From: Gimesia alba
GTDB taxonomy: Bacteria > Planctomycetota > Planctomycetia > Planctomycetales > Planctomycetaceae
Reading direction: 5' to 3'
NCBI RefSeq assembly: GCF_007744675.1
Contig: NZ_CP036269.1
Location: 2,123,501-2,187,500, forward strand
Length of the DNA: 64,000 nucleotides
Positions 1 to 64,000 of this stretch are shown piece by piece. The notes under the pieces are model-generated. The model was not told where the DNA came from and ran no database searches. It was given only the letters and a program-made list of their open reading frames with translations. Positions within the stretch are counted from its first letter, which is position 1. Each line of letters opens with the position of its first letter. A program made the position numbers and the translations under genes.

Positions 1-30
1 CTCGCCTGATTTGGCTGTGGAGATATTTAG

Positions 31-3000
31 ATGACTGTTTCGTTCACTCGATCCCCTGAAAGTGGCTCAACAAACTCTGGTTTTAAATTGCTGGCGCTGT
101 TGTTGCTGACCGTCAGTGTCGGCTTTGCTCCTGTTGCCTCGGCGGCGGAACCACAAGTGAATCTCGGAAACCGTCTGGTCTATCTCGATCAGGATGATCC
201 TTATTACGTCTCGCAGAAATTTCCCAAGCTGGTTACACCCCAATGGTATGGCGATAAAAAGGTCAAAGCGGTCTGCGTGCTCGCCATTGATGACATGCGC
301 GACATTCAGAAGTACGAAGCCTATCTGCGGCCGATTCTGGAACGACTCAAAGAAATCAACGGTCGTGCCGGCGCGAGCATTATGACGTGCCGCGTCGATC
401 CGAACGATCCCCATTTACAGAAATGGATCAAAGAAGGGGTGAGCATCGACGTGCATACCTATGACCATCCCTGTCCACTGTTAAAGGATCGCGACTTCGA
501 CAAAGCGAAGGGGACTGTGGATCGTTGTATTGATCTATTGAATGAGATTCCCAACAGCCAGCCCGTTGCCTACCGTATGCCCTGTTGCGATTCATTGAAT
601 ACAGTCAGCCCGCGATTTTTTACCGAGATCTTTAACAGTCGCTCACCCCAGGGAAACTTTCTGCAAATCGATACGTCGGTCTTTCATGTCTTCACGGCCA
701 ATGATCCGGAACTGCCCAAAGAATATGTCCTCGACGCCGATGGGCAGGGGAAAATTGAAAAATACGTCCCCGTCGATCGCGGTTTTGTGAATACGATTTT
801 CGACTATCCTTATCCGTACCCCATCTCGCGACTCTGTTGGGAATTTTCCTGCGTGACTCCCAGTGACTGGTCGGCTCAACATCGACAGAAGAAGAATAAT
901 CCACTGACCGTGCGAGACTGGACCGCCGTCCTGGATGCAACCGTCGTCAAACAGGGCACGTTCAATCTGGTCTATCATCCGCATGGCTGGATCAGCAACG
1001 AGCAGATCATCAAACTGATTGACCATGCCGTGACGAAGCATGGATCGGCCGTGCAGTTCCTTTCGTTTCAAGATGTGCTTCAGCGAATGAACGAGCATCT
1101 ACTGGCAGGCCAACCGTTACGAAATGCGAGCGGTGCCGATAATGGCGTGCGACTGCTGGACTTGAACAATGACGGCTTTATGGACGTGGTGATTGGTAAT
1201 GAACGCGTTCAGAAAACACGCATCTGGAATCCGAAGCAGCAGACCTGGAGTGAATCCAGCTTCCCCACGCGACTGGTGTCTCAACCTGATTCCGAGGGGA
1301 ATCAGGCCACTCGCAGCCGTTTTGGTGTGCTGAATGGGGAAGTCATTTTATTAACACTGACGCCAGAAAAATCCTCCGCCTGGCGGTTTCACGCGGGAAG
1401 CTGGGTTGAAGACAAACGCCTGCTCACAGGCTTGCCAACAGGTAAGGCGGCTCTGTTAACACTTAAGAACGACACCGATCAGGGACTTCGACTGCGAGAT
1501 TTGAACAACGACGGCCAATGCGAACTCATCGTCTCGAATCCGAAACAACAGGCGGTCTTTGCCTGGTCAGAAACTGATTCCTGCTGGCAGAAATTGCCCT
1601 GGTCGCTTCCGGAAGAGTCAACCATTGTTGATGGGAAGGGTCGCGATGCCGGCTTGCGTTTTGCCGACATCAATGAAGATGGTTTTGCGGATGCTCTATT
1701 TTCCAATGAGGATCGATATTCACTGCATCTCTTCACATCCCTGAAAGACGGCTGGAAAAAAGTGTTCCAGAAAGAGCGTCAGGACGGCGATGATATGCCT
1801 GCGATTTCACGCAACGGCACGAATAACGGCGCCTGGTTTCATTCCAAACATCTCTGGGTACAAAATGAAAATACCGCCAAGCTGAAACATCTGGTCGCGG
1901 GCAAATCGTTTGATGAATTATTGGAAGAAGGGGGACCACGGCCCAAGTCTCCCGATGTCGCTTTAAAGACGATCGAAGTCAAACCCGGCTTTCACGTCGA
2001 GCTGGTCGCAGCCGAACCACTGGTGCAGGACCCGGTCGCCTTTGACTGGGGTGCAGATGGAAAACTCTGGGTGGCGGAAATGGCCGACTATCCGCTGGGG
2101 GTCGATGAATCAGGGGAATTCGCCGGACGTGTGCGTTATCTGGAAGACACCAACGGGGATGGCAAATACGATAAATCAACATTATTCTTAGAGGGGCTGG
2201 GCTACCCGACGGGCGTTATGGCCTGGAAAAATGGCGTGATCGTGACCACTGCGCCCGAGGTTTTTTATGCAGAAGATACAAACGATGACGGCAAAGCCGA
2301 CTTGCACGAATCATTGTATACCGGCTTCGGTGAAGGCAATCAGCAGCATCGGGTGAATGGCCTGCGCTGGGGCCTCGATAACTGGATTTATCTGGCTAAC
2401 GGAGATTCCGGCGGCGAACTGATCTCGGCAAAGACAAAAGAGAAACTGAAGCTCGGCCGTCGCGATTTACGAATCAGACCCGATGCCGGCTTGATGGATC
2501 CGCAGTCGGGGCAAACCCAGTTCGGGCGGGAACGGGACGACTGGGGTAACTGGTTTGGCAGTAACAATAGTAACCCCGCCTTTCATTACGCACTGGCAGA
2601 CCATTATTTGCGACGCAACAAGAACCTGATTGCACCGAACGCGAAAGTCCAGGTTTCCATTCAACCGGGGGCGGCCACCATCTTTCCCGTCAGTCGCACT
2701 CAGGAACGCTTTAATGATTTAAACAAAGTGAATCGCATTACATCCGCCTGTGGACTCTGTTTCTATCGCGATCAATTACTGGGGCCGGAGTTTGTCGGCA
2801 ATTCCTTTATTTGCGAACCTGTCCACAATCTGGTGCATCGGGAAATCGTTTCACCCAAAGGGACTACCTTCACCAGCCAACGTGCCGAGAGCGAACAGAG
2901 CTCTGAGTTCATGGCGTCGACGGACAACTGGTTCCGTCCCACCATGGCGCGCACAGGCCCCGATGGAGGATTATGGGTCGTCGATATGTATCGACACGTG

Positions 3001-5220
3001 ATTGAGCATCCGCAATGGATTCCCAAAGCGATGCAGGAAAAACTCGATCTGCGGGCCGGGAAAGAGCAGGGTCGGATCTACCGCGTCGTCCGCGACAATA
3101 CGCCGCTGCGTCCGGTTCCCCGTCTGGATCAGTTGAATAACGCCGAACTGGTACAGGTTCTGGAATGTCCGAATGGGACACAGCGCGACATGGCACATCA
3201 GTTGATGGTCAGCAGAAAAGATAAGGCGGTCGTCCCGGAATTAAGGAAAATGGTGCATCACGGCAAATCTGCCACCGCCCGCCTGCATGCTCTGTGTGTT
3301 TTGGAGGGGCTGGGGCAGGTTTCGAATGAAACCGTATTAGCCGCTTTGAAAGACAAGCATCCCGGCGTACGCCGCCATGCGATTCGGATCAGCGAAGCAA
3401 AGTTGAACGAATCTCCGGAAATCGGACCGCAGTTACTGCAACTCGTCAGCGATCCAGATCTACAACTGCAAATGCAATTGGCGTATTCTCTCGGCGAGTG
3501 GAACGCGCCGCAAGCGGGGACGGCGTTGGCGCAAATGGCGCTCGCTCATGATGACGATGCCTTTTTGCGTACCGCCATTCTGAGCTCGGTCGGAACTCAT
3601 CTGGATTCATTTACGGCAGCACTGTTTCAGGAGCTGGACGGCAAGCAGCCGCCCACACAGATTTTCAATTCTCTGGTCGCGATGACGGTTTCTGCCAATC
3701 AGCAGCAGGCACTCGCACAAATTTATGACAGGGTGGGGCAACGTTCGGCCGGGAAACCATTCGAACCTTGGCAGTTTCAGGCGGTTGCGACATTGCTCAA
3801 TTCATTGAGTCGGCGGAATCAGACGCTGCCTCAATTTTATCAACGAGCGAATCCGCGTCTACAGGCCGCCCTGGATCAATTGAAGCCGCTGTTTCAGGAG
3901 GCCCGCACTGTCGCCGGCAATGAAAGTGCGTCTGTCGAAAACAAAAAGCAGGCATTACCGTTACTGGGTCGAGGATTTGATCAGCGGGAGCAGGATCTGG
4001 AACTGCTGGCTGAAATGCTCTCTCCGCGCAACTCGCGTCAGCTCCAAAGTGCAGCGGTACAGGCACTCACGCAGTTTGGCAGCCAACGCACGCCTGGAAC
4101 GTTGCTCGAACGCTGGAAAAGTTTCGGTCCCGGCTTACGCGTAGAAGTTTTGAGTGCCCTGTTAAGCCGCCAGGCATGGGCCCATTCTGTGTTAACTGCC
4201 CTGGAGCAGAAAACCATTCTCGCTTCCGACATCGATGCCTCCAGCCGACAAATATTACTGAGCCACAAAGACAGCAAGCTGCGTGAAAAAGCAAAGAACT
4301 TGCTCGCTGCTTCTGTCGATTCCAATCGGGCAAAAGTGATCGAGAAATATGCTTCGATTTCTTCACTCAAAGGCAATTCCCAAGCCGGACATCAGATTTT
4401 TGTCAAACGGTGTTCTGTTTGTCATCAACTCAACAAGGAAGGCAAGCCGATTGGCCCTGATCTGTCTGCATTGACGGATAAATCAGAGCGGGCCTTGTTA
4501 ACGGCAATTCTGGATCCGAACCGGGCAATTGAAAGTAAGTACCTCAGCTATCTCGCGGTCACCGTGAATGGTTTAACCTTTAATGGCCTGCTCACTGCAG
4601 AAAGTGGCGAGAGCATCACGCTGATTCAGAATGATGGGAAACAGAAAACGTTGCTGCGTGATGATCTGGATGAATTGTTGAGTACCGGCAAGTCTTTGAT
4701 GCCGGAAGGGCTGGAAAAAGATATGAGTCACCAGGATCTGGCCGACCTGATCGCTTATCTGAATACAGCCGAACTACCGCGAAAAACGTTTGCCGGGAAT
4801 GAGCCGGCGGTCGTCGAGGCCGAAGCGTTGCGCGGCGATTATTTTCTGATTCCCCAGCTTGCGGAAATTTACGGCAATACTCTGAAATTCGAGAACAAGT
4901 ACAAAAACCTGGGATACTGGCAGAGCGAAAACGATCGTGCGGTCTGGACTTTGAATGTCCCCCAATCCGGTAAGTACGATGTCTATCTCGAATTTGCCGT
5001 TCCCAAAGAAGCGGGCAACCGGGGGTTACTTGAAGTGGCGGGGCAACGTCTGACCTGGAGTGTGCCGGGAACGGGGAGTTGGGACGTCTATCAAAGTCGA
5101 AAAATTGGAACCATCAACCTTCCTGCCGGTAAACCAAGGCTCGCGATTCGCAGTGAGGGAAAGATCAACAATGCTTTATTAGACTTGAAAACGATCCGCC
5201 TGCGAGTTTCCAGTCAGTAG
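31..5220 (+). CDS. Secreted multidomain protein: NodB-like deacetylase, FG-GAP repeats, PVC-type dehydrogenase, HEAT repeats, cytochrome c, C-terminal beta-sandwich
   Basis: The 1,729-residue protein starts with a signal peptide (hydrophobic stretch about residues 19-38, ending ASAAE). Residues about 75-355 resemble polysaccharide deacetylases of the NodB fold: LAIDD (near 85), HTYDH (near 141), a YRMP segment (near 180) and a late YHPHG (near 315). Three FG-GAP/VCBS-like calcium motifs follow (DLNNDGFMD, DLNNDGQCE, DINEDGFAD). From about residue 650 the sequence matches the planctomycete/verrucomicrobial membrane-bound dehydrogenase propeller (GFHVELVAAEPLVQDP, then LWVAEMADYP). An alpha-helical HEAT-like stretch spans about 1060-1430. 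A single c-type heme motif CSVCH lies near 1461, and a carbohydrate-binding-like beta-sandwich occupies about 1590-1729. The dehydrogenase-HEAT-cytochrome architecture is common in planctomycetes, and the N-terminal deacetylase and FG-GAP part is the unusual addition. Periplasmic oxidation or processing of a polysaccharide is inferred; the substrate is unknown. Confidence 0.85.
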   Translation: MTVSFTRSPESGSTNSGFKLLALLLLTVSVGFAPVASAAEPQVNLGNRLVYLDQDDPYYVSQKFPKLVTPQWYGDKKVKAVCVLAIDDMRDIQKYEAYLRPILERLKEINGRAGASIMTCRVDPNDPHLQKWIKEGVSIDVHTYDHPCPLLKDRDFDKAKGTVDRCIDLLNEIPNSQPVAYRMPCCDSLNTVSPRFFTEIFNSRSPQGNFLQIDTSVFHVFTANDPELPKEYVLDADGQGKIEKYVPVDRGFVNTIFDYPYPYPISRLCWEFSCVTPSDWSAQHRQKKNNPLTVRDWTAVLDATVVKQGTFNLVYHPHGWISNEQIIKLIDHAVTKHGSAVQFLSFQDVLQRMNEHLLAGQPLRNASGADNGVRLLDLNNDGFMDVVIGNERVQKTRIWNPKQQTWSESSFPTRLVSQPDSEGNQATRSRFGVLNGEVILLTLTPEKSSAWRFHAGSWVEDKRLLTGLPTGKAALLTLKNDTDQGLRLRDLNNDGQCELIVSNPKQQAVFAWSETDSCWQKLPWSLPEESTIVDGKGRDAGLRFADINEDGFADALFSNEDRYSLHLFTSLKDGWKKVFQKERQDGDDMPAISRNGTNNGAWFHSKHLWVQNENTAKLKHLVAGKSFDELLEEGGPRPKSPDVALKTIEVKPGFHVELVAAEPLVQDPVAFDWGADGKLWVAEMADYPLGVDESGEFAGRVRYLEDTNGDGKYDKSTLFLEGLGYPTGVMAWKNGVIVTTAPEVFYAEDTNDDGKADLHESLYTGFGEGNQQHRVNGLRWGLDNWIYLANGDSGGELISAKTKEKLKLGRRDLRIRPDAGLMDPQSGQTQFGRERDDWGNWFGSNNSNPAFHYALADHYLRRNKNLIAPNAKVQVSIQPGAATIFPVSRTQERFNDLNKVNRITSACGLCFYRDQLLGPEFVGNSFICEPVHNLVHREIVSPKGTTFTSQRAESEQSSEFMASTDNWFRPTMARTGPDGGLWVVDMYRHVIEHPQWIPKAMQEKLDLRAGKEQGRIYRVVRDNTPLRPVPRLDQLNNAELVQVLECPNGTQRDMAHQLMVSRKDKAVVPELRKMVHHGKSATARLHALCVLEGLGQVSNETVLAALKDKHPGVRRHAIRISEAKLNESPEIGPQLLQLVSDPDLQLQMQLAYSLGEWNAPQAGTALAQMALAHDDDAFLRTAILSSVGTHLDSFTAALFQELDGKQPPTQIFNSLVAMTVSANQQQALAQIYDRVGQRSAGKPFEPWQFQAVATLLNSLSRRNQTLPQFYQRANPRLQAALDQLKPLFQEARTVAGNESASVENKKQALPLLGRGFDQREQDLELLAEMLSPRNSRQLQSAAVQALTQFGSQRTPGTLLERWKSFGPGLRVEVLSALLSRQAWAHSVLTALEQKTILASDIDASSRQILLSHKDSKLREKAKNLLAASVDSNRAKVIEKYASISSLKGNSQAGHQIFVKRCSVCHQLNKEGKPIGPDLSALTDKSERALLTAILDPNRAIESKYLSYLAVTVNGLTFNGLLTAESGESITLIQNDGKQKTLLRDDLDELLSTGKSLMPEGLEKDMSHQDLADLIAYLNTAELPRKTFAGNEPAVVEAEALRGDYFLIPQLAEIYGNTLKFENKYKNLGYWQSENDRAVWTLNVPQSGKYDVYLEFAVPKEAGNRGLLEVAGQRLTWSVPGTGSWDVYQSRKIGTINLPAGKPRLAIRSEGKINNALLDLKTIRLRVSSQ

Positions 5221-5752
5221 TTGATCATTCATAACGACATGATGTGCCCGATGCTCTTCTTTTCATGAATTGGGGCCGCTGGACCTGGGATGCTATTTCA
5301 GGCAGACTGCGCGGTTGCGCTGAGCTAAACTATTGCGTTCCTGCAGGTTGTTCCGATTATATGCTCTTCAGATTACCTGATTTCTGGGCACATAATAACT
5401 CAGCAGATCTCGAAATAATTGGTGGAAATCAGGTGTAAACGCCAACATTCTACCGTTATTGGAGGTAGTTAAGATGAGATCAACCTGAAGATTCAAATTA
5501 TGTTCTCACTTTTCAGGGATATTACGCTGACTTTCAAAGAAATCGATTGCGTAAATTTTTTTTATGCACGATGATTCTGTATATCTATAAATGCCTCATT
5601 TAAATATCAGTGGAAAAACCTGGCCAAATAGCGATTCCCGATGAGGAACTGGCTGGCCTATGAAATGGATTTGATTCTAAGCAGGCAGAAAAGTCAGAAT
5701 GTTTTGTCTCCTGTATCCCTGTCCAAGACAATCGATCTGAGGGAAGTCACAA
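5221..5752. other. Intergenic spacer without a recognisable gene
   Basis: This stretch of about 530 bases separates two plus-strand genes. A 64-codon open frame at 5244-5438 has no family resemblance and no convincing ribosome-binding site. I see no tRNA, terminator hairpin with a T-tract, or repeat. It probably holds the promoter of the downstream receptor kinase. A GAGGG ribosome-binding sequence (5739-5743) sits 9 bases before that gene's GTG start. Confidence 0.5.
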
Positions 5753-8134
5753 GTGTCGGACGAAGGTTTTAAAAATCGTGCCAGTGAAGAAGAAACCGTC
5801 GATGAGTTTCCGCCTGTAGATATTAGCCAGGAGGAAACGGTCGACGAAATTCCGCCGATCAATATCAATGAAATCGACAAAACCGTGATTGGCGCGGATA
5901 GTGCTGCGGAGAAAGCAGGCAATCAATCGGTTGGGCCTTCCGCAGACAAAGCCGCGGCCTGGATCGGACGTCAGTTAGGCAAGTACCAAATCACTGGCCT
6001 GTTGGGGCAGGGAGGCATGGGGGTTGTTTATCAGGCGCATGATTCAACGATTGAACGCGATGTCGCCATCAAGTTGTTGCCCGCGGAACTGGCATCTGAC
6101 AAAAAAATGCTGGACCGCTTTCTGGCAGAAGCCAAAGCGGCTGGTCGTTTAACCCACCCGCATGTGGTCTCGATTCATGAGATCAGCCAGGAAGGCGATG
6201 TCTATTTTATCGTGATGGAGTTGATGACCGGCGGTAGTGCCGACGATCATCTGGAGTCGATCGGTCCCTATTCTCCCCTGGAAGCAACCCGAATTATTGC
6301 CGACGCCTGTGAAGGATTGATGGTCGCTCATGCTTCCGGCCTCGTTCATCGGGATATTAAGCCGGGGAATTTATTGCAGTCAAAACATGGGACCATCAAA
6401 GTTGCGGACTTCGGCTTAGCAAAACGGGTTATTCAGCAGTCACAACAATTGACTCAGGACGGGCAGCTGATCGGAACGCCTTACTTCATGAGCCCCGAAC
6501 AGTGTGAATCGAAAACCGTTGATAATCGAAGTGACATCTATTCGCTGGGAGCAACTTATTACACACTGCTCACCGGAGATCATCCCTATGAAGATGCCGG
6601 CAGCATCGTACAGATTATGTATGCCCACTGTCATGCCGATGTACTTGATCCGCGGGATGTGGATTCTAAGATTCCGGATAAGTGTGCTGTAATTATTCAG
6701 AAGGCCATGGCCAAAAAGCCGGAAGACCGCTACCAGTCTGCAGAGGAAATGCTGACTGATTTAAAAGCCGTGGAAACCGAATCCGAACGATACGGTGATA
6801 CAAAAGTTCTCAATCAGGAAGATCTGAAGGATATCTCAAAACGTAAGAATGAAACGTCACCCTTAAAAGGCAAGATTTTTAATGCGGTCATTTTTACTGT
6901 GACGTTTCTGCTGTTAACTCTGGTTCCCTACTATTTCTGGACGAATCGAGAACAGCATGAGACGACTGGCAAACCTGCCAAAGTAAGTCCGACGAATCAG
7001 AAACTGGCGCAAGGCATCACTGCCGACAAGATTATTTTAGGTACATCCACTGCCATGTCAGGGGCGAATAAAGAGCTGGGTAGTAATATGGTGATGGGCA
7101 TGCAGGCCTGTTTCAAATCGGTGAATGCAGCGGGAGGCATTGGTGGCCGCAATCTTGAACTGATTGTCAAAGATGACGGCTATGAGCCTGATCAGGCACA
7201 CGAAAATATGCACCAACTCTTTGAAGGTGATAAAGTATTTGCTGTGATCGGAAATGTTGGTACACCGACCGCGAACAGGACCGTGCCTTATGCTAATGAG
7301 AATAAATACCTGTTTTTTGCCCCGATGACCGGAGCGAAAAGTCTCAGGCGAGATCCTCCCGATCGCTATGTGTTTAATCTGCGTGCCAGTTACGCTGACG
7401 AAACAGAGGCCATGGTTCACTATTTCGTAGAGAAAAAACGGATATCCCCGGACAAAATCGCAGTCTTTGCGCAAAACGATTCCTTTGGTGACGATGGGTT
7501 TGCGGGCGTTGCCAAGGCACTGGAAAAATATAAAGTTCAGCCGGAAAATATCCTGCGTGTCGGCTATGAGAGAAATACAACACAAATCACAGAAGCCGTC
7601 AAGACCATCGAACAGAATAAAGACCGTGTTGAAGCGTTGATCATGGTGGCGACCTTCAAACCGGCTGCGTTGATGGTTCAGCAAATCAAGGATCGCAAGC
7701 TCAACATACAGGTGGCCGCTGTTTCCTTTGTCGGCAGTGAGTTGCTGGCACAGCAGTTCAAAGAAATGGGGGCCGATTATGCCGAAGATGTGATTGTGAC
7801 TCAGGTGGTGCCCTATTATCTTTCCAGCGCCAGTGGAGTGCTGCGCTACCGGGCAGCAATGAAAAAGTTTTATCCATTATCGAAACCAGGTTTTGTCTCT
7901 CTGGAAGGCTTCCTGGCTGCGGAATGTTTTGTGGAAGGTTTGAAGAAAACGGTCGCTTCCGGAGAAGCCTTGACCACAGAGAATGTCATTAATTCCCTGG
8001 AACAGATCAATAATCTGGATTTGGGAATCGGGCCGATTATTAACTTCGGCCCCTCACGACATCAGGCGTCCAATCGGGTCTGGGGGACTGTCTTGGATAA
8101 GAAAGCGCAATACAAAGAACTGGAAATGCAGTAA
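5753..8134 (+). CDS. Membrane receptor Ser/Thr protein kinase with extracytoplasmic LivJ-like ligand-binding domain
   Basis: This 793-residue protein starts at GTG, with GAGGG nine bases upstream. An acidic N-terminal tail carries a duplicated EETVDE(F/I)PP motif. The Hanks-type kinase domain (about 75-345) is intact: glycine loop GQGGMG near 85, VAIK lysine near 107, HRDIKPGN near 198, DFG near 218. One membrane segment follows (about 376-397). The outer part (about 420-780) resembles periplasmic binding proteins of the branched-chain amino-acid ABC transporter type, with recognisable stretches such as GTSTAMSG, NAAGGIGGR and FAQNDSFGDDG. The predicted topology is a cytoplasmic kinase with a Venus-flytrap sensor outside. 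The likely role is phosphorylation signalling in response to an amino acid or other small ligand. No transporter genes lie next to it, which favours sensing over uptake. The ligand and the phosphorylation targets cannot be read from sequence. Confidence 0.9.
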   Translation: MSDEGFKNRASEEETVDEFPPVDISQEETVDEIPPININEIDKTVIGADSAAEKAGNQSVGPSADKAAAWIGRQLGKYQITGLLGQGGMGVVYQAHDSTIERDVAIKLLPAELASDKKMLDRFLAEAKAAGRLTHPHVVSIHEISQEGDVYFIVMELMTGGSADDHLESIGPYSPLEATRIIADACEGLMVAHASGLVHRDIKPGNLLQSKHGTIKVADFGLAKRVIQQSQQLTQDGQLIGTPYFMSPEQCESKTVDNRSDIYSLGATYYTLLTGDHPYEDAGSIVQIMYAHCHADVLDPRDVDSKIPDKCAVIIQKAMAKKPEDRYQSAEEMLTDLKAVETESERYGDTKVLNQEDLKDISKRKNETSPLKGKIFNAVIFTVTFLLLTLVPYYFWTNREQHETTGKPAKVSPTNQKLAQGITADKIILGTSTAMSGANKELGSNMVMGMQACFKSVNAAGGIGGRNLELIVKDDGYEPDQAHENMHQLFEGDKVFAVIGNVGTPTANRTVPYANENKYLFFAPMTGAKSLRRDPPDRYVFNLRASYADETEAMVHYFVEKKRISPDKIAVFAQNDSFGDDGFAGVAKALEKYKVQPENILRVGYERNTTQITEAVKTIEQNKDRVEALIMVATFKPAALMVQQIKDRKLNIQVAAVSFVGSELLAQQFKEMGADYAEDVIVTQVVPYYLSSASGVLRYRAAMKKFYPLSKPGFVSLEGFLAAECFVEGLKKTVASGEALTTENVINSLEQINNLDLGIGPIINFGPSRHQASNRVWGTVLDKKAQYKELEMQ

Positions 8135-8452
8135 GTCTTTGTTATTAAATAGATTGCGTTCGATTCTCAATAGAGCGATTGCCTGGCTGCGGTTAGAAAA
8201 GTCAGCAGTTCTTCAGTAGCAATCGTTCTCCCGTATTCGTTATTGAGAATACGCTGGCCTGGTAATTCTGTGCTGCCGTTTGACTCATATTCGCATTTTC
8301 TCGCGGAATTGAGTCGTTGCCTTAAGTATTACGCCGCATAGGAGTTGCAGTTTTCCTCATTTACAGAGTCTGCTGCTTTTAATCAGCCAGTGAGACCTTG
8401 CGTTGGACTGAGAACTAAGATCATCGACTTTAGAATGTCTTAAAGGGCCAAC
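8135..8452. other. Intergenic spacer
   Basis: This spacer of about 320 bases lies between two co-oriented kinase genes. The only structure I see is a 7-bp inverted repeat (CGTATTC at 8232-8238 and GAATACG at 8247-8253, loop of 8 bases). It has no T-tract, so it is not a convincing terminator. The downstream gene has AAAGGG a few bases before its ATG. Confidence 0.4.
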
Positions 8453-9679
8453 ATGAATTCTGAAAATCGGACAGAGACAATTTCGGCTGCTGCAGTCGCT
8501 ACCGAGTGCATCACTCTGGATGTGCTGGCGAGTCAGTTTGTTGACGAGCATCGGCGGTGGTTGAACCCCTCGATCGAAGCGTATGCTCTGACCTATCCGG
8601 AATACGCTGACGAAATTCGTGAGAGCTTCCCCGTATTGATCGCGATGGAACAGTGGAAGGGGAATCAGGAGTTTTCCAGTTTACGACGGCAGCTGCCTGA
8701 ACCGGACAGTATCAAACAACTGGGGGATTGCCGCATCACTCGCGAACTCAGCCGCAATCGAACTTCGATTTTATATGAAGCGGTTCAAGGAAAATGGAAT
8801 CGCCGTGTATTGGTCAAACTACTGCCCTGGAAATCAGAAATGACGCCCCGCTGGCGAGAACGATTCGAGCGTGAAGCACGTCTGGTTGCGCGACTACGTC
8901 ATCCGAATATCGTGTCGTTTTATAAATCGGGAGAAGATCAGGGATATTGTTTTTCAGTGACGCAACAGGTCGATGGGGTTGGCCTGGATCAAATCATTGA
9001 GTACTTCGCAGGTGAGAGTCAGTTTTCTCAAAAGAATATCGGAAAACAGAAACATCGTGATCAGATAGCAGCCATCGCACACAGTTTGCAGGAGAATCGC
9101 TGGCGTGCCTTGACTGGTATCGCATTACAGGTAGCGGATGCATTGAGATACGCGCATAGCCGCGAAACGTTACACAATGATCTGAAGCCGGAGAACATCT
9201 TAATTGATGCAGCAGGTCATGTCTGGGTCAATAATTTTAGTCTGGCCCAGTTTGCAGAGGGCGCTCTCAAACAGCAGCCGGCAAAGACATTGTGTTATCA
9301 GGCGCCCGAACGGTTTCAGGGACAGAATCATGAGCAAGGCGACATTTACTCTCTGGGGATGGTGTTGTATGAACTGGCGACTCTCTCGCCGGCGTTCCCT
9401 TCCTCAAATTCAAGTGAGCTCGTCGAGCAGATTTTAAATCAGGAACCGTTAAGACCACGCGCGCAGAATCCGTCGATCCCCGTCAATTTCGAATCCATGA
9501 TTTTAAATTGCATCGCAAAGTCACAGCAGCAGCGGTATCAATCAGTCGAAGCACTCAGCATTGATCTAGTCCGATTGATTCATGGCAAATCTGTCAAGCG
9601 TCGCACAAGCTCTCTCGGTGTTTTCAACAGGATCAGGTTTCCCTTCTGGAACCACAATTTAAGTCAGCAGTCAGAGTAG
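8453..9679 (+). CDS. Predicted Ser/Thr pseudokinase
   Basis: This 408-residue protein has a planctomycete kinase layout: an N-terminal helical region (about 1-90, with PEYADEIRESFP) and then a kinase fold. Several catalytic motifs are degraded. The glycine loop reads ELSRNRTS (near 100) with no GxGxxG. The HRD loop reads HNDLKPEN (near 242), keeping the aspartate. The DFG motif reads NFS within VNNFSLAQF (near 260), losing the Mg-binding aspartate. The VLVK lysine (near 123) and the APE motif (QAPERF) are kept. Loss of the nucleotide loop and DFG aspartate suggests it binds partners, or nucleotide weakly, rather than phosphorylating. No membrane segment is evident. It sits between two apparently active kinases, so regulating one of them is a plausible role (inference). 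It converges with the kinase gene at 9718-12636, 38 bases away. Confidence 0.8.
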   Translation: MNSENRTETISAAAVATECITLDVLASQFVDEHRRWLNPSIEAYALTYPEYADEIRESFPVLIAMEQWKGNQEFSSLRRQLPEPDSIKQLGDCRITRELSRNRTSILYEAVQGKWNRRVLVKLLPWKSEMTPRWRERFEREARLVARLRHPNIVSFYKSGEDQGYCFSVTQQVDGVGLDQIIEYFAGESQFSQKNIGKQKHRDQIAAIAHSLQENRWRALTGIALQVADALRYAHSRETLHNDLKPENILIDAAGHVWVNNFSLAQFAEGALKQQPAKTLCYQAPERFQGQNHEQGDIYSLGMVLYELATLSPAFPSSNSSELVEQILNQEPLRPRAQNPSIPVNFESMILNCIAKSQQQRYQSVEALSIDLVRLIHGKSVKRRTSSLGVFNRIRFPFWNHNLSQQSE

Positions 9680-9717
9680 AGACGGGTTTTATTAAGTCAA
9701 CCTAAACGAAAGTTGTC

Positions 9718-12636
9718 TCATCTGCGGAAGGGAGGCCCGTTCCTGTCACGTGGCCGCGGTGGCTGTCTGTTGTCTCGTGGGCGTGGTGGTCCGTCGCCCC
9801 GTTGGGGCCGTCGATTTTGTTTAGGCCTGTGACGTACTGCCTCTGGGAATTTGGATTTAAATTGCGCTTCATATTGATTGTATTTATCCCACAGCAGGAT
9901 GCTATTCAGTTCATCTCCTGAATATTGATAAAGCTCAGAAAGCTTCTCTGTGGCATTCAACAGATCCTCATAGATGTCAGCAGAATCCGGTTGTGTTTTC
10001 TGTTCTGTTTCCAGGATCTTGATGGCATTTTCCATGAGTGGAATTGCTTCGGCTTCACTTCCTTTTCTTTCCAGAATATTTGCCAGCATGATTTCAAACC
10101 TGGCTAGCCAGGTTTGATGTTCTGGCACTTCCGGAAATTGGTTCGCGAGTTCTCTCTGTAATCTGATAGCTGTTCTCAAGGAGCGTTCGCCTGTATCATG
10201 GCGAAGTCGTACTTTGTCTGAATCCGGACTTCCATCAGTCAAAATATCCATTGCATGCGCCAGTTTATTATGGGCATGGATCAGCGAGATTTTGTATTCC
10301 GGGATCGTTGGATAATCGGAAACCAGGCGGCTGGCATGCTGAATCGCGTTTTGCAGACGTTTCGCAATGGTCTCTTCAATGTCCCTGGGGGTTGCATTGC
10401 GAAGCTCGATTCGCTCATAGGATTTCACCACAGCCTGTCGATAGTCGGCAACATGCGGATATTCCCGAACCAGGTTCTCCAGAATTTGAAGCACACGCGC
10501 TTGTTTTTCTGTATCCGCCTGAGATTGCGGATATTGATTTGAGATTTGTTCCTGCAGACAGAGGGCCAGTAAGTAGCGATATTCCGGCTTCGCATGATCG
10601 GAATTCACTAACGGCTCCAGAATATCAATGGCCTTCTGCGAGAGAGCCTGATTCGCCTCTGATTCGTCTTCCGTTGCAGGGAAGCGAGGCGCCTGATGAG
10701 GAACAGAGTGTGGTTTCACTTGACCGGGACGTACTTTATGTGACATCAGAAAATAGGAACGTGCCAGTTCAAAACGGAGCGCAGGTTGATCCGGGTTTTT
10801 CGCGAGTTCCTGTTTCAGCAACTGCTCCGCTTTCAGGTAGGAATCCTTGGCAGACGTCAGTTGATTCAGGTACCAGTGAATTCGACCGATTTCATTGAAG
10901 AGTGTGGCGATCGTGAGAGGATCTGCTTCAACCGAGTTTTGATTGTACATTTCGAGCGATTTTTGATACGCGGCAAGTGCTGATTGATAATCTCCCAGTC
11001 GGCGATGAATGTCACCAACCTTGTGCTGTGCATTGGCCGCTTTGATTTGAAATTCGCGTTGTGATCCTGTTGATTCTGCCAATTGTTCATAGAACTGAAT
11101 CATTCCTGCCAGTAAATCAGCTGATTCCCGGGACAAAACCGGTTCTGAATAGTCGGCTGCCGATGTGTTGCTTTCTGTTGACTGGGCGCGGCTGGGGACA
11201 AAGCGATTGAAAACGCGGTCCAGGGCTGCAGTTGCCAGTTGAGATGATGCTTCTGCTCGCTTTCGTTCCCGTCGTTCATTTTCAAATCCGACTGCCAGCG
11301 AGATTCCCAACAGTAGCAGCAGGCTGAATGCAATTCCGGATAAGCTGGCAATCGCCGGGTTACGACGGCTCCAGCGCCACAACTGCTCGAAGAGTGTCAC
11401 GCGTCGGGCACGGATCGGCCGATTCTCGAGAAATCGATTCAGGTCATCTGCCAGGTCGCTGGCCTTCTGGTAACGATGTTTCGTATCCGCTGCAATCGCC
11501 TTCTGGATGATCGTTTCCAGATCGCGGGGAATTTCGGAATTGATCCGCCTGAGCGGTGGAATCGCCCCCCGCGTGATCAGTTCGATCATTGCATGACGGC
11601 TGGTGCGTTCAATTGCGGGACGTTTGGTTAATAGTTCGTAAAGTGTAATTCCGAGACCATAGATATCACTCTGGCGGCAGGTTTCTCCTCGAAACATTTC
11701 GGGCGCCATATAACCGAGTGTGCCCGCCATGTCGGTGGATTTACTCAGATCGCTCTGTTCAGCCGCACGTGCCAGTCCAAAGTCCGTGATGCAGAGCAGA
11801 CCATCCCGGTCTAAAAGTAAATTTCCAGGCTTGATGTCACGATGTAAAATACCGCGATCATGTGCATATTGTAACGCGTTCGCGGCCTGAATGCCGAGCG
11901 CTGCAATATTTTGAGGAGAGCCGACATACTTATCAAATTCAGGACCGATGTTGTGGAAAGACCTCGATTCGTCCTGCTGTCTGACTTGCGAGTCATCACT
12001 GTGAGAGAGCGAGGTGTCACTGCCCGCCTGCGTCAGAGTATTGTTTCCTGCTGCGATCTGTTTCAAATCGCTGTCGGCAGCAGTCACCACGATTTTCTGC
12101 GTCAGTTCATCCAGACCAACGCCTTCGATCAATTGCATCACATAGTAGTGAAAACCGCTGTTCTCGCCGACACCGAAGACCGGTACGATGTTGGTGTGAT
12201 GCAGCGAAGCCGTTAATTCGGCTTCCCGGCGAAATCGCCTCAGTTGTTTTTCATCCATTAGCGAATGACGCGGCAACAGTTTTAACGCGACGCGCCGATT
12301 GAGTGATTCCTGGATAGCTTCATAGACCACACCCATGCCACCTCGCCCAATTTCTCGGACGATTTTAAAGTCACCCAGTTGTTGTGGTGTACTGGCGCCT
12401 AAGGAGACTTTACCATGGGCCTGGTCGGCATGTTTTCCACCTTCCAAAGCAGCAATGGCAGGAAAGAACTCTGCAATCTCACTGGCAAAATCAGAGTAGC
12501 GTTTCGCGTATTCAGAAACCTCAGGGTTCTCGCCGTTACGAATCTGACTGATGAATTCATCAGCGATTTGCTCCAGGTCGGGCGGATCCGGAGGCGTCAG
12601 ATTCTTAGTTGCGTGATGTGAGTCGGGAGATAACAT
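9718..12636 (-). CDS. Membrane Ser/Thr protein kinase with TPR-like region and Pro/Arg-rich tail
   Basis: This is a 972-residue protein. An N-terminal helical segment containing FISQIRNGENPEVSEYAKRY precedes an intact kinase domain (about 90-410). It shows GRGGMG near 98, VALK, HRDIKPGN near 266, DFG near 288 and APE. One membrane segment (about 424-446, in SLSGIAFSLLLLLGISLAV) is followed by a long helical region with TPR-like repeats (for example AQHKVGDIHRRLGDYQSALAAYQKSLEMY), up to about residue 930. The last 35 residues are almost entirely Pro, Arg, Asp and Gly (for example RPRDNRQPPRPRDRNGPPFRR). The gene lies 56 bases downstream of the ECF sigma factor gene and is probably co-transcribed with it. 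This matches the sigma/kinase pairing known in planctomycetes. Its likely role is partner-dependent phosphorylation signalling, possibly controlling that sigma factor (inference). Confidence 0.88.
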   Translation of the reverse strand: MLSPDSHHATKNLTPPDPPDLEQIADEFISQIRNGENPEVSEYAKRYSDFASEIAEFFPAIAALEGGKHADQAHGKVSLGASTPQQLGDFKIVREIGRGGMGVVYEAIQESLNRRVALKLLPRHSLMDEKQLRRFRREAELTASLHHTNIVPVFGVGENSGFHYYVMQLIEGVGLDELTQKIVVTAADSDLKQIAAGNNTLTQAGSDTSLSHSDDSQVRQQDESRSFHNIGPEFDKYVGSPQNIAALGIQAANALQYAHDRGILHRDIKPGNLLLDRDGLLCITDFGLARAAEQSDLSKSTDMAGTLGYMAPEMFRGETCRQSDIYGLGITLYELLTKRPAIERTSRHAMIELITRGAIPPLRRINSEIPRDLETIIQKAIAADTKHRYQKASDLADDLNRFLENRPIRARRVTLFEQLWRWSRRNPAIASLSGIAFSLLLLLGISLAVGFENERRERKRAEASSQLATAALDRVFNRFVPSRAQSTESNTSAADYSEPVLSRESADLLAGMIQFYEQLAESTGSQREFQIKAANAQHKVGDIHRRLGDYQSALAAYQKSLEMYNQNSVEADPLTIATLFNEIGRIHWYLNQLTSAKDSYLKAEQLLKQELAKNPDQPALRFELARSYFLMSHKVRPGQVKPHSVPHQAPRFPATEDESEANQALSQKAIDILEPLVNSDHAKPEYRYLLALCLQEQISNQYPQSQADTEKQARVLQILENLVREYPHVADYRQAVVKSYERIELRNATPRDIEETIAKRLQNAIQHASRLVSDYPTIPEYKISLIHAHNKLAHAMDILTDGSPDSDKVRLRHDTGERSLRTAIRLQRELANQFPEVPEHQTWLARFEIMLANILERKGSEAEAIPLMENAIKILETEQKTQPDSADIYEDLLNATEKLSELYQYSGDELNSILLWDKYNQYEAQFKSKFPEAVRHRPKQNRRPQRGDGPPRPRDNRQPPRPRDRNGPPFRR

Positions 12637-12692
12637 TGCCTGCTGTCCTGTTGATATGGTCCTGCAATAATACTCGCTTCACGGACGGCTGA

Positions 12693-13325
12693 TTACTCAA
12701 TAATACCGGGAATCTGCACCAGAATGGAGCGTAATCTGGTTAAGGCTCGAAAATATCGCATACTTGCTGTTTTGGGTTCGATTTCAAGTACTTCCGATGC
12801 TTCCAGGTTTGATAATTCTTCAAAATGACGCAGCACCAAAATCTCGCGATCAATTTCATTCAGACTCTCCAGAGCCTCATGCAATTGTGCGGCCAGTTCT
12901 TCTTTGAGCGCAGCCTGACTCGGAGACGTCATGTCGCCCAGCAAGACATCGGCGATTTGAAATGAAGTCGATGCCGAAAATACTCTGCGCTTCGCTTTGA
13001 CTTCTCGTCTGACATCTCGCTTTTGCGCTCCCAGATGACGGCGGTGTACGTCGATCAAAGTTTGTCCGATGATCGTCCGCAGCCAGATGAAAAATGTGGT
13101 CGCCGGGTCATTCAGATAATGTTCAATCCGCGTGGCCGCATCCAGATATGCTTCTTGCAGAATATCATCTGCATCTACTCGACCGAGCAGTCGCCGATCA
13201 AGCCGAAAATTCACAATTCGCCACAGACGGTCTCGGTACTGGTTATATTCTTCCGCAAGCACGCCTTCCGGGTCCTGTCGTAACCGGTTCAGAAACTTTT
13301 CTTGATCTTCGTGCTCATCCAACAA
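12693..13325 (-). CDS. ECF-type RNA polymerase sigma factor
   Basis: This 210-residue protein has sigma region 2 at about 25-110 (DADDILQEAYLDAATRIEHY, then FIWLRTIIGQTLIDVHRRH) and a region 4 helix-turn-helix at about 145-205 (LNEIDREILVLRHFEELS, then EPKTASMRYFRALTRLR). It has no region 1.1 or 3, as expected of extracytoplasmic-function sigma factors. The proposed start is TTG (13323-13325). GGGAG lies about ten bases upstream and an in-frame stop sits immediately before it; no ATG exists near the N-terminus. No anti-sigma factor gene adjoins it. Instead a membrane Ser/Thr kinase follows in the same orientation, which suggests control by phosphorylation rather than by a classical anti-sigma factor (inference). 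Confidence 0.88.
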   Translation of the reverse strand: MLDEHEDQEKFLNRLRQDPEGVLAEEYNQYRDRLWRIVNFRLDRRLLGRVDADDILQEAYLDAATRIEHYLNDPATTFFIWLRTIIGQTLIDVHRRHLGAQKRDVRREVKAKRRVFSASTSFQIADVLLGDMTSPSQAALKEELAAQLHEALESLNEIDREILVLRHFEELSNLEASEVLEIEPKTASMRYFRALTRLRSILVQIPGIIE

Positions 13326-13522
13326 TTAACGTATCTCCCGATCGGTATCCAAATCATTGACGGCAATGATTCTAACCGATTGCTTCCGCAGACGACAAGG
13401 CGGATCATTCTGGCTCGATTACAGGGGTTATAAGGCTTATGCGACCCCTTGAGGTGAAACGTACAATGGTTGAGGCTACCAGAGTTTACTACGCGAGATC
13501 CCCTGATTTTGACGGATTGGAA

Positions 13523-15172
13523 CTAGAATTTAGCCAGAAATTCAATCCGAGCACCGGAGGCAACGCCCCGTGACTCCTGCTTGGCTACAAAGCTGTCGAG
13601 CAGCATGATCCAATGTTGGCCGATCGCTTTTTGATAGCGGATGGCGCCCCCGATGGCACCATCATTGACGTCGTTAGTATCTTTGCGGCCACCGATTTCG
13701 AAAATGAGCTGCTGTCGGGTCTTATCATAGAAGAGTTGGTATCCCAGACTGGCACCCGCGACATCGGTTGCCTGGTTACTCAAGGGAGCACCATATTGTC
13801 CCAGTCCAGAGGCGGCAAACAGCAGACCAACCTGTCCCAGCGGTCCGCCGGCCAGTGTTCCTCGTGCGGGGGATGTAAACTGGTCGATGGCCCAAAATGC
13901 ATTGAAGTAGACCAGGTCATTCGAGTGATGTGGTGTTAAAGAGATCTGACTGAAGAGCAGTTCTCCCTGTCCGGAGGCTGCCGTTTCGCCATCGTGAGGA
14001 AATGAGCCCAGTACCTGGAACGAAGTATTGTAAGTATTGTGGAATCCGTGCAAACGCTGAATCGCACTCAATCCGAAAGCGGTCATACTGCCGAATTGCG
14101 GGTTGCTGGAGTTGACGGTCGCTACATCGGCGTTGACCGTACTGACTTCAAAGTCCGTTTCAGAGAAGATACCATACATTGTGGAGTCGGGGTCATGGAC
14201 GTTGTTATTCCGGTTGATGTCCCCCTCAACATACACGCCGGTCACGCGCATATTCAGAACACCTCCACCGTTGATTGTATTCCGCGTGACGGTGACCGCA
14301 TCCACCATGTCTTCGTTGATTAACAATCCCTGTTGAAACGACATCGGCTGACGCCCAACGGAAAACCCAATGTCGTATCGATGCACGTCATAGGGATCCA
14401 GATTCGGAAACAGTTCGCCAAAATCGCCTTCAAAAAACAGAGTTTGAATGTCGGCGTTGAGTCCATCAAGCCATTCTCCATCGTGGAACTCATAGCTTGT
14501 AAACAGTCGTGAGGCAGTCAACTCCTTATCAAGTGACCGCAGACCAACGAGAATGCGTTCTGTACCGGAAAGGTTCAATTGTCCAAACAGATCGAGTCGG
14601 TTGGCCCATTCGGTGACGTTGGTCCCGGCACGGTTATTAAAATAGTTCAATCCGGTTCGGTAAGTACCAAATACCCAGAACGAAGGCCGCCAGACGGCAC
14701 CTGTGGGAATCTCGATTCCCTGGTTCAGGAATCCGACTCCCAGAAATTTTTCGTTGGTCTCAATCAGCAGGTCAGGACGTTCGGGAATCGGTTGTATGCC
14801 GATGGGAAAGTCATCCAGAGGTGTTTCAGGAGCGTAATGTTCGGAGCAAAGCAACCACTGGCCGAAATGTGCCAAGGGTTCAGCCGGCGATGCTAACGCA
14901 TCCATTGCCATCTCGCCCAGCTTCCAGTAGAGGGGCTCGGAATCGTGATACACGTTCGGATCATATTCCACGCGATCAGCGTAGGGATTGATATAGTAGT
15001 CGTCAAATTCATCATACTCATCAGCTGCCTGTGTTTCTTCTGCCATTTCCGGAGAAGGGGGCAGGCTGGCGACACCCGGGGCATCTGGCGCTTGCGCATG
15101 AACAATTCCCGAGTACAAAAGAAATGCACTCGTTAGAATCAGGAACAGGAATTGTTGTTTCAATTTTCTCAT
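13523..15172 (-). CDS. Predicted outer-membrane beta-barrel (porin-like) protein
   Basis: This 549-residue protein has a clear signal peptide (hydrophobic residues 8-25, ending IVHA). The mature part is rich in aromatic/glycine alternating strands, lacks hydrophobic membrane helices, and ends in phenylalanine (EFLAKF), a typical barrel C-terminus. An acidic, tyrosine-rich segment (EYDEFDDYYINPYADRVEYD) follows the signal. I do not recognise a named family beyond porin-like. It starts 15 bases after the stop of the multiheme cytochrome gene upstream and is very likely co-transcribed with it. A barrel paired with a multiheme cytochrome recalls outer-membrane porin-cytochrome conduits, but a general porin is equally possible. 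Confidence 0.65.
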   Translation of the reverse strand: MRKLKQQFLFLILTSAFLLYSGIVHAQAPDAPGVASLPPSPEMAEETQAADEYDEFDDYYINPYADRVEYDPNVYHDSEPLYWKLGEMAMDALASPAEPLAHFGQWLLCSEHYAPETPLDDFPIGIQPIPERPDLLIETNEKFLGVGFLNQGIEIPTGAVWRPSFWVFGTYRTGLNYFNNRAGTNVTEWANRLDLFGQLNLSGTERILVGLRSLDKELTASRLFTSYEFHDGEWLDGLNADIQTLFFEGDFGELFPNLDPYDVHRYDIGFSVGRQPMSFQQGLLINEDMVDAVTVTRNTINGGGVLNMRVTGVYVEGDINRNNNVHDPDSTMYGIFSETDFEVSTVNADVATVNSSNPQFGSMTAFGLSAIQRLHGFHNTYNTSFQVLGSFPHDGETAASGQGELLFSQISLTPHHSNDLVYFNAFWAIDQFTSPARGTLAGGPLGQVGLLFAASGLGQYGAPLSNQATDVAGASLGYQLFYDKTRQQLIFEIGGRKDTNDVNDGAIGGAIRYQKAIGQHWIMLLDSFVAKQESRGVASGARIEFLAKF

Positions 15173-15187
15173 TAAGCTGATTCAATA

Positions 15188-17113
15188 TTAAGGAATACAG
15201 ACGGTATCCACTTTTTCGTACAACACCATATGTCCGTCGACAACGCCATCTGCGACATCACGGGCAGACATGCCATAGTCAAACCCCACGTCCGAGATCT
15301 CATGCACTAGATTTACCGGCACCATGCCTGCAATCAGTTGAACGCGAATCGTATAATTACCCGGTCCCGTGAGTTGCTTTCGTGAAACATGATAGTTTGC
15401 CAGGCGATTGCTTCTGGGGGGAATGTTTTGCTTTTGCTTACGTGCCCCAATCGGACGCCCCAAAACCGTAAAGGGGCGCGTCGCTGGCCGAAAGTAAGGC
15501 AGTGGGTCGAGAGAATAAGGCACATTCAGAACCTGCTCACGTTCACCACCCCGAATGTTGCGGGTAATGAAACGTGATTGCAGAGTGAATAACTGCCGGT
15601 CAATCGGTATCTTTCCGTTGTGCACATACAGGGAGTGAGAGTCGCGAATATCGCCATTCGGATCGAGGTCTCCGGATTGAAAGACGAGTTGCCCATTTTG
15701 GTCCCAGACCATGGTCCGTAGAAAGACAACGCGTTCCGCGTCAAACCCGGTGGGGACGCCATGTCCCAGTGTAATATTCGAAACGGGGACCGAGAAATCC
15801 AGTCCATACCACTTCGCTTTTTCAACTTGAATTTCACCTAAATGATAGCCTGCTCTCAAAAGCTGCAGTCTTTGGGTAGCGGCCTCTCCCAGTAATTCGT
15901 ATTGGTCATTCAGAATGAGCCGTGCTTTAATTCGTGTGACTTGATTGTCCCAGGGAGGGGGAAAGTAAGTCTCTTTCGTAACGTGTTTTTCAAATTCAGG
16001 AGTACCCCAGCCGGCGGCATCATCAAAGCAGAGCCATTCTCGCATGGTAGCGAGCCCCTGATCGGGTGAGGGGCTAGAATTTTCTTCTTTGATCGCTTTC
16101 GGATTATGCGGAAACAGGCCGCGATGAATAATCGGATAGTCAGGGCCAATCATCATATGGTTTGTATGTTTGCGAACCGGTGTAGGCACATTTCCAACAA
16201 TGGCTGCAGGCGAAAAGGAATATCCTGAAGGGACGCCAGGAACGACACCCATGTGACAATCCTGACAATTTTCTTTGCACTGCTTGGCAGAAGGAGAATG
16301 TTTGAATTCACTGAAAGCGTCCTCCAATCGGAAGCCGTTAGGGGCAAACACATCGTGACAACTGCCGCAGAAACCAGGTGTGGTCAGTTGAAAGAATTCA
16401 TACGCTTCTGCATGAATTGCACGCCCTCGAATTGCAGGATTATCGGTTGTTTTCAGAACGCCATATTTATCCGGATTCGCCAGAACTTCAGCCAGAATTT
16501 CTCCGCCCGACGGTCCATAAACTGCCTGGTTAATATCTCCACTCACCAGCGCCTGACGACCTGCAATTCCTTTTCCCCATGCCTGATTGATGCGGTGACA
16601 GGTTACACAGGTCACACCTTCACGCGAAGAAGGGGGGCGATCCAGATTGCTCATATCAATGGGCTCGGATAACGCCATGCCGACGGGGGTATGACAGCGG
16701 ATGCAAAAATCACCCAGCGTGCCATTATTGAGTTTGATCAGTTTGTTCGACATCGCGTTAAACACGGGACTCAACTGGGCATAAGCATGCGGTGAGACCG
16801 ACCATTCGCGATAATGCTGTGGGTGACATTTGCCACATTTGGCAGCAGACGGGAATGGATCATTTTCATAGCACTCGGCATGGGCCTGATCAACGGCAGC
16901 TTGTAGAAGTTCGTCAAGCTTTGTGGCGGTTGTCGCTTTGGTGTTGCTTGCAGTTGCGGAAGCAGTTCGAACGTTGGACAGCCTGATGAGTCCCGGGTCT
17001 TCCGCTTGAACGTATTGAAAATAGATGTTGGGTAGAAGAATACCCAAAACGACGATCGAAAACGCCAGATAGCGTCCGATCTTGATTTCATTCCTGCAAG
17101 GAGAGGATTCCAT
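15188..17113 (-). CDS. Pentaheme c-type cytochrome (c554-like)
   Basis: This 641-residue protein has an N-terminal membrane anchor or signal (about 15-35, in YLAFSIVVLGILLPNIYF). Five heme-attachment motifs are visible: CGKCH, CIRCH, CVTCH, CGSCH and CQDCH, all in the first half. The first is followed by PQHYREWSVSPHAYA, the pattern typical of cytochrome c554-like multiheme proteins. The C-terminal half is heme-free and beta-rich. The ATG start has GGAG seven bases upstream. It is the first gene of a two-gene unit with the beta-barrel gene. The likely role is periplasmic electron transfer or a redox reaction on a small oxyanion; the substrate is not deducible. Confidence 0.88.
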   Translation of the reverse strand: MESSPCRNEIKIGRYLAFSIVVLGILLPNIYFQYVQAEDPGLIRLSNVRTASATASNTKATTATKLDELLQAAVDQAHAECYENDPFPSAAKCGKCHPQHYREWSVSPHAYAQLSPVFNAMSNKLIKLNNGTLGDFCIRCHTPVGMALSEPIDMSNLDRPPSSREGVTCVTCHRINQAWGKGIAGRQALVSGDINQAVYGPSGGEILAEVLANPDKYGVLKTTDNPAIRGRAIHAEAYEFFQLTTPGFCGSCHDVFAPNGFRLEDAFSEFKHSPSAKQCKENCQDCHMGVVPGVPSGYSFSPAAIVGNVPTPVRKHTNHMMIGPDYPIIHRGLFPHNPKAIKEENSSPSPDQGLATMREWLCFDDAAGWGTPEFEKHVTKETYFPPPWDNQVTRIKARLILNDQYELLGEAATQRLQLLRAGYHLGEIQVEKAKWYGLDFSVPVSNITLGHGVPTGFDAERVVFLRTMVWDQNGQLVFQSGDLDPNGDIRDSHSLYVHNGKIPIDRQLFTLQSRFITRNIRGGEREQVLNVPYSLDPLPYFRPATRPFTVLGRPIGARKQKQNIPPRSNRLANYHVSRKQLTGPGNYTIRVQLIAGMVPVNLVHEISDVGFDYGMSARDVADGVVDGHMVLYEKVDTVCIP

Positions 17114-17365
17114 TCCTGCACTCCCGATTTACATTGCCTGGAATAAGCAAAGTATGACTACAAATTTTGGTTGATGCGCAACACTCCTGTCGCAGGCCTA
17201 ATAGTCATAATCGGTATAATCGGAATAACTGTTGAATATTAAACCAGATAACTGGAAAGAAAGAGGAGAAAATACATATTCGTATAAACATGTATTCTTT
17301 GGCTTTCGGGCTGCCCCACCTTCTCCCGGGACGTTTTTTAGTGCGGCTTCAGGCTTGAATGCATG
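17114..17365. other. Intergenic spacer upstream of the pentaheme cytochrome gene
   Basis: This spacer of about 250 bases probably holds the promoter of the minus-strand cytochrome operon. It contains a short tandem direct repeat, ATAATCGG at 17207-17214 and again at 17216-17223. That could be a regulator site or chance. No gene or hairpin terminator is evident. Confidence 0.35.
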
Positions 17366-19108
17366 TCATTTCTTGAGTGTGACCACACCATCCCAGTTAA
17401 AGGGGGCTTTATAATTATGACTGGCAATCTGGAGCAGTAAAAAATCTCTGGCACGATCTTTGGGGGGCAGATGCCCTAACAGATCAAGCGAACTGTCCCA
17501 GTCACCATCAATAAATGCATCCACGGCTGCTTCAAAGTCTTTAATATTCTGATTTGAAATCGAACTCTTTCCCTCAGTGGGTAGTAGTTCATAGACCGAA
17601 AGCGGGGCTTCTAATCCTGGGGGACGAAATAAACCGAGATGGCGACAACGTCCTTCAGATTCGGGAAGCAGATTTCGTACATCAGAGGCGGTCGCTTCAT
17701 CAATTAGAATCGGCACCCCCAGTTGCTTTGTCATCCCCTCCAGGCGAGAGGCCAGATTGACCACGGGGCCAAAAACACCGACTTTCGCCTGCTCGCGCGT
17801 TCCAATCTTGCCGGCAATGGCGTTGCCACGTGTGATACCGATTCCAACTTCGAAACCACTCAACTCATTGAAATGAGTACTGTTCGAAATCTTGAACATC
17901 TGTTGAATTCGCAGCGCGGCAAGACAGGCAGGAAGCGCTCCTTTCGTCAACGGCAGAGGCCAGCCCCAGAAACCAAGCGCACTATCCCCCTGGAAGTCTG
18001 CGATGACCCCATTCTGACTACTGATGCTTTGAGTCATGACGCCCAGGGCGTTCTTCAAACGATCCAGAAACTGTTGTAAATTTTTCCCTGCCTGTTCCGT
18101 CATATGTGAGAAACGTCGCAGGTCGCAGAATAAGACAGCTGTTTCTGTTTCCGTTGGTTCCAGTGAATGTTTGGCGTTCTCCTCAGAAACGACTTTGATG
18201 ATCGCGGGAGAGAAAAACTGTTCTATGCCGGAAAATCGGTCTTCCAGCTTTCGTACGCGACGAATGGCAGACAGCATATGAGCCAGCAGTTCGACAAGAT
18301 TCAAATCATCCTGTAAATCATTCGTAGATAAATAGGCCTGTGAAGGCGAATCTTCACCAAAGCGACCGCAGATATAGAGGCACCATTTCTGGTTTCCCTC
18401 TGTTTTGACTGGAGTACAGAACGCCCAGCGGCCATTGGCAAGCGGCGTCCCTTTGCGACTGCTTTCTACTTCGATGGCAGTCTCGCCTTTTCGGATAGTG
18501 TCACGAACCAGCGATCTGATGATCGTAACGCGCCGAAAACCGGGAACGGGTTGTTCCCAATGGGCGACATTCCATTTTTTCGGACCATCACTTTGGATCA
18601 CAGCGACCACGTCTGCATGTGGCATCACATCCTTGAGTAGGAGAGCCGCCTGTTTTGCCAGGTTTCCTTCATCTTTGCAAAGCCATAAACTGGGAACGGC
18701 TTTGGAGACGGTTTCGATTCTGAGGTCTGTAATCCGCAGACTGGCTTCTGTTAATATCCCAGAATCGGTATCCAGATCGTCTAGAATCTCCAGAACTCCG
18801 GAATTGGATGATCGTTCAATCGACTGAAACTGAGTCTCACCAATCTGAAACGAATCGCCTACTGAGATCGTCAACTCGCTATGAAATTGCTCGTCAAACT
18901 TGATTTGGTTCAGTACACTGGGAAAACAACGGATATTCAGCTGATCTTCATTGCGTTGGAATTCAGCATGCATCCGTGAAATGGTAGAATCCCAGGGAAT
19001 GGCACAATCGTTGTCAGCGCTCCTACCTAACAACATTTTTTGCGATTCAGGAATATGCCATTCAATTTTTTCGCCCGGCCTTGGCCCTTTTGCAATGAGA
19101 TGTATCAT
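17366..19108 (-). CDS. FHA-GAF-class III adenylate/guanylate cyclase
   Basis: I place the start at the ATG at 19108 (580 residues), because the FHA domain begins directly there (MIHLIAKGPRPGEKIEW). The frame stays open to a TTG at 19258, so a 50-residue extension is possible; none of the candidate starts has a good ribosome site. The FHA domain (about 1-110) has the phosphopeptide-binding signature LLGRSADND then SRMHAEF. A GAF-like region follows (about 140-290), then a class III cyclase domain (about 330-530). Both metal-binding aspartates are present (AVLFCDLRRFS and QGDSALGFWG), as is the catalytic Asn/Arg pair (VVNLASRLEG). The base-selecting residues are atypical: the usual Lys three residues before the GD motif is Asp (DFQGD), and the usual Asp/Thr partner is Gly (VGVFG). 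The nucleotide product is therefore uncertain. The gene is divergent from an operon encoding a cyclic-nucleotide-binding protein. Confidence 0.85.
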   Translation of the reverse strand: MIHLIAKGPRPGEKIEWHIPESQKMLLGRSADNDCAIPWDSTISRMHAEFQRNEDQLNIRCFPSVLNQIKFDEQFHSELTISVGDSFQIGETQFQSIERSSNSGVLEILDDLDTDSGILTEASLRITDLRIETVSKAVPSLWLCKDEGNLAKQAALLLKDVMPHADVVAVIQSDGPKKWNVAHWEQPVPGFRRVTIIRSLVRDTIRKGETAIEVESSRKGTPLANGRWAFCTPVKTEGNQKWCLYICGRFGEDSPSQAYLSTNDLQDDLNLVELLAHMLSAIRRVRKLEDRFSGIEQFFSPAIIKVVSEENAKHSLEPTETETAVLFCDLRRFSHMTEQAGKNLQQFLDRLKNALGVMTQSISSQNGVIADFQGDSALGFWGWPLPLTKGALPACLAALRIQQMFKISNSTHFNELSGFEVGIGITRGNAIAGKIGTREQAKVGVFGPVVNLASRLEGMTKQLGVPILIDEATASDVRNLLPESEGRCRHLGLFRPPGLEAPLSVYELLPTEGKSSISNQNIKDFEAAVDAFIDGDWDSSLDLLGHLPPKDRARDFLLLQIASHNYKAPFNWDGVVTLKK

Positions 19109-19438
19109 TGAGTAGGTCCCGTTTGTCGTCTGTCTCTTAGTGGATGTGCTTTGCATAGTATTGACAATGAGGGTTCGGACATGTTTGAATTTATAAAGAT
19201 CACAGGGCCCTACCTTTAAAACGGATATTCTGCCGGGCGGTAACCGCTCTTCGTCCAATTCGTCAGAAAATCTTCAAACTAGTCAATAAAATCACGTAGT
19301 ATTACAATTAGTATACTCGTTAATGAATAAGAGTCGTATTGTTATAGCATCGTACTCTAAGAGGTAATTTTAAGAGAGTTTTGGTTCAGATACGACCATT
19401 ACAATCCTTAAATTTACTCTATCCCGTCTCCCATTCAC
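19109..19438. promoter_or_regulatory. AT-rich divergent intergenic region between cyclase and redox operon
   Basis: The region lies between the cyclase gene (minus) and the tetraheme cytochrome operon (plus). The segment 19260-19400 is strongly AT-rich and free of gene-like coding, as expected of back-to-back promoters. I cannot assign specific -35/-10 boxes with confidence. Shared control of the cyclase and the operon is plausible from this arrangement. Confidence 0.4.
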
Positions 19439-20650
19439 ATGCAAAGAAAGTTTCTCAGAATGAATCTTGCCGAACGCAGATTTCGCTTTCTCAAATCAGC
19501 TAGTTGCCTGTTCACTTTGATGGTGGTTTGCCTGGTTCTGCAAGCCGTTATTTCAGTCTATTCCGAGAAGATGTATGCAACCGAATCTGCAGCAGCTGCA
19601 TCCTCATTTGTGTCGACCGATGCAGAGTCAAAAGCAGAACAAACGAAAAAAACGATGGGTGTCGTTGCAGCCGACTGTAAGAAGTGTCATCCTTCTGAAG
19701 TTGCAGCCTGGATGAAAACGGTGCACTTTCAATCTCCCGATGAACGACTCTTTAAATTTGAAGGGAACACAAAAAAGTACGCAACGGCAATGGGACTGAC
19801 GAGTGCCGACTTACAGGGCGATTCCATGTGTGCGGACTGTCATGGTACAAAGGCAGTCAGAGACGGCCAGGTCAAAGTAATTTCGGGAGTTTCATGTGAA
19901 AAGTGCCATGGTGCTGCCGGCGGAGAGGATGGCTGGCTCAATCGTCATCAGTCTTATCATGCCAGCATGCCAATTTCTCGTGCTGAAGAGACTCCAGAGC
20001 ACCGTGCGGAACGGCTCAAGTTCTGTGACCAGGCTGGCATGAAACGCTCTTCCGATATTTATGGTCTGTCCAAATCCTGTTTTAAATGTCATATCGTTGG
20101 AAATGAAAAATTGATCGCTGCGGGACATAAGGCGGCAAGTGCCTTCGATTTTGTTTCCTGGACGGGTGGAGAAGTCAAACATAATTTCCTCGTTGACAAA
20201 ACCAAAAATGCCGATGCCCCTTCATTGTGGATGGAACGAACTGGGGGAACTGCAGAAAATCGCAAGCGAGTCAAGTTTGTGGTTGGCACTTTAGTTCAAC
20301 TGGAAACCGCACTACGAGCACGCGCTAAAGCAACAAACCCCGCTGTCATTCCACAAATAAGTGGGATTATCGCAGCGGCAAACGGCAAGCTGTCACAGAT
20401 CAATGCTGCTGCTCCCACGCCGGAAGTTCAAGCGGTTATCAATCTCATCACACCTATGTTCGGGACACTGTTCGCGCCGCTGCCAACCGATAAAGAGACT
20501 TATACGAAGGCTGCTGATGAAGTCGCGGAACAGGCAAAACTATTTGCCAAAAAATATGATGGTGCTGATTTTTCCAAACTCGATTCTGTCATCAAACGCT
20601 ATCCTCCACACTATTCTCAGCAGTTTCAGGACAAGTATCTGAATAAATAA
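19439..20650 (+). CDS. Tetraheme c-type cytochrome, c554 family
   Basis: This 403-residue protein has an N-terminal signal or anchor (about 20-38, in SASCLFTLMVVCLVLQAVI). It carries four heme motifs: CKKCH, CADCH, CEKCH and CFKCH. The first sits in ADCKKCHPSEVAAWMKTVH, the cytochrome c554-type opening. The C-terminal 130 residues are helical and heme-free. An internal ATG eight codons in is an alternative start. It opens a four-gene operon; the next gene begins 42 bases on. The probable role is periplasmic electron carrier or acceptor for the complex encoded downstream. Confidence 0.88.
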   Translation: MQRKFLRMNLAERRFRFLKSASCLFTLMVVCLVLQAVISVYSEKMYATESAAAASSFVSTDAESKAEQTKKTMGVVAADCKKCHPSEVAAWMKTVHFQSPDERLFKFEGNTKKYATAMGLTSADLQGDSMCADCHGTKAVRDGQVKVISGVSCEKCHGAAGGEDGWLNRHQSYHASMPISRAEETPEHRAERLKFCDQAGMKRSSDIYGLSKSCFKCHIVGNEKLIAAGHKAASAFDFVSWTGGEVKHNFLVDKTKNADAPSLWMERTGGTAENRKRVKFVVGTLVQLETALRARAKATNPAVIPQISGIIAAANGKLSQINAAAPTPEVQAVINLITPMFGTLFAPLPTDKETYTKAADEVAEQAKLFAKKYDGADFSKLDSVIKRYPPHYSQQFQDKYLNK

Positions 20651-20692
20651 GAAGTCTCGACCAGTTCCACACCAGCAACAAGTTGTACTCCC

Positions 20693-22432
20693 ATGTCAGA
20701 ACCTTCGATTTCACGTCCGCGTCGCTGGGATAAACCTTTCTCGCTCGAACCAGGCAGCGAGGAAGAAATGACAGATGCAGATGTGGAAATCCTTCTGAAG
20801 AAGCCACCCTTTTCGCAGATTGACCCCGCTGGATTTAAGCGGTCTCTACCTCTGCACGACATCATTAAAAACGATGCACGGGTAGTTGGGTTTGACGATG
20901 GTGACATTGTTGTGCGGCGGGGAGACTGGGGAAATTCAGCCTTCTTTATTTTATCTGGTAATGTGCGTGTCGGTCTGGAAAGAGGAAAGCCAACTCTGCC
21001 TGATGAAATCCTGGGGCGGCGCCATCATAAGGTTAAAAACCTATGGGAATCTTTTTCACAACTCTGGCGAAATCACAGTGTACCTGAAGTCCGTAAACTA
21101 GATTCTGTGTTTTCCAAGTCTGAGTTGAAAACACGTCATGCGCACAACAGCACTCGAATCTATCTTCAGGAAGTCTCGGCTGTTCTCGATAAATACCATA
21201 CCGCACGACTTGAAACAGGACATTGGTTTGGTGAACTGGCAGCGCTGGGCCGAACCAGCCGCGTCGCTACCGTGTTTTCGGAAGGGGTTTCACAGCTCCT
21301 TGAAATTCGCTGGCAGGGAATTCGCGATATTCTGCGACATGATCAGAATGGAAAACTGAAACAATATATCGAGGACGCGTTCCGCGAACGGGCTCTAGCT
21401 GCCTTCCTGCGAACAACTCCCTTGTTTCATGACTGTCAGCCAGAATTGATGCAACGGATTGTAGATCAGGTTGAATTTCATACTTTTGGCAACTATGACT
21501 CTCCGAAACCGTTTAAAGACTTAATCGAGAATCAGGATCATGCGACTGAGGGCGGGGAACCCGTTATCATCCGTGAAGGTGATTATCCCAGTGGCATCGT
21601 CATGATTCGTAGCGGCCTGGCCCGTATCAGTCAGCGGCATTATAACGGCCGACGTACAATTGGTTATTTATCTCCCGGTCAAATCTTTGGATTGGATGAA
21701 ATTCGGGCTGAAGTACAATCGCTGACACCCGTTGGCTGCCGTACACAACTGAGTGCGATAGGACACCTGAACGCGGTGCTTGTGCCCACGCCACTTGTTG
21801 AGGAATTACTCAAGCAAAACGACTCTACCGGGGCCGCAGATCTGCATGAAGTCAAAACACACGTTTCGGATTCAGGCAGCCACTCGGTTAAAATCAATGA
21901 TGATACGCTGCTCAGCCAGTTGGTCGATCAGAATTTTGTCCAAGGAACATCACTGATGGTGATTGACCTTGAACGTTGTACACGTTGCGATGATTGCGTC
22001 CGCGCCTGCTCTACCGCCCATGACAATAATCCCCGGTTTATTCGCCATGGGCCCATTCTCAATCAATATATGATTCCCAATTCCTGCCTGCATTGTGTGG
22101 ATCCGATCTGCATGATTGAGTGCCCTACAGGTGCAATCTTTCGCGATTTTGCTCAAGGTGATATCATCATCAACGAACAAACCTGTATTGGCTGTGCCCA
22201 GTGTGCCAGCAACTGTCCATTTGATGCGATTCGTATGGTTGATATTCGAGATTCCAAAGGAAATATTATCGTCGATTCCAAAACGCGTTCACCCCTGACT
22301 CAAGCCACAAAGTGCGATTTGTGTATCGACCAGAGAGGCGGACCGGCCTGCGAACGTGCTTGCCCGCATGACGCACTCTTTCGTGTGGATATGCAGGATG
22401 CGTCTCAAGTGGGAGAGGTGTTTTCACGATGA
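20693..22432 (+). CDS. Fusion of cyclic-nucleotide-binding domains with a four-cluster ferredoxin (4x 4Fe-4S)
   Basis: In this 579-residue protein, residues about 50-235 form a Crp-like cyclic-nucleotide-binding domain. It is interrupted by an insert of roughly 70 residues and has an intact phosphate-binding cassette, FGELAALGRTSRVATV (near 179). A second, degenerate copy spans about 240-370 (SPGQIFGLDE). Residues about 420-570 hold four ferredoxin cysteine clusters: CTRCDDCVRAC, CLHCVDPICMIEC, CIGCAQCASNC and CDLCIDQRGGPACERAC. This is the pattern of the electron-transfer subunits of DMSO reductase- and NrfC-type complexes. There is no signal peptide, so it is probably cytoplasmic and bound to the membrane partner. 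Its stop overlaps the start of the next gene by ATGA, indicating tight co-translation. The likely role is electron transfer modulated by cyclic nucleotide, which the neighbouring cyclase could supply (inference). Confidence 0.9.
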   Translation: MSEPSISRPRRWDKPFSLEPGSEEEMTDADVEILLKKPPFSQIDPAGFKRSLPLHDIIKNDARVVGFDDGDIVVRRGDWGNSAFFILSGNVRVGLERGKPTLPDEILGRRHHKVKNLWESFSQLWRNHSVPEVRKLDSVFSKSELKTRHAHNSTRIYLQEVSAVLDKYHTARLETGHWFGELAALGRTSRVATVFSEGVSQLLEIRWQGIRDILRHDQNGKLKQYIEDAFRERALAAFLRTTPLFHDCQPELMQRIVDQVEFHTFGNYDSPKPFKDLIENQDHATEGGEPVIIREGDYPSGIVMIRSGLARISQRHYNGRRTIGYLSPGQIFGLDEIRAEVQSLTPVGCRTQLSAIGHLNAVLVPTPLVEELLKQNDSTGAADLHEVKTHVSDSGSHSVKINDDTLLSQLVDQNFVQGTSLMVIDLERCTRCDDCVRACSTAHDNNPRFIRHGPILNQYMIPNSCLHCVDPICMIECPTGAIFRDFAQGDIIINEQTCIGCAQCASNCPFDAIRMVDIRDSKGNIIVDSKTRSPLTQATKCDLCIDQRGGPACERACPHDALFRVDMQDASQVGEVFSR

Positions 22433-23253
22433 AACACTTTTGGATGCAACAAAGAATCACTTTTTTGTTATTCACGGTGATTTCTCTGCTGATTTTCGCG
22501 GGGTGCTATTTATTTTCGATTACACTTTCGAAGACTTCATTCGCCAGCGGAACAATTTTGTTGCTCTGTCTTCTCTTTCTGGCCAGTTATCAGTTACGCA
22601 AAAAAATCTCATTTCTACCATTGGGAAGCAGTGCCGCCTGGCTTCGTTTTCATATCTTTATTGGCTTCCTGTCGTTTGTCGTCTTTGCGATACATACCAG
22701 ACTGCAGATTCCGAATGGCCTGTTGGAATTCATTCTCTTCCTGACGTATTACACCGTGTTTTTAAGTGGTGTGGTTGGATTGTTCCTGTCACGCACGATT
22801 CCCTATCGTCTCCTCTCGCGTGGAGAAGAAGTGCTCTTTGAGCGAATTCCCGTACATCGACGAAAAATACATGATCGAGTTAAGACGCTGGTCTTTGATG
22901 ATGCGCAGCCAGAGCAGGGGGCCGCACTCCCTGATTTCTATCACAAACACTTGCAGGATTTTTTTGAAGGCCCGCGTCATCAGATCAGTCACATCCTGCA
23001 TTCAAAACGACATCTGCATCAACTCAAACAGAAAATTTCTGCACAAGAGCCGTTTCTTGATGAACAGGAGCAGGTTAGGCTACAACAGATCGCAGAGCAA
23101 ATTCAGTTGAAAGATGATCTCGATTACCAATATATTTTTCAGGCCATTATCAAATTGTGGCTCTTCGTGCATGTGCCTTTGACATATTCCCTGATCATTT
23201 TTGCTTTCTATCACGCACTTGCTGCCTGTGCGTTTGCGAGTACCAGCGGATGA
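22429..23253 (+). CDS. Di-heme b-type membrane cytochrome subunit
   Basis: This 274-residue membrane protein has about five hydrophobic helices and a polar central region (about 125-235). Two histidine pairs, each spaced by 14 residues, lie in helices: H75/H89 (FHIFIGFLSFVVFAIH) and H248/H262 (HVPLTYSLIIFAFYH). These suit ligation of two b hemes stacked across the membrane. I do not assign a named family; it resembles quinone-reactive cytochrome b subunits in design. It overlaps both neighbours by ATGA and so belongs to the same translational unit. The expected role is carrying electrons between the cytoplasmic Fe-S protein or quinone pool and the periplasmic multiheme cytochromes. Confidence 0.8.
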   Translation: MKHFWMQQRITFLLFTVISLLIFAGCYLFSITLSKTSFASGTILLLCLLFLASYQLRKKISFLPLGSSAAWLRFHIFIGFLSFVVFAIHTRLQIPNGLLEFILFLTYYTVFLSGVVGLFLSRTIPYRLLSRGEEVLFERIPVHRRKIHDRVKTLVFDDAQPEQGAALPDFYHKHLQDFFEGPRHQISHILHSKRHLHQLKQKISAQEPFLDEQEQVRLQQIAEQIQLKDDLDYQYIFQAIIKLWLFVHVPLTYSLIIFAFYHALAACAFASTSG

Positions 23254-25373
23254 CCGAACCGTTGCAACCTTTCGACTGGAAGAACAGTAATTACGAACGA
23301 CCTGCAAACACCTGGGTTTGCGGACGGTTGTGCGAGAAAGGTTTGCCTTGTCGGCTGGGACCGAGCAACAAGGGGGAATGCCAGGTTCAAAGTCAGTGCG
23401 AGCCTGCAGAGAAAGGTGGAAAATATCAATGTACTCGTTCCGTCTTGAATGGGGGAAAGTGTAAGGAAGGTCCGGCACCCGATGGGACCTGCTGTCAGCC
23501 TGATACCAGTTGTCAACCCCGCCGCAGTCTCTTAGCCAAGCGGCGGTTTCTGGGGGGACTTGCTGCGTTCATTGCTGCTTCGCTTTGTCTCATTGTTTTC
23601 AGCGGTGACTCTCCCTCCTCTCTCCTTTCGCCGGGGGAAGTCATTGATGCACACGCCAATATTGAATCGAACTGCAGTGCCTGTCATTCTGCCGCCGAGG
23701 GAGGCCTTGATACCTGGATTCATCTGACCATGAATGATGATGTCGCTCTTGATGATTCAGCGTTATGTCTGAAATGCCACACGGAGTTGGGAGAAGAAGC
23801 ACTTTTCGCCCACAGTGTTTCTGTTGAGCGATTACACGAAATAACCAGTCAAATTCAAGAAACGAAGGAAACAGCTTCGACTCCCATAGCACTGCAGCTT
23901 GCTTCATTGACGGGCCATCCCACGACGAACGGTAAGCTCGCCTGTTCCACCTGTCACCAGGAGCATCATGGACGAAAGGCAAATCTCACACAATTAACAG
24001 ATTTGCAGTGTCAATCCTGTCATGCCAGGCAGTTTGCAAGCTTCCAGCACGGCCATCCCGCTCTGGGGGATTATCCTTATGAACGCCGATCGCGGATTTA
24101 TTTCGATCATAACACGCACCTGAATCGTTATTTCAAAAATGAAGAGTTTAAGCGAACCATGCCCCACGGGCACAAACCGGAATCCTGCAGCTCCTGTCAC
24201 ACATCTGATGCCACAGGCCGTCTGATGTTGACAGGCAGCTTCGAAAAGACCTGTGCCAGTTGTCATGAACCGCAAATTGAAGATGTCGATTTTCCAGGCG
24301 TTCCATTTTTTGCACTGCCAGTCATTGCTCCCACATTGATGAAGTCACAGGGAGCCTGGCCTAATACCGAGGGATCTTTTGCCACAGCCAGGTTACCTCG
24401 ACTGATGGAACTCTTGCTGGAAAATGATCCCGGCTATCAAAGTGCCATCAAACAACTGGGAGCGATTGATTATCGTAAGTTGAACAATGTTGATCCAGAG
24501 CAAGCCGCCGCAGTCGCAGAAATTGCCTGGGCCGTTAAAAGACTGCTCTATGATATTTCCACATCAGGCGAAGCGGCATTAACGGAGCGCCTGGGAAAAA
24601 ACAGTGCCCTGTATCTGCATCTCAAACCGTCCATCGTTCCCACATTATCACAGGCGCAGCAAATCTGGTTTCCGAATCTGGCAGCGGAAATCAAAGATCA
24701 TACAGAGAAAAAGGCACTACCAGCTTCGACCCGGCAAAAACAGGCACCGTCAGGGTTCTCTACACGCAATGCCAATAGTGGTTGGTCTATCTCCGATTCT
24801 GATTTTACAGTTCGCTATCGTCCCATCGGCCATGCCGATCCCCTCATTAAAGGTTGGCTCGATCAGGCTGTTCAGAAGGATCAGAAGAATTTAGACCGTG
24901 ACAGTCTATGGCAGATATTCTCAAATCCGACCGCATCCGGCACTGAAGATTCTCACGGAGCCCTTGCTTCCGGTCGCTGTCTGATGTGTCACTCTGTTGA
25001 TAAAGATCCTGTGAGCGGAGTTTCTCACATCAATTGGCAACCGTTACCAACGCAGCAGGCAAAAGAACAATTCACGCAATTCTCACATGCTCCTCACTTA
25101 TTAGCAGGACAACGACTGAACTGTGAAAATTGTCATGTCTTTGACCGATCTGGCACAGACAGTGCTGCCATTTTGCAGAGTGATTATTTCGTTCGCGATC
25201 GATCGAATTTGTTCTGGCAGATCAATCAGAACAGCCGGCAGGCTTGCACCAGTGGCTTTCAGCCCATCAGCCGGCAAAATTGCAGTACCTGCCATAATCA
25301 GGCAACCGCAACCCAAAGCTGCCTGCAATGTCACAATTACCATGCACATCGGAAACTGACTTCTTCTGAATGA
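23250..25373 (+). CDS. Decaheme c-type cytochrome with Cys-rich N-terminal domain
   Basis: I start this gene at the ATG at 23250, which overlaps the upstream stop (ATGA); this gives 707 residues beginning MTEPLQPFDW. An earlier in-frame start at 23157 would run deep into the previous gene. The first 85 residues carry ten cysteines (CGRLCEKGLPC, then CQPDTSC) but no heme motif. After a basic RRSLLAKRR comes one membrane helix (about 95-115). The remainder has ten CxxCH motifs: CSACH, CLKCH, CSTCH, CQSCH, CSSCH, CASCH, CLMCH, CENCH, CSTCH and CLQCH. The topology predicts a cytoplasmic Cys-rich head and a periplasmic decaheme wire. The Cys-rich head could hold zinc or an Fe-S cluster. It is the last gene of the redox operon and is followed by a strong terminator. 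Confidence 0.9.
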   Translation: MTEPLQPFDWKNSNYERPANTWVCGRLCEKGLPCRLGPSNKGECQVQSQCEPAEKGGKYQCTRSVLNGGKCKEGPAPDGTCCQPDTSCQPRRSLLAKRRFLGGLAAFIAASLCLIVFSGDSPSSLLSPGEVIDAHANIESNCSACHSAAEGGLDTWIHLTMNDDVALDDSALCLKCHTELGEEALFAHSVSVERLHEITSQIQETKETASTPIALQLASLTGHPTTNGKLACSTCHQEHHGRKANLTQLTDLQCQSCHARQFASFQHGHPALGDYPYERRSRIYFDHNTHLNRYFKNEEFKRTMPHGHKPESCSSCHTSDATGRLMLTGSFEKTCASCHEPQIEDVDFPGVPFFALPVIAPTLMKSQGAWPNTEGSFATARLPRLMELLLENDPGYQSAIKQLGAIDYRKLNNVDPEQAAAVAEIAWAVKRLLYDISTSGEAALTERLGKNSALYLHLKPSIVPTLSQAQQIWFPNLAAEIKDHTEKKALPASTRQKQAPSGFSTRNANSGWSISDSDFTVRYRPIGHADPLIKGWLDQAVQKDQKNLDRDSLWQIFSNPTASGTEDSHGALASGRCLMCHSVDKDPVSGVSHINWQPLPTQQAKEQFTQFSHAPHLLAGQRLNCENCHVFDRSGTDSAAILQSDYFVRDRSNLFWQINQNSRQACTSGFQPISRQNCSTCHNQATATQSCLQCHNYHAHRKLTSSE

Positions 25374-25418
25374 TCCTGGCGACGTTTAATAAATCTGGAT
25401 ATAGGTGCTTAAAAAAAA

Positions 25419-25450
25419 CAGCCCCCTGAAACGTGAGTTTCAGGGGGCTG
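25419..25450. terminator. Strong bidirectional intrinsic terminator
   Basis: A perfect 14-bp stem (CAGCCCCCTGAAAC paired with GTTTCAGGGGGCTG) closes a GTGA loop. An A-tract precedes it and TGGTTTTTT follows it. It can stop the redox operon on the plus strand and the giant gene on the minus strand. Confidence 0.93.
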
Positions 25451-25480
25451 TGGTTTTTTACTTGGCAGCAGTGTCTGCTG

Positions 25481-25990
25481 TTAGTTCAACAGCGGGTTGT
25501 CACCGCCGGCGATAGCGCTGAAGAAGTCATCGAGATCGGATGCGTCTGCATCGTCGATCACAGGCAGACGCCGCTGTGAATCGTTCAGCGATTCACTCAT
25601 CAGGTCGTTGCCCGCTTCATCAGCGTCCAGATCGTCATAACCCAGGACGTGCCCCAGTTCGTGCATCACGACCGTCAACAGATCCATGCGACCGAAGGCT
25701 GCACTCGCTTCGTCGGCGACCAGGTTGCCGTCTGCATCCAGCGTGAATTCGCTGTTGTCAAACGGGCTGTCGTCTACGAACCAGCCATAGCCGGCGGCAT
25801 TCACGTCGATCAGGATCGTGCTGCTGTTCGCACCACCGAGCATCGCATCCGGCAGATCTGCCAACACAAAGCTTACCGACTGCAGACGATCCAGTTCTTC
25901 CGCCGTCAACCCTGTGGCACTCCAGTAGGTCAACGCGGCATTCCGCACAGCGTCCAGATCGGCCTGGGTGATCGAGTCAGCAGGCGTGCT
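25481..25990 (-). other. Metzincin-like zinc-protease module at the C-terminus of the giant protein
   Basis: This is a sub-region of the giant coding sequence. HELGHVLGYDDLD supplies the three expected zinc ligands (HExxHxxGxxD). It is preceded by a helix (DADLDAV-like) and the strand FVLADLP typical of this C-terminal module in planctomycete proteins. LMSESL follows where metzincins have their Met-turn. Activity is likely but unproven; it may mature the protein or act on the surface. Confidence 0.7.
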
Positions 25991-28900
25991 GCTTACACCG
26001 GCGGCGGCTACCAGCGGTCCGGTCCGTTCGATGCGAACGGCGTCCGCGATGATCGAACCGTCGGCCACATTGTCACTCAGTGTCACCGTGATCGTTCCAC
26101 CGGCTCCGACAGCGATGGTGCCCAGGATTTCCCAGTACTTGCCTTCGGAATAGAAGTCGTCCGCTTTCAGTCGCTGATTGACCACGATCGGCCCGGTGCC
26201 AATGTTATATTCTGCATTGCTGGCCCGAAGGCTCGAATGCTGGTACCAGGTAGTAGACACGGTATACGTCCCGGCGGCCAGACCGTTGAAGTTCCAGGTT
26301 GCCGTACCGTTATCGCCCAGATTCAACTGCTGCGCATCAGATTCGTAGTAGAACAGACTCGCACCGCCCTTTGCCTGCCAGGGGCCCACACTGCTGTAAT
26401 CGGCGTCCCCGTTGTCGACAATCTGCACCGTCGTCATCGTAGCCGATACATTGATCGTGAAGGGATTCTCGTCGGTATCATCGTTGGCAATCGAAACCAC
26501 GCCGGCGGAGACACCAGACATTCCCGTGCTGTTGAATTCCAGCACAAACGTCGTCGATTGGCCGGCGGCCAGCGCCACCGTTCCCGGCCCCGAGAAGACA
26601 CTGAAGTTCGCCGGAGTGGAGATCGCTCCCAGGTTCAGCGTGTCGGTGCCTGAATTCGTAATCGTGAAGGTCTGGAACAGGGATTCCGCAAAGCTGGCTG
26701 TGCCCAAGTCGACACTGCCGACGCCGCTGACCAGATCAACGGCGTCTGCCTGCACTTCGATTTCCGGGCTTCGCAGGCCGATGGGAATCAGTTCCAGTCG
26801 CATCGCATCGGCGACGACATCACCATTGGCACCGTCGTCGGTAATCGTCACCGTCAACGTGGCTCCTGCTGCCACCTGGAAGTTCCCCAGTTCTTCCCAG
26901 GTCGTACCATCGGCAGTGAAATCATTGGGAGCATACCGCTGGTCCAGGCTGACCGTAATCGGTCCCCCTTCAATTCCGGAGATCGTGATCTGGGCATCCG
27001 GTGCCAGACTGCTGTGCTGGAACCAGTGAGTCGATACCTGATAGGTGCCGGCTCCCAGATTGTCGAAGGTCCAGGTCGCGGTGTTGCTGCCCAGCAGATC
27101 GCCACCACGCAGGATATCCTGATCCCGCTGGAAGTAGGTATAGAACGAGGAATCGTAATTGATAGAAACGGTTTCCCAGGGACCACTGTTGCTGTAATTC
27201 AGGTCTCCATTGTCCACAATCATCGAGTTTTGTGCCGATCCCGTCACACTGAAGTTGAAGGGATTTGCATCAAACGAATCAGCGCCGAAGGAAATCATGC
27301 CGCCAAAGGGACCGGCGACTGCAGCATCCATCTGTACGGTAAATGTGGTGGAAGACCCAGGTGACAGATTGTCATTCCCAAAGCCACTAAGGAGGCTGAA
27401 TCCTGCTGGCAGGTTCAGCGTTCCCAGTGCCATATTCCGTTCACCATAGTTGGTCACAGTGAAGGTCTTGATGACAGGAGCCCCGACGATGGTCTCTTCG
27501 AAATCAACGGTGCCGCCATCTTCGACGACTCCCCCGTCAACTTCCACGCTGATCACAGGATCGACCACGCGATAGATGCGGATTTCATCGGCGAAAACAA
27601 TCCCATCGGCATTGTCGGTCAGCTGCACACTCAGGGTGTTCCCTGTGATCGCAACCGGATTACCAATATATTCCCAGAGCGTGCCATCATCCAGGAAATC
27701 ATTGGGGTTGGTCTGATGACTCACCAGTACGGTCGTCACAGGAGACAGATCGTCATAGATCGTATAGGGAGCGTTGCTAGCAGCGGCCCCGCCGTAGGGA
27801 GCGAGATTCGGGTGGACGTACCAGTTAGCAACCACCTGATAACGGCCTGGTTCCACATCAAAGCTCCAGGTGGCACTGTTGGCACCACTGCCGCCCACAT
27901 CTGCCACGCCGGCATACAGGAATTCGGGATCGCCAATGCCCCGGGGGGTATAATCGTTCCAGGTTCCCGTGGTAGAGAAATCGGAGTCCGTGATGCCGAC
28001 GGTGGCCGGCCCCGCTGTTCCACTCACAGTGAAGTTATAAGGATTCTCATCTTCGTCGCCCGTTGTAAACGAAATCTGACCAAAGGTAGAACCGCTGGTC
28101 CCCCCGTCAAACTGGATCGTAAAGGTAACGGAACCACCGCCGGCAATCGTAACCGGCATTGTATCGGTTCCAAACGGCGAAGCGGGATCAATGCTGAAGC
28201 CGGCAGGAAATTCGACCAGGCCGGTGACATCGACGTCCATCGAAGACAGATTGGTCACGGTAAAAGTCTTGCTGACCGGTACTCCGGGCAGCGTGCTGCC
28301 GAAGTCAACATTGCCGGTATCGTCTTCGACAACCGTGCCCATATCCACGGTGACCTGCAGATCGGGCTCTGGCAGATATTCAATGCGGATCGCATCGGCA
28401 ATCACGCCGTAAGACAGGTCGGACATATGGTAGAAGTCACGCGGATTGTTGTTGGCGTCGTTGGTCAGCGTGACCGTCAGTACCCCACCAACAACAAGGT
28501 ACGATGCGTTCAAATCAAACCAGGCAGTTCCGTCTTCCGTAAAGCTGGACGGGGTAACCTGCTGGTTGACATCGACCGTCACCACGCCCGATCCGCCATC
28601 CAGAGAGAACGGCGCGTCATCGACGCGGTTGAAATAGGGAGCCCAGGTGGTCGAAACCCGGTAATTGCCATCGGCCAGATCGGTAAAGGTCCAGGTTGCG
28701 GTTTCTGCACCAGGTTGAGTCGTGGCGCCGGGCTGATTTGGAATCGCTGCCGTCGAATCCGCTTGGTAACCATCGTCACCCAGGTTGGTTCCGTCCGGGA
28801 AATTTTGAAAACCGGCCGTTGCGGAAAATTCCGCATCGCCGTCATCGATGATCACCACGTTGGAAACACGGCCATCCAGCAGAATGTTGAAGGTCGCTTC

Positions 28901-31900
28901 GTCGACATCATCGGTTTCGAATGAGAAGATGCCGGAGCGGTCTCCGAAGCTGGAAGCGTCCATCGTAATCGTAAACTGGATCGTGGCCCCAATGCCAACG
29001 GCCTGAGGGGTCAGGTCGGTCGTATAACCAGCTGGAATTGTGATATTGCTGATATTCAGGACCGCGGAACCGTTATTGGTGATTTCAAAGGTTCGCACGG
29101 CGGGAGTCAACAGTTCGGTATCACCGAACTGAATACCGCCGGGATGTCCGTCAACGACCACCGCCGGTGGTGCCAGTACGTCGGTCACATCCGTCAGTTC
29201 GATTTCCGGACCTGCAGAAACCCGTTCGATGCGGATCGCATCGGCGATCACATTGCCATCGGCCAGGTTGGTCAACATGACGGTCAGGGACCGGGTGCTG
29301 ATCGTAAACGTCCCCAGATCTTCCCAGATAGCGCCATCGGCACTGAAGTCATCGGGCAGTAACTGCTGATTCAGATCAACGGTTGCCAGCGGAGTCGCAG
29401 CAATGGTGCCCACATCGGACTGAGCCCCGTCAAAGACCGTAAACGGAGTATCGGTGGCGACGAGCCCGACTGATTGAGGATTGTCCGAAACTGGCCAGGT
29501 CACGGAGACCCGGTATTCTCCCGGTGTCAGGCCGAAGAATTCCCAGAAGGCCTGAGCAGGCCCCGTTCCGGTCGGCGTGTTTCCGTGGACCGAATGAATG
29601 TCGTCTTCGAAACCAGTCCCATTGGTAATGGCGGCCGTTCCATTCGGATGGAAAGCCCAGTCTCCGGTGAGCGTGAAGCCGACATCGCCGTTGTCCACGA
29701 TGAAGCCGGGACTGTCTTCAAATGGACGCACATTTTCGAAGTTCAGATACTGCACGGTACCCACGCCGTCCGCCGTCAGGGAGAAGCCGGTGTCGATCAC
29801 GGACTGTCCCTTGGCGTCGAAGTCCAGCGTATCCAGGCCCCCGCGGCCGTCGGCCGAACGCAGGACCGGTGGTCCGTCGATCGGGAAGTTACCGTCCTGG
29901 GAAAGTGGATCGATGAAGATCAGGTCGTTGAACTCACTACCGACCACGTTTTCCATGAAGCTGGGGTTCGTATCCGGCTGCTGTGGCTGAATCTGTCGCA
30001 GTTCGACCGTGTTGCCGCCGAAGACATCTTGAGGCATGTTGATGATATCGGCATCAAACACGATGCCCTGGCTGGCGAAGCGGAAGTCGATCGTGTCGTT
30101 GCCGTGGATATCGGTGATCACGTCGGCACTGCCGCCGGCCCCTGGTTCCATCAGGAACACGTCGTTGCCGCCGTTTTCGCTGCCGACGCCATTGCCGCCG
30201 CCGTCCAGGTTGTCGTTGCCGAAGCCGTCACCCAGAATGTTGTCATCGTTGTCGCCGGTGATATTGTCGTTGCCGTCACCACCGAAGACGTTTTCGATGC
30301 TGTTGTCATCGTCGCCGCCGCCGGTGCCCAGAGCCAGGCCACCACCAATGTTGGTCGCGGTTCCGGCAAACAGGTCGACGTTCACGCCTGTGGTGTAATC
30401 CCGGTAATCGAGGCTGTCGTTCCCCAGATCCCCGTTCAGGGTGCCGGTGAGGCCCGCTCCGTCACTCAGGTCGAAGCGGTCATCCAGGTTGCCCCCGATC
30501 AGGTTTTCGAAGTCGAGGAAGCTCAGGAACTGTTCCGGTGGTGTGGCCGTGGCGTCACCGCCCGTGGTCGGACGACCGCTCATCAGGTTGGGACGGTCGG
30601 CGATAATGAAGCCGGTATCCGTCGAGGTGATACCCCAGTAGTTATTCAGATCGGGACCTTCCAGCGTATCCCCGCCGGCGGTTCCCAAGAGATCGTCGAT
30701 GTTATCGAAGCCCAGGCTGCCGATGCCGGTACCCAGGATGCTGCCGTTGTTTTCGCGGCCCTGGAAGCCGTCGATGGTTCCCAGACCGGAGAGGGCAATG
30801 TGCACCACGGCGGCATAGGTGGTGTAGTCGATGGTATCGACGTCGCCGCCCCCGTCGATGAAGCCTCGCAGAATGCTGCCAGGCAGGAAGAAGAATTCAT
30901 CATTGCCGGCATCCCCGTTCAGGCGGGTGTCCACGCCCATGGGCGTGCTGCCGTTCTGCAGGGAGAAGTCATCGTCGCCGTTAAAGCCGTTGATCGTGAC
31001 GTTATTCAGGTCTTCCTGAGTCGTCAGGTTCACACTGATGTCATCATTGCCGTCGGTCCCCGTGACGTTCAGGTTATCGATTGCCATATACGTGATATCG
31101 GTGCCCACGGCACTGGTCAGGCCTTCGACGGTGGTCGAAGTGACTTCGAACGTGTCACCAGTCAGATCGCCGGAATCGATGAGGATCAGCGTGTCGTCGC
31201 CCCCTTCGCCGTCAATCATGATCTGAGCATTGATGTTGTCGACGGTATTGCCGGCATCAAAGACATTGATCACGTCATCGCCGGCGGCCGCCAGGATGTC
31301 GATGTTGAGTACGCCCAGCGGAGCCGAATGCACGCGGATCACATCGTTGTCGGCTGCGTTGGTGCCGAACACGTCGTCGGCATCGATTACAATGCTATTG
31401 AGGTTGCTCCCCGGTCCCACAGCGATCAGATCAATCGTGTCGCTTCCGGGGCCGGAGACGACTACCAGATCCTGATATCCATCAAACACCACATTGGTGA
31501 ATCCCCCGTTACCCATGATCTCAGTATAGCTGCTGAGCAAAGAGGGGGAGTCAATCACAATCTGGTTGGTCATGGGGGTATCACTGGCATCGACATGGAG
31601 TTCACCACCTGAATAAGTGAGGAAGTCGAGTCCTCTCAGACGGGCAAACGAGAATCCGAAGTCAATATCGGTGTTCCCTGACTGCGCGGCAACGATATTA
31701 CCGCTCCCCAGGGCATCGTCCATGTCCGAGAAGTAACCGACATCATAGGTGTTGATTGAGGTAATGAGACGAAATGCGTCGTTCATGCCTCCGCCACCAT
31801 CAAAATGGAACGTGATATCGTTGACATCGTAGGTATTGGGGTTAAAGACATCTTCCAGGTAGAAGTCGGCGGCGGCGTTCAGGTGCGAACCGCTGGAAAA

Positions 31901-34900
31901 GCCGACGGCCGGCGCGGCTGTGGCAAAGAAGGGCAGTCCACCAGTCGTTTCGTTGACATGGAGCGCATCGCTGTCACTGGACCCCAGGACGGTGAAGGAG
32001 AGGATATCAGCAATCGCCCCGGTGAAGAAGATACTGGGGTTAATGGCGATTTGCAGATCGGTGCCCGTTGCATCCAGAGCCACATTGATGTCATCAGCGA
32101 CCCCGTCCTGGAAACCGGAGGCGAACATGTCCAGCACCAGGTGGTAAGCCCCCGTGCTGGTGGTGACGTTTTCGATGCTGCTGTAGGTTACCGGCAGTTG
32201 CAGATCGGGTGCCAGGAAGCTGAATTCTCCCGAACCGGCATCCATACCCAGCGTCAGTACCGGCGGATTGGTTAAGCCGCTGAAGTCCATGTTGAGGACG
32301 TCGCCCGGTCCCGGCAATGTGGGATCACCTCCATTGATGGTGATTGGCGAATCGCCCGTCGGCAGAATGTTGAACGTGTCGGTGTCGTCGCCGCCGTTGA
32401 TCGTGGTCAGGGTGGCATCGACGTTCCCCAGCAGATCCACGATCGCTCCGGCTCCGTTGGTAATCGGATCGACGTTGATCGTAATGGTCGTATCAGCGAT
32501 GACTTCGCCCGTCAGAGCGAGCAGGAAGTTATCGCCTGAGTTCAGTACTACATCCGCGCCCGTTGATTCGACCGTGACGCCGGCGTAGATCGTCAAATTA
32601 TCTCCGGGACCGGCACCATCGGTTGAGGTCAGCGTGACGGTGCCAGCCGCGGTCACGTCGTTGTTAACGGTCAGCGGACTGGCGGCGGAAACGGTTACAT
32701 TTCCATTATCTGAAGTGACTCCGTTCAACATCAGGACATCGCCAATAATCAGAGCACCTGTGTTGCTGACCACGACATCATTGTTAATGGTCAAGGCACT
32801 GAGTGTGCTGATGGCGGTATCGATGTCTGCATCCATGGTCGGAGTTCCAATGCCGCCTTGAGCTACAAGGGCTGCCTGACTTGCCGTGATCAGGGTTGTT
32901 TCTCCTAATGTGTTATCCAGGATGGCTCCGTTGGTTGATTCAACGATCACCGTACCACCGGCACTTTGCAGATCGGAAATCAGAACGTTATCAGTGGCAC
33001 TCACAAAAAGCGTGCCTCCTTGAGCGTTCACCAGACCTGCACCGTCAGCCTGGGTGAAAGCTCCGTCGCCGCTCAAGTCAGTATCAGCGATGAGTGTCAC
33101 TGCTGCCGCCGAAGTGGTATCAACGACTGCAGCAGCATTGAGAATCAGATTGTTCTCAGCGAACAGGTTAATCTCACCTCCGTTGGTCTGCACGGTGGTG
33201 TTGACATTCAGATTGTTAAGCGAAGTAAGAGTGATGGAAGCCCCGGTAGACTCCACCGTATCCTCAACATCGATACCAAACATAGAGATCACTGAGATTT
33301 CGCCGGCTGCCGTAATTCCACCGCCAAAAGAACCACCACCGAGATTGACATCTGAATCATTATAAATATGAAAACCACCAGCGGTACTTCCACCGACTAT
33401 GGTTCCTGCGAAGGTCTCCAGACGATCCGCGTTGGTGCCGACTCCCATATTGCCACGGAATCGTGCGTTGGTGGAGGCTGTATTGAAATTAGCACCGTTG
33501 TTATCCAGAATCGCTCCTGTGGTAGAAAGCACATCGATCGTACCTGGTAAAGCAACTAAAGAGGCCAGGAGAATATCTCCACTAGCAGTGATTTTGATAT
33601 TTCCGTTGGGCGCATTCACGGTTCCTATCTGAGTAATCGAATCAGCAGATTCAATGGAGATGAGGTTATAAATATTTTCAATTTCTTCATGGATCAATAA
33701 CTGACCAGTGACAAAGAGGTCAATTCCATGTACTGCCTTAAGACCGAAAACGGGACCAATGCCACCGATGGTCAGTGGTGTAACGCCGGTGCTGTTGATC
33801 CAGATGAATCCGTCTACATCGGCTTCCAAATTATTGACGTTGATGTCCAACGCATCGCCGATTCCACCTACGTAAAATGTTGCCCTTAAAACTGCGGTCG
33901 CTGCCGTCAATTCATCAGTGGCACTTGATCCACCATCGGTGATCGAACCGCCGGTGGCATTGATGACCGCGTTGCCGGTAGTAGTGACATCTTGATCAAA
34001 GATCACGCTTCCCCTGCGTACGGTCAGATCGCCTGAGCCAATGTCGGTGGCGTTGGCCTGGAAAGTGGTTGTGTCACCAACTTTGGCATTGATGGTCAGG
34101 TCTGCATCAAAAGTGCTATCCAGACCTTCGATATTGATCGCATCAATGCCGCTGCCGCCACTAGCTTCGGTATTGATCGTCAGTGTTCCGGTCGGATGAG
34201 TGAAGATGACTAATTCTCCGAGAGTGGAATCAATCTGAGATTCCCCATCGCCGGCATCACCATCATCGGACAAGGTGATGGTTTCGCCTGCTCCGGTAAA
34301 AGTGAAGATACGATCGGTTGCCATGATCGTATCGAGTACCGGTTCCAGGCCGGTGTAGGTTATCGTTGCGGTGCCTTCACCATTAAAGAAGACACTGCCA
34401 TCACTATCGTTGACAAAACGATGTTCTACGGTAGTTGCCGTTCCGCCGAGGATTTCCAGGGTATCGCCGGCGCCATCTTCGCCTCCGGTCCCTCCGTTGA
34501 AGGTGAGACCATCCACCGGATCGAGCAGACCGCCCATCGGGTTGGTGATTCGCAGAATATCATCTCCCTCCAGGCCGTTGAAGGTGAGGGATGTGATGTT
34601 GGTTAACATCACGGGGCCAGTCACAGTTTCTCCCATTCCGCCGACATCAGTGGTGAGGACAAACGTCGCAGTATTGGCATCGATAAAGGTGATTTCGAGC
34701 AGATCGTCTTCACCTGATCCATCAATCACAATGTCACCCGCCCCGAAGAGGGAGAGATCCTGGAAGGCACCGATGTGTGGCGTCATCGTGTTTGCATCAA
34801 CGGCGTGTTCGGATGAACTGAACGCGGCTGTCGAACCAAAGCCGATGGCAAACTGTTCTGCCAGAGAATCTGGGTCAGTAGGTGCATAATTCGGATCGCT

Positions 34901-37900
34901 TTCGTAAGCAAACAACGGATCGCCGAGGATATTGGTTGGGTCCAAAGGCAGATTGGAATTCAGATCGTTGTCGTGGAAGACGTTGTAGGTCACGGTTGCG
35001 TTGGCAGGAGCGAGGACTCCGAACCCTTCAATGGGGGGCAGGGGAGGTTCAGCCTGAATATTCAGGTCAATGTTTGTTCCACCATCACCGGTTGCGACTG
35101 TGGTGCCGGGGGCATCGTCCAGATTCCAGTAAGCGACCAGGCGTGGATCTCCATTCAGGAATGAGGTTCCAACACTGGTTCCGATGATTTCAGCGCGTTC
35201 TGCCGGATTGAGTACTACATCGAACCAGGCGATGTCGTCCATCAGACCGTCGAAGTAGCGACCACTGTCACCGGGGTCACGACCCACATTCATCAGACCA
35301 TTGATCGTATCGATGAATTGCATACTGTCGAAGCTGGACAGGTCTGTGGGGGTGAATCCGGGCAGATAGCCACTGACTTCCGTTCCATCGATGTAAATCC
35401 GCATTTCCGAGGTGGTGTTATCCCACGTGTATTGGATATTGGTCCATGTACCAGCAACGCCAGCACTGCCACCAGATTCAATCACGAAGTCGCCATCATT
35501 TGCGACTCTTCCGTAGAACTGACCTCCACTGTTTGGGCGGAACTGGAATTCCAGACCCTGATTTCCAGGACCTTCAAAGAACTGGTTCCGTTTCCCGGTA
35601 TCTTGCATGTTGACCCAGAAACTCAAGGTACCTTGCGCGCCGACATCGAACGAGGGATCCTGGAATGTGGCAAAATCATCGATGCCGTCAAATTCCAACG
35701 CACCGCCGAATTGTCCCATTCCGGGTCGGAACTCAGGACCGAACGGGCTGATCCCGTTTGCCGAAATATACATCTCGATGCCGTTTTTATTATCAACGGC
35801 AATATTGCCGGCCGCCTGGTCGAAGTCCCAGTGCGCGATTAACCGGGCATCCGCCGAAAGAGTGGCGACGCCATTCATTCTGATCATGTCCCGGTCAGTC
35901 TGATTGAGGACCGCGTTAAACCAGCCGACATCATCCATCAGACCATCGAAGTGCCGATCTCCACTGGCATCGCGGCCGACGGTGACTAACTGGTTGACAG
36001 TGCTGATGATCTCAACCCATTGGCTGAGATCTGCGTCATAGGTAGTGCTGAGGTAGCCAACTTCCGTGCCATCAAGATAGATGTGCATTTCCGGATTCAC
36101 GCCGCCATTAAAATTCCACGTGTATTGGAGATTCTGCCAGACACCTTCCGTTCCACCAGCGCTGCCATCTTGAATAACAACATTATCACCGGTATTGTTA
36201 ACGCCGCGCCCCGGGCTGCCAAAGAACTGCCCGCCGCTGTTCGTTCGATACTGAAACTCAAAACCCAGATCGTCCAGACCTTCAAAGAACTGATTGCGGC
36301 GGCTCTGGTCCTGCATATTGACCCAGAAGTTGAGCGTTCCGGCTGCTCCCACATCAAAGGCAGGATCCTGGAACAGACCAAAGTCATCGACGCCATCAAA
36401 TTCGAGTGCCCCACCAAACACACCGCCAGCAGGATTCCACAGTGGATCATTGGAAGGTTGAGGTCCGTCATATGTGAAGCCGTTAAAGATGTTATCGGTG
36501 ATGTTGACCGATCCCGGGGGAACGGTGAGATTTGGATCAAAGTAAATACCACCAGACTGGGCAAAGTTGCCATCTCCATTGATTGTAGCAGAATCCTGCC
36601 AGTCAAACGTGTTGTGAATGATGTCGACACCATCGGCGGTCATGCCCTGATTGGTAATCGTGACGGTGTAATTCTGGTCGCCCTGTTCCTGGAACGCACC
36701 GGCTTCCAATCCGTTTCCGAAGTAGTTGAAGGAAATTTCACCACTGAAGGCTTCGCTGTTCGGATCGCCCAATGTTCCCTGAGGACCAATGGCGATCGGC
36801 CCCCAGCGGAAGTGATCGGCACGGAATTCATTACGGGTGATCAGGAAGTTTTCACCACTGCCGCTGTTTCCATCACGGATGGCGGCACGTCCGAATTTGC
36901 CTTCAAAGATGGAATCGGAGACTTCCAGATTGTCGGCATTTTCAAAGACGACGGCACTTCGATAGTTGTCACTGAATAACAGATTATTCAGAGTCGTATT
37001 GTCGCCTGTCGTGACAACGACATATCCACGATAGTCGGTTGCCATCGTGTGCGTTTCCCAACCTAACTGGGCGCCACTGATCGACACGTCATTGCCGGAA
37101 ATATGGATCACTTCATCATAGGTTGTCGGAGCGCCTGATTTGCGGATTTCGACATCTTCTTTACCGGCACCAACAATGGAAACCGCCTGGTTCAAGTTCA
37201 GAGTGCCAGTTGTCAGATAAATGCCCGCGGCGACATTAATGGTCCCGCCAATTCCAGCGAGATTGAGGGCATCGCGAAGTTCAGCACCACCGGCGGAACC
37301 AAGAACATTAACCGTGGGAGCATCACCGGAAATACTGGCGGCAAGAATATCGACATCCAGTTCAACGGTTCCACTGGTAACAAACAGATTTCCTGATCCA
37401 ATGTCTGTCGCATTTGTCTGGAAGGAAACGGTATCGTCTGCTCCCGCGTTGATGGTGAGATTCGCGTTGAATTGCTCATCCAGGCCTTCCACGTTCAGGG
37501 TGTCGATGCCACTGCCTCCACCGAGTTCGGTATTGATCGTCAAGGAGTTTGTGGCGTTCACAAAGGTAATCGACTCAGCCAGTGAAGAGTCAATGAAAGA
37601 CTCACCATCATTCAGATCACCATCATCAGACAGTGTGATCGTTTCTGCTGCTCCTGTGAAAGTAAATACTCGATCTGCAACGTCCAGATTGTCAGTGATT
37701 GGTTCCAGGCCGGTATAGGAAATAATCGGAGTCGCTGCCCCATTGATGATAATATTACCTGAGCTGGCATCGACCAAAACATGTTCTACAGAAGTCAAAC
37801 TACCGGTCCGACTCAGAACCAGTTCGTCATTCCCTCCGGTTCCACCGTTAAAGATAATTTGAAGCGGCGTGGTCTCATCGATGCCGGTCAGGTCAACCGT

Positions 37901-40900
37901 GAGCGTGTCATCCTGATTGGGTTCACCTTCAATGACTAAGGGGCCGCCCAGAGAAAGTAAAGGAATTGTAGCGATGGTCATGCCGGAATCATCGTCCGTC
38001 AAAACCAGATTCGGGCCCACTAAGCTGAGTGTGTAGTTGTTGGCTGTTCCATTTACGGGCAGTGTGATCTGTGGTGTTGGATCTTGAACGACAATAGAGA
38101 CATCGTTGCCGTCACCACCTGTGTAAGTCAGGAATGCGGTGAGTCCTGAGACGCCGAGAAAATTGGAAAATTCATGGCCTTCATCCAATCCGCTGAAAGT
38201 ACCGACAACAGGATCAATACCGTCATTGTTGATCAAAACAAACTGTTCGCCTGCAACCGGATCATAGCCGTCGATCAGATTTAAAGTTGCTCCCGCACCA
38301 ATAGTTACAGTTCCCGTGACATCAATCTGATCAAATTCGGTTCCCGGAGTCGTTCCGTTAATCTCAATATCCAGGCTTCCCGCTGGAACGGAATTGGTGT
38401 TAATGGTGATCGGAGCATAAAACAGATCTTCGTTGCTGCCATTGGCTACACTATCGCCATCGATCATCAGCACACCGGTAATCATATTCCCTGCGATCTG
38501 TACGGCGCCGATGGTCATTTCATCCAGTCGCGTCAAACCAGCTGTACTCAACGCCGTATCGGTTACAGAGATGAAATTGTCGATCTGGCTCGTAATGACC
38601 AACCCGGTAGGATCTACGATCAATGCACCAATGGCGCCCAACGTACTTTCAGAACCTTCACCATCCACATAGAGATAGAGTGTCTGCCCGGATGAAAGGC
38701 CAATCGCATCACCACTGGGAGATTGATTCTGGAAATCGCCGGTTAAACCATCGATGAGGGCACCTACATTGGTCAGCGGGCCGTTGGAACCAGCGGCTGT
38801 CGTCCAGAGAACAATATCACCAAAGTTGTTTTGAGCGTAGATGCGACGTTCGCCGTTGATTTCAATGATCCCCCCGCCGCCGGTGGTACCGGAATCGGAG
38901 CCGATTCCCGGAGTCGGGAAGGGGTAGGGGATTAATGTCTCATTGATCCAGGTCTGTCCGCCGTCATTACTGATGGCGTGATACTGACTGGTGACGCTGG
39001 GGCCTGTGCCGGTATGAAAATATCCTTCCAACACGCCGCCGCCCATGTTGAGGATGCTGGCATGGTCGCCTGAGGTCAGGCCAGTCGGACTGGTGATGGC
39101 GCCCAAGACTAAATTTGTTCCGTTCCAGGTATAAGTGGCACGACGGAGTTCTCCCGTGGAACCTCTCCAGAAGAGAATGTTTTCGCCCTGGACTGATTCT
39201 ACATACCGCAGGTCTTCGCTGGGACCTACATCGAGATGCGTGAAGCTGCCCAGATTGATGTTGTTCAGCTCAAACGTATCTCCCTGAATATTGAGGCCAT
39301 TTGTGTGAATGATTCCGGGGCTGAATCCGGGAGCCAATGTCGCTCCATCGGTGACTGTCAGTGTTCCCTGAATATCAGGTGTGCCGCTCAGTGTAATTCC
39401 ACGGTTTACGATCACATTTTCTGTATAAGTTCCTGATTGAACTTCGACTGTTCCGGAAGCATCCACCAGGTTAATGCCGTTTTGAATGCGTGAGCCCATG
39501 CCGGGATCACTGCCCAGTGCATGCACGCTTAAGCTGGATGTGTCAGGCTGGAACCCCGGAGTTGCACCAGATACGTCAGCACCGCTGGTGAGAATCGTTG
39601 AGAAGTCGATTCCTCCATTAGTGATTCCGGCTCCGTCCATCACTCCAACAATCCCGGCTGCGATGACCGTGGCATCGGTCGTGCCCCACCAGTTTCGGAG
39701 TGCATCGAGGTTGGGTTGTGTATCCTGCTGGAAGAAAATCAGTCCTTCGTTATTCACAATACTATTGTCGCGGACCACAACATTGGTGGGGACGCGCGGA
39801 TTGGTCGAGGTACGTCCGATGCGAATTGCATAGTTGGTATCTGTGCCAGATTGGGCAGCTAAGTTGTCATGAATCGAGTTATTCGTGATCTGAATATTAT
39901 CGACGGTTTCACTGACATAAATTACGCCGTTATTACTGCTGCTGCCGCTGATATCGTTTCCACTGACAACCACGTTGGAACGTCCGATGGTAATTCCGTC
40001 CTGAAGCGAATCGATAATGATATTATTGATCACATAGGATGTGGTTGAGTGAGCGTCTTCATAAAAATCGTTGACTTTGATTCCATCATTTGCGTTCATA
40101 TGCCCTAAATTGAGCAGGTTACCTTCAATGGTAATTGCTTCTGAATCGTCAACAAAAATCGCACCGTTTGTGCTGAAAATGTGATCAAATTCATTAAAAC
40201 GGATACTGCTGTTTGAGGATCCATCATAATTCGCCCCGTCCCCGGCTGTATCATGGATATAATTGTACTGGATCGTGGAGTTGGAGGCCTGTTTCAGCTG
40301 AATGCCTTCATCGCCTGACGAGTTGTGAATGATATTGTTTTGGACAATGACCTGGTCTACGGGGTTACTGCTGCGTACCAGGTCTCCCGTTCCGTTGGTA
40401 ATGACCAGTCCGTCCAGTGTCACATTATCTGCATCAATCAAAAAGATCTGGCTGAGGGTTCCGCCGCCGTCAATAATGGCTTCAGTAGTATCATCGGTTT
40501 CATCACGCAGGGAACTGCTGCCGGGACGCGGATCAACGCCGGCTTGAGGGCCTTGGATGGTGACTGTTTTGGTAACATTGATCGTTGCGGAGGGAGTGTA
40601 TGTTCCAGCGGCGACAATAATTGTGCCGCCTTCGGCAACATTGTCGATGGCTTCCTGAATCGTGGCAAAGGCATCCACGCCAAACTCGGTGGCGGGGCCT
40701 CCTGCGTCTGGATCCTGACCTGGAGTTGGATTACTGAAATTGTCATCTACGTAGACCACAGCCGGGCCGTTAAACACAAATTCAATGGCGCCAATGTCTG
40801 GGGCTGATCCTTGTGGGCGAGCAATCCCCAATTGATCTTCAAGACTTGAGGTATCACCATTATCAATAGCGGGACTACCGGGCAGGGGAACGCGAGTCTG

Positions 40901-42397
40901 GAGTGCAGATTGAGAACCAGGAGCACCAACGAGCGGTCCATTCGCGGCCAGAGGAGCAAGATTTGCAGGAGTTCCGGTAATATCAGTCGACTGGATCACA
41001 AAACCATTGGGAACATTTTCTACTGTTCCATTTATCAGATTATGGCCTCCTGAAAATGTATCAAGGTTTACCCCTCCATCTGTGCCAATCTGATGATCAC
41101 TGTTCCCATCCAAAATAGAGTTACGGAGAGTGAGTGTACTACCCAATCCGAACGGATTGGTGAGAAGATAAACTCCACCCGTTTGTACGGCAGAGTTATC
41201 AGTTACGGTAGAATCAAACAAAACGACACGTGAATTCTCTAAAGCGAGGGCTCCGCCAGCATCAGCGCTATTTCCAGAGAAGGTGCTGTTGAAGATTCCT
41301 GATGTTACCGATGGTGAATCTTCTATAGAAATCGCACCACCATTACCAGCAGAACTGGCGACTGTGTTATTTACAAAGGTTGAGGTATACACGCTGGTTC
41401 TAGAATTAAAAGTTTTGAGGGCGCCACCACTGACATCTGCATTCGCTGAACTTAAAACTTGATTTCCTGTAAATAATGAAGAGTAAATCCGGAAGAGGGA
41501 TGAATTATTAACAAGTATTGCACCACCTCCTTCTGGCCCATTACTCTGATTTGTGTCAAAGACACTATCCGTTACATCGAACTGAGCACCTGCGGACTTG
41601 AAAACAATTGCCCCTCCTCCACCATATAGGCCTGACGCTTCAGTTGTTTGGTTGTTGGAAAAAGTTGAGCGGTCAATCGAATGCATTGATCCAGCACCAT
41701 TTCTGTCAGTGATTGCAATCGCACCACCGGCAGCTGAATAATCGATTCCAGGAGTTCCTGACGCAATATTTACGGAAAACAGGCTGTCTTCGACATGTAA
41801 ATTGGTGTCAAACGCGTGAACCGCCCCCCCATTGAATGATTGGTTTCCCGTGAATTCCATATTCTGGAGAGTAAGAACTGGTTGAAATGTATTCCCTACC
41901 GCAAGAATTCCTCCCCCACCTTCAGTGTCATCATGACCAATGAAACCTGATCCATCGGTAATTCTCAGGTTTGAAAAAGTGGCGTCGGAATAGTCGACGA
42001 TAAACACACGAAACAGGTCATTTCCGGTAACAGTAATTTCTTTCGTGCTTGTATCTCCGTCAGTGTCACCGTTGATGATGATGTCATCTTCAATCACCAG
42101 AGTACCTCCGGCATTGATGGTCCCTGCGAGACCTGTCTGAAAGACAATCGTATCTAAACCTGCATTGGCATTGGCCTGATCAATCGCGTCTGCCAGTGAA
42201 CCGGTACCACTGGCGTCTAAATTCTCGACTGTGAATGTCGTCAGCAGCGTTCGGTCTTCCAAAGCTTCTGTTGTCGCGATCTGATTCTTGACAATCGCCT
42301 GCCAGCGTCGGCGGATGGCACGGCGGTCACGGGATCGAAAGACGGGGCGTTTTTTGATGCGGGAAGTAAGAGAGTTGAGCCAGTTGGTCAGTAGCAT
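25481..42397 (-). CDS. Giant secreted/surface multidomain protein with C-terminal metzincin-like site
   Basis: I start at the ATG at 42397 (AAGGA about eight bases upstream), giving about 5,638 residues; the frame opens nine codons earlier at TTG. The N-terminus is basic, then has EALEDRTLLTTFTV, close to the LEPR-XLL-type motif of giant planctomycete exported proteins. The modules in order are as follows. Right-handed beta-helix repeats occupy about 35-950 (including a DUF1565-like FATIQEAIDNVAEGGTIIVAAGTY). Beta-sandwich repeats with LTINTE..GGSGID are followed by two LamG-like domains (about 1990-2430). Adhesin-like repeats come next, then a short Ca-binding GGDGND-type stretch (near 4050). 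Five golvesin-like domains alternating with ASH-like domains span about 4220-5470. A terminal module has HELGHVLGYDD (near 5577), the HExxHxxGxxD zinc motif. It probably acts in cell-surface adhesion or matrix building. No second gene is fused into it in another frame. Confidence 0.85.
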   Translation of the reverse strand: MLLTNWLNSLTSRIKKRPVFRSRDRRAIRRRWQAIVKNQIATTEALEDRTLLTTFTVENLDASGTGSLADAIDQANANAGLDTIVFQTGLAGTINAGGTLVIEDDIIINGDTDGDTSTKEITVTGNDLFRVFIVDYSDATFSNLRITDGSGFIGHDDTEGGGGILAVGNTFQPVLTLQNMEFTGNQSFNGGAVHAFDTNLHVEDSLFSVNIASGTPGIDYSAAGGAIAITDRNGAGSMHSIDRSTFSNNQTTEASGLYGGGGAIVFKSAGAQFDVTDSVFDTNQSNGPEGGGAILVNNSSLFRIYSSLFTGNQVLSSANADVSGGALKTFNSRTSVYTSTFVNNTVASSAGNGGAISIEDSPSVTSGIFNSTFSGNSADAGGALALENSRVVLFDSTVTDNSAVQTGGVYLLTNPFGLGSTLTLRNSILDGNSDHQIGTDGGVNLDTFSGGHNLINGTVENVPNGFVIQSTDITGTPANLAPLAANGPLVGAPGSQSALQTRVPLPGSPAIDNGDTSSLEDQLGIARPQGSAPDIGAIEFVFNGPAVVYVDDNFSNPTPGQDPDAGGPATEFGVDAFATIQEAIDNVAEGGTIIVAAGTYTPSATINVTKTVTIQGPQAGVDPRPGSSSLRDETDDTTEAIIDGGGTLSQIFLIDADNVTLDGLVITNGTGDLVRSSNPVDQVIVQNNIIHNSSGDEGIQLKQASNSTIQYNYIHDTAGDGANYDGSSNSSIRFNEFDHIFSTNGAIFVDDSEAITIEGNLLNLGHMNANDGIKVNDFYEDAHSTTSYVINNIIIDSLQDGITIGRSNVVVSGNDISGSSSNNGVIYVSETVDNIQITNNSIHDNLAAQSGTDTNYAIRIGRTSTNPRVPTNVVVRDNSIVNNEGLIFFQQDTQPNLDALRNWWGTTDATVIAAGIVGVMDGAGITNGGIDFSTILTSGADVSGATPGFQPDTSSLSVHALGSDPGMGSRIQNGINLVDASGTVEVQSGTYTENVIVNRGITLSGTPDIQGTLTVTDGATLAPGFSPGIIHTNGLNIQGDTFELNNINLGSFTHLDVGPSEDLRYVESVQGENILFWRGSTGELRRATYTWNGTNLVLGAITSPTGLTSGDHASILNMGGGVLEGYFHTGTGPSVTSQYHAISNDGGQTWINETLIPYPFPTPGIGSDSGTTGGGGIIEINGERRIYAQNNFGDIVLWTTAAGSNGPLTNVGALIDGLTGDFQNQSPSGDAIGLSSGQTLYLYVDGEGSESTLGAIGALIVDPTGLVITSQIDNFISVTDTALSTAGLTRLDEMTIGAVQIAGNMITGVLMIDGDSVANGSNEDLFYAPITINTNSVPAGSLDIEINGTTPGTEFDQIDVTGTVTIGAGATLNLIDGYDPVAGEQFVLINNDGIDPVVGTFSGLDEGHEFSNFLGVSGLTAFLTYTGGDGNDVSIVVQDPTPQITLPVNGTANNYTLSLVGPNLVLTDDDSGMTIATIPLLSLGGPLVIEGEPNQDDTLTVDLTGIDETTPLQIIFNGGTGGNDELVLSRTGSLTSVEHVLVDASSGNIIINGAATPIISYTGLEPITDNLDVADRVFTFTGAAETITLSDDGDLNDGESFIDSSLAESITFVNATNSLTINTELGGGSGIDTLNVEGLDEQFNANLTINAGADDTVSFQTNATDIGSGNLFVTSGTVELDVDILAASISGDAPTVNVLGSAGGAELRDALNLAGIGGTINVAAGIYLTTGTLNLNQAVSIVGAGKEDVEIRKSGAPTTYDEVIHISGNDVSISGAQLGWETHTMATDYRGYVVVTTGDNTTLNNLLFSDNYRSAVVFENADNLEVSDSIFEGKFGRAAIRDGNSGSGENFLITRNEFRADHFRWGPIAIGPQGTLGDPNSEAFSGEISFNYFGNGLEAGAFQEQGDQNYTVTITNQGMTADGVDIIHNTFDWQDSATINGDGNFAQSGGIYFDPNLTVPPGSVNITDNIFNGFTYDGPQPSNDPLWNPAGGVFGGALEFDGVDDFGLFQDPAFDVGAAGTLNFWVNMQDQSRRNQFFEGLDDLGFEFQYRTNSGGQFFGSPGRGVNNTGDNVVIQDGSAGGTEGVWQNLQYTWNFNGGVNPEMHIYLDGTEVGYLSTTYDADLSQWVEIISTVNQLVTVGRDASGDRHFDGLMDDVGWFNAVLNQTDRDMIRMNGVATLSADARLIAHWDFDQAAGNIAVDNKNGIEMYISANGISPFGPEFRPGMGQFGGALEFDGIDDFATFQDPSFDVGAQGTLSFWVNMQDTGKRNQFFEGPGNQGLEFQFRPNSGGQFYGRVANDGDFVIESGGSAGVAGTWTNIQYTWDNTTSEMRIYIDGTEVSGYLPGFTPTDLSSFDSMQFIDTINGLMNVGRDPGDSGRYFDGLMDDIAWFDVVLNPAERAEIIGTSVGTSFLNGDPRLVAYWNLDDAPGTTVATGDGGTNIDLNIQAEPPLPPIEGFGVLAPANATVTYNVFHDNDLNSNLPLDPTNILGDPLFAYESDPNYAPTDPDSLAEQFAIGFGSTAAFSSSEHAVDANTMTPHIGAFQDLSLFGAGDIVIDGSGEDDLLEITFIDANTATFVLTTDVGGMGETVTGPVMLTNITSLTFNGLEGDDILRITNPMGGLLDPVDGLTFNGGTGGEDGAGDTLEILGGTATTVEHRFVNDSDGSVFFNGEGTATITYTGLEPVLDTIMATDRIFTFTGAGETITLSDDGDAGDGESQIDSTLGELVIFTHPTGTLTINTEASGGSGIDAINIEGLDSTFDADLTINAKVGDTTTFQANATDIGSGDLTVRRGSVIFDQDVTTTGNAVINATGGSITDGGSSATDELTAATAVLRATFYVGGIGDALDINVNNLEADVDGFIWINSTGVTPLTIGGIGPVFGLKAVHGIDLFVTGQLLIHEEIENIYNLISIESADSITQIGTVNAPNGNIKITASGDILLASLVALPGTIDVLSTTGAILDNNGANFNTASTNARFRGNMGVGTNADRLETFAGTIVGGSTAGGFHIYNDSDVNLGGGSFGGGITAAGEISVISMFGIDVEDTVESTGASITLTSLNNLNVNTTVQTNGGEINLFAENNLILNAAAVVDTTSAAAVTLIADTDLSGDGAFTQADGAGLVNAQGGTLFVSATDNVLISDLQSAGGTVIVESTNGAILDNTLGETTLITASQAALVAQGGIGTPTMDADIDTAISTLSALTINNDVVVSNTGALIIGDVLMLNGVTSDNGNVTVSAASPLTVNNDVTAAGTVTLTSTDGAGPGDNLTIYAGVTVESTGADVVLNSGDNFLLALTGEVIADTTITINVDPITNGAGAIVDLLGNVDATLTTINGGDDTDTFNILPTGDSPITINGGDPTLPGPGDVLNMDFSGLTNPPVLTLGMDAGSGEFSFLAPDLQLPVTYSSIENVTTSTGAYHLVLDMFASGFQDGVADDINVALDATGTDLQIAINPSIFFTGAIADILSFTVLGSSDSDALHVNETTGGLPFFATAAPAVGFSSGSHLNAAADFYLEDVFNPNTYDVNDITFHFDGGGGMNDAFRLITSINTYDVGYFSDMDDALGSGNIVAAQSGNTDIDFGFSFARLRGLDFLTYSGGELHVDASDTPMTNQIVIDSPSLLSSYTEIMGNGGFTNVVFDGYQDLVVVSGPGSDTIDLIAVGPGSNLNSIVIDADDVFGTNAADNDVIRVHSAPLGVLNIDILAAAGDDVINVFDAGNTVDNINAQIMIDGEGGDDTLILIDSGDLTGDTFEVTSTTVEGLTSAVGTDITYMAIDNLNVTGTDGNDDISVNLTTQEDLNNVTINGFNGDDDFSLQNGSTPMGVDTRLNGDAGNDEFFFLPGSILRGFIDGGGDVDTIDYTTYAAVVHIALSGLGTIDGFQGRENNGSILGTGIGSLGFDNIDDLLGTAGGDTLEGPDLNNYWGITSTDTGFIIADRPNLMSGRPTTGGDATATPPEQFLSFLDFENLIGGNLDDRFDLSDGAGLTGTLNGDLGNDSLDYRDYTTGVNVDLFAGTATNIGGGLALGTGGGDDDNSIENVFGGDGNDNITGDNDDNILGDGFGNDNLDGGGNGVGSENGGNDVFLMEPGAGGSADVITDIHGNDTIDFRFASQGIVFDADIINMPQDVFGGNTVELRQIQPQQPDTNPSFMENVVGSEFNDLIFIDPLSQDGNFPIDGPPVLRSADGRGGLDTLDFDAKGQSVIDTGFSLTADGVGTVQYLNFENVRPFEDSPGFIVDNGDVGFTLTGDWAFHPNGTAAITNGTGFEDDIHSVHGNTPTGTGPAQAFWEFFGLTPGEYRVSVTWPVSDNPQSVGLVATDTPFTVFDGAQSDVGTIAATPLATVDLNQQLLPDDFSADGAIWEDLGTFTISTRSLTVMLTNLADGNVIADAIRIERVSAGPEIELTDVTDVLAPPAVVVDGHPGGIQFGDTELLTPAVRTFEITNNGSAVLNISNITIPAGYTTDLTPQAVGIGATIQFTITMDASSFGDRSGIFSFETDDVDEATFNILLDGRVSNVVIIDDGDAEFSATAGFQNFPDGTNLGDDGYQADSTAAIPNQPGATTQPGAETATWTFTDLADGNYRVSTTWAPYFNRVDDAPFSLDGGSGVVTVDVNQQVTPSSFTEDGTAWFDLNASYLVVGGVLTVTLTNDANNNPRDFYHMSDLSYGVIADAIRIEYLPEPDLQVTVDMGTVVEDDTGNVDFGSTLPGVPVSKTFTVTNLSSMDVDVTGLVEFPAGFSIDPASPFGTDTMPVTIAGGGSVTFTIQFDGGTSGSTFGQISFTTGDEDENPYNFTVSGTAGPATVGITDSDFSTTGTWNDYTPRGIGDPEFLYAGVADVGGSGANSATWSFDVEPGRYQVVANWYVHPNLAPYGGAAASNAPYTIYDDLSPVTTVLVSHQTNPNDFLDDGTLWEYIGNPVAITGNTLSVQLTDNADGIVFADEIRIYRVVDPVISVEVDGGVVEDGGTVDFEETIVGAPVIKTFTVTNYGERNMALGTLNLPAGFSLLSGFGNDNLSPGSSTTFTVQMDAAVAGPFGGMISFGADSFDANPFNFSVTGSAQNSMIVDNGDLNYSNSGPWETVSINYDSSFYTYFQRDQDILRGGDLLGSNTATWTFDNLGAGTYQVSTHWFQHSSLAPDAQITISGIEGGPITVSLDQRYAPNDFTADGTTWEELGNFQVAAGATLTVTITDDGANGDVVADAMRLELIPIGLRSPEIEVQADAVDLVSGVGSVDLGTASFAESLFQTFTITNSGTDTLNLGAISTPANFSVFSGPGTVALAAGQSTTFVLEFNSTGMSGVSAGVVSIANDDTDENPFTINVSATMTTVQIVDNGDADYSSVGPWQAKGGASLFYYESDAQQLNLGDNGTATWNFNGLAAGTYTVSTTWYQHSSLRASNAEYNIGTGPIVVNQRLKADDFYSEGKYWEILGTIAVGAGGTITVTLSDNVADGSIIADAVRIERTGPLVAAAGVSSTPADSITQADLDAVRNAALTYWSATGLTAEELDRLQSVSFVLADLPDAMLGGANSSTILIDVNAAGYGWFVDDSPFDNSEFTLDADGNLVADEASAAFGRMDLLTVVMHELGHVLGYDDLDADEAGNDLMSESLNDSQRRLPVIDDADASDLDDFFSAIAGGDNPLLN
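26020..29720 (-). repeat. Array of five alternating golvesin-like and ASH-like domains
   Basis: This is a sub-region of the giant gene. Each unit of about 770-860 bases holds a golvesin-like beta-sandwich (opening with (V/I)xDNGDxxF/Y; containing a DF..DG..WE.LG motif and ending IADA.RIE) and an ASH/Ig-like domain (TFT(V/I)TN.G then F..D..DE.PF). The IADA.RIE motif recurs near 29240, 28385, 27575, 26800 and 26030, giving five copies; the four ASH-like domains fill the spaces between them. The copies have diverged in sequence, so this is domain duplication and not a recent tandem DNA repeat. Confidence 0.8.
35120..36430 (-). repeat. Tandem pair of LamG-like domains
   Basis: This is a sub-region of the giant gene. 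Two consecutive concanavalin-like modules share GGALEFDG(V/I)DDF, then TL(N/S)FWVNMQD, FDGLMDD and a closing (H/Y)W(D/N). They are close enough to indicate duplication. Such modules usually bind glycans or protein ligands. Confidence 0.78.
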
Positions 42398-43013
42398 CCT
42401 GTCATTCCTTCGTAAGAAATTCAAACGATTCAGGGGATGGATTATTGTGGAAGGTTTCGTATAGACAAATCACGGAATGAACGCATGAGGTAGCGGACAT
42501 TTTTCCATAGGAGAGGCATAACCACTAAGAAAAAGCCCTCCTGGTGCAATCGATCTATTTTCTATATAGGTACTAGAGTTAACTGATGCATCTGTCCATT
42601 GTCTACTGTAAAAACTGTTACATTCTTCTTTTTTTAACAATTTTACCAGTTTGTTCATTAAACAGGACATGTGATCGCATGTGTCTTTTTCAGTGGTTTG
42701 GGGAGCAGATTTTTAGTCCGTATTGAGTCGCTAATCAGGACAAGAGCAGTGTTTTTTACCTGTCGATTGGTATGGATCGGTATGATTGTGTAGTTCTTTG
42801 CTTGGGATGGGGTTGATTCCCAACGTCTCATTCCGAATGAAAGCAGCAAAGTCCGATCTGATGCTTCTGGAGACACTGCAGCGAACCAGAAGACAAATTG
42901 GTTTCAGATAAAAAAATTGGTCTCCAGCTGATGATTCGTTACATCTGGTTCCAAACACGATAGCATTGCTTTAACATCTGAGGATGTGCGGTTATAGCTG
43001 ACAGGGAGCGCGA
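42398..43013. other. Divergent intergenic region upstream of the giant gene and the ABC transporter
   Basis: About 600 AT-rich bases carry only short open frames (60-75 codons, minus strand) with no family resemblance and no supporting ribosome sites. The region probably holds divergent promoters for the giant surface protein and the exporter operon. I see no repeat, RNA gene or hairpin terminator. Confidence 0.45.
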
Positions 43014-43757
43014 ATGGAGAAGCAAGCAATTGACACGACCCAGGCAATCGCAGGGGAGTCGCTGTTTTGTACGCAGAATCTGACTAAGGTCTATCCGATG
43101 GGGGAGGTCGAAGTCCAGGCGTTGCGTGGGATTGACCTGGAGTTGTTTCCTGGTGAGTTTATCGTGATTCTGGGACCATCGGGCAGTGGCAAGTCAACGT
43201 TACTGAATATTCTGGGCGGGCTGGATGTCCCGAGCGGCGGCTCTGTGCAGTTTCGGGATCACAATCTGACATCCGCCGATGAAGCAGAACTGACTTGCTA
43301 TCGTCGTGAGCATGTCGGGTTCGTTTTTCAGTTTTATAATCTGATCGCCAGCTTGACCGCACGCGAGAACGTCGCGCTGGTCGCAGACATCGCCGTTGAT
43401 CCTCTTTCTGCAGAGGAAGCACTGCATCTGGTCGGACTGGAAAAACGCATTGATCACTATCCGGCACAGCTCTCCGGTGGCGAGCAGCAACGCGTGGCCA
43501 TCGCCCGGGCAATTGTCAAACAGCCCGATGTGCTGCTCTGCGATGAACCGACGGGAGCCCTGGATGTGAAGACCGGCGTCATCGTGCTGGAAGCACTCAG
43601 GCAGATTAACCAGGAACTGGGAACCTTAACGGTCGTGATTACGCATAATGCTACAATCGCGAATATGGCAGACCGTGTTGTCAGTCTGTCGGACGGACAG
43701 ATAACAGAGGTAAAACAAAACGCACGAAAATCATTACCGCACGAACTGGTCTGGTAG
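43014..43757 (+). CDS. ABC transporter ATP-binding protein (MacB/LolD type)
   Basis: This 247-residue ATPase has Walker [10 protein letters not shown] (near 50), Q-loop FVFQFYNL, signature [15 protein letters not shown] (near 150), Walker [13 protein letters not shown] and H-loop VITHN. The closest pattern is the LolD/MacB class that works with FtsX-fold permeases. It begins a three-gene operon; the permease gene starts 2 bases after its stop. The expected role is to power export or outer-membrane trafficking of a lipoprotein, peptide or small compound. It lies divergent from the giant surface protein gene, but a link to that protein's export is not shown. Confidence 0.93.
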
Positions 43758-43759
43758 CC

Positions 43760-46123
43760 ATGCGAACTCTGGACCGACTACTCATCGCTGATCTGAAACG
43801 AATGTGGGGCCAGGCTCTGGCGATCTGTCTGGTGCTGGCTTGCGGCGTTGCAACTTATACAATGTCTTTAAGTACGATTCAGTCGATCGAAGTGACCTAT
43901 GATCGATATTACAGCGACTATCGTTTCGCTGATGTCTTTGTCTCACTCAAACGTGCTCCCAATCTGCTGGCAGAGCGGATTCGCGAAATCCCTGGCGTAG
44001 AACGGATCGAAACGCGGGTGGTCCGCGATGTGATTCTCGATATTCCTGGCATGGTCGAGCCGGCAACGTGCCGACTTGTTTCATTACCCGATCACGGGCA
44101 ACCCAAATTGAATGCCGTCTATCTGCGTCGCGGTAGATTGCCTGATCCCGATGTGCGCGGTGAAGTCTTAGCCAGCGAACTGTTTGCCGATGCCCATAAT
44201 CTGAAACCCGGTGATACAGTGCAGGTGATTATGGGCGGGCGTCAGGAGAAATTACGCATCGTCGGTATTGGAATGTCGCCTGAATATATCTATGCCATTC
44301 AACCTGGTCAGTTTCTACCTGATAACCGCCACTTCGGTGTGTTCTGGATGCCGTACCAGCAAATGGCGGCGGCATTTAATATGGAAGGGGCATTTAACGA
44401 TCTGTCAATAAAACTCTTACCGCGGGCTTCCGAACAGGATGTGATCGCTGAGGTTGACCGCAACACTGAAGCCTATGGCGGTCTGGGTGCTTATGGGCGT
44501 GATGACCAGATTTCTCATCGTCGTGTGGCTGACGAGATACATCAATTGAGTGGTATGGCTTATATCTCTCCCATGATATTTCTGGCGGTTGCTGCCTTCC
44601 TGTTTAATCTGGTCTTCTCCCGGATTGTCCATCATCAGCAGGAAGCAATCGCCACGCTGCGTGCCTTCGGATATCGGCCCACTGAAATCGGAGTGCATTA
44701 CCTGAAGATGCTGTTGATCCTGGTTACCTTTGGTTTCGTATTGGGAACGGGGGCAGGCATCTATCTGATGCAGCGTATGGTCACGCACTATGGAGAGTTC
44801 TTTCGTTTTCCCATTTTATATTTTGAAGTGGCCTGGGACCAGCTTCCCCTGGCTGCAGGTTTGAGTCTCGTTGTTGGTTTGTTTGGTGGTGCGATCGCGA
44901 TTCGCCGGGCGATGTCTCTGCAACCGGCTGTCGCCATGCAACCCGAGGCACCCGCGGTGTATCACAAATCGTGGATCGAGCGGCTGGTGTTAAGCCGGTT
45001 TTTGCCAAGAATTGAAATGATGGTCTTTCAGCGTTTGAAACAGAATCTACGTTTAACGTTGTTTTCTGTTCTCGGGATGTCACTGGGGGTGGCCTTGCTT
45101 GTATTGGGTTCATTTGTGGAAGATTCGATCAATTATGTGATCGACGTGCAATTCCAACGGGCGCAGCGCCAGGATATCCTGGTGACATTCAACGAAGCAC
45201 TCTCTTCCCGAGCCATTCATGACGCGCAGCATTTGCCCGGGGTTGAATATGTAGAAGCATTTCGTGCAGCACCTGTAAGGTTAAGTAACGGCCGAAACGC
45301 GCGACGGGTTTCATTGATGGGGCTTGAGCAACGCCCTCGGTTATTTCGTGTACTGGATCAGGATGTTCAAGAAGTTACTCTCAAGGCGGGTGGCTTGACG
45401 ATTTCGAAAAAACTGGCGGAATTACTGGATGTGAAACGGGGAGACGAAATCCACATTCAGTTTCTGGATGGTCGCAGACAGAGAAGTCTAGTGCCGATTG
45501 TTGCTGTCTTCCCCGATTATACGGAACCGCGGGCATACATGTTTCGAGAAGACATGTATCGTCTGTTGCGTGAAGGAGAATCGATTTCTGGAGTGTTTCT
45601 GTCTGTGGACCCTTTGCGTCTGAATGATTTTCATCAGCGTTTGAAGGAGACGCCCGTAGCAGCAGGAGTGACGTTGAAGCAGGCTGCATTGAAGAGTTTT
45701 CACGATACGATAGCTGAGAATCTCAGACCGATGCGGATTACGAATGCACTCTTTGCCTCCGTGATCGCCTTTGGTGTGATCTATAATTGTGCCTTAATTA
45801 CGCTTGCAGAACGCAGTCGTGATCTGGCGACGCTCCGCATTTTGGGGTTTACCCGAGGGGAAGTTTCGCGCGTGTTGCTCGCTGAACTGGCAATTATTAC
45901 ATTAGCCGCTCTGCCTATAGGGTTGCCTCTCGGATACATGTTGTCCTACTTCACAACTCTGGCATTAGATACCGAAACGCACCGCATCCCACTGGTGATC
46001 ACACGCGCAACGTTTGCTTACTCGGCTGTTGTGATTCTGGTGGCTGCTACGGTCTCAGCGTTGATCGTGCGTCGCCTGATTGATAAGTTGGATTTGATTG
46101 CCGTTCTCAAAGTGAAAGCATAA
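43760..46123 (+). CDS. ABC transporter permease with two FtsX-like domains
   Basis: This 787-residue membrane protein has the duplicated FtsX/MacB-type layout: an N-terminal membrane helix, a large extracytoplasmic domain, and three helices (about 275-385, with [19 protein letters not shown]). The whole plan then repeats, ending with three more helices (about 660-780). The motif (E/Q)xxATLRxxG(Y/F) appears in both halves ([13 protein letters not shown] and [14 protein letters not shown]), confirming internal duplication. It is encoded 2 bases after the ATPase gene and 7 bases before the fusion-protein gene. The substrate is unknown. Confidence 0.92.
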
Positions 46124-46130
46124 TCGTCGA

Positions 46131-47333
46131 ATGAAAAAATGGTCGCGGAGAATATCGCTGCTGGTGGTTTTACTCATTTTGAGTGGGTTGCTGGCGTATG
46201 GCTTTTGGCCGGTCCCGGTTCAAGTAGACCTTGTGCAAGCGGATCAGGGTGCATTCTTAGTCACGGTCAATGAGGACGGTAAGACTCGCATTCGTGAAAA
46301 GTATATCGTCTCCGCGCCGGTCTCCGGAAATTTATTTCGAATCGAACTTCAGGAAGGCGATCCCATTCAAGCCGACCAGACGGTTTTGGCCCGGATCGAA
46401 CCGAGTGATCCGATTCTTTTGGATGCACGGGCCGAAGCCGAAGCGGCAGCACGTGTTCGTGCTGCGGAGGCGACTGTCAAACAAGCAGAGGCAGCGTTGC
46501 ATCGTAATAAGGAGGCATTGGAATTAGCCGAGCATGATTATCAACGGGCGCTCAAGCTGTTGCAGATGAAAACCATTACTCGGTCAGAGTTCGACGAATA
46601 TGAACATCACCAGGGAATGGCAAAAGCAGATGTTGATTCAGCCGGTTTTGCGCTAGCTGTTGCCAACTTCGAGTTGGAGCTTGCCAAAGCAGCATTGATC
46701 AGTACGCGTCCGACTTCCGGAGGCAAAAATTCCTCACGCACTTTGACGATGACTTCTCCGATTAATGGTCAGGTCTTGCGTGTATTGCACGAGAATGCAG
46801 GAGTGGTGACTCCGGGAACGCCCCTGCTCGAATTCGGCGATCCGCACGACCTGGAACTGGAGATTGATGTTCTTTCGACCGATGCGGTTAAGATTCATCC
46901 GGGAGCAAAAATATTTATCGAGCATTGGGGCGGTGCCGGCGAGCTCGAGGCGACGGTGCGGCTTGTGGAACCATCCGCGTTCCTGAAAGTCTCCGCGCTT
47001 GGTGTGGAAGAACAACGCGTGAACATCATAGCCGACTTCAGCAGCCCTTTTGAGAAACGTAAAACACTGGGAGACGGATATCGCATTGAAGCGCGGATTG
47101 TTGTCTCTGAGGCAATGGATGTCGTAAAGGTGCCATCTGGTACATTGTTTCGTGAGGGGCGTGGTTGGCACGTTTTTCTTGTTGAAGAGGGATACGCGAA
47201 ATTACAACCCGTTGAAATCGGCATGAGCAATGGACTTGAAACAGAAATAACGCAGGGGGTTACAGCAGGTGATCTACTTATCCTGCACCCGACCGACGAA
47301 ATCGAAGATGGTACACCTGTCGTGGGGAAATAG
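46131..47333 (+). CDS. Membrane fusion (HlyD/MacA-like) subunit of the exporter
   Basis: This 400-residue protein has one N-terminal membrane helix (about 8-28). A barrel-sandwich half follows (SAPVSGNLFRIELQEGDPIQ, near 60-85). An alpha-hairpin of about 100 residues is rich in Ala/Glu/Arg (100-190). The second half of the sandwich (TSPINGQVLRVLHENAGVV, near 205) and beta-barrel domains complete it. This is the adaptor architecture of ABC and RND exporters. It is the third gene of the operon and completes a tripartite-type exporter lacking a local outer-membrane channel gene. Confidence 0.92.
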   Translation: MKKWSRRISLLVVLLILSGLLAYGFWPVPVQVDLVQADQGAFLVTVNEDGKTRIREKYIVSAPVSGNLFRIELQEGDPIQADQTVLARIEPSDPILLDARAEAEAAARVRAAEATVKQAEAALHRNKEALELAEHDYQRALKLLQMKTITRSEFDEYEHHQGMAKADVDSAGFALAVANFELELAKAALISTRPTSGGKNSSRTLTMTSPINGQVLRVLHENAGVVTPGTPLLEFGDPHDLELEIDVLSTDAVKIHPGAKIFIEHWGGAGELEATVRLVEPSAFLKVSALGVEEQRVNIIADFSSPFEKRKTLGDGYRIEARIVVSEAMDVVKVPSGTLFREGRGWHVFLVEEGYAKLQPVEIGMSNGLETEITQGVTAGDLLILHPTDEIEDGTPVVGK

Positions 47334-47342
47334 CTTGCTAAG

Positions 47343-47360
47343 TGTACCGTTATTGGTACA
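47343..47360. terminator. Possible weak terminator hairpin
   Basis: A 6-bp perfect stem (TGTACC / GGTACA) with a GTTATT loop lies just after the fusion-protein stop and is followed by AATTTATATT. The stem is short and has no real T-tract, so termination is uncertain. Confidence 0.3.
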
Positions 47361-47485
47361 ATTTATATTCTGCATTTTGTGTTGACAATGTGTGAACCAA
47401 ACGCCTGCCTGGTAGAATGAGATTCTCCTTTTGGATTCTGTCATTCGCACCTTTTTTCCTACCATGACTCAATGGGACGATTGAT

Positions 47486-50440
<2,955 letters not shown>

Positions 50441-50485
50441 ATGGTGAAGATTCCGTAGTTGATCTCATTTCAGAAAGATGACGCG

Positions 50486-51952
50486 ATGAGCGAACATGCT
50501 TCAGTACAAACAGACCGGCCTTTTGATGTTCGTGCTCGACGTTCCTTTCTAAAAAACGCGGGACTAGGCTTCGGTAGTTTAGCCTTAACGGGTCTGTTGA
50601 AGGAACAGGGACTGCTTTCTTCAATCGAGGCTGCAGATGAGGGAGGCTTAGAGACAAAACCACCTCATTTTGTACCGAAAGCAAAATCGATAATCTGGCT
50701 ATTTATGCCAGGCAGCCCCTCGCAAGTTGATACGTTCGACTATAAACCGATGCTGCAGAAAAAGGATGGAGAAAAGCTGGAAGGCGCAGATCCCAAAACC
50801 GGGTTCTTCACAACCAGTGGGAAACTATTGAAGTCTCCTTTCAAGTTTAAACAGTATGGTGAATCGGGAGCATGGGTTTCGGAGATCTTTCCCAACATCG
50901 CGAACCATGTCGATGACATGTCGTTCCTTTATTCCTGCTTTTCCCGCTCGAATAACCATACACCCGCGATGTTAGAAATGAATTCAGGAGTGTTCCTGCA
51001 GGGCAGGCCCTGTATGGGGTCTTGGGTGACCTATGGATTGGGGACCGAAAATTCGAATCTACCGGGCTTTGTTGTCATGCATGGTGCAATGCCTCGTGGG
51101 GGAAATCCAATCTGGGCTCCCGGCTTTTTGCCTAAAGTCTATCAACCGACGGCCATTGACGGCAGAAGCAACGTCCCTATTTCTAATCTGTCCCGTTTGA
51201 AAACAATGACTGACCAGCAGCAGAGAAAACAGCTGGATCTGTTGAAACAAATGAATGCCCGGCATCAACAGTTAAGGCCCCATGAAGCCGATCTGGCCGC
51301 ACGACTGGAATCGTTTGAACTCGCCTATCGCATGCAGACTGCAGCACCAGAGGCATTAGATGTGAAAGAGGAATCAGAGGCGATTCAGAAAATGTATGGT
51401 GTCAACCAGAAAGAAACAGAACTGGTTGCCAAACAATGCATCACTGCCCGGCGGATGGTGGAACGAGGCGTGCGATTTATTCAGATTTATGCCGGGACAA
51501 ATGGTGGCGGTGGCGGAGTCGCTGACGTTCCCTGGGACGGTCATAGTGATATCGGCCTCAATCATCGAATTGCCGCGAAATCTGTTGATCAGCCCATCGG
51601 CGCACTTCTGGCCGACTTGAAATCTCGTGGTCTGTTAGATTCCACACTGGTCGTCTGGGGAGGCGAGTTTGGAAGAACGTCCGACTCGCAGGGAAGCCAG
51701 GGCCGCGATCATAATCCGAATGCCTTTACCATGTGGATGGCAGGTGGCGGGATTAAAGGGGGCGTTCAATATGGTGCCAGTGATGATTTTGGTTACAAAG
51801 CCATTCATAATCGCGTCGGCGTGAATGATCTGCATGCGACATTGCTGCATCTGATGGGCATTGATCATATGAAACTGACGTATCGTTTCAATGGTCGCGA
51901 TTATCGCCTTACTGATTTAGGAGGGGAATTGATTCAGGAGATCATTGCCTGA
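50486..51952 (+). CDS. DUF1501 family secreted protein (Tat-exported, sulfatase-like fold)
   Basis: I prefer the ATG at 50486 (488 residues) over the TTG at 50459, because a GAAAG precedes it at normal distance and the Tat signal then sits near the start. The signal is RRSFLKNAGLGFGSLALTG (twin arginine). Recognisable DUF1501 stretches are SIIWLFMPGSPSQVDTFDYKP, RRMVERGVRFIQIYAG, WDGHSDI and VVWGGEFGRT followed by GRDHNP. DUF1501 is distantly related to alkaline-phosphatase/sulfatase-type enzymes, but its activity is undetermined. It is co-transcribed with the DUF1553 gene upstream and ends at a terminator shared with the convergent DUF1559 gene. Confidence 0.92.
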   Translation: MSEHASVQTDRPFDVRARRSFLKNAGLGFGSLALTGLLKEQGLLSSIEAADEGGLETKPPHFVPKAKSIIWLFMPGSPSQVDTFDYKPMLQKKDGEKLEGADPKTGFFTTSGKLLKSPFKFKQYGESGAWVSEIFPNIANHVDDMSFLYSCFSRSNNHTPAMLEMNSGVFLQGRPCMGSWVTYGLGTENSNLPGFVVMHGAMPRGGNPIWAPGFLPKVYQPTAIDGRSNVPISNLSRLKTMTDQQQRKQLDLLKQMNARHQQLRPHEADLAARLESFELAYRMQTAAPEALDVKEESEAIQKMYGVNQKETELVAKQCITARRMVERGVRFIQIYAGTNGGGGGVADVPWDGHSDIGLNHRIAAKSVDQPIGALLADLKSRGLLDSTLVVWGGEFGRTSDSQGSQGRDHNPNAFTMWMAGGGIKGGVQYGASDDFGYKAIHNRVGVNDLHATLLHLMGIDHMKLTYRFNGRDYRLTDLGGELIQEIIA

Positions 51953-52010
51953 GTGATCTTCGAACAAACATGGTGACTCAAACGACGGGGGGCTGACTTC
52001 AAGGTCGACA

Positions 52011-52048
52011 AAAAATCCCCCTTCGCTCAGGAGCGAGGAGGGATTTTT
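52011..52048. terminator. Bidirectional terminator between convergent genes
   Basis: Near-perfect 18-bp arms (AAAAATCCCCCTTCGCTC and GAGCGAGGAGGGATTTTT, two mismatched positions) flank a 2-base centre, with A-tract before and T-tract after. It lies between the DUF1501 stop and the DUF1559 stop, so it can serve both strands. Confidence 0.85.
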
Positions 52049-52083
52049 AATTTCGTCAATCACGTTTTTTTATTGGTGATGAT

Positions 52084-53142
52084 TTAGAATTCACCAATGA
52101 TTTCTTCAGAGTCCTTCGTTCCCAATGCACCCCAAGTACCATATGGGCTGGCAATCGTTGAAGAGGGACTTGGGCTAGGCTGACTCAGGTCGCCCGTATC
52201 AATGTTTTCAGAAACAAACCGTACGGCACCATCCGCCATCAGCACATGCACGCCACCGACATGCAGACTGGAAGGAGCAAGTGCTGCATGACCTGAGTCG
52301 GCATTGACGTTCGTGCCTTCGGCACAGGAAGGACCATTGGGAGGCAGGACCGTGTTGAATCCACAACGTTCTGCCTGTCCATCCCAGAGCGATGTTCCAT
52401 GTCTTCCTTTAACAGTCGTCCCGCTTACCCAAGCTGCGCCGGAAGCCAGTGTCATGCATGATCCTGGATTGGTACGAGGTGCCTGGCTCATGGCAATCCC
52501 TTCGACTCGTTTTCGTCCGGCATTACTGATATTGGGACCATAGTTAGCCCGGACATGCTCACTCATGGCGATGGTATTACTGGTTCCATCGGTGATATCC
52601 CGGATTCGAGTCCCATACCGATTTGGAAATAACCCGCGTGAGTTGGTGCCATTGATGCTGGTGGCTGAGTCACCAATACAGAAGACATAGTTCTGTGCTC
52701 GAATTAGCTGCTTGTTGCGGCCGTCCGATGGACACTTCAGCATGGGAATGGCGACATTCCAGACGCCCCAGCCTCTCCAGGCAGCAGGACCGAAGGGCGA
52801 ACGTGTTGCGTCACCTGCTGCAATTTTGTTAAACAGAGGAGCCTGATCCATATAAGGCAACAGTCCAACAAATCCACTCAGTCGACCACGGTTTGATGTG
52901 TTGCTATCTGACCCGTTCGTACCTCCTTTACGCAGGACAAACATTCCAAACACATCGTGGTAGTTGTGAAGTGCCAGACCAATTTGTTTTAAATTGTTCT
53001 TACAGGTAGATCTACGGGCTGCTTCGCGAGCCTGCTGGACTGCTGGTAACAGTAAGGCAATTAAAATAGCGATAATGGCAATCACGACCAGCAGTTCAAT
53101 TAATGTGAATCCCTTACGTCTGTCTCTCGATAAACTCTTCAC
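52084..53142 (-). CDS. DUF1559 protein with type IV pilin-like N-terminus
   Basis: I favour the GTG at 53142 (352 residues): AAGGAG lies 8 bases upstream, whereas the TTG one codon earlier leaves only 5. After a short basic leader comes the prepilin signature [17 protein letters not shown], to be cleaved before the phenylalanine by a prepilin peptidase. The helix continues [16 protein letters not shown]. The globular part has typical DUF1559 features: [27 protein letters not shown] and a C-terminal [13 protein letters not shown]. These pseudopilin-like proteins occur in many copies in planctomycetes, and their function is unclear. It is divergent from a small lipoprotein gene, a frequent partnership in this phylum. 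Confidence 0.93.
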
Positions 53143-53296
53143 CAAAGATACTCCTTATTAAATTAAGTAGAATCAATCCCCGATTGGCGCTTGTTAAAAG
53201 GGGATACAGGAATAAATATCTCCTGGAAAAAAACGAATTGATTAAAAACTCGTCACTAGATTGGCAGAAAGTAAAAGTCGCGTTATTAAATGAGAA

Positions 53297-53332
53297 TTAA
53301 CAGTACAGATTACTTAAACGCTGTACTGTTAA
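53297..53332. repeat. Perfect inverted repeat 1 in the DUF1559/lipoprotein spacer
   Basis: The arms TTAACAGTACAG (53297-53308) and CTGTACTGTTAA (53321-53332) are exact complements around a 12-base centre. No T-tract follows on the plus strand, so this looks more like an operator or RNA hairpin than a terminator. Confidence 0.75.
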
Positions 53333-53452
53333 AGAGCATCACTTTAGTATTTTAAATTAGGTCAACTCAAGATGTGATTTGGTGATTGTTTGGAATGATC
53401 AAATTCTCTGGAGAATGTTGATAAGCAATAATCTACTTTCAACTACTTATTA

Positions 53453-53487
53453 ATGTTAGTTGAATTCTTAGTGATTTCAACTAACAT
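53453..53487. repeat. Perfect inverted repeat 2 in the DUF1559/lipoprotein spacer
   Basis: The arms ATGTTAGTTGAA (53453-53464) and TTCAACTAACAT (53476-53487) are exact complements around an 11-base centre. It has almost the same geometry as repeat 1, 156 bases away, but a different sequence. Confidence 0.75.
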
Positions 53488-53623
53488 ACTAAGAGAATAT
53501 TGATATTAAGGGGATGTTCCTTACGTTCTCCGCTAATTTAAAGACTTAGTTCTACCGTTTGGTTTTAATTAAGTATCTTAGTTTATTTCTAGTTGTTTTT
53601 AGAATGGCAAAGTGGGTTTGATA

Positions 53624-54115
53624 ATGCGAAATGACTTAGGGAATCGATTGTTTAATGGAATCAGTCTTTTATCAATCTTCATGGTCTTGTCATTACATGG
53701 CTGTGGTGGTGGTCCTGAAGACACACGCCCGGTAAGGAATTCTGTTTCTGGAGTGATTACTTATCAGGGTAACCCTGTTGAAGATGCCATTATTGTATTT
53801 CGCCCTGCTAGTTCTGAAGGTCAAACCGCAAATGGGCGAACGGATGCGACAGGTGCTTTCAAGATGGGAACATTTGAAGGAACCGACGGCGTCGTTCCAG
53901 GAGAGTACACGGTCATGATTTCCAAGCTGGAAGCAACCAGCACAAGTCAAGCCTTGCCAGAGGATGATCCGAACTATGATCCGAATCCGACTGTAGAGGC
54001 GCCTCCCAAGAATCTGCTTCCGGAAAAATATGCGAACGCCGAGACCTCAGGGCTGACGGCTTCAGTTCCTGAAGGAGAAGAAGTCACTGATCTGAAGTTT
54101 GAATTAAACGACTGA
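53624..54115 (+). CDS. Small lipoprotein with carboxypeptidase-regulatory-like beta-sandwich
   Basis: I prefer the ATG at 53624 (163 residues) over the GTG at 53612. The signal ends in a lipobox, LHGC, so Cys is predicted to be lipidated. The mature part is a single Ig/transthyretin-like domain: VSGVITYQGNPVEDAIIVFRP, then GRTDATGAFKM and VPGEYTVMISK. This is the standard planctomycete small lipoprotein (usually about 130-170 residues) encoded beside DUF1559 genes. A function in the envelope with the pseudopilin-like protein is inferred from context only. Confidence 0.85.
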   Translation: MRNDLGNRLFNGISLLSIFMVLSLHGCGGGPEDTRPVRNSVSGVITYQGNPVEDAIIVFRPASSEGQTANGRTDATGAFKMGTFEGTDGVVPGEYTVMISKLEATSTSQALPEDDPNYDPNPTVEAPPKNLLPEKYANAETSGLTASVPEGEEVTDLKFELND

Positions 54116-54147
54116 GCGTTTCGGGTTAAAAAATGGCGCTGTAATTG

Positions 54148-55602
54148 TTAGGCCAGAATATCCTGAATCACACGTGGATTGTTACCCACGCCTGTCAGGC
54201 GTTCGTTTAAACCGTTTCGGGGAATGAAGAGTTCTTCGTGGTTTAATCCCAGAAGATGCAGCATCGTGGTGTGCCAGTCCGGCACACTGACCCGGTTTTC
54301 GACAGCGGCAAAACCCAATTCGTCGGTCTCTCCCCAGGTCAGCCCGCGCTTGACGCCGCCGCCTGCCATCCAGGTGCAGAGCGCATTTTTATTATGATCC
54401 CGGCCCGATTTGCGTTCGTCTTTATCTGCCGAGAGTTGGGCGATCGGCAGGCGGCCCATTTCGCCACCCCACATGACGAGTGTTTCGTCTAACAATCCTC
54501 GTTGTTTCAGATCTCTCAACAAGGCAGCCACCGGTTGATCGGTTCGCTGGCATGCATCTTTCAGGCTGGTCGCGATCGCACTGTGAGTATCCCAGATTTG
54601 ACTGTTGATAAATAACTGCACGAATCGCACGCCTCGTTCAATCAGTCTGCGGGCAATCAGGCATCTGCGACCATACGATTCGGTGACTGGCTGCCCGATG
54701 CCATACATTTTTTGTGTTTCTGCTGTCTCTTGCGAAAGATCGAGTGCATCCGAGGCGGCGATCTGCATCCGTGCTGCCAGGGCGTAAGTCGATAAACGCG
54801 CTTCCAACTGATGATGGTGCGTATGTTTGCGTTGATGGATTTTGTCTAAACGTGTGATTAAGTCACGTTCGAGTTTGGAAACGGCGTCAGGTTGATCATA
54901 GCCGGGTTTCAGGTTCAATACCGGAGACCCTGTCGCGCGAAATCGCGTCCCTTGATGTTGTGCCGGCAGAAAACCGGCCTGCCAGTTTTCGATTCCATTC
55001 ACAGGCAGACCCAGGGGATCATCCATGACAACGTAAGCAGGCAGGTTTTTGTTTTCGCTTCCCAGTCCATACGAGACCCACGCGCCGAGAGCCGGGTGTC
55101 CCGGAAATTCACTGCCCGATTGAATTTTATAGAGCGCGGGTTCGTGAGTCAGGTTGGTGGTATACATCGAACGAATCATGGTGAGTTCATCTACCTGAGT
55201 CGCCAGATGAGGCATGACGTCAGAAACCCACATTCCCGATTCACCATGTTGGGAAAACTTGAACGGGCTCCTCATCAAAGCGCCCGCTTGCTCTGGGAAT
55301 TCGACTTCCCCTGCGATTTTGTCAAAGTGCTGCTTACCATGAAATTGATCGAGTAGCGGCTTGGGATCAAACAGATCCATCTGGCTCGGTCCCCCATTCA
55401 TAAACAAATGGATGACCGATTTCGCACGCGGTTGATGATGCGGGCCAAATGAAGGCGTTTCCGGGTGGGGTTTTGATTTTGACTCAGCATACAGATCCTG
55501 CTGTAGCAGCCAGGTCAATGCGGCACCCTGAATCCCCGTAGAGACTTGTTGAAAAAAACTGCGTCTCGGTATTTGATTTTGAAAGCAGTGATCCTGTTTC
55601 AT
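54148..55602 (-). CDS. DUF1501 family secreted protein (second copy)
   Basis: This 484-residue protein has a twin-arginine signal at the N-terminus (PRRSFFQQVSTGIQGAALTWLL). It then shows the DUF1501 pattern: SVIHLFMNGGPSQMDLFDPKP, ARRLIERGVRFVQLFI, WDTHSAI, VMWGGEMGR and GRDHNKNA. It starts 20 bases after the stop of the DUF1549/DUF1553 gene and is the last gene of the long minus-strand operon. It is clearly paralogous to the copy at 50486-51952 but divergent, so this is not a recent duplication. Confidence 0.92.
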   Translation of the reverse strand: MKQDHCFQNQIPRRSFFQQVSTGIQGAALTWLLQQDLYAESKSKPHPETPSFGPHHQPRAKSVIHLFMNGGPSQMDLFDPKPLLDQFHGKQHFDKIAGEVEFPEQAGALMRSPFKFSQHGESGMWVSDVMPHLATQVDELTMIRSMYTTNLTHEPALYKIQSGSEFPGHPALGAWVSYGLGSENKNLPAYVVMDDPLGLPVNGIENWQAGFLPAQHQGTRFRATGSPVLNLKPGYDQPDAVSKLERDLITRLDKIHQRKHTHHHQLEARLSTYALAARMQIAASDALDLSQETAETQKMYGIGQPVTESYGRRCLIARRLIERGVRFVQLFINSQIWDTHSAIATSLKDACQRTDQPVAALLRDLKQRGLLDETLVMWGGEMGRLPIAQLSADKDERKSGRDHNKNALCTWMAGGGVKRGLTWGETDELGFAAVENRVSVPDWHTTMLHLLGLNHEELFIPRNGLNERLTGVGNNPRVIQDILA

Positions 55603-55622
55603 GTGACGACTCGTTATTTTAA

Positions 55623-58589
55623 TTAATCGATATATTGAAACTCTGCCAGGTTGAAGATCGCATGCGAATAATTCACCAGCGATTTATGATTACTGTCCGT
55701 CTTCTCTTTTTTTTGTTTGTTAGTCGCTTGCCATTTCGCTGCCAGTTGCTTCAGGGCGGTTATGCCAATCTGTTCCTCTTCTGCTGTCGGAGTGCGACCA
55801 AATGCTTTTAGATAAACCTGTTTGACTTGCGCCTGTAGATCGGTTCCCACTTCACTCCGAATCTGGTCTGCAAAATGGACTGCCAGCTGATGGACCATTT
55901 GATCGTTCATTAAATGCAGCGCCTGTGGAGCAACAAGCGATTCTCCCCGGCGCAGACAATTCGGCCCCATTTGCGGGTAGTCGAAATTATCCAGCAGCGT
56001 TGGGATTTGTGTGCGACGTTGGAGTATATAGATGCTTCTGCGCCATCCACGCTCAGAACGTTTTGACGTCACCAGGCCATCCGATCGGACTTCAACCGGA
56101 TCGGCCGGCCCAAAGGGAGTTTCATCCAGTTGGCCTGAAAGATAGAGCAACGTATCTCTGAGAACTTCCCCTTCCATTCGCTTGAGTGGCATCCGCGATA
56201 GAAGACGTCCGTCGGGGTCAATCCGTAAAGCCTGTTCGAGGACGGTCGAACTCTGTCGATAGGTATTCGAAGTAACCATTAGTCGGTGCAGGGCTTTGAG
56301 GCTCCAGTTCTGCCGTACAAACTCATTCGCAAGCCAATCCAGCAATTCCGGGTGAGAAGGGCGTTCGCCTGCATGACCAAAATTACCCGGCGTGTTGACA
56401 ATACCTCTTCCGAAATGATGCAGCCAGATTCGATTGACCATCACACGTGCGGTCAAAGGGTTCTCCGGTTGGGTTAACCATCGGGCAAAGGCCAGACGCC
56501 GCCCAACCGACTTTCCTTTTGAGTTTGAAGTAGAAAGCATAAATGATGGATTGTTTTTTGTGAGAACCGCAGGTACACCAGGACTCACAGGACGGCCGGG
56601 AGTCAGATAATTGCCACGCTTCAGAATATAAGACGGTGAAGGGGACCCACGCGACCACAGGGCACGAATCCTGGGTTCTGACATTCGTTTCGCTTCCAGA
56701 GTTTTAATTTGAGTCTGTAGTTCCTCGGATTTCTGTTGATATTCGGGATCGAGTTTCTTCAACTCTTCCGGGGCGATATTGATCAGTTGTTCGTGTTTTT
56801 TTAACAGCTTCGTCTGCTCAGCCGTATGTGAAGACGGATCACTCGAAAACGCAATCAAGATCTGTTTTCGATCTGTGTCAGGCAACACTTGAATCTTTTT
56901 CTCCCGTTGCACTTTCAGAGTTTTGGCGGTGAGATCTTTTAACGCTTGCCTGGTTTGATTGACTTGTGCCGTCAATTGTTTTTCATGATTCTCGTAATGA
57001 CGGCGTTCTTCAGGCATGACATGGGGGAGCGTGCGTGCCCCTTGTGATTTCAGCCAGTCATGTTCATCGTAGGCTTCCTTAAAGATCGCCGTCAGGCGGT
57101 AATAGTCTCGTTGTGGAATGGGATCAAATTTGTGCGAATGACATCGCGCACATTTTAACGTCAATCCCATCACCGCTGATCCCAGAATGTCCATTTCATC
57201 GGAAATGACTTCCAGCCGATCCGGTACAAAGTTGGTGATGTTGGCAAAGGTCCTGTCTGGCGCAGTTCTCAGAAAACCAGTCGCGACCAGGCAGTCATAC
57301 GCTTCTTGTGTGATTTCCCGCGATTGATAATCGACGAGTTCATCACCGGCGATCTGCTCCGTCAGAAAACGGGAATAGGGTTTGTCCTGATTGAAAGCAC
57401 GAATGACATAATCGCGGTAGCGGTACATGTGCGGTCGCACTTTATCTTGGTTCTGAGCTCCTTCAGAGTCAGCATACCCGGCGACATCCAACCAGTGCCG
57501 CGCCCAGCGTTCACCATAGCGGCGCGATGCCAATAAACGATCCACCAGTTTTTCATACGCGTGTGCATCAGGATCATTGAGAAACTGATCGATTTCGTTT
57601 GGCGTTGGCGGTAGACCGGTCAGATCAAAATACAGGCGGCGGATTAAAGTGCGCTGACTTGCTGTGGGGGAGAACGTCAGCCCTCGTTCTTCCAGTTTTC
57701 GCAGAATAAATGCATCAATCGGGTTTTTGACCTGGTCACTGTGTTTGACTTGAGGGGCCCACACTTTTACAGGAGGTTGAAACGACCAGAACTCCCGATC
57801 TTTGTCCGACACCAGTGAATCAGACAAAGCTGATTCATCGGTCGGGTCCTCTTTCAGTTCAGGCAGCTTGAGTCTGATCCACTGGGAAAGTAACTCCAGT
57901 TCGTTGGCTTCCATTGGTTTGACACTGACAGAAACCAGCTTCCGTCGTGGAGGCATCTCGCCGGATTTGATCCGTTGAACGATCAGACTTTCTTCCGGTT
58001 TTCCAGGAATCAACGCTGGTCCGGATTTTCCCCCTTTCAGGATTGACTCTCGTGTTCTTAGATCAAGGCCCGCTTCCTGCCGACGTCCACCATGACAGGC
58101 AACACAACGCAAATAGAGTAGGGGAACAATATCATGCTGCGTGACCGCAGGCGCAGACGAAACGGCTTCGCGAAACTGCGCACCGCCGGTGATCCAGTGA
58201 CGGAGCGACTCTAATTGATTTTTATTGAGGTGATCTTTCTCCTCAGGCGGCATTTCTTCTGCTTCGATCATCTGAATCAGCAGGCTCGCCTCCGGATCTC
58301 CCGCTTGAACGATCCGCCCGGATTCACTGCCCTTGAGAATTCCCTGCGCGGTGCTCAGGTCCAGCCCCGCCTTTTTCGTTTTGGGGTTATGGCAACGGAC
58401 ACACTTGGCTTCGATGATTTTCTTGACGGAGCTCTCATAGAAAACATGACTTTTTGCGGCTGTTGTTTTGTCGGCGGGCAATTTGATGGTACCGACACAG
58501 CAGAAGAGAATCGAAATCGAAAAGCGAATCATCGCTGTCTGATTAAAAAACGGCAGGCGATCTTGTTTGGCCAGCAGTTTACTAATCAT
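55623..58589 (-). CDS. Double-PSCyt1, DUF1549-DUF1553 planctomycete cytochrome protein
   Basis: I start at the ATG at 58589 (988 residues), which has GGAG seven bases upstream. The alternative TTG at 58643 has no such support and would overlap the upstream stop. The signal-like hydrophobic stretch lies near 20-40. Two PSCyt1 domains follow, CVRCH (near 62) and CVACH (near 165), each with the closing EMPP motif. DUF1549 (about 260-490) includes LIRRLYFDLTGLPP, ERWARHWLDVAGYADSEG and KCARCHSHKFDP. A coiled-coil-like Lys/Glu-rich segment (about 525-620) precedes DUF1553 (about 690-980; VNRIWLHHFGRGIVNTPGNFG). Compared with the plus-strand paralogue it has an extra heme domain and lacks the inserted beta-sandwich. 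Confidence 0.92.
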   Translation of the reverse strand: MISKLLAKQDRLPFFNQTAMIRFSISILFCCVGTIKLPADKTTAAKSHVFYESSVKKIIEAKCVRCHNPKTKKAGLDLSTAQGILKGSESGRIVQAGDPEASLLIQMIEAEEMPPEEKDHLNKNQLESLRHWITGGAQFREAVSSAPAVTQHDIVPLLYLRCVACHGGRRQEAGLDLRTRESILKGGKSGPALIPGKPEESLIVQRIKSGEMPPRRKLVSVSVKPMEANELELLSQWIRLKLPELKEDPTDESALSDSLVSDKDREFWSFQPPVKVWAPQVKHSDQVKNPIDAFILRKLEERGLTFSPTASQRTLIRRLYFDLTGLPPTPNEIDQFLNDPDAHAYEKLVDRLLASRRYGERWARHWLDVAGYADSEGAQNQDKVRPHMYRYRDYVIRAFNQDKPYSRFLTEQIAGDELVDYQSREITQEAYDCLVATGFLRTAPDRTFANITNFVPDRLEVISDEMDILGSAVMGLTLKCARCHSHKFDPIPQRDYYRLTAIFKEAYDEHDWLKSQGARTLPHVMPEERRHYENHEKQLTAQVNQTRQALKDLTAKTLKVQREKKIQVLPDTDRKQILIAFSSDPSSHTAEQTKLLKKHEQLINIAPEELKKLDPEYQQKSEELQTQIKTLEAKRMSEPRIRALWSRGSPSPSYILKRGNYLTPGRPVSPGVPAVLTKNNPSFMLSTSNSKGKSVGRRLAFARWLTQPENPLTARVMVNRIWLHHFGRGIVNTPGNFGHAGERPSHPELLDWLANEFVRQNWSLKALHRLMVTSNTYRQSSTVLEQALRIDPDGRLLSRMPLKRMEGEVLRDTLLYLSGQLDETPFGPADPVEVRSDGLVTSKRSERGWRRSIYILQRRTQIPTLLDNFDYPQMGPNCLRRGESLVAPQALHLMNDQMVHQLAVHFADQIRSEVGTDLQAQVKQVYLKAFGRTPTAEEEQIGITALKQLAAKWQATNKQKKEKTDSNHKSLVNYSHAIFNLAEFQYID

Positions 58590-58639
58590 AGTCAATCTCC
58601 GAGATCCAATAGAACAGATACGGTAAGGTATAGTCTGGT

Positions 58640-60115
58640 TCAATTCTTAGCTAAAAACAAGTCCCATAACAGTGCGGCAGAAAGACATCCATAGCAAATG
58701 GCGCATAAGGCCAAAGCGCAACGTCGCCAAAGTGGTGGTCGTAATTCCTTTGGTAGCAGGCTCGTATTCACAATTAAAATCTGAACAGCGGCAATTGCCA
58801 GGACAGGGCCGGCAACGGCGCCCAGAATTTTAAACAAGGAGATGGCATGTCCCCAGTTGACGGCAAACAGACCCCAGACTGTGGCGATTGCCAGAAATGC
58901 ATAATACAGTCGACTGATATTCATTCGGCGGCGTTCGCGCAGACGGGGACTGGCGACCCAGACAATATCCGTGACAGTTCGAATCAGTACGTCAGTGTTG
59001 CTCAAGTGGGTCGACATCAGGACCCAGAAGCCATTCAACAGAGCCAGCCACCAGAAGCCGCTCCAGAGATGTTCTGCCATATAACGCGCCTGAAAAGCAC
59101 CGGCCGCCATGTGATCCATGTTTGTGTTGTCAGGAATCACGGCTGTCGCCAGATTTACATTCAGGAACATCCCCACGAGACATCCCACTCCCCAGAGCCA
59201 GATCTGATCTGCCGACACATACTTCCACCAGGAATTCCAGTTTCGCAGGTTGTCCTCAGTAATCGGAAACACCTTTCCTACCGAAGAGAGCTGCATTTCG
59301 CTGTGGCTGAACGCACTTGTAATCGCTCCGACCTTTCCACCCATGCCAAAGCCTTTATCGCGGTACCAGTTGGTAATGACCAGATTTCCAACGCCTCCCG
59401 AACCGGCTGTCGCTGCGAAGGCGGCCAGTAACAACACGTCGACATCAGCGGGCAGACTACCAAACTGGAAGAAGCCGGTCAAAGTTTTCATCCAATGATC
59501 CAGGGGGACAAATAATACATTCACTATGATCAGGAAGGAAAATATGAAAGCAATCATAATCCACGAAAAGTATTCCAGCATCCGTTCAATCGTCTTACCG
59601 GAGAGCAGAATACAGATGGTGAAAACAATGACCGCATAGGTGAGGTAATTTAACATAGTGGCATCTCCTTCACCCGCCAGATGACCGGCAAAGGAGGCAA
59701 ACAGGACTGAAGCACAACCTGCTGCGAGAGCAGGTACTCCTAATTGTGAAATTGTGGCAAAGATGTATCCGCCAGCCCAGAATCGGGAGCCGGGACGCAA
59801 ACGCATGATTCCCACCAGAATCGGCTCGCCCGTATAAAGGGTGTAGCGGATGGCTTCCAGGTTAAACAGCAGTTGTAAAGCGATAGCAACCGTTGCGATC
59901 CAGAGAATGTTCATTCCGTACTTGACAGTAATCGTAGGGCCAATCAACCACTCGCCACCACCAATTGATCCGGCCAGCAAGATCGCACCAGGGCCGATTG
60001 TGCGGAACAGGTTGCGCACTGAAAACGGCGGCGGCGCCGGCAAATCGCCTTCGTCCCAGGGAGCAAGACTCCCGAACAGCATTGGTTTTGACTTCGGATT
60101 CGAATTGGTAGTCAT
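58640..60115 (-). CDS. Nramp-fold membrane transporter lacking the metal-binding motifs
   Basis: This 491-residue protein has about 11-12 membrane helices. The first helix reads RTIGPGAILLAGSIGGGEW, matching the Nramp start GPG, but GGGE stands where true Nramp proteins have DPGN. In the helix corresponding to TM6 the metal-binding A/MPH is replaced by ATAGSGGVGN. The Asp, Asn and Met ligands for Mn/Fe are thus absent, so divalent-metal transport by the known mechanism is unlikely. It is embedded in an operon with a lactonase, an Ldh_2 dehydrogenase and a bicupin, which favours an organic-acid or sugar-acid substrate (inference). Confidence 0.82.
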   Translation of the reverse strand: MTTNSNPKSKPMLFGSLAPWDEGDLPAPPPFSVRNLFRTIGPGAILLAGSIGGGEWLIGPTITVKYGMNILWIATVAIALQLLFNLEAIRYTLYTGEPILVGIMRLRPGSRFWAGGYIFATISQLGVPALAAGCASVLFASFAGHLAGEGDATMLNYLTYAVIVFTICILLSGKTIERMLEYFSWIMIAFIFSFLIIVNVLFVPLDHWMKTLTGFFQFGSLPADVDVLLLAAFAATAGSGGVGNLVITNWYRDKGFGMGGKVGAITSAFSHSEMQLSSVGKVFPITEDNLRNWNSWWKYVSADQIWLWGVGCLVGMFLNVNLATAVIPDNTNMDHMAAGAFQARYMAEHLWSGFWWLALLNGFWVLMSTHLSNTDVLIRTVTDIVWVASPRLRERRRMNISRLYYAFLAIATVWGLFAVNWGHAISLFKILGAVAGPVLAIAAVQILIVNTSLLPKELRPPLWRRCALALCAICYGCLSAALLWDLFLAKN

Positions 60116-60159
60116 CGCGTCTTTCTTAAATGGTTCGCATCATCTGCTAGATTCGCTGG

Positions 60160-60960
60160 TCAAGCTTCTTCACAACAACACTGCTCCAATATCGTCCGGT
60201 CCGGCTCATCGCCGGCATACACCCAGATCATTGCCATGGGACGCTTGGACCGATTTATAAATCGGTGCGGACGGTCTTGCGGGATGCCCGCTGTATCGCA
60301 GTCGGACAATTCATATTCACTTCCCGCGACCTGACAGACCGCCGTCCCTTCAATAATTGTAATCGATTCATCAAACCCATGGATATGGCACGGCAGCGAA
60401 GCGCCTGGCTGAAACAGGCCGTAGCCGCCACAAATTCCCCGGGAACCATACCGACGGGCAAACAAATCACGAAAAAGAGCCCCTGATGATAGCTCGTAAA
60501 CAGACGCTGTTTCAAATCGAGTCAAGTGCTCGGCAGACGAGGGATTGGTCTCTGAGCAGTCTTCAATAGAAAACTTCTTTTCCACCCACTCCCGCGTTGG
60601 TTGCTCGCTGGCAAAAGCCACGAAGCAGGAAACCGGCTGTTCACTCAGATCACTGTGAACCCAATGGGGTAACCCGGCCGGCACATGCAGGGCGTCGTAC
60701 TGCTCTAGTACATAGCGGCGTCCTTCAACGATAACATGGATCTTTCCCGAAAGGGGAACGATCACTTCGCTGACCGGATGCACATGGGCTGGAAGGACGG
60801 CATCTGGTTGAAATATTGCGATTCCAGTAGAGAGTCCTTGCGAACCCAGATCGCCTGAAATCAGTGCTTGGAATTCAACATTTTCAGTCAGCGAAACGAT
60901 TGATGATTCATTCACGGACACGATGACTTCCTGTCGTCCCTGCTGTTGTGTACTACTCAT
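60160..60960 (-). CDS. Bicupin protein
   Basis: The ATG at 60960 (266 residues) is preferred. It has GGGAG about eight bases upstream, and it overlaps the dehydrogenase stop (ATGAGTAG). An earlier GTG at 60996 lies further inside that gene. Two cupin domains are present. The first (about 40-130) has HVHPVSEVIVPLSGKIHV. The second (about 165-255) has CHIHGFDESITIIEGTAV and closes with PHRFINRSKRPMAMIWVYAG. The histidine/glutamate sets suit binding of one metal per domain. Possible roles are a ring-opening dioxygenase, a sugar-acid isomerase, or ligand binding. The operon context points to catabolism, but no single reaction can be assigned. Confidence 0.85.
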   Translation of the reverse strand: MSSTQQQGRQEVIVSVNESSIVSLTENVEFQALISGDLGSQGLSTGIAIFQPDAVLPAHVHPVSEVIVPLSGKIHVIVEGRRYVLEQYDALHVPAGLPHWVHSDLSEQPVSCFVAFASEQPTREWVEKKFSIEDCSETNPSSAEHLTRFETASVYELSSGALFRDLFARRYGSRGICGGYGLFQPGASLPCHIHGFDESITIIEGTAVCQVAGSEYELSDCDTAGIPQDRPHRFINRSKRPMAMIWVYAGDEPDRTILEQCCCEEA

Positions 60961-62092
60961 GGATCCGGCTCCCTGATTTGCCTGAAATGGGCTCACAGCC
61001 CGGCATGGTGATTTGACTATCCTGGAATGTCTGAACTGTCAGGTCGGCTTCTGCAAAACCATGTTTGATGTCCAGTAACTGACATGTTTCGCAGATTTGC
61101 TTCCAGGTAATTTCGTCTAATTCAATACCAGATTCCAATCGCCGGGCCCTGGTTCGCTGTTCCAGTTCGCCTGGCATGAGAATCTCACCATTGTCGATTA
61201 CGGTTCGTGAACTCTTAACGAATGTAACAAAACGTTCCATCTCTGGAAAGAATTCATTTGCAGAGCCAAAGAAACTACGGTCAATGATAATCGACAGCAT
61301 CCCGTTTGCCACCCGCCAGGCGTTTTCCGGATTCGTACACGAACTGCCTGTGAGCGCGCCGGCGAGTAGTTCGATGATCAACGAAAGGCCGGAACCTTTA
61401 TGACCGGAAATGGGGAGAATCGCGCCCGGTGGATCTCCATAAAAGTGCCGGGGGTCATTGGTCGGATTCCCTTCTGAATCAATCAGGCAACCGTCTGAAA
61501 CCATCTTTCCCTGATTGAGGGCAAGACGAATCTTTCCCTCGGCGACAGTACAGGCCGACATATCAAGAATGATTGGCTTTCCCTCTCCAGCAGGCACCCC
61601 GGCAGTGAACGGATTCGCCGAGAGCCGACGATCGATTCCACCGAACGGAGCAACCAGCATTCCCGCTCCACTCGTATTGACAAAATGCAGAGAGATCATC
61701 CCGGCTTCTGCTGCCATTTCCGCCCAGTCACCGATGCGTCCCAGATGCCCCGCATTTCGTAATGCGATCACCGAGACTCCCTGTTGGGCTGCTTTGTTGA
61801 TGCCAAGTTGAATCGCTGTTTCTCCGACGCTTTGTCCCAGACCGAATTGTCCATCGACCACGGCAATCACGTCATTCTCACTGACGATCCGAATCGGTTG
61901 ATTGGCAAGTACTTTTCCGTTGCGCAACCATTCCACGTACGAAGGAATACGAATTACGCCATGGGAATCGTGTCCGACGAGGTTCGCCTCAACGAGGCGC
62001 CGGCCAACGCGGTGTGCTTCATCCGGTTGGCAGCCTGCTGCTGCGAATATCTCTGCTGCGAGTGATATCAGATGGTCGTGTTGAAATTTCAT
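60953..62092 (-). CDS. Malate/L-lactate dehydrogenase-type oxidoreductase (Ldh_2 family)
   Basis: This 379-residue protein spans the family's usual length. Typical stretches are ANLVGHDSHGVIRIPSYVEW (substrate/catalytic His-Gly region), VDGQFGLGQ, ALRNAGHLGRIGDWAEMA, FGGIDRRLSANPF and ISGHKGSGLSLIIELLAG. Ldh_2 enzymes use NAD(P)H to interconvert 2-oxo and 2-hydroxy (or cyclic imino) acids. Members include malate, sulfolactate, ureidoglycolate and 2,3-diketogulonate reductases, and the exact substrate cannot be told here. It overlaps the NHL gene upstream by 4 bases and the cupin gene downstream by 8. Confidence 0.92.
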   Translation of the reverse strand: MKFQHDHLISLAAEIFAAAGCQPDEAHRVGRRLVEANLVGHDSHGVIRIPSYVEWLRNGKVLANQPIRIVSENDVIAVVDGQFGLGQSVGETAIQLGINKAAQQGVSVIALRNAGHLGRIGDWAEMAAEAGMISLHFVNTSGAGMLVAPFGGIDRRLSANPFTAGVPAGEGKPIILDMSACTVAEGKIRLALNQGKMVSDGCLIDSEGNPTNDPRHFYGDPPGAILPISGHKGSGLSLIIELLAGALTGSSCTNPENAWRVANGMLSIIIDRSFFGSANEFFPEMERFVTFVKSSRTVIDNGEILMPGELEQRTRARRLESGIELDEITWKQICETCQLLDIKHGFAEADLTVQTFQDSQITMPGCEPISGKSGSRIHE

Positions 62093-63129
62093 CGTAACAC
62101 CTCTTTCGATTGATGAATGAATTTCTGAAGAGTGTGGCAGTCCGGCGAAACCAGCCCTCGGTTGCCTCCCGCAGACATGGTGACTTCACTGACATAAACA
62201 TCGCCATCTGAATCGACCCAGACGTCATGCGGAGCAAAGAAATCTCCAGGAGAGCAGGGGGTCTCGCCACCTCCCCAGCGGGACTGCAGTTCTCCCTGCA
62301 GATTGAAGACACTCATTCGACCGCCGGTGGCGTCGGGCGTTGGTGGATGCGTGTCTGACCACATCCCTGCGCGAAACCCCAGCTCAGCGACATACACGTT
62401 GGAAGCGTGATCGATAAACACTTCACAGGGACGGGCGACATCGTTCCATGCGGTGACATATTGACCTTCGGCGGTGAAAATCTGAATCCGACTGTTTTCA
62501 CGATCGGCAACATAAATTATTCCGCTGTGATCAACGGCGATACCGTGCGGGATATGAAACTGTCCCGGACCATCGCCGGGTTCTCCCCAGGACAACAGCA
62601 GTTCCCCGTCTGCCGTGAATCGATGGATGCGTGCGTTACCGTAACCATCGGCCACGTAGAGATCGCCACAGGGCGAGATTGCCAGATTTGTAGGAAAATT
62701 GAAAGGGGCTCCGGCACGTTGAATGTTGCGGTAATCCACGCTGGTCGCACCGGTGTCAGAAAAATGCCCGCTGGTGCCTAAGGTCATTAAGAACTCGCCG
62801 TCGGCGGAAAATTTCTTAACCGTATGATCTAGGTCGTCAACGCAATAAACCGCATCGTCCGGCCCGATGGTAATTCCGTGTGCTCGCGCGAAAACGCCTT
62901 CGCCCCACGTAGATTTGAACGTTCCATCCGGATTGAAGATCGCAACCGGATGTGTGCCGCGATTGAAAACATACACTCGATTACGCGAGTCTGTCGCAAC
63001 CGCAGTGACTTCGATCAAATTCAATTCGGGGGGCAGTCTCGGCCAGTTCTCCGCGACGCGATAGCGGAATGCCTTCTCGCCGACTTCAACGGCTCTTTGA
63101 TTTTTGTTAGCAAAGGTCTCAGCTGTCAT
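62089..63129 (-). CDS. NHL-repeat beta-propeller protein
   Basis: This 346-residue protein has no signal peptide and consists of six NHL-type blades. Repeating elements are GTFKSTWGEGVFARAHGITI, VYCVDDLDHTVKKFSADGEF, LYVADGYGNARIHRFTADGE, GIIYVADRENSRIQIFTAEG, NVYVAELGF and DVYVSEVT. Such propellers can act as lyases (peptidylamidoglycolate-like) or as binding scaffolds; no catalytic set is obvious. Its ATG overlaps the stop of the SMP-30 gene by 4 bases, so it is translated within the catabolic operon. Confidence 0.88.
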   Translation of the reverse strand: MTAETFANKNQRAVEVGEKAFRYRVAENWPRLPPELNLIEVTAVATDSRNRVYVFNRGTHPVAIFNPDGTFKSTWGEGVFARAHGITIGPDDAVYCVDDLDHTVKKFSADGEFLMTLGTSGHFSDTGATSVDYRNIQRAGAPFNFPTNLAISPCGDLYVADGYGNARIHRFTADGELLLSWGEPGDGPGQFHIPHGIAVDHSGIIYVADRENSRIQIFTAEGQYVTAWNDVARPCEVFIDHASNVYVAELGFRAGMWSDTHPPTPDATGGRMSVFNLQGELQSRWGGGETPCSPGDFFAPHDVWVDSDGDVYVSEVTMSAGGNRGLVSPDCHTLQKFIHQSKEVLR

Positions 63130-64000
63130 GGTTTGCTCCGGTAAATATGATGAAACCCTTCTGTTTTGACGCGCACGCGATACAGGCTCTTGTCGATGGT
63201 GACATACAGTGTGTTCTTATCGTCGCCGATGCCAAACTCAACATTGCTGGGAATACCTTTCCAGTCTTCAAACTCACCGCTCTGGTTTTTCGGTCCTGTT
63301 GGGAGAAAGGCGAGTTCCTTTCCCTGCGGATTAATGACCAGCAGTCCGGGTTTTTTAAGACTGCGGCAGGTGAGATAGAGATTGCCTTGCGCATCGACGG
63401 TCATCCCGTCACAGCCGGCCTGCTGGCCGAAGTCAACCAGGGTTCGCGGCGGTCCTGAAATCAGCCCTTTCTCATTCAGTGGAAATGCGTAGACTTTCAT
63501 TGCACCTTTGATTGGCGCCGGGTCATGCGGGCTGGGTGTGGCACCTTCACTGCCGTTGTTGTGATCGCCGACATACAATGTGCGTTAATCCGGGCTGAGT
63601 GCGATGCCGTTTGGTTTTTCGACCATGTGTGTGATTTCAGTCACAGTCGAATCCAGGTTGAGGCGATAAACCGCACGATGTTTCAATTCGCGTGCTTCGT
63701 CACCAATGTAACGGGGATCGGTGAAATAGATTCGACCCTGTGAATCAATACACAGATCATTGGGGGCATTGAAATGTTTCCCATGAAAGCGATCCACGAG
63801 CGTCGTTCCCTCACCCGTTTTTGTATTCCAGCGTATCAGCCGCCGACCACCGCCGTCAGCTCCATCGCAGGAAATCAGATCTCCATTCAAGTCAAACGCA
63901 AGTCCGTTCGACTTGCCACTATTATCAGTGAATACCGTTGTGCGTTTTGTTGCGGGATCGAAACGGAGAATCATGCCGTTCTCTTGTTTTCCAAAAGGCA
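63126..64000 (-). pseudogene. SMP-30/gluconolactonase-like gene interrupted by an in-frame stop; 5' end beyond the window
   Basis: One reading frame runs from the window edge to 63126 but contains a TAA at 63585-63587. Both parts match one SMP-30/gluconolactonase propeller: upstream GKSNGLAFDLNGDLISCDG, NAPNDLCIDSQGRIYFTDPR and KPNGIALSPD; downstream RTLYVGDHNNG, CDGMTVDAQGNLYLTC and LVINPQGKELAF. The stop falls exactly in the conserved SPD-x-(R/K)TLYV blade, so one sense codon (for example GAA or CAA) has become TAA. There is no frameshift. Either the gene is inactivated, the stop is read through, or the base is a sequencing error. The start lies past 64000; the edge residues PFGKQENGMILRF show the frame continues. 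The intact protein would hydrolyse a sugar lactone, fitting the downstream dehydrogenase and transporter. Confidence 0.82.

What the first reader, a model, noticed from the sequence alone, without database searches (positions are those of the whole stretch)
17366..25373. Candidate cyclic-nucleotide-gated electron-transfer system
A nucleotide cyclase gene (FHA-GAF-class III) is divergent from a tight operon. The operon encodes a tetraheme cytochrome, a protein fusing cyclic-nucleotide-binding domains to four 4Fe-4S motifs, a bis-heme b membrane subunit and a decaheme cytochrome. The first nucleotide-binding domain keeps the phosphate-binding cassette FGELAALG...SRVATV, so ligand binding is plausible. 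Established knowledge: 4x 4Fe-4S ferredoxins serve as electron subunits in DMSO reductase/NrfC-type complexes, and Crp-like domains bind cAMP/cGMP. Inference: the second messenger directly gates electron flow, rather than gene expression, between the quinone pool or cytosol and a heme wire. I know of no described complex with this subunit set.
Basis: partly seen in the sequence, partly recalled or inferred. Interest (0 to 1): 0.8.

Follow-up and report, generated by a model that had tools for sequence, protein, structure and literature searches.

The report
Messenger-controlled electron export complex (predicted)
A gene cluster shared by unrelated bacterial phyla appears to build a machine that pushes electrons out of the cell's interior and carries a built-in cyclic-nucleotide sensor, so a signalling molecule may switch the electron flow itself rather than genes.

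Summary
The gene content is real, except that no GAF domain is detected in the window's cyclase. The operon is one instance of a widespread cluster for which I found no description. In the best 80 of at least 479 related loci, HMMs find the cyclic-nucleotide-domain/4x[4Fe-4S] fusion in 80, the membrane subunit in 79, the tetraheme in 78 and the decaheme in 75. BLAST finds a FAD/NAD(P)H/2Fe-2S reductase in 68; the window's Gimesia-type clade lacks it. Ten of 14 loci with a longer fusion carry NuoEF instead, so the input is most likely NAD(P)H. Glu181 and Arg190 of the first nucleotide pocket are invariant in 81 of 81 sequences. Cyclases sit beside 17 of 80 loci (13 of 20 planctomycete, 0 of 20 alphaproteobacterial). 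Linked cyclases do not form one clade (AU p 5e-57) and carry FHA, GAF, CHASE2 or 7TMR sensors. Best reading: a cyclic-nucleotide-gated electron exporter from NAD(P)H to periplasmic hemes. Pocket and linkage are shown by sequence; ligand, gating, direction and terminal acceptor are inferred. A pentaheme (44 of 80) and an Occ/AlgE-like porin (43 of 80) often accompany it.

The parts
13523..15172 (-). Outer-membrane beta-barrel (PORIN), 549 aa
   Evidence: No Pfam or NCBIfam hit at E<=0.1; AlphaFold model from 38 sequences pLDDT 83.6, pTM 0.77, 19 strands of seven or more residues; Foldseek best hits MOMP, AlgE and Occ/BenF porins, E 3e-11 to 1e-9; relatives in 43 of 80 loci
15188..17113 (-). Pentaheme c-type cytochrome (PENTA), c554-type domain plus C-terminal domain, 15 bases from PORIN
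   Evidence: PF13435 E 9.6e-8; five CXXCH in its orthologues; profile matches PDB 5ze8 (molecule name 'cytochrome c552') E 3.7e-16; relatives in 44 of 80 loci
17366..19258 (-). Class III nucleotide cyclase with N-terminal FHA domain, divergent from the operon; start may lie near 19156
   Evidence: FHA and Guanylate_cyc over cut-off; Asp379, Asp425 and Arg505 in 18 of 18, Asn501 in 94% of aligned linked cyclases
19439..20650 (+). Tetraheme c554-like cytochrome (TETRA)
   Evidence: PF13435 E 1.1e-10, four CXXCH; profile matches cytochrome c-554 1bvb E 9.8e-15; 78 of 80 loci
20693..22432 (+). Fusion protein (FUS): two cyclic-nucleotide-binding domains plus four [4Fe-4S] motifs, no HTH found
   Evidence: 80 of 80 loci
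21227..21274 (+). Phosphate-binding cassette of the first nucleotide domain, residues 179-194 FGELAALGRTSRVATV
   Evidence: Gly180, Glu181, Ala184, Arg187 and Arg190 in 81 of 81 aligned sequences
21950..22390 (+). Four [4Fe-4S] binding motifs, 16 Cys
   Evidence: all 16 Cys invariant in the 17-row alignment and at 0.99-1.00 in 81 sequences
22429..23253 (+). Membrane subunit with two H-X13-H pairs, predicted bis-heme b (CYTB)
   Evidence: His75, His89, His248, His262 invariant in 40 of 40; all-helical model pLDDT 91.8; 79 of 80 loci; Foldseek gave no match at E<=0.001
23250..25373 (+). Decaheme cytochrome (DECA): Cys-rich N-terminus, one membrane helix, ten CXXCH
   Evidence: 75 of 80 loci
23319..23519 (+). 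N-terminal Cys-rich part of DECA, two sets of four invariant Cys before the hydrophobic segment
   Evidence: C25, C35, C45, C51 and C62, C72, C82, C89 (numbered from 23247) invariant in 19 of 19 and at 1.00 in 76 sequences; no Pfam match there

Best explanation
The operon encodes a transmembrane electron-export complex whose cytosolic ferredoxin subunit is switched by a cyclic nucleotide. Electrons enter from NAD(P)H. In most relatives they come through a FAD/NAD(P)H/2Fe-2S reductase. In a second branch they come through NuoEF, with a NuoG-like module fused to the same protein in the members scanned that have NuoEF. In the window's own genus the donor is unlinked and unknown. They pass through four [4Fe-4S] clusters of the fusion protein, two b hemes of the membrane subunit and the decaheme protein anchored in the inner membrane, then the periplasmic tetraheme, and in about half of the loci a pentaheme cytochrome with an outer-membrane porin beside it. 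Binding of a cyclic nucleotide to the first domain is proposed to change the fit of the Fe-S module to its partners and so open or close the path. The FHA-cyclase next door is the local source of the signal. Shown by sequence: gene set, conserved pocket, repeated cyclase linkage, NAD(P)H modules in relatives. Inferred: cofactor loading, topology, ligand identity, gating, direction and terminal acceptor.
For: Gene set: FUS 80, CYTB 79, TETRA 78, DECA 75 of 80 loci, which by record title come from Planctomycetota, Verrucomicrobiota, Alphaproteobacteria, SAR324, Elusimicrobia, Nitrospinaceae, Mariprofundus and others. Pocket: Glu181 and Arg190 in 81 of 81, and by my reading in 14 of 15 other relatives from the class, while in CNB2 of the same 81 the aligned arginine position is Arg in only 10. 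Cyclase: in the genus, FUS and the linked cyclase (76-100% identity) are both present in 10 genomes and both absent in 6; one 74%-complete genome shows only the cyclase, on a 3.2 kb contig. Class III cyclases are few (1-8 per genome), so 7 of 15 genera linked within 12 kb against 0.17 expected gives P about 1e-10. Linked cyclases as one clade are rejected, p-AU 5e-57. Their sensors differ: FHA, GAF, CHASE2, 7TMR-DISM. NAD(P)H input: FAD/NAD/Fer2 reductase in 68 of 80 loci by BLAST (56 by clustering), NuoEF in 10 of 14 long-fusion loci. Membrane path: invariant H-X13-H pairs.
Against: No cyclase lies in the stretch held beside 63 of 80 loci, 0 of 20 in Alphaproteobacteria and not in 7 of 20 Planctomycetota. 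In the window's cyclase and its nearest linked kin the two positions that (as I recall) select adenine or guanine read Asp and Pro rather than Lys and Asp, so the product is uncertain. The window's genus lacks the reductase gene in the operon, and one search with a relative's reductase found only distant matches elsewhere in its genome. The porin resembles substrate porins, so a wire through the outer membrane is not supported, and one genus member (L036) has no pentaheme or porin next to the operon. The membrane subunit has no significant structural match and only weak Pfam hits. CNB2 keeps another Glu (336, 79 of 81) and often an Arg (354, 54 of 81) close by, so its loss of binding is not certain. 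Conservation of a pocket shows selection for it, not gating.
Confidence: 0.55

Rival explanations
1. Same NAD(P)H-to-heme electron-transfer complex, but the CNB domains are not a switch: they bind a ligand permanently or serve assembly, and nearby cyclases act on other targets.
For: No cyclase in the stretch held beside 63 of 80 loci. CNB2 has lost the canonical cassette positions in this subtype, so a changed role is tolerated in one domain.
Against: CNB1 keeps Glu181 and Arg190 in 81 of 81. Linked cyclases are not one clade and have four kinds of sensor domain, which is hard to explain if their product does nothing here.
Confidence: 0.22
2. The complex runs inward: low-potential electrons from a periplasmic or external donor pass through the hemes to the Fe-S protein and reduce NAD(P)+ or ferredoxin, with nucleotide control of uptake.
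For: Some carriers are labelled as lithotroph relatives (Mariprofundus, Acidiferrobacter, Nitrospinaceae; record titles). Reductase modules of this type are reversible in principle (general knowledge).
Against: Most of the 80 carriers are titled Planctomycetota, Verrucomicrobiota or Alphaproteobacteria. Among the recurrent neighbours that I clustered and scanned none is a recognised ion-pumping respiratory subunit that could drive uphill NAD+ reduction; a MotA/MotB pair lies near one locus, L106.
Confidence: 0.13
3. The fusion protein is mainly a redox-sensing regulator: cluster oxidation state changes nucleotide binding and so signals respiratory state to the cell.
For: CNB and Fe-S domains share one chain; cyclases with varied sensors sit beside it.
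Against: 16 cluster cysteines in the 4x[4Fe-4S] electron-wire arrangement and near-constant pairing with CYTB and DECA fit a transport subunit better than a sensor. No DNA-binding domain or output enzyme domain was found in it.
Confidence: 0.08

Closest known systems
NrfC/DmsB/DsrO-type 4x[4Fe-4S] electron-transfer subunits
   Same: Fe-S half of the fusion aligns with HydN, DsrO, DmsB, NrfC (NCBIfam E 3e-16 to 4e-11) and HycB-type PDB chains
   Different: These matches fall far below the NCBIfam equivalog cut-offs; two CNB domains are fused in front; the membrane partner is a predicted bis-heme b protein with no Pfam hit, NrfD included
Cyclic-nucleotide-binding domains of CRP, PKA, PKG and CNG/HCN proteins (PF00027)
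   Same: Phosphate-binding cassette with Gly-Glu and Arg as in the canonical motif (recalled); residue after Arg is Thr in 63 of 81
   Different: Output is an Fe-S electron-transfer module, not DNA binding, kinase or channel; about 70 residues appear to be inserted between the barrel strands (my reading)
Ferric reductase / NADPH oxidase / MsrQ-type bis-heme b proteins fed by a FAD/NAD(P)H module (recalled)
   Same: Two H-X13-H pairs; a flavohemoglobin-type FAD/NAD reductase (1cqx E 1.7e-47 for L064) encoded with it in most relatives
   Different: No curated family matches the window protein at E<=0.01; electrons are expected to go to an adjacent decaheme; Fe-S wire and CNB domains in between
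Rnf complex with multiheme MmcA (Methanosarcina), recalled
   Same: Works alike: cytosolic low-potential donor through the membrane to a multiheme cytochrome
   Different: No Rnf subunit among the recurrent neighbours scanned; no ion pump seen; nucleotide domain absent from Rnf (recalled)
MtrCAB / porin-cytochrome conduits
   Same: Porin gene next to a multiheme gene
   Different: Barrel of about 18-19 strands whose best matches are MOMP, AlgE and Occ porins; five hemes on the neighbour

Membership tests
Cyclic-nucleotide-binding domain, PF00027 (fusion protein) | Profile match over gathering score | tested here: met
   74.6 bits against 27.5
Cyclic-nucleotide-binding domain, PF00027 (fusion protein) | Canonical phosphate-binding cassette (Glu and Arg) | tested here: met
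   CNB1: 81 of 81. CNB2: canonical positions not kept in this subtype; aligned Arg in 10 of 81
Cyclic-nucleotide-binding domain, PF00027 (fusion protein) | Binds a cyclic nucleotide | not testable with these tools
   Needs a binding assay
Crp/Fnr transcription factors | C-terminal HTH DNA-binding domain | tested here: not met
   No HTH model among 14 Pfam families at E<=0.1; C-terminus is 4x[4Fe-4S]
NrfC/DmsB 4x[4Fe-4S] subunits | 16 Cys in four cluster motifs | tested here: met
   All 16 invariant in 17 rows, 0.99-1.00 in 81
NrfC/DmsB 4x[4Fe-4S] subunits | Curated equivalog score of NrfC, DmsB or DsrO | tested here: not met
   42.7 of 377.6, 56.2 of 214.1, 57.5 of 200 bits
Class III nucleotide cyclase | Guanylate_cyc profile over cut-off and metal/transition-state residues | tested here: met
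   36.4 against 21.9 bits; Asp379, Asp425, Arg505 invariant, Asn501 94% in 18 linked cyclases; which residues do what is recalled
Class III nucleotide cyclase | Substrate-selecting Lys/Asp (ATP) or Glu/Cys (GTP), recalled | tested here: not met
   Positions read Asp and Pro in the window and its nearest kin; product not assignable
Ferric reductase / NOX bis-heme b | Two histidine pairs with bis-heme spacing | tested here: met
   H75-H89, H248-H262 invariant in 40 of 40
Ferric reductase / NOX bis-heme b | Match to Ferric_reduct profile or fold | tested here: inconclusive
   Pfam: window none; 2 of 40 in the alignment at E<=0.01. Foldseek no match at E<=0.001
MtrAB-type porin-cytochrome conduit | Large MtrB-like barrel (26 strands, recalled) enclosing a decaheme | tested here: not met
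   About 18-19 strands; best folds MOMP, AlgE, Occ; neighbour has five hemes
Complex I-type NADH input module (NuoEFG), in long-fusion relatives only | 51K FMN, 2Fe-2S thioredoxin-like, NADH_4Fe-4S and NuoG-like Fe-S domains | tested here: met
   NuoEF domains by Pfam in L046, L047, L049; NuoG-like part in the fusions of L045 and L047, not in those of L053 and L056; NuoEF by BLAST in 10 of 14 loci. Not present in the window

The most novel reading that the evidence does not exclude
A second messenger directly gates a trans-membrane electron-transfer chain. A cyclic nucleotide bound to a ferredoxin subunit switches NAD(P)H-driven electron export to periplasmic multiheme cytochromes, in a system spread over several phyla, with different cyclases recruited beside it repeatedly to feed it different environmental inputs.
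Probability: 0.5. Interest if true: 0.92.

Novelty: new variant of a known kind. Interest (0 to 1): 0.8.

Why it matters
To my knowledge bacterial cyclic nucleotides are known mainly as controllers of transcription, and electron-transport chains are thought to be controlled by redox state, gene expression and thiol chemistry. A fused nucleotide-binding domain inside an electron-wire subunit, conserved across phyla and with its canonical pocket intact, would be a fast post-translational valve on electron export. It would also assign a role to a frequent but apparently undescribed cytochrome gene cluster in Planctomycetota, Verrucomicrobiota and Alphaproteobacteria, and it gives a clear experimental target.

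Tried and rejected
Quinol-linked NrfABCD-like complex: set aside as the leading idea, because the membrane subunit shows no Pfam match, NrfD included, and most relatives carry NAD(P)H modules. Outer-membrane nanowire of Mtr type: the barrel looks like a substrate porin. Some Verrucomicrobia loci have a roughly 800-residue protein and a ten-heme cytochrome where others have pentaheme/porin, so the outer partner varies. Dedicated NAD(P)H reductase elsewhere in the window's genome: the only two matches are 27-30% identical partial hits, one next to the ferredoxin-like gene and one that I take for NqrF from its length. Linked cyclases as one vertically inherited clade: rejected; that some unlinked ones moved away from the operon cannot be excluded, since the tree does not tell gain from loss.

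Terminal acceptor: neighbours such as a TPP enzyme, metallo-beta-lactamase, HbpS-like protein, MotA/MotB and dehydratase occur in few loci and gave no common theme. Foldseek with the membrane subunit gave nothing significant. Profile searches of the PDB with the membrane subunit and the barrel gave only hits at E 0.16 or worse. Nine literature searches (open-access library only), eight aimed at this cluster and one at the pentaheme's PDB match, listed no paper that I recognise as describing it. I read passages of PMC10734462 and PMC4999443; those passages do not describe it. For all other papers I saw search listings only.

Alignments used part of what was available: A1 17 of 28 fusions (window included); A2 37 of 43 porin loci, A3 39 of 79, A4 32 of 44, A5 24 of 78, A6 18 of 75, each plus the window. 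One search left out 7 of 56 cyclase rows (six long branches and one whose contig ends at the gene); with all 56. The 12 kb limit was chosen after seeing the data; P(>=6) is 8e-9. Phylum counts (20 Planctomycetota, 28 Verrucomicrobiota, 20 Alphaproteobacteria, 12 other) are my reading of record titles, some of which look mislabelled. In one search part of the printed alignment was cut; the first-pocket block was shown for all 28 rows, the CNB2 block only in part.

Full report
Observation. Open reading frames and domain scans confirm the operon. The cyclase lies on the minus strand (FHA and class III cyclase domains over cut-off; no GAF domain detected at E<=0.1). On the plus strand follow a tetraheme c554-like cytochrome, a 579-residue fusion of two cyclic-nucleotide-binding (CNB) domains with four [4Fe-4S] motifs, a 274-residue membrane protein and a decaheme cytochrome. 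The gap between the first two is 42 bases and the other two junctions are ATGA overlaps. To the left, conserved with it in most but not all genus members (absent beside L036), lie a pentaheme cytochrome and an outer-membrane barrel.

Distribution. Full-length orthologues of the fusion occur in 10 of 17 genomes of the window's genus and in 3 other genera of its family. Contigs of that genus coincide in length with records titled 'uncultured Gimesia sp.', so I take the genus to be Gimesia. Longer relatives (open frames of about 740-950 residues) occur elsewhere in the class and family. In a sample of 294 genomes of the phylum, 133 matched the profile, but many of these matched only its NuoG-like part; by my count of the listing, 40 matched through the CNB and Fe-S region. 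A scan of species genomes gave at least 479 related loci; the best 80 come, by record title, from Planctomycetota, Verrucomicrobiota, Alphaproteobacteria, SAR324, Elusimicrobia, Nitrospinaceae, Mariprofundus, Acidiferrobacter and others. In these 80, HMMs found the fusion in 80, the membrane subunit in 79, the tetraheme in 78, the decaheme in 75, the pentaheme in 44 and the porin in 43, although many contigs are truncated. BLAST found a FAD/NAD(P)H/2Fe-2S reductase in 68 (56 by clustering; domains). The 12 without it are the three Gimesia-type loci and nine loci of which less than 12 kb is held.

Electron input. The reductase resembles flavohemoglobin-type FAD/NAD domains (1cqx, E 1.7e-47). 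In 10 of 14 long-fusion loci a NuoE-NuoF gene lies in the cluster instead. Of the four long fusions scanned with Pfam, those of L045 and L047 carry an extra NuoG-like N-terminus; those of L053 and L056, from loci without NuoEF, do not. NuoEF was found in 0 of the 80 loci, and the reductase in none of the 14, so the two input modules do not overlap in the sets examined. This points to NAD(P)H as donor. The window's own genus lacks both in the operon; a search with one relative's reductase found only distant matches in its genome, so its donor is open.

Membrane path. His75, His89, His248 and His262 of the membrane subunit are invariant in 40 of 40 aligned sequences, which fits two b hemes with H-X13-H spacing. 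The helical model is confident (pLDDT 91.8), but Foldseek finds no significant relative and Pfam matches are weak (DUF4405 in 7, Ferric_reduct in 2 of 40). The decaheme protein has a hydrophobic segment after an N-terminal part with eight invariant cysteines in two sets of four.

Nucleotide pocket. In 81 sequences (window plus 80 loci) Gly180, Glu181, Ala184, Arg187 and Arg190 never vary. Glu and Arg are the residues that hold the ribose and phosphate in CNB domains (established knowledge). The loci were found by patterns in the Fe-S part, so the pocket was not selected for directly, though the best 80 were ranked by similarity to the whole window protein. In CNB2 of the same proteins the aligned arginine position is Arg in only 10 of 81, which serves as an internal control; but another Glu (336, 79 of 81) and often an Arg (354, 54 of 81) lie close by, so some binding there is not excluded. 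In the 15 other relatives from the class, 14 keep both residues of CNB1, and in the CNB2 rows I could see most look canonical. The exception, L058, lies at a contig edge with no partner gene in the 8 kb visible on its other side. Residue 191 is Thr in 63 of 81 and Val in the window; I do not assign cAMP or cGMP.

Cyclase. The linked cyclase keeps metal and transition-state residues, but the two positions that I recall as base-selecting read Asp and Pro, so its product is not assignable. In the genus, the fusion and this cyclase are both present in 10 genomes and both absent in 6; one 74%-complete genome shows only the cyclase, on a 3.2 kb contig. Class III cyclases are few (1 to 8 per genome). 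Within 12 kb of the fusion, 7 of 15 genera have one against 0.17 expected (P about 1e-10; P of 6 or more 8e-9, if the genus at 10 kb is not counted; the limit was set after seeing the data). Among the 80 named loci 17 have one: by record titles 13 of 20 Planctomycetota, 3 of 28 Verrucomicrobiota, 0 of 20 Alphaproteobacteria and 1 of 12 others. On a tree of 56 catalytic domains the label 'linked' changes 11 times, at least 4 of them forced by starred branches. With 7 rows left out it changes 8 times, and holding all linked cyclases together is rejected (p-AU 5e-57); the tree cannot tell gains from losses of linkage. Their sensory domains differ: FHA over cut-off in the window, L065 and L075; GAF over cut-off in L069 and below it in L045, L054 and L056; CHASE2 in L089 and L111; 7TMR-DISM in the SAR324 locus L082; none detected in L044, L133 and L134. 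One strain fuses an FHA domain to the reductase itself (L119). Different sensors with the same kind of catalytic domain beside the same operon is the best evidence that the product matters to the complex.

Outer partners. The barrel model (pLDDT 83.6, pTM 0.77) has about 18-19 strands and matches MOMP, AlgE and Occ porins. The pentaheme profile matches the PDB molecule 'cytochrome c552' 5ze8 (E 3.7e-16). I therefore see a periplasmic redox protein served by a substrate porin as likelier than a wire through the outer membrane, but the acceptor is unknown.

Verdict. What changes: the donor is probably NAD(P)H; the system is far wider than Planctomycetota; local cyclase supply is a lineage-specific feature, but not one of a single cyclase clade; and the outer-membrane porin-like barrel and pentaheme partner were missed. 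Gating of electron flow is the best-supported mechanism but is unproven. I found no description in nine searches of an open-access library (one search aimed only at the pentaheme), which does not cover most subscription journals.

Noticed in passing
23319-23519: Decaheme N-terminus with a tandem pattern C-x9-C-x9-C-x5/6-C (twice), eight Cys invariant across phyla, ahead of the hydrophobic segment; no Pfam match. Possibly an undescribed cytosolic Fe-S or zinc module.
   Followed up: partly
L119:6855-8897: FHA domain fused to the FAD/NAD/2Fe-2S reductase in Hwanghaeella grinnelliae, beside the same operon; suggests phospho-protein control of the input module.
   Followed up: partly
L077:8573-13410, L114:9413-15757: In several Verrucomicrobia loci a roughly 800-residue secreted or barrel-like protein and a ten-heme cytochrome (up to about 1330 residues) stand where others have pentaheme and porin.
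   Followed up: partly
L145 (window genome C1:3252252-3254036): A second FHA-type class III cyclase, 38% identical to the operon-linked one, with a 38-39% identical counterpart in each of the 17 genomes of the genus; unlinked to the cluster.
   Followed up: partly
L058:141-1859: A CNB-CNB-4x[4Fe-4S] protein at a contig edge, without partner genes on the side visible, that lacks the glutamate of its first pocket.
   Followed up: no
25481-42424: A 5647-residue open frame on the minus strand next to the operon, apparently a giant repeat-rich surface protein.
   Followed up: no
L110, L107, L132, L121: Record titles (Klebsiella pneumoniae, Akkermansia muciniphila, Asaia bogorensis, Rhizobium) on metagenome bins that do not seem to fit the gene content; possibly mislabelled bins.
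   Followed up: no
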